Virus record (IMG/VR): IMGVR_UViG_3300032278_000157
Location: 1-20,380 of that record
DNA from: a virus
Length of the DNA stretch: 20,380 bases
Strand: one strand, 5' to 3'
Below are positions 1 through 20,380 of this stretch, piece after piece. Numbering within the stretch: the first letter of the stretch is position 1; each line of letters starts with the position of its first letter. A program made the translations under genes and the position numbers. The notes below the pieces were generated by a model. That model was not told the origin of the DNA. It did not search any database and worked only from the letters and a program-made list of their open reading frames with translations.

Positions 1-1
1 T

Positions 2-1279
2 GATTTAGAGGACAAAATACCCATTTTCTTGTGCTCTGTTGGCTCACACATATTCAACGCGATGAACAAGTGCGCTACCTGTGACTTCGAGCCGGGTGAG
101 GAGTTCGTAATCGAACCCTGCCCTATGAGACACCCTAATGCCCCGTTCTATACCCCCGGTGCAAGAGCGGCCGACACGCGCCTGCATATACTGATGAGAG
201 GCATGAAGGGTTCGGGGAAGTCAATTCTAATCGACACCTTCCTTGCACAAGGCACAGGCCTCTTATGGAACCACAACGGTCATAAGGGAGAAGGCTTTCG
301 CACCATGATAGGACCTAACAGCGTGACCGAAGCCGGTATGTTCGGGTCGGTTGATGAAGACGGAATCATAGTGGGAAGACCACTTGCCCGTGAGATGTGC
401 GGTGGGTTCTTAGGTTTTGAAGAGTTCAGCAGTTTGGTCGATGCTAACAAGAAGGACCATAGCACCGACATGATGAATCAGATGCTTACCTCCACCGATA
501 GCGGTAGGGTGAATAAGTCAATGAGAAGTGGGTGGGTGCGCTACACTACACGCTACACGGTATGGGGTGGAACGCAACCCGGTCGATTCGAGTTGGAATC
601 CGGCCTTGATAGGAGATTCTTCATTATCGACATAGAAATGAACCCCGAGAAGGAATTGGCTTACAAGAGGGCCAATCAGAAGCAGGCTAACATGGCTCAG
701 GAAGTAAGAGTCAAGATTCACAACCTTCGAGAAGCCATACGTCGCTTCTTCATGGAACGGCAGATGGAGGCCATATTGAATCCCCCTGTTCAAATACGCT
801 TCGGTCAGGATGTTCAAGATTGGTTGGAACGGGAGGATGTTCGTTCATGGGAGGCCGATTTGTTCCGCCGATTGATGGTAGGGTATTGGATGATGAAAGA
901 GAATTACAACCCTATGCCTACTTTTGAAATCACGATTGACGACCAATTACTGACCTATCTGAATGACGCTGTGAGAATGCGGAGGACAGTCATGGACGCT
1001 GATATGGTTCTCATCAAGGACACCTTTTGGAATCAAGACCTCGCAAAATCAACCCTCGTAAAGGAGGTTGCCCGCATGGTGACGGGAGGGGATTATCAGT
1101 CAGCGAAGAGATGGATTGAGGAATCACTTCAAGGCCATTCGTGGTATCACGAGTTCAAGAAGAACAAATCCGGAGAGAGGGGCCGAAGGGGGGTAATATG
1201 CCGAATAGGTTATGAACCTCCACCGACACGGGCTAAACCGGAGATACAATGGGGCGAGTGGCAGGAGGCTGAACAATGA
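2..1279 (+). CDS. MCM-like AAA+ ATPase, candidate replicative helicase (5' partial)
   Basis: The frame is open from the first codon of the window, so the true start probably lies upstream; TTG 29 and ATG 62 are only internal candidates. Counting from TTG 29, a Walker A motif GMKGSGKS lies at residues 58-65. A Walker-B-like GFLGFEEF lies near 126-133, with Glu where most AAA+ proteins have Asp. A sensor-1-like strand, TVWGGTQPGR, lies near 177-186, and LDRRFF near 193-198 resembles the arginine-finger/LSRFD region of MCM. The block between Walker A and B (TEAGMFGSVD) also resembles the MCM pre-sensor layout. Cys pairs before the ATPase domain (CATC, then CP) could bind zinc. The C-terminal 60 residues look like a winged helix. 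The role as replication-fork helicase is inferred from these motifs and from the surrounding replisome. A packaging or other AAA+ ATPase remains possible. The stop overlaps the next start as ATGA. Confidence 0.55.
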   Translation, partial: DLEDKIPIFLCSVGSHIFNAMNKCATCDFEPGEEFVIEPCPMRHPNAPFYTPGARAADTRLHILMRGMKGSGKSILIDTFLAQGTGLLWNHNGHKGEGFRTMIGPNSVTEAGMFGSVDEDGIIVGRPLAREMCGGFLGFEEFSSLVDANKKDHSTDMMNQMLTSTDSGRVNKSMRSGWVRYTTRYTVWGGTQPGRFELESGLDRRFFIIDIEMNPEKELAYKRANQKQANMAQEVRVKIHNLREAIRRFFMERQMEAILNPPVQIRFGQDVQDWLEREDVRSWEADLFRRLMVGYWMMKENYNPMPTFEITIDDQLLTYLNDAVRMRRTVMDADMVLIKDTFWNQDLAKSTLVKEVARMVTGGDYQSAKRWIEESLQGHSWYHEFKKNKSGERGRRGVICRIGYEPPPTRAKPEIQWGEWQEAEQ

Positions 1280-1896
1280 AGACGAGAAGACATATAGAGG
1301 TGCGGTTATCGGAATCTCAAGATGATACCGAGATTGAAGTTCTCAAGTGGGTCTTGAAATCCCCCGATTGTGCGCTCTGCCAATCGCCCAGCAGGGTGGA
1401 GTTGGAAATGAAGATTCATAGAGGAGAAGTGACCGCCGTGTTCCTTGAACAGAAGTATGGTTGGCTCCCCGGTTCGGTCAATGTTCATCTTACCGACCAC
1501 GAAGATTATGACCCTGTGAAGGCCGGTCTGATAGAAGCCATGCGACAAGACACCATTAACACGCTTAACCTTGCCGAGAATACCGCACAGAAGATTGCCG
1601 ATTGGCTCACAGAATTAGAAGCACAGCGGTCCCCCGAATACATCGACACGGATTTCATCGCTGACGCGACAAGACTCACGGCCCAATTGGGCGGGTATCT
1701 CAAATTAGCGGGTGCATTGAAGAAGGAAATAGGCACAGATTCCCAACTGCTTCTCGCACAGCGTCAATTGGATGAAGTCATGTATATTCTCGTTGATACA
1801 CTCAAGGCACAGCCCGAACTCCTTGACCAAATAGAGTTTAGGGTGTCTTCACTCAAATCCCCCGTCGTAGATGCGAAATACGAGGTAGTGGAATGA
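1276..1896 (+). CDS. Zinc/HTH protein, possible small terminase subunit
   Basis: This is a 206-residue protein starting in an ATGA overlap with the upstream ATPase, so the two are probably translationally coupled. Near residues 32-75 there is a C-x2-C pair (CALC), followed by SPSRVELE, a short helical stretch, and a final H-x3-H (HLTDH). This arrangement, C-x2-C then R-x-E-x-E, a helix-turn-helix-like segment and a terminal His pair, recurs in phage small terminase subunits and related DNA-binding proteins. The remainder is mostly helical with many Leu, Gln and Glu residues, as expected for an oligomerisation region. The terminase assignment rests on pattern memory only; no large terminase is visible in the window, and a transcription regulator is an equal alternative. 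Confidence 0.4.
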   Translation: MKTRRHIEVRLSESQDDTEIEVLKWVLKSPDCALCQSPSRVELEMKIHRGEVTAVFLEQKYGWLPGSVNVHLTDHEDYDPVKAGLIEAMRQDTINTLNLAENTAQKIADWLTELEAQRSPEYIDTDFIADATRLTAQLGGYLKLAGALKKEIGTDSQLLLAQRQLDEVMYILVDTLKAQPELLDQIEFRVSSLKSPVVDAKYEVVE

Positions 1897-2237
1897 TGGG
1901 AAAATATCGTAAGGTCCCGTGGCTTGAAGCAGATGCAGACGGTCCCTTCGATACACCCGATGAGGCTATCATAGATATGATACCCAAGAAGGGCAGGGAG
2001 AAGTGGCGAAAGCGGAGTAAGCATATAGCGACAAAACCCATCCCAAAGGAGTTATTTCCGAAACTTGCAACTCTAATGATTGAAGACAAACTCCGATTCG
2101 TCCTGACCGATGAAGGGTATGAATGGTATCACGAGGATTACAAGGTTACGACAACCACCATTCGCGAGGTGTGGGGGCTGACGGCTCATCAATGGAGACG
2201 CTTTCTCCGGTGGGCTTATAAGGCGTGGCCCGACTGA
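1893..2237 (+). CDS. Hypothetical protein, small and Trp-rich
   Basis: A 114-residue protein beginning at ATG 1893, inside the stop of the previous gene (ATGATG; ATG 1896 is equally possible). I do not recognise it. The N-terminal half is charged and polar. The C-terminal part (TTTIREVWGLTAHQWRRF) reads like a helix-turn-helix recognition helix rich in Trp and Arg, so DNA binding is conceivable. Its last codons, encoding WAYKAW, also contain the TTATAA box of the next transcription unit, so the gene end doubles as a promoter. Together with the two upstream genes it completes a coupled + strand operon. Confidence 0.6.
   Translation: MMGKYRKVPWLEADADGPFDTPDEAIIDMIPKKGREKWRKRSKHIATKPIPKELFPKLATLMIEDKLRFVLTDEGYEWYHEDYKVTTTTIREVWGLTAHQWRRFLRWAYKAWPD
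2216..2221 (+). promoter_or_regulatory. TATA box for the operon starting at 2246
   Basis: GCTTATAAGG lies inside the end of the upstream gene. The first T of TTATAA is 30 nt before ATG 2246, so transcription would start at or about 2 nt before the start codon (leaderless or nearly so). The motif matches the boxes at 8114, 12470 and 15338. Confidence 0.6.
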
Positions 2238-2245
2238 CTAAGTAG

Positions 2246-2758
2246 ATGCGGGACAAAGGATATGAGGCGTATCTTGATGCAGAGGAATTAGGAATGGAAG
2301 AAGAGTTTAACGAAGAGGATATGGTTCAATGGGACCCGCTAATTTGGGAAAATAGAGATTTAGAGAATTACAGCACCGTCGCCGTCATACCCGGCTGTGT
2401 GGTCTTCCAAGAAGAGTGTGAAAACACCATAGACGAGTTTGCTAAGACATTGGGGTGCAAACACCCTATTCTCATCATAGGGACAGCGACCACCCGACCG
2501 AATGTGGAAGAGCAAGACCACCCGCTACCAGAATCAGGAGGAAGGCACGATTTCTTCTTTTCATTCCACAATCTCGACATTATGCGTGTTGCTGTTCCCC
2601 GACTGGCCTTTGGCGTCCGATGGTGGGAGGATGTGGTGGATAATGAGTGGAATAACCTACCTATGACTTTGAAATCAGAGTATCGTGAAAACAGCATCTA
2701 TGCCGACTATGTCTTCGACAGCATTGGGTTTGGTAGTGGTGTGTATGACGAGGATTAA
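2246..2758 (+). CDS. Hypothetical acidic protein
   Basis: A 170-residue acidic protein with no family I recognise. ATG 2246 is chosen because a TATA box lies 30 nt upstream; ATG 2294 is a weaker internal alternative with no promoter at the usual distance. The first 40 residues are strongly acidic. The middle contains hydrophobic strands (VAVIPGCVVF, HPILIIGTATT) suggesting an alpha/beta core, followed by an aromatic segment (HDFFFSFHNL) and a Trp-rich patch. There is no signal peptide or clear membrane segment. Its end overlaps the downstream winged-helix gene by 14 nt, so it leads an operon of 2246, 2745, 3032, 3265 and 3924. Confidence 0.65.
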   Translation: MRDKGYEAYLDAEELGMEEEFNEEDMVQWDPLIWENRDLENYSTVAVIPGCVVFQEECENTIDEFAKTLGCKHPILIIGTATTRPNVEEQDHPLPESGGRHDFFFSFHNLDIMRVAVPRLAFGVRWWEDVVDNEWNNLPMTLKSEYRENSIYADYVFDSIGFGSGVYDED

Positions 2759-3062
2759 GCCTACCCTACCCAACAAGTTTAATCGAAAGAGTATCAAGAA
2801 CGCACTCACATTATGGGCCGTCGAAACCAACAATCACCCATTCACGGTCATAGACATTAAAAATTGTGGGGTTCTCGACCGCACCCATGAAAATAGGCGG
2901 GGACACAAGGTTCCTCGGGGACACAACATCAGCAGAACCTCATTGAGCTCTGTATGCGGTAGTTTGGAACGACAGGGCTGGCTTGAGTTGGTTCATCATG
3001 ACCGATGGAGTAAGAAAGGAAGATGCAAACAATGGAGATTAAGTGGCTTGGGTATTGTATAG
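2745..3062 (+). CDS. Winged-helix DNA-binding protein
   Basis: A 105-residue basic protein. I choose ATG 2745 (MTRIKPT) over the longer frame starting at 2685, because the extra N-terminus lies wholly inside the upstream gene and looks non-coding. A helix (SIKNALTLWAVE), then a helix-turn-helix with TSLSSVCGSLERQGWLEL, then a basic wing (DRWSKKGRCKQWRL) match the winged-helix layout, where the third helix ends in the common ERxGWLEL-type sequence. It probably binds DNA as a virus-encoded transcription or replication regulator; no target can be read from sequence. It overlaps the upstream gene by 14 nt and the next gene by about 30 nt. Confidence 0.65.
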   Translation: MTRIKPTLPNKFNRKSIKNALTLWAVETNNHPFTVIDIKNCGVLDRTHENRRGHKVPRGHNISRTSLSSVCGSLERQGWLELVHHDRWSKKGRCKQWRLSGLGIV

Positions 3063-3274
3063 AGTGTTCCAAGTGGAGACACGCGAAGCACATCATCAAG
3101 AATGTTAGGACGAGTGAAATGAGATGTCGTATCTGTATCACTCGGATTCTGCTGATATGTCCGATATGCAAAGGAGGCGGTAAGATGAAGCACAAAATCG
3201 ACGGCTTGGAATCCTGTTTGCATTGTGGCGGTCAGAGGGTGGTTCCGCAGATGGGGGTTGAATCATGGGAGTAA
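3032..3274 (+). CDS. Small multi-zinc-ribbon protein
   Basis: An 80-residue basic protein with four Cys pairs: C-x2-C near the N-terminus (CIEC), then CRIC, CPIC and CLHC. This is enough to bind two zinc ions in ribbon or treble-clef style. ATG 3032 is preferred because a GGAAG Shine-Dalgarno-like stretch lies about 9 nt upstream; ATG 3023, three codons earlier, would leave only about 1 nt between that motif and the start. The stop overlaps the next start (3265) by 10 nt. Role unknown; such ribbons often mediate protein or nucleic-acid contacts in archaeal viruses. Confidence 0.6.
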   Translation: MEIKWLGYCIECSKWRHAKHIIKNVRTSEMRCRICITRILLICPICKGGGKMKHKIDGLESCLHCGGQRVVPQMGVESWE

Positions 3275-3927
3275 TCATCTACGCTGGTGACGATGAGGAG
3301 TTCCGAAAGGGCGAGTTCATCGTGATGCACGGTGAGATGACTTCACCACCGACTGCCCCCGAAGTGACCTACATATTGCATTGTGAGTCGTTTCCTCTGT
3401 CTATGGCGCGGGAATGGGGGCCATTGGTGGAGTATCGGCTTGTAGTCATCCCCCGAAAGGGCTGTAGGGGCATTACCGAAGGGGATAACATCTTGATTCA
3501 CAAATCCGCGAAGGTCCCGAAGAAAAACTTCAATACTCCTATCAATGCGATGCTGAAATGGACTGACCGCAATAGGGCATGGAAGGCTATGAAGGTTGTT
3601 CCGCTCGCTCTTGCTGAGGCGTTCCATAGGGTAAATCGGGTTGAGGGCATCGAAGAAATGCGGACCGTCAGCAGGGCGAGATACCAAATGGAAGAGGATT
3701 ACGCGAAATCGGCCCTCGTCTTCGGAACCCCTCCAATTCATAGTAGCGTCACATGGCCTAAGAAGAAGAGTAAGGATGATGAAATCCCCTTTGGATTCCG
3801 GGCGAGCGATGAATACGCCGAGTTAATAATTAAGAACGCTCCCGAAGTGAGAAACGAATTGCGAACAATCGGACATACGCCCTCTACCGTGAAGAAGCGG
3901 AAAGAAACGGTGGTGGAGTGGTTATGA
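3265..3927 (+). CDS. Unknown basic protein with C-terminal VEWL motif
   Basis: A 220-residue protein I do not recognise. The first 90 residues are rich in predicted strands (YILHCESF, EYRLVVIPRKG, EGDNILIHKS), compatible with a small beta fold. Residues about 95-150 are helical and Arg/Lys/Trp-rich, and the tail is charged. It ends in KKRKETVVEWL. The last four residues match the termini of the DNA polymerase, the methyltransferase and the GNAT-like protein in this window, which suggests a shared binding partner, perhaps the PCNA clamp at 8142. The stop codon overlaps ATGATG of the next gene, exactly as at the polymerase end (14681-14692). A replisome accessory role is inference. Confidence 0.6.
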   Translation: MGVIIYAGDDEEFRKGEFIVMHGEMTSPPTAPEVTYILHCESFPLSMAREWGPLVEYRLVVIPRKGCRGITEGDNILIHKSAKVPKKNFNTPINAMLKWTDRNRAWKAMKVVPLALAEAFHRVNRVEGIEEMRTVSRARYQMEEDYAKSALVFGTPPIHSSVTWPKKKSKDDEIPFGFRASDEYAELIIKNAPEVRNELRTIGHTPSTVKKRKETVVEWL

Positions 3928-4115
3928 TGGAACTCACAGGTTGGGAAGCAATCGCTCTACTGTTCTACATGCCTCTCACTTGGCTCCCTCTTTATTGGGC
4001 ATTTATAAGAGTATCTCGGTTTCTCTTGGTGAGAAAATTGTCGGCCAATCTACCGGAAAAGGCGAGCGACTCAGTCAGTCTTGCGGGGGCCTCCATGTGG
4101 ATGGGTCAGGAATAG
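3924..4115 (+). CDS. Small single-pass membrane protein
   Basis: A 63-residue protein starting at ATG 3924 (or 3927) within the preceding stop codon. One strongly hydrophobic, aromatic segment (residues about 6-30, including LLFYMPLTWLPLYWAF) should span the membrane. It is followed by basic RVSRFLLVRK, so the C-terminus is probably cytoplasmic by the positive-inside rule. The C-terminal third overlaps the tRNA-like fold at 4031-4136 and is less convincing as protein. A different frame is open over the same DNA from 3941, but its translation lacks domain character, so this frame is preferred. Confidence 0.5.
   Translation: MMELTGWEAIALLFYMPLTWLPLYWAFIRVSRFLLVRKLSANLPEKASDSVSLAGASMWMGQE
4003..4008 (+). 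promoter_or_regulatory. Possible TATA box
   Basis: TTATAAG occurs inside the membrane-peptide gene. At the 28-nt spacing used elsewhere in the window, transcription would start at about 4031, four bases before the tRNA-like fold. No good protein start lies there; GTG 4029 would give only the membrane peptide's tail. Confidence 0.3.
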
Positions 4116-4136
4116 GGTTAAATCCTACCACAATTT
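4031..4136 (+). ncRNA. Candidate tRNA(Leu)-like structured RNA or remnant
   Basis: Seven bases at 4035-4041 (AAATTGT) pair perfectly with 4130-4136 (ACAATTT). Directly inside lie a D-arm-like GCC...CCGG...GGC (4044-4063) of class II tRNA type, a weak anticodon-like stem whose enlarged loop starts CTCAG (CAG would read Leu), and a T-arm-like TAGG/CCTA hairpin with a 7-base loop. However, U8, the TTC of the T-loop and a 7-base anticodon loop are missing, and the length is 102 nt. It is at best degenerate, intron-bearing or coincidental. From 4137 to 4264 I see nothing else recognisable apart from a possible 6-bp pairing, CGGTAG with CTACCG. Confidence 0.2.
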
Positions 4137-4264
4137 CCGACTGCGTGTCGGCATACGAACCGGGGGTCAACAAGAAGGAAAGGGGATTTGCTGAACCCGG
4201 TAGTCGAGGGCGTAAGTTAGGCTACCGTCGATTCTATATGGGACGAAGGAGTAAGGGAAAGAGA

Positions 4265-4672
4265 ATGGCTGGTTATAACGCTCGAATAAGGCGACATTTG
4301 ATTCAGATACTATGGGATATTGCAGAACCTCTGACCAAGCAGGAGATTACAACGCACCTTAAGAACAGATGCAAACTCGTCAGCACACCCAGCCCCATAT
4401 CCCTCGGCACTATCCTATCCCGAAACCCACAGGTCAATTCCGATAAGTCCATCATCATTACGACCGGTGACGGTAGGAGAAGGCGTGTCCCACAGTATGA
4501 AGTCAATTACGACTTGATTATCGAAGAAGAAGACATACTACTCACTCTTCCATTCAATGCCTTGACCAAGATGGAGAAATCACAGGCTGTCTTGTGCCGT
4601 GGTTGCGGTAGGAGAAGATACTTCACAGAAGATATGGAGCGATGTTTGGAGTGCTTCCGATTTCCAAAATGA
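4265..4672 (+). CDS. Winged-helix plus zinc-ribbon DNA-binding protein
   Basis: A 135-residue basic protein. The frame is open back to 3941, but the upstream translation looks non-coding; ATG 4265 has a purine-rich GGGAAAGAG just upstream, and ATG 4238 is an alternative. Residues about 5-80 form a likely winged helix: helix RRHLIQILWDIAEP, then LTKQEITTHL, then SLGTILSRNP, then the basic wing DGRRRRVPQYEV. The C-terminus carries C-x2-C-x11-C-x2-C (CRGC...CLEC), a zinc ribbon. The combination suggests a transcription-factor-like or viral regulatory protein. It ends just before the TATA box of the next operon. Its target is unknown. Confidence 0.6.
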   Translation: MAGYNARIRRHLIQILWDIAEPLTKQEITTHLKNRCKLVSTPSPISLGTILSRNPQVNSDKSIIITTGDGRRRRVPQYEVNYDLIIEEEDILLTLPFNALTKMEKSQAVLCRGCGRRRYFTEDMERCLECFRFPK

Positions 4673-4678
4673 TTATAA
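4673..4678 (+). promoter_or_regulatory. TATA box for the zinc protein/RFC operon
   Basis: GATTATAAGC directly follows the stop codon at 4672. The first T of TTATAA is exactly 28 nt before ATG 4701, so a leaderless transcript is expected. Confidence 0.65.
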
Positions 4679-4700
4679 GCGGTGAAGCAGACGGCCCTAC

Positions 4701-4928
4701 ATGCACCGGCCCGTAAGATTGAAGAGCGATGAAGAAGAGAAATGCTATTTCTGCACTACACCCCTCCCCGAGAAGGGGAAAGACGGTATCGTTTGGTATC
4801 GAGGTAAGACAGGTATGCGCTGGGAGACTATTCCCGTATGCGAGTTGTGCTGGCGCGTTGCTGAGGAAGTGCGTGGTTGGTATGATAGCCCCCACTCATA
4901 CCCAGAGTCACGCCATAGGAGTGATTGA
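4701..4928 (+). CDS. Small zinc-finger protein
   Basis: A 75-residue protein with C-x2-C pairs CYFC (residues about 15-18) and CELC (about 47-50), separated by a basic, Trp-containing stretch, a typical four-Cys zinc site. ATG 4701 lies 28 nt after the start of a TATA box, which supports this start. The stop TGA overlaps the TTG start of the RFC gene (TTGA), so the two are probably cotranslated. The function is not recognisable. It may be a clamp-loader or replisome accessory by position, but that is only context. Confidence 0.6.
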   Translation: MHRPVRLKSDEEEKCYFCTTPLPEKGKDGIVWYRGKTGMRWETIPVCELCWRVAEEVRGWYDSPHSYPESRHRSD

Positions 4929-5836
4929 AGGTGAAGGAGATATGGGCGGAGAAATACAGGCCGAAGGAACTCGATGAGGTGCTGGCGCAAGAAAGCGTCG
5001 TATCTGAGATGGTAAGCATAGTGCGCGGTGACGCTCCGATGCAACATTATCTCTTCCACTCACCCGAACCCGGTAGCGGTAAGACGACAGTTGGGCGCGT
5101 CATGGCTAACGAGTTGGGCTATCAATTGCACGAGTTCAACGCATCCACTAAGAAGCAGAGGGGAATTGACTTCGTTGAAGACGATATTGGTCCTATGTCC
5201 CGTATCGGTCAATGGGAGACTATTTTCCTTCTTGACGAGGCAGACAGGATTACACCGACGGCACAGGACGCGCTGAAAGGAGTCATTGAAAATGCACAGG
5301 GCTACTTCATTCTCACCTGCAACGACTTGAATAAGGTTTCGCCGTGGCTCAAATCGAGATGCCAAGTTAGGACCTTCACCCCCATACCCGACGATGAAGT
5401 CTATGACCGTTTAGCCCATATCTGTGTTCAAGAAGCGATAGACCATATCGGTGAAGCCGACCTTAATGTGATAGTGGAAAAGCACAAGGGCGACATGAGG
5501 AATGCCATCGGTGCGCTTCAAGCCGCCTCGTATCTATCCCCTGCCGATAAGGAGGCATTCATAGCATCCCTGACCGTCCCACCAATAGATGCGGGGAAGG
5601 TCCTAAGCCTATGCTTCAAGGAGAAGGATGTTCCGGCGGCTGTTGCCCTACTATCTACAACGCGGGCGCGTGACTCTATCCATGCCGTCTTCACTAAGGC
5701 GGTAGATGCTAACATCAGCGACGCGAACATGAAACTGTTGGTTGTCGGCGCGGCCATCCAAGCAAGACGAGATTTAATCAACGGAGTCCCCGATGACTAC
5801 GTGATTTGGGACTTCTGTCGGGTGATTTCTCAATGA
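4925..5836 (+). CDS. rfcS: Replication factor C small subunit (clamp loader ATPase)
   Basis: A 303-residue AAA+ ATPase that would load the PCNA ring onto primed DNA. From the TTG start, the N-terminus reads IWAEKYRPKELDEVL, the hallmark of RFC small subunits. Walker A is PEPGSGKTT (about 47-55), Walker B LLDEAD (102-107), sensor 1 TCND (131-134) and the trans-acting SRC motif SRC (144-146). The C-terminal collar helices are shorter and less conserved; the protein is slightly shorter than the usual 315-330 residues. TTG 4925 overlaps the previous stop; GTG 4931, 9 nt after GGAG, is an equally good start. No RFC large subunit is visible here, so this protein may act as a homo-oligomer or with host RFC-L. 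Confidence 0.92.
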   Translation: MKVKEIWAEKYRPKELDEVLAQESVVSEMVSIVRGDAPMQHYLFHSPEPGSGKTTVGRVMANELGYQLHEFNASTKKQRGIDFVEDDIGPMSRIGQWETIFLLDEADRITPTAQDALKGVIENAQGYFILTCNDLNKVSPWLKSRCQVRTFTPIPDDEVYDRLAHICVQEAIDHIGEADLNVIVEKHKGDMRNAIGALQAASYLSPADKEAFIASLTVPPIDAGKVLSLCFKEKDVPAAVALLSTTRARDSIHAVFTKAVDANISDANMKLLVVGAAIQARRDLINGVPDDYVIWDFCRVISQ

Positions 5837-5846
5837 ACCGGCAGGG

Positions 5847-5852
5847 TTATAA
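5847..5852 (+). promoter_or_regulatory. TATA box with leader for the ssDNA-binding/Sak4 operon
   Basis: GGTTATAAGG lies in the 59-nt gap after rfcS. The usual spacing would put transcription start near 5875, giving a leader of about 20 nt that contains AGGTG 7 nt before ATG 5896. This unit is thus leadered, unlike most others here. Confidence 0.55.
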
Positions 5853-5895
5853 GGGGTGACTTAGTGGCGTTAAGTAGCAGAACAGGTGTGATTAT

Positions 5896-7143
5896 ATGAC
5901 CGAAATTGATGTGGAACAGATAGTGAGTGACCTCGCAACCAACTTAGGTGTTGGCGAGGATAGATTAAGAACGAAAATGGGTGAAGTGCTTGCGGAGAAT
6001 GGCCCAGCGTGGGCCAACGCAGGTAAGGATGAGGTGACCTGCCAAATCCTATCAGCCCGAGTTGCCGGTCGTCAATTGAAGATGATTGGCGAGCGCCTCA
6101 AGAAATCGGGCCTTGAACAATTCGAGGGAATGTTCATCCGTGTCCCCCCTTACAAGGATTGGGCTCAGATAGCATACCGCAAGAACGAGCGTGAATTGAC
6201 GGCACGAGGAAGTGTTGGTGACCCCTCTACACAGGCGCAAATCAGAAATGGTGCGCTTGTCTACTTCGAGGCTAACGGCGCAGGCTATACCCGACACGCT
6301 AATTCGAGTCTTCTGAACCGAAACGCGCTGGTTGAGGGCATTGACGAGGCTACGGTTTCAGAATTGCCTAAGATTATCCATGAACTCCCTAACGGTGATG
6401 CGTTCTACCTTGTGTGGAACAACACGACACCGACCTTCCCATCGGGTGACGCTAACTTCAAGTATGGAGCCCCGCGCCCTGCTTCGGAGAAGGAGCGAAC
6501 ATCACACTTCTTAGGACGCAAGGCTGGTAGCAACGACGAGCCAGCACTAATCACGGTGAGGTCATCCGGCAAGACAGCCGATGTGCAATACGCTACCTTC
6601 CTCCCCGGAACAATAGGGCTTCGACCCGGACGGGACGGGAAGGTCGCCTATGCTAAGGAGTTGAGTGACCTTCTTCCGAATGAAGAGGTTGCAGGTATTT
6701 TCGATGCACCCCCCTTCGCCGTCGGAGACGATGGCCCCGAAGGGATAGTGACTGAGATGTTGGGCGGGCTTTACCCCGACGGAGGTCTTCTGCCTTCTTT
6801 CGCCACATTGGAGCAGTATCATACTGACCATAATGGAGACAAGGATTGGTGGGACCAATGGATAGGAGTTGTTGGTGAAGTGGTGCATATCGACCCGCGC
6901 GAGCGTGGTGGATTCACCGTGACGCTGGGAGACTTAGACATTACTTCAACAGCACCCGGTCAGGATTTGGTGATTCCGCGTTCGCAGGAGCACCTCCTTA
7001 ACTTCGGGCTGGGTTCGCAGGTTCTCATAGTGGGACAAACATACAAGAGCCGTGATGACGAGATGCGTTTCGTGAGTCATGGTTGGTGGTGTGTTGATGC
7101 TGTGGCCTCAGTTGCTATCGACGAAGAATCATGGGAGGACTGA
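5896..7143 (+). CDS. OB-fold ssDNA-binding protein, RPA-like candidate
   Basis: A 415-residue protein. The N-terminal 50 residues form a helical segment like those that precede OB folds in archaeal RPA. Residues about 75-100 (FEGMFIRVPPYKDW) and about 315-390 (WIGVVGEVVHIDP, FTVTLGDLDI, GSQVLIVGQTY, ending near GWWCVDAV) read as beta-barrel strands, and the last block is the clearest OB-fold candidate. The tail is acidic (IDEESWED), as in many SSBs that recruit partners. The gene has a TATA box with a short leader and an AGGTG Shine-Dalgarno, and is followed 4 nt later by a Sak4-like recombinase. That pairing matches the known dependence of Sak4 annealases on SSB. The RPA call is inference from fold pattern and context. 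Confidence 0.5.
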   Translation: MTEIDVEQIVSDLATNLGVGEDRLRTKMGEVLAENGPAWANAGKDEVTCQILSARVAGRQLKMIGERLKKSGLEQFEGMFIRVPPYKDWAQIAYRKNERELTARGSVGDPSTQAQIRNGALVYFEANGAGYTRHANSSLLNRNALVEGIDEATVSELPKIIHELPNGDAFYLVWNNTTPTFPSGDANFKYGAPRPASEKERTSHFLGRKAGSNDEPALITVRSSGKTADVQYATFLPGTIGLRPGRDGKVAYAKELSDLLPNEEVAGIFDAPPFAVGDDGPEGIVTEMLGGLYPDGGLLPSFATLEQYHTDHNGDKDWWDQWIGVVGEVVHIDPRERGGFTVTLGDLDITSTAPGQDLVIPRSQEHLLNFGLGSQVLIVGQTYKSRDDEMRFVSHGWWCVDAVASVAIDEESWED

Positions 7144-7147
7144 TAGT

Positions 7148-8104
7148 ATGGCGCAGGCAGGTTGGGCTAAGGGCTCACCAAAGGCGAAGACCCCATCTAA
7201 GCCATCGTATAATGTTGACCATTACCGTCAGCAATTCAACAAGAATGTTGAGCGCAGACTTGAAGCAACCCCGGTCCGAATGGCCCTTGTTGGGAAGGAG
7301 AACACCTGCAAGACAGGACTTGCGCTCAGTCTTTGCCGCACACCCGAAGAGGTTAAGGAGGGTAAGAAGGTCATCCTATTCGACTTCGATTCATCAGCAG
7401 AAGCAACGGTGAGGTTCGTCTGTCCCGACGACCCTAATGTAATCGTGCTAAAACTCTTCGACGAAACTGACGATTCTATCTTCGAGGAAGACGGCGTAAC
7501 CACCTCATGGACCGGTTTGGTTAAGAAGGTAAGAGCCTTCGTGACTATCGCCGGTCAGATAGTGTCTGAGGAGGATGTTGCGGCTATCATATTCGATGGA
7601 GGTTCAACCTATCTCAAGTGGTGCGAGTTCGCTATGCGTGAATCACTAATAGAGAAGGGTATAATTGCTGACGAAGGGGACTCATTCAATCAGAAGGAGT
7701 GGCGCGAGAGGAATCAGACATTCCGCGACACCCTATACCGAATCCAAGCCCTGCCGGTAGGACGAGTGTTCTTCACATTCCACTTGAAGGACCACAAGAC
7801 ATACCTCAGCGATGGGGGAGGCAAGAAAGTTCTCATGAAGGTTGGTGAAAAGCCCGACTGGGTCGATGGAACCCAGCGCAATATGAGCCAGCAGATATTC
7901 TTGGCTCGATATACCAAAGAGGGAGATGAAGCCGCAGGCGTTAGGGCAGACTCAAAACTCACCGCTAAGGAGTTCGTGGTTCGCGGAACCGTTGAGGAAA
8001 TGAAGGGGACGGGAAGTGAGTTCGTGGGGACCGTCCATGATGTTCTACAGATAAAGGGTGGGAAGGTCACATGGAATGGCCTACCTGATATGGGCCTCAT
8101 CTGA
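7148..8104 (+). CDS. RecA/RadA-superfamily ATPase, Sak4-like
   Basis: A 318-residue ATPase. ATG 7148 is chosen because GGGAGG lies 9 nt upstream; the longer frame from 7079 overlaps the previous gene. The P-loop region is VGKENTCKTG (residues about 48-57), where the glycine before Lys-Thr is replaced by Cys. FDFDSS follows near 78-83, Walker B AAIIFDGG near 145-152, and a sensor-like VFFTFHLKDHK near 197-207. A RecA core without the DNA-binding N-domain of RadA, plus the FxFH-type strand, fits the phage Sak4 group of single-strand annealing/recombination ATPases. The ssDNA-binding candidate lies immediately upstream. It probably acts in viral recombination or fork repair. The Cys substitution may lower ATP turnover. 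Confidence 0.65.
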   Translation: MAQAGWAKGSPKAKTPSKPSYNVDHYRQQFNKNVERRLEATPVRMALVGKENTCKTGLALSLCRTPEEVKEGKKVILFDFDSSAEATVRFVCPDDPNVIVLKLFDETDDSIFEEDGVTTSWTGLVKKVRAFVTIAGQIVSEEDVAAIIFDGGSTYLKWCEFAMRESLIEKGIIADEGDSFNQKEWRERNQTFRDTLYRIQALPVGRVFFTFHLKDHKTYLSDGGGKKVLMKVGEKPDWVDGTQRNMSQQIFLARYTKEGDEAAGVRADSKLTAKEFVVRGTVEEMKGTGSEFVGTVHDVLQIKGGKVTWNGLPDMGLI

Positions 8105-8113
8105 ACGGAATGC

Positions 8114-8119
8114 TTATAA
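8114..8119 (+). promoter_or_regulatory. TATA box for the PCNA operon
   Basis: GCTTATAAGCCCTAACGG. The first T of TTATAA is exactly 28 nt before ATG 8142, so a leaderless mRNA is expected. The 14 bases from TTATAA through CCCTAACG are repeated at 11624. Confidence 0.7.
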
Positions 8120-8141
8120 GCCCTAACGGGGTGGCCGTAGT

Positions 8142-8963
8142 ATGCAGGTTAAGACAGCAGACCTTAAGAGACTTCTTGAAGTCACTTCGAGAAAACAATT
8201 TGTGAATGCGAAGCCACAGCAACAGGTCATCGGTTGTGTGATTCGACCCAACGGGGCATCGGCTAAGACGACCAGCCTCGTCCGTGACGGTAAGACGAGT
8301 CTTGCACAGTTCTCTATGGGTTGTGATTGGGAGGAAGGAGAAGATGCTATCGTTGTCCCCGACATCGAACGCCTGCTGGGAGTGCTTACAGCGCACGGTG
8401 GCGAAGCGACATTAATACAGGACGGCGGTTCCCTCAGAATCAAGAGCAAGGGGAAGCAGACAACCCTTGTTGCAGAACCCGGTAGCCTTGCGTTTCCTCA
8501 CACACAGGAGACAATCGCCCAATGGGAGGAAAAGTCCATGTCCTTAGCGGAGCAGATTGATTCAACAACCCCCTCCTATAAGATGCGTGATGGCTCCGAG
8601 CGCACAGCGTTCTGCTGTATTGATACCGGGTCATCCCTGCTTCACGAGGCTTTGAAGGCAGACAACATCAACGCACAGAAACTCAATCAGTATCAATTCA
8701 TCCACGACGGTTCAAATACCCTGAGCGTCAGAACAGGGACAGACCTCAAGGGTGAGACACACACCATCCTTAACGAGGAATGTCCGTATGATGAAGCATT
8801 CGAGTCTGTCTATGAAGGCGGGTTGGAGCAAGTCCTTGCACACTATGACGGGATGGTCACCTTATGCTTCTTAGATTTCAGACCGGAGGGACAAGGCATC
8901 CGACTGATTGCCCGATTCGATAACGACGATTGGGTATTTCAAGCGGCTGTCTTGAAGAGGTGA
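8142..8963 (+). CDS. pcn: PCNA-like sliding clamp
   Basis: A 273-residue protein, slightly longer than the roughly 245-250 of archaeal PCNA. It begins MQVKTADLKRLLE like a clamp N-terminal helix. The repeated pattern of a helix followed by strands is visible: VPDIERLLGVLTAHGG then ATLIQDGGSLRIKS in the first domain, and LEQVLAHYDGMVTLCFL then IRLIARFDNDDWVFQAAV at the C-terminus. That ending resembles the closing strands of PCNA. The clamp would tether PolB and other C-terminal-peptide proteins. ATG 8142 has its own TATA box 28 nt upstream. The clamp loader lies one operon away. Divergence is high, so the interdomain loop and binding pocket cannot be assigned by eye. Confidence 0.75.
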   Translation: MQVKTADLKRLLEVTSRKQFVNAKPQQQVIGCVIRPNGASAKTTSLVRDGKTSLAQFSMGCDWEEGEDAIVVPDIERLLGVLTAHGGEATLIQDGGSLRIKSKGKQTTLVAEPGSLAFPHTQETIAQWEEKSMSLAEQIDSTTPSYKMRDGSERTAFCCIDTGSSLLHEALKADNINAQKLNQYQFIHDGSNTLSVRTGTDLKGETHTILNEECPYDEAFESVYEGGLEQVLAHYDGMVTLCFLDFRPEGQGIRLIARFDNDDWVFQAAVLKR

Positions 8964-8967
8964 TTAG

Positions 8968-9456
8968 ATGGAGGATTGGAATTACTATGTGGGCGACCCC
9001 TGTTATGTGGTAGACGACAACAAGTGGGATGAGTTCTGCAACCTACTGTTCAAGAACGAGGGTTATCAAGGAGACAACCCTGCCTATATCGAATGGGAGG
9101 TTGATGGTGAGTTATATGAAATCGAAACATGGGACAGCCCCGGAGGCGATGGTGTGTGGAGGTTTAGTGGTGGTGAATGTGGGGTTGATGCCGGTCTTTT
9201 GGCGATAGTCCCCCGCGAATGCTGTGCTCAATCAGCAGAAGGTATGGGAATCCTGTTCGAGTGCCGCCCCGAACTCGAAACAAGTAATCAAGACTATATG
9301 GTCATACTGAACGGTGAGCGCGATGCAAGTTGGACTGAGTGTGGCGAGTGTGGTGAGTGGGTCTATATTGATGGGGGCGAATGGGAATGTAGCGAGTGTT
9401 GGAAGACGGGTTGCGAGTCCTGTTGGACCGGATGCGAGTGTGATGAGGATGAGTAA
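8968..9456 (+). CDS. Acidic phage-type protein with Cys-rich C-terminus
   Basis: A 162-residue, very acidic protein 4 nt after the clamp gene, with GAGGTGA before ATG 8968. The first half (WNYYVGDPCYVVDDNKWDEF, then strand-rich segments and FSGGECGVDAGLLAIVP) resembles a family of small phage proteins of unknown function that begin with a YVGDPCYV-type sequence. The last 45 residues hold about ten Cys, starting with C-x2-C (CGEC) and CSEC and continuing CESC and CEC, likely two zinc sites. The fusion of the two parts is unusual. Low pI could mean nucleic-acid mimicry, but no function can be stated. Confidence 0.6.
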   Translation: MEDWNYYVGDPCYVVDDNKWDEFCNLLFKNEGYQGDNPAYIEWEVDGELYEIETWDSPGGDGVWRFSGGECGVDAGLLAIVPRECCAQSAEGMGILFECRPELETSNQDYMVILNGERDASWTECGECGEWVYIDGGEWECSECWKTGCESCWTGCECDEDE

Positions 9457-10645
9457 TGTTGAACGACATATCATCCGAACCCCACTAAAGGAGCGATACG
9501 GCGCACCCCCTTTCAGCATCCTTGATGCTCGGCAGGGCTACTGGCAAGACCGCAAAAGATGGTGGACCAAGAAGGGCATCCGGTCAGAGTTGGGGCGTGG
9601 CGAGCAACTAATCGCCATGTCTAAGTCCAACATGACCTATATGTTCGGCAAGAAGCAGTATGATATTGACCAATTGCAGAAGGAGGGCATCCTTCTAACT
9701 GATGAAGAGGTTGAGGTTGGTGGCGATTCAAAAGGGAGTGCAAAGACATTCGCTATCGGAGACAAGCAGACATGGAATGCTGAGCAAGAGGCGAAGAAGG
9801 ACTTACGCGCTATCCCCGGTGGAGGCACAGGGAAGAACAGCGCATGGCTCCACAAGAACGAGGATGGAACAACAAGTGCGACCCTCCAAGACCCGGATGC
9901 TTTTCAGAACAGGGCGTCGGGGACTTCGATATTCGACCCGGTGCTAACCGAGTTGATGTATGGTTGGTTTTGTCCCGAAGGCGGTAGCATTCTTGACCCG
10001 TTCTGCGGCGGTTCAGTTAGAGGTATAGTGGCGGCACACGGCAACCACGAGTATGCCGGTATGGAGTTGCGTTCCGACCAAGTCCAAGCCAATAGGATTC
10101 AAGGGCTCGAGATATTGGGGGACACGGATTACCCTATGCCTAATTGGGTCGTTGGTGATGCACTCGATATACAGGACAAGATAGGAGGCGACAGAATGTG
10201 GGACTTCATCTTCTCTTGCCCCCCGTATGGTGACCTTGAAGTCTATTCAGAAGACGATAGGGACCTATCAACGATGGAACACCACGAGTTCCTCGATACA
10301 TACCGCACAATCATTCAGCGTTCTGTGGAGTTGCTCAAGCCTAACAGGTTCGCCTGCTTCGTCGTGGGTGACTTCCGAAATGAGGAGGGCTTCTACCGAA
10401 ACTTCGTTAGCGACACCATTGACGCATTTCAGTCAGCAGGAGCCATACTATACAATGAGTGCATCCTAATCACCGTTGCAGGTAGCCTGCCTATCAGAGT
10501 GCATAAGCAATTCGCCAACAACCGCAAACTCGGTAAGACACATCAGAATGTTCTCATCTTCTTCAAGGGTGACCCGAAGACTATCAAGGATGAGTTTCAG
10601 TATCTTGATGTTGAAGACAAGACAGAGGCTGTGGAATGGCTCTAA
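9443..10645 (+). CDS. Phage-type DNA (N6-adenine or N4-cytosine) methyltransferase
   Basis: About 400 residues from ATG 9443 (ATG 9449 also possible); the frame is open back to 9314 but that part lies within the upstream gene. The N-terminus PPFSILDARQGYWQDRKRWW, then SELGRG, is characteristic of a phage DNA-modification methylase family. The SAM-binding motif I is ILDPFCGGSVRG (residues about 182-193) and the catalytic motif IV is SCPPYGDLE (about 257-265), the amino-methyltransferase PPY signature with Cys before PPY. Motif I precedes motif IV. The protein ends in AVEWL, matching the polymerase terminus. Its final codons contain the ATG of the next gene. Likely role: methylating viral DNA against host restriction, possibly at the fork. 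Target sequence unknown. Confidence 0.8.
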   Translation: MRMSNVERHIIRTPLKERYGAPPFSILDARQGYWQDRKRWWTKKGIRSELGRGEQLIAMSKSNMTYMFGKKQYDIDQLQKEGILLTDEEVEVGGDSKGSAKTFAIGDKQTWNAEQEAKKDLRAIPGGGTGKNSAWLHKNEDGTTSATLQDPDAFQNRASGTSIFDPVLTELMYGWFCPEGGSILDPFCGGSVRGIVAAHGNHEYAGMELRSDQVQANRIQGLEILGDTDYPMPNWVVGDALDIQDKIGGDRMWDFIFSCPPYGDLEVYSEDDRDLSTMEHHEFLDTYRTIIQRSVELLKPNRFACFVVGDFRNEEGFYRNFVSDTIDAFQSAGAILYNECILITVAGSLPIRVHKQFANNRKLGKTHQNVLIFFKGDPKTIKDEFQYLDVEDKTEAVEWL

Positions 10646-11604
10646 GCCTATCGGACTTTGAACCGCTCACCTTAGACAATCTATTGGATTACCGCAACGG
10701 TCTGTTCCGTGCCTACCGGCATCCCCGATACTATCAGTCCCCGCTCCGTCTGATGCACCAACCCCATGTCTTCAAGGTCGGCTATGTGAATGATGATGTG
10801 GTGGTCATCAAGGACAGGCAGATAATGGGAACGCAGGTTCTCTATTCTATACTACCCCCGAACAATTGGGAGGTCATAGACACCTTGACCGAAGCAGGCA
10901 TACCCTGTTTTCTAAGCGACGAAGATGTGCATTCCGCCCCCAAGCGATACGGGGTCGTTCCGGTGAAGGACAACATAGAGTATGTGTATCATCTATCAGC
11001 GTTCTCAGATAGGTTCGGGGTGAATAAGAATCAACTGCGCCGCCCCTGTAATCGTGCTGAGTCGTTGTGTGAGTCGGGCGCGTTGAATATCTGTGCATAT
11101 TGGGGCGAAGTCCCCTACGATACGCTGGAATCGTGCAAGGCTTTGACCGTCAAGTGGTTGGGTCAGAGGGCGAAGTCAGCGTGGAAGCCAAATTACTTCC
11201 TCGATGTATTCAATCAGTATGCGGCCACCTCACCTGACCAAGCCCTGTTATTGACCATCATGCAGGGGGATAGGTGCTTAGGCTACCACCTATCACATAG
11301 GGTCTGTAATGGTATCATCTATGATGTCGCCTGCAAGGACTATGAGGACACACCGATTAAGAACATGACCCCTGTGATGCTACACCATGCGTCTAAGGCG
11401 TGGGCTGAGCGCTTCCCTTCGCAGGTTGAATACCTTCGAGTGAATAGGGGTGCGGCGGTCCGAGGTAAGGCCAGCAGAATAGCCAAAGAAAAACTCAGAC
11501 CGTATCTGCGTAATCAAATCTACAAGACAGTCCCCGATGTGAAAATGACCCGTGACTTAAAGGATTCCCTCTTCGCGACCGGAAAAGGCGTGGAATGGGT
11601 ATAG
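10636..11604 (+). CDS. GNAT/DUF2156-like acyltransferase-fold protein
   Basis: A 322-residue protein starting inside the last codons of the methyltransferase (10-nt overlap). It carries features of GNAT or aminoacyl-transferase-like folds: an N-terminal strand region, the block VYHLSAFSDRFGVNKNQLRR, the central helix-rich segment, and ALLLTIMQGDRCLGYHLSHRVCNGIIYDVACKDYED, which looks like the beta4-beta5 acyl-CoA region. A C-terminal basic helix (RIAKEKLRPYLRNQIYK) follows. It ends in GVEWV. Being coupled to a DNA methyltransferase, it could modify a DNA base as the phage Mom protein, also of GNAT fold, does; this is inference. A protein acyltransferase role is equally possible. Confidence 0.45.
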   Translation: MALSLSDFEPLTLDNLLDYRNGLFRAYRHPRYYQSPLRLMHQPHVFKVGYVNDDVVVIKDRQIMGTQVLYSILPPNNWEVIDTLTEAGIPCFLSDEDVHSAPKRYGVVPVKDNIEYVYHLSAFSDRFGVNKNQLRRPCNRAESLCESGALNICAYWGEVPYDTLESCKALTVKWLGQRAKSAWKPNYFLDVFNQYAATSPDQALLLTIMQGDRCLGYHLSHRVCNGIIYDVACKDYEDTPIKNMTPVMLHHASKAWAERFPSQVEYLRVNRGAAVRGKASRIAKEKLRPYLRNQIYKTVPDVKMTRDLKDSLFATGKGVEWV

Positions 11605-11623
11605 GGTCATGAAACCGGAAGCC

Positions 11624-11629
11624 TTATAA
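11624..11629 (+). promoter_or_regulatory. TATA box for the HTH/deoxyribosyltransferase operon
   Basis: CCTTATAAGCCCTAACGG shares its core and the downstream CCCTAACG with the PCNA promoter at 8114. Transcription start is expected near 11652, leaving a 30-nt leader before TTG 11682 that contains a five-codon reading frame at 11668-11685. Confidence 0.6.
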
Positions 11630-11681
11630 GCCCTAACGGATTGGTAGTAAGTAGAAAGCGTAAAGGCATGAGGCCACAACA

Positions 11682-11969
11682 TTGAGTATAACTGCAAAAA
11701 TCGAGACAAAGACAGACGGGACCATCAGCGTGAATGCTGGCGAAAGAGTGATTGTAGGCGACCATTGGTATAGATTAGAGTGTGGTGTGGTAGCATCGCG
11801 AGTCAAGGCTTACCGAGATAGGGAATGGCTCCTCGACATGTATCACGGGAACGGTCAGACTCTTAAGCAGATAGGAGAAACCTGTGGGGTGAGCCCCATG
11901 ACGATTAACCAATGGTTGGTCAGGCACGGAATCCCAAGCAGGCCTCGAGGAAGGCGGAAGATTGAATGA
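11682..11969 (+). CDS. Helix-turn-helix DNA-binding protein
   Basis: A 95-residue protein from TTG 11682; a stop at 11661 and no other in-frame start upstream make TTG the only early candidate. The first 45 residues are a strand-rich small domain. Residues about 48-92 contain a classic phage/resolvase-type helix-turn-helix: LLDMYHGNGQTLKQIGE, then CGVSPMTINQWLVRHGI, followed by the basic tail RPRGRR. It should bind DNA as a regulator or as an adaptor of a larger enzyme. The TTG overlaps the stop of a five-codon leader frame (TTGA), and the gene's own stop overlaps the next start (ATGA). Confidence 0.65.
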   Translation: MSITAKIETKTDGTISVNAGERVIVGDHWYRLECGVVASRVKAYRDREWLLDMYHGNGQTLKQIGETCGVSPMTINQWLVRHGIPSRPRGRRKIE

Positions 11970-12466
11970 CCGTCACCTTCTATCTGTGCGGTCCAATCCT
12001 TCACGATGAAGATAGGGACCGCTCGTTAGCGTGGCGTGAAATAGCGTTTGATATTCTGAGCTCAAATGGGTTCGAGGTTTTCAACCCGATGGTCAGCGAG
12101 CAGTATGGGAATGTGCATTATGATGAGCAATTCAAGGAACTCATAGTCCCACGCGACAAGATGATGATTGAGCGTTCTGATGTAATCATTGTGAATTACA
12201 TTCCGAAAGAACTCAGTATAGGGACCTGCATGGAGGTCATGTATGCTCACATGATAGGCAAGAAGGTCATTTGGTTCGCAGAAGATGAGGAATTGGGAAT
12301 TAAACTCGAAGAGAACCCGTGGGTGATAGCACACAACGATTGGGAGTTCGTTAGACCTTTCAATGCAGATTCGATACGGGACCTGTGTGAATGGTTCGGG
12401 TGTTTCGGTCTGCATGAACCGATTGCTCTTATAGATGCTTACAAAAGACCCCGTGACTTCTGCTAA
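11966..12466 (+). CDS. Nucleoside 2-deoxyribosyltransferase-like enzyme
   Basis: A 166-residue protein of the nucleoside 2-deoxyribosyltransferase/DNPH1 fold. The N-terminal strand and loop YLCGPI (6-11), WREIAFDILSSNGFEVFNP (23-41), the strand SDVIIVNY (71-78) and the loop SIGTCMEVMYAH (84-95) match the family. Glu90 of GTxxE is in the position of the catalytic nucleophile and Asp72 in that of the second acidic residue. Such enzymes exchange or hydrolyse bases on deoxynucleosides, so this one could supply a modified nucleotide or salvage dNTPs. Residues from about 100 include a Trp-rich extension. It is coupled by ATGA to the HTH gene. Substrate unknown. Confidence 0.75.
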   Translation: MTVTFYLCGPILHDEDRDRSLAWREIAFDILSSNGFEVFNPMVSEQYGNVHYDEQFKELIVPRDKMMIERSDVIIVNYIPKELSIGTCMEVMYAHMIGKKVIWFAEDEELGIKLEENPWVIAHNDWEFVRPFNADSIRDLCEWFGCFGLHEPIALIDAYKRPRDFC

Positions 12467-12469
12467 GGC

Positions 12470-12475
12470 TTATAA
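12470..12475 (+). promoter_or_regulatory. TATA box for DNA polymerase
   Basis: GGCTTATAAGG lies just after the preceding stop codon at 12466. The first T of TTATAA is exactly 28 nt before GTG 12498, the same spacing as for 4701, 8142, 15366 and 17839. This argues that GTG 12498, not ATG 12435, is the polymerase start. Confidence 0.65.
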
Positions 12476-12497
12476 GGCGCACCCCCTACATAGGGCT

Positions 12498-14690
12498 GTG
12501 ATAGTGGATAGGTTAGGTGGGAGAAGGGTTGCGGTTAGGTATCGTGACCCCGTCACCCTTGACCGGAAGCAAGATGTTATAGGAGACATATACCCCTACG
12601 GGTTTCTTCGGGATGAGGAAGCAGAATTGGTGCAGGCGGTCGGGAAAGAAAGCGGCTATACCGGAGTGTATGGTGAGCCGCTGACCAAAGTGGCCCTTGC
12701 AGACCCGAGCGAAGTGGGGGCATTGACGAAGAAGTTTTCTCAGACATGGGAATGCAATATCCCCTTCACCAATCGAGTGTTAGTGGATTCCGGTAGACAC
12801 TATCCGTTCTACAAGCATCGTGTGTGGTATCTCGACCTTGAATGGAATGAACAAGAAGAAGTGACGGTAGCGACAGTCTTCGACAATTACATGGGAAAGT
12901 ATCTAACATGGTTCGTCGCCCCACCCGGCTCTAACTTCCCGCCTATGGTCAGTCAGATAGGGGATAAGGTGTTCGACACACCGCTTAAGTGCTTCCAAAG
13001 TGAGAAGGAATTGCTTGACGACTTCTTCCATGTGATGATGAAGAAGGACCCGGATGTGCTGACCGGCTGGTGGCTCATGGGTGCGGATATGCGAGTCCTG
13101 TTTGATGCCTGCAAGAGACACGGTTGGAATGCTGGGAAAAGAATGAGCCCTCACGGTGCTGTCCGGTATCAATTTGACGACTATTCACAATGTATCATGG
13201 GCCGTCTGACTATCGACCTGATGGTGGTCTTCTGCCGTTTGTGGCGTGTTCAGAATGGTCAATTGCCCGGTCAGAGTCTTGCTGATGTTTCAGCCTATGT
13301 CTTACCCGACGACACCAAGCACGAGTTAGAAGACGGACACGATACCTACTACACAGACATTGGTAGGTATATCGACTATAACATACAGGATGTGGCCTTG
13401 ATGCCTAAACTCGATAAGATGCTGAATTGCATCGACCACTTTCTGAACCTACAACACATCGTCCAATGCGACTTCACAACTACTCCGTGGGTGACGAGAC
13501 TATGCACAGTCCTTCTGATGCGGGATGAGGACTTCAACCTTCGCATCCCATCCAGACCACAATTCCCATTAGAGAAATATGAAGGGGCAGACATACAGGA
13601 GCCTAAGCCCGGTCTTTATGAGTCTGTCGCCATCATGGATGTGCGAGCGATGTATCATTCCAATGTGGTCAAGAACAACATATCGTGGGAGACTATCGTT
13701 GGGGATTCTTTCGATTTGGATGCCCCAACAGGGGCGTTAGGTCGAGCGATGGACCTACTTACCAATCTACGCAACGAATACAAGAGTAATATGAAGGCTT
13801 CGGTGACCAAAGAGGAAAGGGTTAAATGGAACTCGGCGCAGTATGCTACAAAGTCGTTAGTGGCTTCACTATACGGTGTGTGTGGAGACAGCCGGTATGG
13901 TATGTATCACCCAGCGGTAGCGGCGGCAATCACTCGCACATCAAGGGAGACGCTTGGTGAATTACGAGATAGGTGTGTTGAACAGGGACACGAGGTGATT
14001 TACGGCCACACGGACTCAGTATTCGTGACTGTTGAATCCCCCGAACAAGGGGTCACTATGGTTGATTGGATTAACGAGCAGATGCACCCCATCGAAACTG
14101 AGTTTGAGAAATACTGTGAAAGGATGATGCTCAAGGCCAAGAACCGATACGCTGGTAAAGTGGTCTGGACTGACGGTGAGTATCACGAACCCGAATACTA
14201 CATCAAGGGGATAGAGTCCAAGCAGGCACGGATGCCTAAGACCATGAAGGACGCTATGAACACCACGATAAACTCGATGCTTGATGGAAGGTCACAAGTA
14301 TGGGTGACCGAAAAGGTGTCTGAAATCATTCACGACATCGTTGAAGGACGGACTTCACTTGAGGACTTGAAGATGAAGGGCAAATTGAAAAAGGACCTTG
14401 AAGACTATAAGACGATAGGTGGTCCTGCGGCGGCGGCACTATGGGCGAACACCAACCTCGGTAAGGAATATCGCAAAGACTCCTACTTTTGGGTGCTGAT
14501 TGACGACACCGGAAGGTTTATAGGCTTTGATGAAATAGCAGAGTTGCCGGAAGGTGTTCGGATAGGGTATGAGGTCATGGTTGAACGCTACATCATTGAA
14601 AAGGTCAAACCATTTTATGAGATAGCAGGCTGGGATATTGGACCTTTAGTGGATGCAAAGCGAGGCAGAAAAGCAATAGAGTGGTTATGA
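12498..14690 (+). CDS. polB: Family B DNA polymerase
   Basis: A 730-residue replicative polymerase with proofreading, counted from the leaderless GTG 12498 (ATG 12435 would add 21 residues that overlap the promoter). Exo I is YLDLEW (Asp113, Glu115). Exo II TGWWLMGADM keeps Asp197 but lacks the usual Asn. Exo III is YNIQD (Tyr294, Asp298). Motif A is IMDVRAMYHS (Asp381). Motif B is TKSLVASLYG (Lys452), with Ala instead of Asn before Ser. Motif C is YGHTDS, with His504 for the first Asp and the catalytic Asp506 kept. LKAKNRYAG corresponds to the KKRY motif. There is no intein. It ends RKAIEWL, a candidate clamp-binding tail. The stop overlaps ATGATG of the next gene. It should copy the viral genome with the clamp and loader encoded nearby. 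Confidence 0.93.
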   Translation: MIVDRLGGRRVAVRYRDPVTLDRKQDVIGDIYPYGFLRDEEAELVQAVGKESGYTGVYGEPLTKVALADPSEVGALTKKFSQTWECNIPFTNRVLVDSGRHYPFYKHRVWYLDLEWNEQEEVTVATVFDNYMGKYLTWFVAPPGSNFPPMVSQIGDKVFDTPLKCFQSEKELLDDFFHVMMKKDPDVLTGWWLMGADMRVLFDACKRHGWNAGKRMSPHGAVRYQFDDYSQCIMGRLTIDLMVVFCRLWRVQNGQLPGQSLADVSAYVLPDDTKHELEDGHDTYYTDIGRYIDYNIQDVALMPKLDKMLNCIDHFLNLQHIVQCDFTTTPWVTRLCTVLLMRDEDFNLRIPSRPQFPLEKYEGADIQEPKPGLYESVAIMDVRAMYHSNVVKNNISWETIVGDSFDLDAPTGALGRAMDLLTNLRNEYKSNMKASVTKEERVKWNSAQYATKSLVASLYGVCGDSRYGMYHPAVAAAITRTSRETLGELRDRCVEQGHEVIYGHTDSVFVTVESPEQGVTMVDWINEQMHPIETEFEKYCERMMLKAKNRYAGKVVWTDGEYHEPEYYIKGIESKQARMPKTMKDAMNTTINSMLDGRSQVWVTEKVSEIIHDIVEGRTSLEDLKMKGKLKKDLEDYKTIGGPAAAALWANTNLGKEYRKDSYFWVLIDDTGRFIGFDEIAELPEGVRIGYEVMVERYIIEKVKPFYEIAGWDIGPLVDAKRGRKAIEWL

Positions 14691-15064
14691 TGACGAAGGG
14701 ACAGAGAACAGCGAAGAAGCAGACCGCGAAGCAGATTATGAGGCAAGACCTCAAGGAGATGGAAGAGAAAGTCCAATTGATAGAGGATAAGCACAACCAA
14801 TTGGTGAGTGTCTTCATTGATTTCAGCAGACACGCCGAGAATATGACGACGCTATTGCACCTTCACCTCTTGGATGACGACCTTGCGACGAAGGAGGAGT
14901 GTTCCGGTTGTGGTATGAATGTAATCTACCCGCACAAGTTTGAGGAGATACAGGCGTTCCCTGTCTGTCCCAACAGGGTCAATGAAGACGGCGAGGAAGT
15001 TGATGAGTGCATGAACGGCTTCTCGCACATCGAAAACCCCTTCGCGTCGGACGAAGAGGAATAA
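14687..15064 (+). CDS. Coiled-coil and zinc-binding small protein
   Basis: A 125-residue protein starting at ATG 14687 (or 14690) in the polymerase stop codon, so it is probably cotranslated with PolB. Residues 1-20 are Lys/Arg-rich, and 15-65 form a helical, probably coiled-coil, segment (RQDLKEMEEKVQLIEDKHNQ). A C-x2-C pair (CSGC), then C-P and a later Cys in a second loop, make a plausible zinc site near 75-110. The last 15 residues are acidic. No family recognised. Position suggests a polymerase accessory protein, but that is context only. Confidence 0.55.
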   Translation: MMTKGQRTAKKQTAKQIMRQDLKEMEEKVQLIEDKHNQLVSVFIDFSRHAENMTTLLHLHLLDDDLATKEECSGCGMNVIYPHKFEEIQAFPVCPNRVNEDGEEVDECMNGFSHIENPFASDEEE

Positions 15065-15104
15065 CCTTCACTTAGGTCCCGGCCAATGGTATTACTTCCG
15101 AAGG

Positions 15105-15359
15105 ATGAGTAAACTCGACTGGGAGACTTTCAAGGACTATGCGTGGAACGGGGGAGATGTTCAGTCGTGCTATTCGGAGATTCACAATGGAGAAGACCGG
15201 GAAGTGTTCTGTGTGGATATTAGCCACAGCGGTCTAAGCACCCTGACCGAAGCAGAAGTGTTGTTGGGCCTCCATGTTACCGGTCTATTCCTATTCACTT
15301 TCGCGTATGCGCTCTACATTTGGCGAAGTAGCAAGGCTTATAAGCCCCAACGCAGATGA
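15105..15359 (+). CDS. Small C-terminally anchored membrane protein
   Basis: An 84-residue protein. The first 48 residues are polar and acidic with two Cys; residues about 50-73 (VLLGLHVTGLFLFTFAYALYIW) form one membrane span, followed by the basic tail RSSKAYKPQRR, so the C-terminus should face the cytoplasm. GAAGG lies directly before ATG 15105; no TATA box is seen at the usual distance. Codons for the tail residues KAYKP contain the TATA box of the nuclease/primase operon. Function unknown. Confidence 0.55.
   Translation: MSKLDWETFKDYAWNGGDVQSCYSEIHNGEDREVFCVDISHSGLSTLTEAEVLLGLHVTGLFLFTFAYALYIWRSSKAYKPQRR
15338..15343 (+). promoter_or_regulatory. TATA box for the Cas4-like nuclease/primase operon
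   Basis: AGGCTTATAAGCCCCAACG sits inside the end of the preceding gene. The first T of TTATAA is exactly 28 nt before ATG 15366, predicting a leaderless mRNA. Confidence 0.7.
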
Positions 15360-15365
15360 CGCTTC

Positions 15366-16286
15366 ATGAGAAAGGACGCTGTTGAACAGCATCGGGTGGA
15401 TTCGACCTATAACCCCTATGAGGTCACAGAACAGAATATCCTACGCGTGAGTAAGTCATCCTTCATGCTGGCTCGTCAATGCTTGAGGAAGTATTGGTGG
15501 AACAAGGTAGCCCTACCTGATATTCGCATCCCCCCTAACGAGTTCATGATTAAGGGAACGATAGTCCATAAGGGGGTCGAAGACCTTTACACGGATTGGG
15601 ACCCGGAAAACGAGTATTTGGGGGGCGAAGGAGACATACACATTATACGAGGGATGTTGCCTGTTGGGACCGACTATGACGACACCTTTGACGAAATCGC
15701 AGTTATGGAGGAACAACGCTTGGATGCGTGGGGTCCCGATTTCTTTCAACCTGTTGAGGCAGAAGTGAAGCACCAAGTCTATGACCCGGAGTTCGATGTT
15801 ATGCTGGTGGGTATGTGGGACGGACTCATGCAACACCCCGATGGCGGTCTGTGCATCATGGAATTGAAGACAGGCGACCTAAGCACCGGCAAATTGAGCA
15901 GGGTGCGAAGGGAGTTGTGCTTCTATGCCCGAATGATACGACTTCTTGGTTACGAGGAAAAGTATGGGCCGGTGACGCACATGATGCTCATATCATCCGA
16001 CTGTATCAACGCCCGCACAGCATCTACTCTACTTGCAAGTAAAAGGAAGGAGGTCTTCATGGGTGATGAAAAGGGCATCACGGTCATAGAGAAATTAGGC
16101 AAGCGGAGCCATACAGCATTCGAGAAGGACTACGCACGGACCGTTCAAGGCATACGAGATATGAGATGGGTCCCTAATTGGAGTGATTACTTCTGCGCCA
16201 ATTACTGCGAGTTCTACTTGTCCTGTGATGAGGAATTACATGGTGCTGGTGAAGACCCGACAATAGGATGGAATGAAAATGAGTGA
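15366..16286 (+). CDS. Cas4/RecB-like PD-(D/E)XK nuclease with Fe-S cysteines
   Basis: A 306-residue nuclease. RVSKSSFMLARQC near 27-39 provides the N-terminal Cys. GTIVHKGVE (64-72) gives the RecB-motif His68, VGMWDG gives Asp152, and MELKTGD gives the catalytic Glu166-x-Lys168. RRELCFYA (181-188) is the QxxxY motif with Glu instead of Gln. Three C-terminal Cys (C-x3-C-x5-C, 277, 281, 287) with Cys39 should hold a 4Fe-4S cluster as in Cas4 and AddB-type nucleases. No cas1, cas2 or repeats are present, so this is a viral DNA-processing exonuclease rather than CRISPR adaptation. It leads the primase operon from a leaderless promoter. Confidence 0.82.
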   Translation: MRKDAVEQHRVDSTYNPYEVTEQNILRVSKSSFMLARQCLRKYWWNKVALPDIRIPPNEFMIKGTIVHKGVEDLYTDWDPENEYLGGEGDIHIIRGMLPVGTDYDDTFDEIAVMEEQRLDAWGPDFFQPVEAEVKHQVYDPEFDVMLVGMWDGLMQHPDGGLCIMELKTGDLSTGKLSRVRRELCFYARMIRLLGYEEKYGPVTHMMLISSDCINARTASTLLASKRKEVFMGDEKGITVIEKLGKRSHTAFEKDYARTVQGIRDMRWVPNWSDYFCANYCEFYLSCDEELHGAGEDPTIGWNENE

Positions 16287-16461
16287 TGATAAACAGTTGG
16301 AAGCGGACCTTAACGCCGCGTTGATTAAAATAGAGAACTTGGAACGGGCTATGAGGACTATGATTGATGAAGTGGGAATGTGGAGTGAGGCTGTCCGGTA
16401 TGCTATGCCCGACAATATCTACATCCCTCCATTTCATATACCAGCGAGGCTAAGGCCGTGA
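16273..16461 (+). CDS. Small helical protein
   Basis: A 62-residue protein starting at ATG 16273 (or 16279) within the end of the nuclease gene. Residues about 8-40 are a heptad-like acidic helix (LEADLNAALIKIENLERAM) typical of a short coiled coil, followed by a proline-rich tail. The stop overlaps the GTG start of the next gene (GTGA). It is accepted as real because of this overlap chain; function unknown. Confidence 0.45.
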   Translation: MKMSDDKQLEADLNAALIKIENLERAMRTMIDEVGMWSEAVRYAMPDNIYIPPFHIPARLRP

Positions 16462-16649
16462 GTTCAGATGAAAATAAGTCCTTTCTCGCTATATGTGAAA
16501 CCTGCGGCAAAGAGACTTGGTGGAACGCTTCGGTCGTTTTCAATGTGGGTATGGTTGAAGGGAGGAAATTAGGTGTTAGCACCATCAAGAAATGCCTCGA
16601 ATGCGGAATGGTGGAGCGATATGACGGAGATTCTCACATTTCCCCGTGA
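16458..16649 (+). CDS. Small zinc-ribbon protein
   Basis: A 63-residue protein from GTG 16458, which overlaps the preceding stop. Two C-x2-C pairs, CETC (residues about 13-16) and CLEC (about 46-49), with GKETWW after the first, give a standard four-Cys zinc ribbon. It overlaps the primase start by 29 nt. The frame is kept because of the Cys pairs and the operon chain; role unknown. Confidence 0.55.
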   Translation: MSSDENKSFLAICETCGKETWWNASVVFNVGMVEGRKLGVSTIKKCLECGMVERYDGDSHISP

Positions 16650-17646
16650 GATAGGGCTTAAGAGGATGCCCTGCACTAACAGGGTTGATTTCAAGGAGTA
16701 TATTCGCAAACTCAACGGCAAGGCTGACCTCTATACCAGCCTGTATGGATTCACCGACCTTCAAGACAAGGATAACACCGCCATAATGGATAGAGCATGG
16801 TGGGACTTCGATTCCAATGACCGTTGCACCATAGAGCAGGTGAAGGATGATGTGTCCGTCATGCTTGGTCGATTGGAGGGTGATGTGCGCTTGGTCGCCA
16901 CAGGCCGAGGGTTTCATGTTCATCAGTTATTCAATGTGCCGGTAGATTCGCGCAGATGGAGGCATACTATCGACCGCTATCAGCGCAAGATGGCCGAAGG
17001 ACTCACATCGCTCGATGGGGTCGGTTATCCCCGAAAACTGTGTCGAATACCACACACCTACAACGCTACAAGGGGCCGCTTCGCCGTCATGGTGGCCGCA
17101 GATGCTTTCATGACGACTCCACGCACGACTCCTATCGCGAGTCGTCCGAATGAATCACCTGCCGCATACCTTCACCCCTATTGGGGAGCCCCTCGCGATT
17201 CTATGTTCGAGGAATACGGTTTCGACATTAGAGAGTGGGCGGCGAATAATCCTGTGGAGTTGATGGGCGACTGGAATGTTCAACAGGTGACGGTCATAGA
17301 GGGGACACACGAGGCTATCCCTATGATACCATGCCTGCAACGAGAAATTGAATTGTCTAATCCCCCACACCACATACGCGTCGCGTTGGCGCAACATCTA
17401 TTCGAGCATTTGCGAAACTTCTCCGAACCATCAGCCCTGACCGCAGAACAGAAAGACCACATGATAGATTTGGCGGTGGCTTTCATAACGAAACTTGAGT
17501 GGGGGGACTACAATGAAGCGGTCACAAGGAAAGCCTTAAGAACGCTCGTATCTTACGGAAGGTCCCCGTCGTGTGCGTGGTTCTGTAAGCGTGGCCTCTG
17601 CGCTGGCCCATGTTGGCGAGATGATGGCACGAGGCGTGAGTTTTAG
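16621..17646 (+). CDS. Single-chain archaeo-eukaryotic primase: PriS-like core fused to PriL-type Fe-S domain
   Basis: About 341 residues from ATG 16621; the frame is open back to 16573 but ATG 16621 follows a GGTGGAG stretch and fits family N-termini. The catalytic core shows WWDFDSND (metal-binding Asp62 and Asp64), TGRGFHVHQLF (His99 of the sxH-type motif) and KLCRIPHT (Arg142). The C-terminal 120 residues look like the PriL iron-sulfur domain: IPC (Cys228), an all-helical stretch, then SPSCAWFCKRGLCAGPC with Cys308, 312, 317 and 321. The 80-residue gap between the first two Cys matches PriL. A fusion of PriS with PriL-CTD in one chain is known from archaeal plasmid primases such as PolpTN2. 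It should make primers for PolB. Confidence 0.8.
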   Translation: MTEILTFPREIGLKRMPCTNRVDFKEYIRKLNGKADLYTSLYGFTDLQDKDNTAIMDRAWWDFDSNDRCTIEQVKDDVSVMLGRLEGDVRLVATGRGFHVHQLFNVPVDSRRWRHTIDRYQRKMAEGLTSLDGVGYPRKLCRIPHTYNATRGRFAVMVAADAFMTTPRTTPIASRPNESPAAYLHPYWGAPRDSMFEEYGFDIREWAANNPVELMGDWNVQQVTVIEGTHEAIPMIPCLQREIELSNPPHHIRVALAQHLFEHLRNFSEPSALTAEQKDHMIDLAVAFITKLEWGDYNEAVTRKALRTLVSYGRSPSCAWFCKRGLCAGPCWRDDGTRREF

Positions 17647-17653
17647 AATAGGC

Positions 17654-17661
17654 TTAAATAA
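17654..17661 (+). promoter_or_regulatory. Weak TATA-like box
   Basis: GGCTTAAATAAG follows the primase stop. Its TTAAAT begins 30 nt before GTG 17684, close to the 28-nt rule seen at stronger boxes, which supports a leaderless start for the small zinc protein. Confidence 0.35.
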
Positions 17662-17683
17662 GTCGTGTCCTCGTATAAGGTTT

Positions 17684-17800
17684 GTGGAAGACCCCTGTTT
17701 CCGATGCGGAAAAGAAGAGGTTCAGCCGTTGCATGGCTCAGTCCAATGCCTTAGATGTGGTATGGTCATTGATACTTGCTCGGAAGGACACCCTCTTTGA
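17684..17800 (+). CDS. Tiny zinc-ribbon protein
   Basis: A 38-residue protein from GTG 17684, too short for routine gene calling. It contains CFRC near the N-terminus and CLRC about 20 residues later, a complete four-Cys zinc ribbon, plus one further Cys. The frame is open upstream, so ATG 17621 or 17624 (about 59 residues, overlapping the primase) is possible, but the upstream translation lacks features and a TATA-like box 30 nt before GTG 17684 favours the short form. Function unknown. Confidence 0.5.
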   Translation: MEDPCFRCGKEEVQPLHGSVQCLRCGMVIDTCSEGHPL

Positions 17801-17810
17801 TGCGATAGAG

Positions 17811-17816
17811 TTATAA
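17811..17816 (+). promoter_or_regulatory. TATA box for the ERCC4 nuclease gene
   Basis: GAGTTATAACCC. The first T of TTATAA is exactly 28 nt before ATG 17839, predicting a leaderless mRNA. The start context GGTAGTATG resembles that of the PCNA gene (CGTAGTATG). Confidence 0.65.
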
Positions 17817-17838
17817 CCCATTCCGCGCAGGCGGTAGT

Positions 17839-18375
17839 ATGGGCGACATACCCGAAGGTTTGCTCATCGTCGATGATAGGGAAAACGATAAGGTCATCCA
17901 TAAACTCATCATGTCGTTGGGTGATTCCAAGACGGACCCCGATGGTAAGGTGCTCGTGATGCGGCTTAAGACAGGAGACTACATCATCGGGGATTGGATT
18001 ATCGAAGCGAAGGAGATTAAGGACTTATCAGCGTCCATCATAGGGCAGGGGCGGTCGAGAACTATCGCGGCACAGTTGAGGGACCAGCAGATATACGGAA
18101 TCCAGCATTTCAAGACCCCATACCTTGTGGTGTATGGTGAGACTAAGGACTTGAAGCCGTTCTTCCATAAGGGCTCTAAGGGTGGGAAGCAGAACGCGGT
18201 CATACAGAAGGCCCGAATGAAGGCAAGGATAGCGGGATTCAAAAAGACCTTTCTCTTTAGATTTCCCGCTACGAGATATTTCGAGGTAGAAACACTTGAT
18301 GACTTCGTGGCTTGGCTCATTGAAGCATACACCCAAAAGGTCGTTCTTAATCAACCAAGCGAGTCTTCGATATAA
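17839..18375 (+). CDS. ERCC4 (XPF/Mus81/Hef-type) nuclease domain protein
   Basis: A 178-residue single-domain nuclease. LLIVDDREND (residues about 8-17) provides the first acidic residues. KTGDYIIGDWIIEAKEIKDL (44-63) is the family's GDxxxERKxxxD region, here with E-A-K-E-x-x-D: the ERK core reads EAK, keeping Glu56, Lys58 and Asp62. GRSRTIAAQLRDQ matches the following R-x-x-x-Q-L helix. There is no helix-hairpin-helix pair or helicase domain, so it is smaller than cellular XPF or Hef and resembles virus- and phage-encoded ERCC4 proteins. It should cut branched DNA such as flaps, stalled forks or packaging junctions. Its last 25 nt overlap the end of the convergent structural gene. Confidence 0.8.
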   Translation: MGDIPEGLLIVDDRENDKVIHKLIMSLGDSKTDPDGKVLVMRLKTGDYIIGDWIIEAKEIKDLSASIIGQGRSRTIAAQLRDQQIYGIQHFKTPYLVVYGETKDLKPFFHKGSKGGKQNAVIQKARMKARIAGFKKTFLFRFPATRYFEVETLDDFVAWLIEAYTQKVVLNQPSESSI

Positions 18376-20380
18376 CCACCCGAACCATCGGGCTTTCTAA
18401 GCGCGTTGCTACCGGGCCTGCCCCTTCTTGAATAGGAGATATCGCCTGCACTATCGAAGTCTCCGTCTGATGTTCCCGACTTCCAGCCATCGTCTGTTTC
18501 AGTCATCCATCCCTTCGTGTTGTCTTGATGGGTCAATCTGTCTTGGCTTGTAAGTCTCCCTATCTGCTTATCTTCTGCGTTCTCATTGAACACCACTTCC
18601 ACACCCTTCACGATTAGGGAGGCCAATGGTGAGTCATCTGAACCATCGGGGTTCGTCATTGAACCACCTCCGGGGACCCTTCCCAGAGTCACCCTAATTC
18701 GATTACCCAATGTGTCTGCTCCTTCAACCCCCCTTGCAGAGAAAATCGTCACCCGTTGTGAGGTATCGTTGGCCGTAATATCCACATACTTTCTCTGTTT
18801 GAACCCTGTTTCGATACACTCCAAAGAGGTGAATAGAGTGTATTTCGTGCCGCCACCTGTGCTGGGTGCTATCACATTCGCCAAGACCTTAATCGTGTTG
18901 CTTGATACTGCCTGTGGGACTGTTATGATGACCGAACCTTCGTGATAGTCTGCTTGCCCTATACCGCCGTCGGGGACTTGAGACACACCGGGTAGTGTGA
19001 ATCCCGATGCACCAAGCATAGCACTACCACTTCCTGTTGCCTTAGTCTGCCCTATCGCCTCCTTAGAAGTGACCTTCTTCTGATTCTTTGGTCTGCGAGG
19101 TGCAATAATATCTCCCCCACCCTTGAGTATGTTGGATGCGCTTTTGCTCAGTTTGTTGATGCTTACTTTGCCGCCCGACATGGTTGCTCCTGAACCGGCT
19201 CCACCCTGTTGGTCAGGTGCTCCGCTTATGGAATGTTGTCTTGCGTTGCTTGTTTTCAGAGGGCTGATTGTATGGTCCCCACCTATACCTCCCCTATCCG
19301 GTGGTATCAAGCCTCCCCACCCCGGAGCCCAATCATCTCTGAAATCGTCACCGGGTCTAACAGGTGGCTGACCCGGAATACCCCCTATGGGACTCCCGCC
19401 GTCATCTTCCGGAGGCCTACCCGGAGGGATAGGCTTAGGCATCTGCCCCCCAAGACCATACATACTTATGCCCTGTGACTCATCCTTCTTGAGTTTCAAT
19501 TTAGTCGTTTCAATTCCTTGACCTCTCTGTTGCCACTCTACTTCCATGATAGTCAGATTCTCATTTAGATTCAACATAGCGTCGGTATAGGTGACCGTCC
19601 TCCCCGGTCGCCACACGAAGTCATCCACAATCTCAATCTGCGGGGCATAGTATAGGGAACGGGGTCTGACTTGCCAAAGTGGGCCTTGTCGCCCTTGCGA
19701 ATCTTCCGACCCAAATGGACGATAGAACAGGGGTAAGCCGAGGGGGAATGCTGATGCTTCATTGACCGAAGAGTTGCTTGTAAGGTCAAGGATTTGAACG
19801 GGCGTATGTGCAAGTGTGGTCACCCTGTTCCCCTTGTTTGATTTGGACTCGGTGCTGTTATTGCTTCGGTATTTCAGAAGGTCGATACAGTATTCCCTGT
19901 TGAACGATATGACCATCTTCAATGAGCCTGCACCGTAGGATGTTGGGAATGGAATCTCGATGAACCCGTTGGCTTCAACATCCACATACGCAATTTTCGC
20001 CGCCGATAGGTCGTTGCTATCGTCCTGTCTCCTTTGCGAATCGAAGTGTGAATCAATGAGCCATATTCTAAACTTCCCTTCGTTAGCAACATCTGAGTTG
20101 TGGGTGATGAATATTCTCAGTTTCTGTCCTGTAGTATCGCTAACCTTCGGAACTCCCTTCGGTATGTGGACCACCTGCACAGCCTTCTCTATTGAACAGA
20201 TGCCGTATGGTATGAATTGACCGGAGAAGTCAGTTTCATGGGTGTCGTAGGTGTTGCACCCACCCCCTCCGTGATAGCCCCTACCGGATTCAAGGTATTC
20301 CATGCTTCGTTGTGAGCCTATGTGACTACCATTGGTTGCGTCAAGGTTCCCATCCATAGCATTCTGACGACCACCGATGA
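18351..20380 (-). CDS. Large Gly/Pro-linked protein, probable virion structural protein (5' partial)
   Basis: The only gene on the minus strand; it ends at 18351 and its frame stays open to the window edge at 20380, so the N-terminus is probably missing (first internal ATG at 20357 gives 668 residues). There are two strand-rich domains. The N-terminal one spans roughly residues 40-240, including KLRIFITHNSD, FRIWLIDS and LKMVISFNREYC. The C-terminal one spans about 465-600, including GSVIITVPQ and KYVDITANDTSQRVTIFSAR. They are joined by about 150 residues of low-complexity linker rich in Gly, Pro, Asp and Ser (IPPGRPPEDDGG; a basic patch RRPKNQKK). This architecture suits capsid-decoration, tail or host-contact proteins. 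I cannot name a family. The opposite strand and end-to-end placement suggest the start of a structural arm. Confidence 0.6.
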   Translation of the reverse strand, partial: IGGRQNAMDGNLDATNGSHIGSQRSMEYLESGRGYHGGGGCNTYDTHETDFSGQFIPYGICSIEKAVQVVHIPKGVPKVSDTTGQKLRIFITHNSDVANEGKFRIWLIDSHFDSQRRQDDSNDLSAAKIAYVDVEANGFIEIPFPTSYGAGSLKMVISFNREYCIDLLKYRSNNSTESKSNKGNRVTTLAHTPVQILDLTSNSSVNEASAFPLGLPLFYRPFGSEDSQGRQGPLWQVRPRSLYYAPQIEIVDDFVWRPGRTVTYTDAMLNLNENLTIMEVEWQQRGQGIETTKLKLKKDESQGISMYGLGGQMPKPIPPGRPPEDDGGSPIGGIPGQPPVRPGDDFRDDWAPGWGGLIPPDRGGIGGDHTISPLKTSNARQHSISGAPDQQGGAGSGATMSGGKVSINKLSKSASNILKGGGDIIAPRRPKNQKKVTSKEAIGQTKATGSGSAMLGASGFTLPGVSQVPDGGIGQADYHEGSVIITVPQAVSSNTIKVLANVIAPSTGGGTKYTLFTSLECIETGFKQRKYVDITANDTSQRVTIFSARGVEGADTLGNRIRVTLGRVPGGGSMTNPDGSDDSPLASLIVKGVEVVFNENAEDKQIGRLTSQDRLTHQDNTKGWMTETDDGWKSGTSDGDFDSAGDISYSRRGRPGSNALRKPDGSGGYIEDSLG
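18379..18398 (+). terminator. Possible hairpin after the convergent gene ends
   Basis: CCCGA, loop ACCA, TCGGG, then CTTTCT lies 4 nt after the nuclease stop. The 5-bp GC-rich stem and pyrimidine run could help end + strand transcription, but the DNA also codes for the opposite-strand protein. Confidence 0.25.

Follow-up and report, generated by a model that had tools for sequence, protein, structure and literature searches.

Why should four genes of one virus, coding for proteins of different kinds, all end in nearly the same four residues? The question arose from a stretch of 20,380 nucleotides in an IMG/VR virus record (IMGVR_UViG_3300032278_000157; the whole stretch is referred to here as the window). 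Direct translation gave the C-termini KETVVEWL for a 220-aa protein (3265..3927, plus strand, as are all genes discussed below; VEWL at 3913-3924, stop at 3927), KTEAVEWL for a DNA methyltransferase (9449..10645; VEWL at 10631-10642, stop at 10645), GKGVEWV for a GNAT-superfamily-like protein (10636..11604; VEWV at 11590-11601, stop at 11604), and RKAIEWL for a family B DNA polymerase, PolB (12498..14690; IEWL at 14676-14687, stop at 14690). The four endings were thus present just as an earlier, sequence-only reading of this DNA had described them. Trp followed by an aliphatic residue was found at the C-terminus of none of the window's other 23 genes. Inside the window's proteins, W[LIV] occurred at 28/6062 positions, EW[LV] at 2/6062 and [VI]EW[LV] at 0/6062; based on the first two of these internal rates, the chance of four tailed ends among 27 was P ~7e-6 and 2e-10, respectively.

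The four proteins were assigned to different families, in agreement with the earlier claim that they are not homologous. The methyltransferase is of the N6/N4 type (PF01555, E 1e-10; phrog_498) and most likely starts at ATG 9449. The GNAT-like protein resembles LPG_synthase_C (PF09924); this domain was found in four of five members of its family with a best E of 1.9e-7, the window protein itself falling below the curated cut-off, and no homology to Mom was detected. PolB (PF00136, E 2e-34) lies in a reading frame open from 12435 and probably starts at GTG 12498, since the alignment of most relatives begins at residue 21-22. Four ends from a single window are a small number, and coincidence or a common ancestry of the four C-terminal segments might be considered. 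Chance was rejected on the P value of ~7e-6 obtained within the window alone, as the earlier reading had expected, and on the conservation of the tail by orthologues in dozens of viruses; ancestry is opposed by the different families of the four proteins. We consider the probability of either to be negligible.

The clamp-tag idea withstood the sequence-based refutation that the earlier reading had set for it: in related viruses, which are a family of marine archaeal-type viruses, orthologues kept the ending, and the set of tailed proteins included PolB in essentially every relative. Among nonredundant sequences from related IMG/VR viruses, a terminal W-[LIV] was present in 68/69 PolBs and 51/55 of the 220-aa proteins, a family found at 23 IMG/VR loci in which W219 is one of seven invariant columns (42 sequences). 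The tail was carried by all 14 family members of the methyltransferase, compared to 0/73 homologues outside the family, and by all 10 GNAT-like sequences found in related IMG/VR viruses. Orthologues as distant as ~45% identity still kept it. In one 75-kb relative, exactly 4 of 114 ORFs ended in W[LVIMFW], and these belonged to the same four families as in the window. Overall, 178/186 client genes carried the tail, against 16/1524 in the background set; the first of these counts is partly ascertained because extra client families were found via the tail itself. Within the client sequences, 67/150 matched [VILMT][ED]W[LIV] and 127/150 matched the looser [VILMTA]xW[LIV]. A search of genome contigs for a host, using the PolB alignment, found no relatives.

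A different origin for the tail would be translational coupling, in which the start or ribosome-binding site of the next gene overlaps the end of the tailed gene (GGAGTGGTTATGATG; GAATGG with its ATG) and fixes the codons. The methyltransferase, PolB, and 220-aa genes of the window do overlap or adjoin a downstream start, and the Glu-Trp codons of the methyltransferase, GAATGG, include the start ATG of the GNAT-like gene (10636). Since every GAATGG has an ATG within it, simply counting ATGs at gene ends was abandoned in favour of a test based on gene gaps. Where overlap was impossible, Trp was nevertheless kept in 34/34 PolB, 15/18 220-aa, 3/3 methyltransferase, and 3/3 GNAT-like genes. Downstream of the window's GNAT-like gene lies a TATA-like promoter and no overlapping start, and the PolB genes of loci L009-L011 are followed by noncoding DNA, yet end in DWL or EWL. 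Overlap with a start or Shine-Dalgarno sequence was therefore rejected as a general cause by the gene-gap test, and we regard it as very improbable; it does not account for the Trp, as the earlier reading had argued.

The PIP box, the clamp-binding peptide with the consensus Qxx-Psi-xx-theta-theta (PMC6881253), was compared with the tails. Both are short linear motifs with an aromatic anchor followed by a hydrophobic residue; PIP position 7 was Trp in all four window tails, and position 8 was Leu or Val, not aromatic. The Gln of position 1 was absent (at -8 the residues are K, K, T, and G), and an aliphatic residue at position 4 (-5) was present only in the 220-aa protein (Val; Ala in PolB and the methyltransferase, Gly in the GNAT-like protein). 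These departures in the window tails count against a clamp-docking role. Family-wide, the tail mostly lacks Gln, its hydrophobic residue is mostly at -4 (PIP position 5, not 4), its last residue is Leu, Ile, or Val instead of an aromatic, and the motif stops exactly at the C-terminus. However, full PIP boxes were found in orthologues of the methyltransferase and the 220-aa protein (e.g., VQQRTLAEWL and KTQETLTQWL), and 13 C-termini in related loci, these two families among them, matched Q..[VILM]..W[LIVFW]. Two sister lineages, in which the terminal pairs at PIP positions 7-8 were WF, WW, and FI, carried comparable ends: in magroviruses, PolB ends in QxxL[ED][ED]W[FW] (e.g., QxxLEEWF), RFC-L in QxxLGDYL, and SSB in [FLY]DWF, while PolB of the Hafunaviridae ends in QxxLGAFI or similar. 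A C-terminal position on PolB and on clamp-loader large subunits is likewise shared with the PIP box. These comparisons favour a PIP box that was shortened in descent over a virus-specific tag of separate origin. Of the earlier proposal of a virus-specific clamp tail, which is partly supported overall, the clamp part gains strength from canonical PIP boxes at this position in orthologues and in sister lineages, and the virus-specific part calls for amendment.

A receptor for such a peptide is predicted in the same window. The protein encoded at 8142..8963 yielded an AF2 model (pLDDT 86.8, pTM 0.86) with a two-domain PCNA fold, which matched A. fulgidus PCNA with Z 19.0 over 221 residues and T4 gp45 with Z of ~17.7. 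Pfam and PHROG gave no match, and since the sequence-profile search of the PDB also gave nothing significant, the identity of this clamp, the proposed tail receptor, rests on its predicted fold; the model supports the earlier suggestion of a diverged PCNA. The clamp-loader small subunit (RFC-S/gp44-like; 4925..5836; phrog_168, E 1e-42) is without the tail, as were all 68 RFC-S sequences in related viruses. The 220-aa protein, in turn, is a probable gp62/RFC-large-like clamp-loader subunit according to its AF2 model, so the earlier statement that the clamp loader lacks the tail probably needs correcting: this subunit would carry it for the loader. Clamp-loader subunits made up most of the 50 structural matches listed, the top ones included, all with Z < 8; the match to gp62 (8uk9_A) covered 70 residues at 2.4 A with Z 6.4. 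In its model the protein has a helical domain that may correspond to the collar of T4 gp62 and the archaeal RFC large subunit, and its gene is near that of RFC-S; magrovirus and halovirus RFC-L share with it a PIP-like C-terminal tail. It differs in having no detected sequence similarity (hhalign Prob 2.6 against magrovirus RFC-L), with structural Z of 6 to 7. A 220-aa orphan thereby gains a candidate identity as a likely part of the clamp loader.

Taken together, these observations suggest, with a probability of about 0.84, that the h-x-W-[LIV] tail is a short C-terminal PIP-type peptide docking PolB, the loader subunit, and modification enzymes on the viral clamp. T4, RB69, and archaeal PolBs dock on their clamps via the extreme C-terminus. 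The virus would encode its own PCNA-fold clamp as the docking platform, on which PolB would gain processivity through its C-terminus and the gp62/RFC-large-like subunit would dock via the tail while the clamp is loaded. N6/N4-methyltransferases, C5-methyltransferases, DpdA, and probably GNAT-type modifiers would each have gained the same tail and would ride the clamp, marking nascent DNA. We infer binding to the clamp pocket and replication-coupled modification, presumably as protection from host nucleases. In T4, gp33 and gp55 bind gp45 via a C-terminal LDFL (PMC9690074), also a hydrophobic-acidic-aromatic-Leu tetrapeptide on unrelated proteins of one virus; the window repeats this pattern (VEWL, VEWL, IEWL, and VEWV) with Trp in place of Phe, and its carriers are a polymerase, a probable loader subunit, and DNA-modifying enzymes, whereas the T4 clients are late-transcription factors. 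Many peptide-binding receptors would be compatible with a short extreme C-terminal motif, the clamp being the proposed one; the tail could instead be a tag for another partner, such as a protease or chaperone of host or virus, a packaging factor, or a different replisome hub (SSB or helicase). We consider this unlikely, given that the tail set is confined to clamp-type clients and DNA modifiers, with structural proteins lacking it, that orthologues and sister lineages show a gradation from it to the full PIP box, and that a degron on the PolB of every virus is implausible.

Other tailed families were further N6/N4-methyltransferases, C5-methyltransferases, DpdA, and an ABC-GNAT protein, all of them DNA-modifying or probably so. 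The tail is not universal over modification enzymes, because the related viruses' Mom-like and TAGT-like proteins were without it. The sequence-only reading had taken the tail as a mark of replisome clients. Replisome enzymes at large do not carry it; the proposed clients are PolB, a probable clamp-loader subunit, and above all DNA-modification enzymes. Individual examples of DNA-modifying enzymes on a clamp are known, namely DNMT1, which is bound to PCNA (PMC9690074), and T4 alpha-glucosyltransferase, which binds gp45 (PMC13216743). Recruitment to a sliding clamp is proposed here as well, for at least four modification-enzyme classes with one tail in one virus family. The modification levels of the T4 enzyme are not set by clamp binding (PMC13216743), a result that counts against a replication-coupled reading of clamp docking.

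Clamp docking itself has precedents. As far as the literature shows, its extension to modification enzymes of unrelated chemistry is new, and no report of the shared tail pattern was found in open-access full texts. Throughout the family, most of the modification-enzyme types present appear to be tailed; for the window's methyltransferase, homologues from beyond this family are untailed. Somewhat better than even, in our estimate, are the odds that the sliding clamp is a general DNA-modification platform in these archaeal viruses, in which unrelated chemistries (N6/N4- and C5-methylation, 7-deazaguanine insertion, probably acyl transfer) repeatedly acquire one interchangeable clamp peptide, genome marking becomes an integral part of the replisome, and a virus's own tail predicts DNA-acting genes of unknown function, DUF6610 of HVTV-1 being, for example, the missing dPreQ1-inserting enzyme. 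Such replication-coupled marking is directly testable with short peptides, and for viruses known only from metagenomes a simple rule follows: a tail the same as that of the virus's own PolB flags unknown DNA-acting genes. In HVTV-1 and HCTV-5, a VLDF-type tail was common to PolB, RFC-L, an N6-methyltransferase, a GNAT, and DUF6610, and was absent from the Que enzymes.

Tryptophan followed by an aliphatic residue was found at four of the 27 gene ends in the window and at none of the remaining ends. As the sequence-only reading had claimed, the 220-aa protein (3265-3927) ends in VVEWL (stop at 3927), the methyltransferase (MTase, 9449-10645) in AVEWL (stop at 10645), the GNAT-like protein (10636-11604) in GVEWV (stop at 11604), and PolB in AIEWL (stop at 14690). 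A chance origin had been judged very unlikely, and the probability of four such ends in 27 was indeed about 7e-6 at the W[LIV] rate, or about 2e-10 at the EW[LV] rate, inside the same window proteins.

PolB relatives were taken from IMG/VR as a non-redundant set (n = 69), and 68/69 ended in W-[LIV], the sole exception ending in VGFI. The 220-aa family had Trp at position -2 in 52/55 members and one residue further inward in the remaining three; an alignment of 42 sequences had just seven invariant columns, among them the terminal Trp. The tail was present in 14/14 MTases of the family versus 0/73 homologues from other phages, and in all 10 GNAT-like sequences found, so orthologues in related viruses kept the ending. 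The W-[LIV] end was absent from the clamp (0/76), the clamp-loader small subunit RFC-S (0/68), Sak4 (0/74), a protein that we take to be SSB-like (5896-7143; 0/69) and one presumed to be primase-like (16573-17646; 0/50), and was rare in the nuclease (1/54) and the presumably XPF/ERCC4-like protein (17839-18375; 1/46). The earlier statement that the clamp loader lacks the tail probably does not hold, the tailed 220-aa protein being our best guess for a loader subunit. Overall, W[LIV] ended 178/186 client genes versus 16/1524 background genes, a contrast partly ascertained because extra client families were discovered via the tail itself; the PolB, MTase, GNAT and 220-aa families were set in advance by the window.

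The tail codons might instead be dictated by overlap with the start of the next gene, an alternative raised from the sequence. The EW codons (GAATGG) in the tail of the window MTase (10631-10645) hold the next start and couple the MTase and GNAT-like genes, and two further window tail ends abut or overlap a start. However, Trp was kept in 34/34 PolB genes in which the next gene cannot start ahead of the stop, and in 15/18 220-aa, 3/3 MTase and 3/3 GNAT genes without possible overlap, which argues that the constraint acts on the protein; overlap was rejected as a general cause. The tail is real and conserved, and very probably functional.

The window is a virus record of 20,380 bases. Pfam or PHROG matches in it included PolB, the clamp-loader small subunit (4925-5836), a Sak4-like ATPase, a DNA methyltransferase and a PD-(D/E)XK nuclease, and the putative clamp (8142-8963) had none. 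Since its AF2 model (pLDDT 86.8, pTM 0.86) matched A. fulgidus PCNA (Z 19.0) and T4 gp45 (Z about 17.7), the diverged PCNA-type sliding clamp proposed by the sequence-only reading is well supported as a prediction. By PolB, the closest named viruses were haloarchaeal tailed viruses (about 23% identity), and two loci, L012 and L013, had 28%; the latter look like magroviruses, with split PolB, a chaperonin-like gene, PCNA and RFC (cf. PMC10768690). The window is thus a member of a lineage of archaeal-type tailed viruses; a search of genome contigs with the PolB alignment found no relatives that would point to a host.

The tails would most likely dock in the inter-domain pocket of the clamp, serving processivity for PolB, loading for the 220-aa protein and the marking of nascent DNA for modification enzymes. 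T4 alpha-GT binds gp45, yet a 2026 study found that modification levels are not set by this binding (PMC13216743), so modifiers may by analogy benefit in where or when they act and not in how much they modify. The window tail departs from the canonical PIP box at the Gln, position 4 and the final aromatic, but probably works alike, judging by position, client set and intermediates. Full PIP boxes were found in MTase orthologues (VQQRTLAEWL, VDQKTLAEWL) and 220-aa orthologues (KTQETLTQWL, KTQERVGEWF, KRQEKVSQWL) of the family. T4 gp33 and gp55 bind gp45 through a C-terminal LDFL, close in pattern to V-E-W-L (PMC9690074).

Magrovirus PolB ended in a textbook PIP box (GKIQKTLEEWF and similar; W[FW] end in 26/26), RFC-L in QQKTLGDYL and similar, SSB in [FLY]DWF and a Cas4-like nuclease in DSWV; a single genome can therefore carry both short h-x-W-h ends and full PIP boxes on its replication proteins. 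The window's SSB-like protein has a conserved ESWED end, an acidic, Trp-containing tail that may be a separate docking tip. In haloviruses, sister lineages like the magroviruses, PolB likewise ended in a textbook PIP box: QSGLGAFI (HSTV-2), QTGLGAFV (HRTV-25), QTGLAAFC (VOLN27B) and QRGLADYV (HRTV-27). In Druskaviridae (HVTV-1 and HCTV-5), a different tag, [VP]L[DESG][FWY], was carried by seven proteins: PolB, RFC-L, N6-MTase, a GNAT, DUF6610, an HNH protein (gp92/gp89) and one unknown (gp99/gp95). Because they share this tag, the last two are candidate clamp clients. Tags are thus shared within lineages, not between them; a fit of each set to its own clamp would produce this pattern.

The AF2 model of the 220-aa protein (pLDDT 83.7, pTM 0.55) matched mostly clamp-loader subunits, including CTF18-RFC (Z 7.2), yeast RFC1, and T4 gp62 (8uk9_A; 70 residues at 2.4 A, Z 6.4, across the helical part 88-165), all with Z below 8 and short of proof. 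A chance chain of weak matches is possible; given the uniform match list, the nearness to RFC-S and a tail that it has in common with RFC-L of magroviruses and haloviruses, the protein is best guessed to be a gp62/RFC-L-like subunit, and this is fairly probable.

Clusters ending in W[LIVMFW] among unassigned family genes gave extra clients: two N6/N4-MTase types (26/26 and 10/10, sets overlapping), C5-MTases (5/7), DpdA (3/3) and an ABC-ATPase-plus-GNAT protein (phrog_11143, 4/4); one lone phrog_757 MTase ends in QWGVLEWL. By its distribution, the tail follows DNA-modifying enzymes of differing folds and chemistries, with a modification role only inferred for the two GNAT-type proteins. Representatives of 74 tail-less clusters, scanned as a control, included no MTase, and one Mom-like and one TAGT-like DNA-modification protein (L144, 14927-15595; L114, 8345-9343; both related viruses); the rule is therefore not absolute.

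Clamp docking via C-terminal peptides is already known. Clamp-bound modifiers are also known, including DNMT1 (PMC9690074) and T4 alpha-GT (PMC13216743). The new elements would be a variant clamp-docking motif, one tail used repeatedly on several DNA-modification chemistries, and the tail's use for prediction. The DNA of HVTV-1 has dPreQ1 at about 30% of Gs, and no viral DpdA is recognised (PMC6884629). In HVTV-1 and HCTV-5, the tag was absent from QueC, QueD, QueE, QueF and GTP cyclohydrolase, and DUF6610 (HVTV-1, 33203-34363; HCTV-5, 25903-27018) was the only tailed protein of the 7-deazaguanine operon, ending in VLEF. This makes DUF6610 a candidate for the DNA-acting enzyme that HVTV-1 otherwise seems to lack.

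The annotated-style start of the PolB ORF (12435) overlaps the preceding gene as well as a TATA-like CTTATAAGG. Relatives align from residue 21-22, which makes GTG at 12498 the probable true start. TTATAAG recurs in gaps ahead of genes (4673-4679, 5847-5853, 8114-8120, 11624-11630, 12470-12476 and 15338-15344), often inside CTTATAAGC; it resembles a viral promoter of the archaeal TATA-box type.
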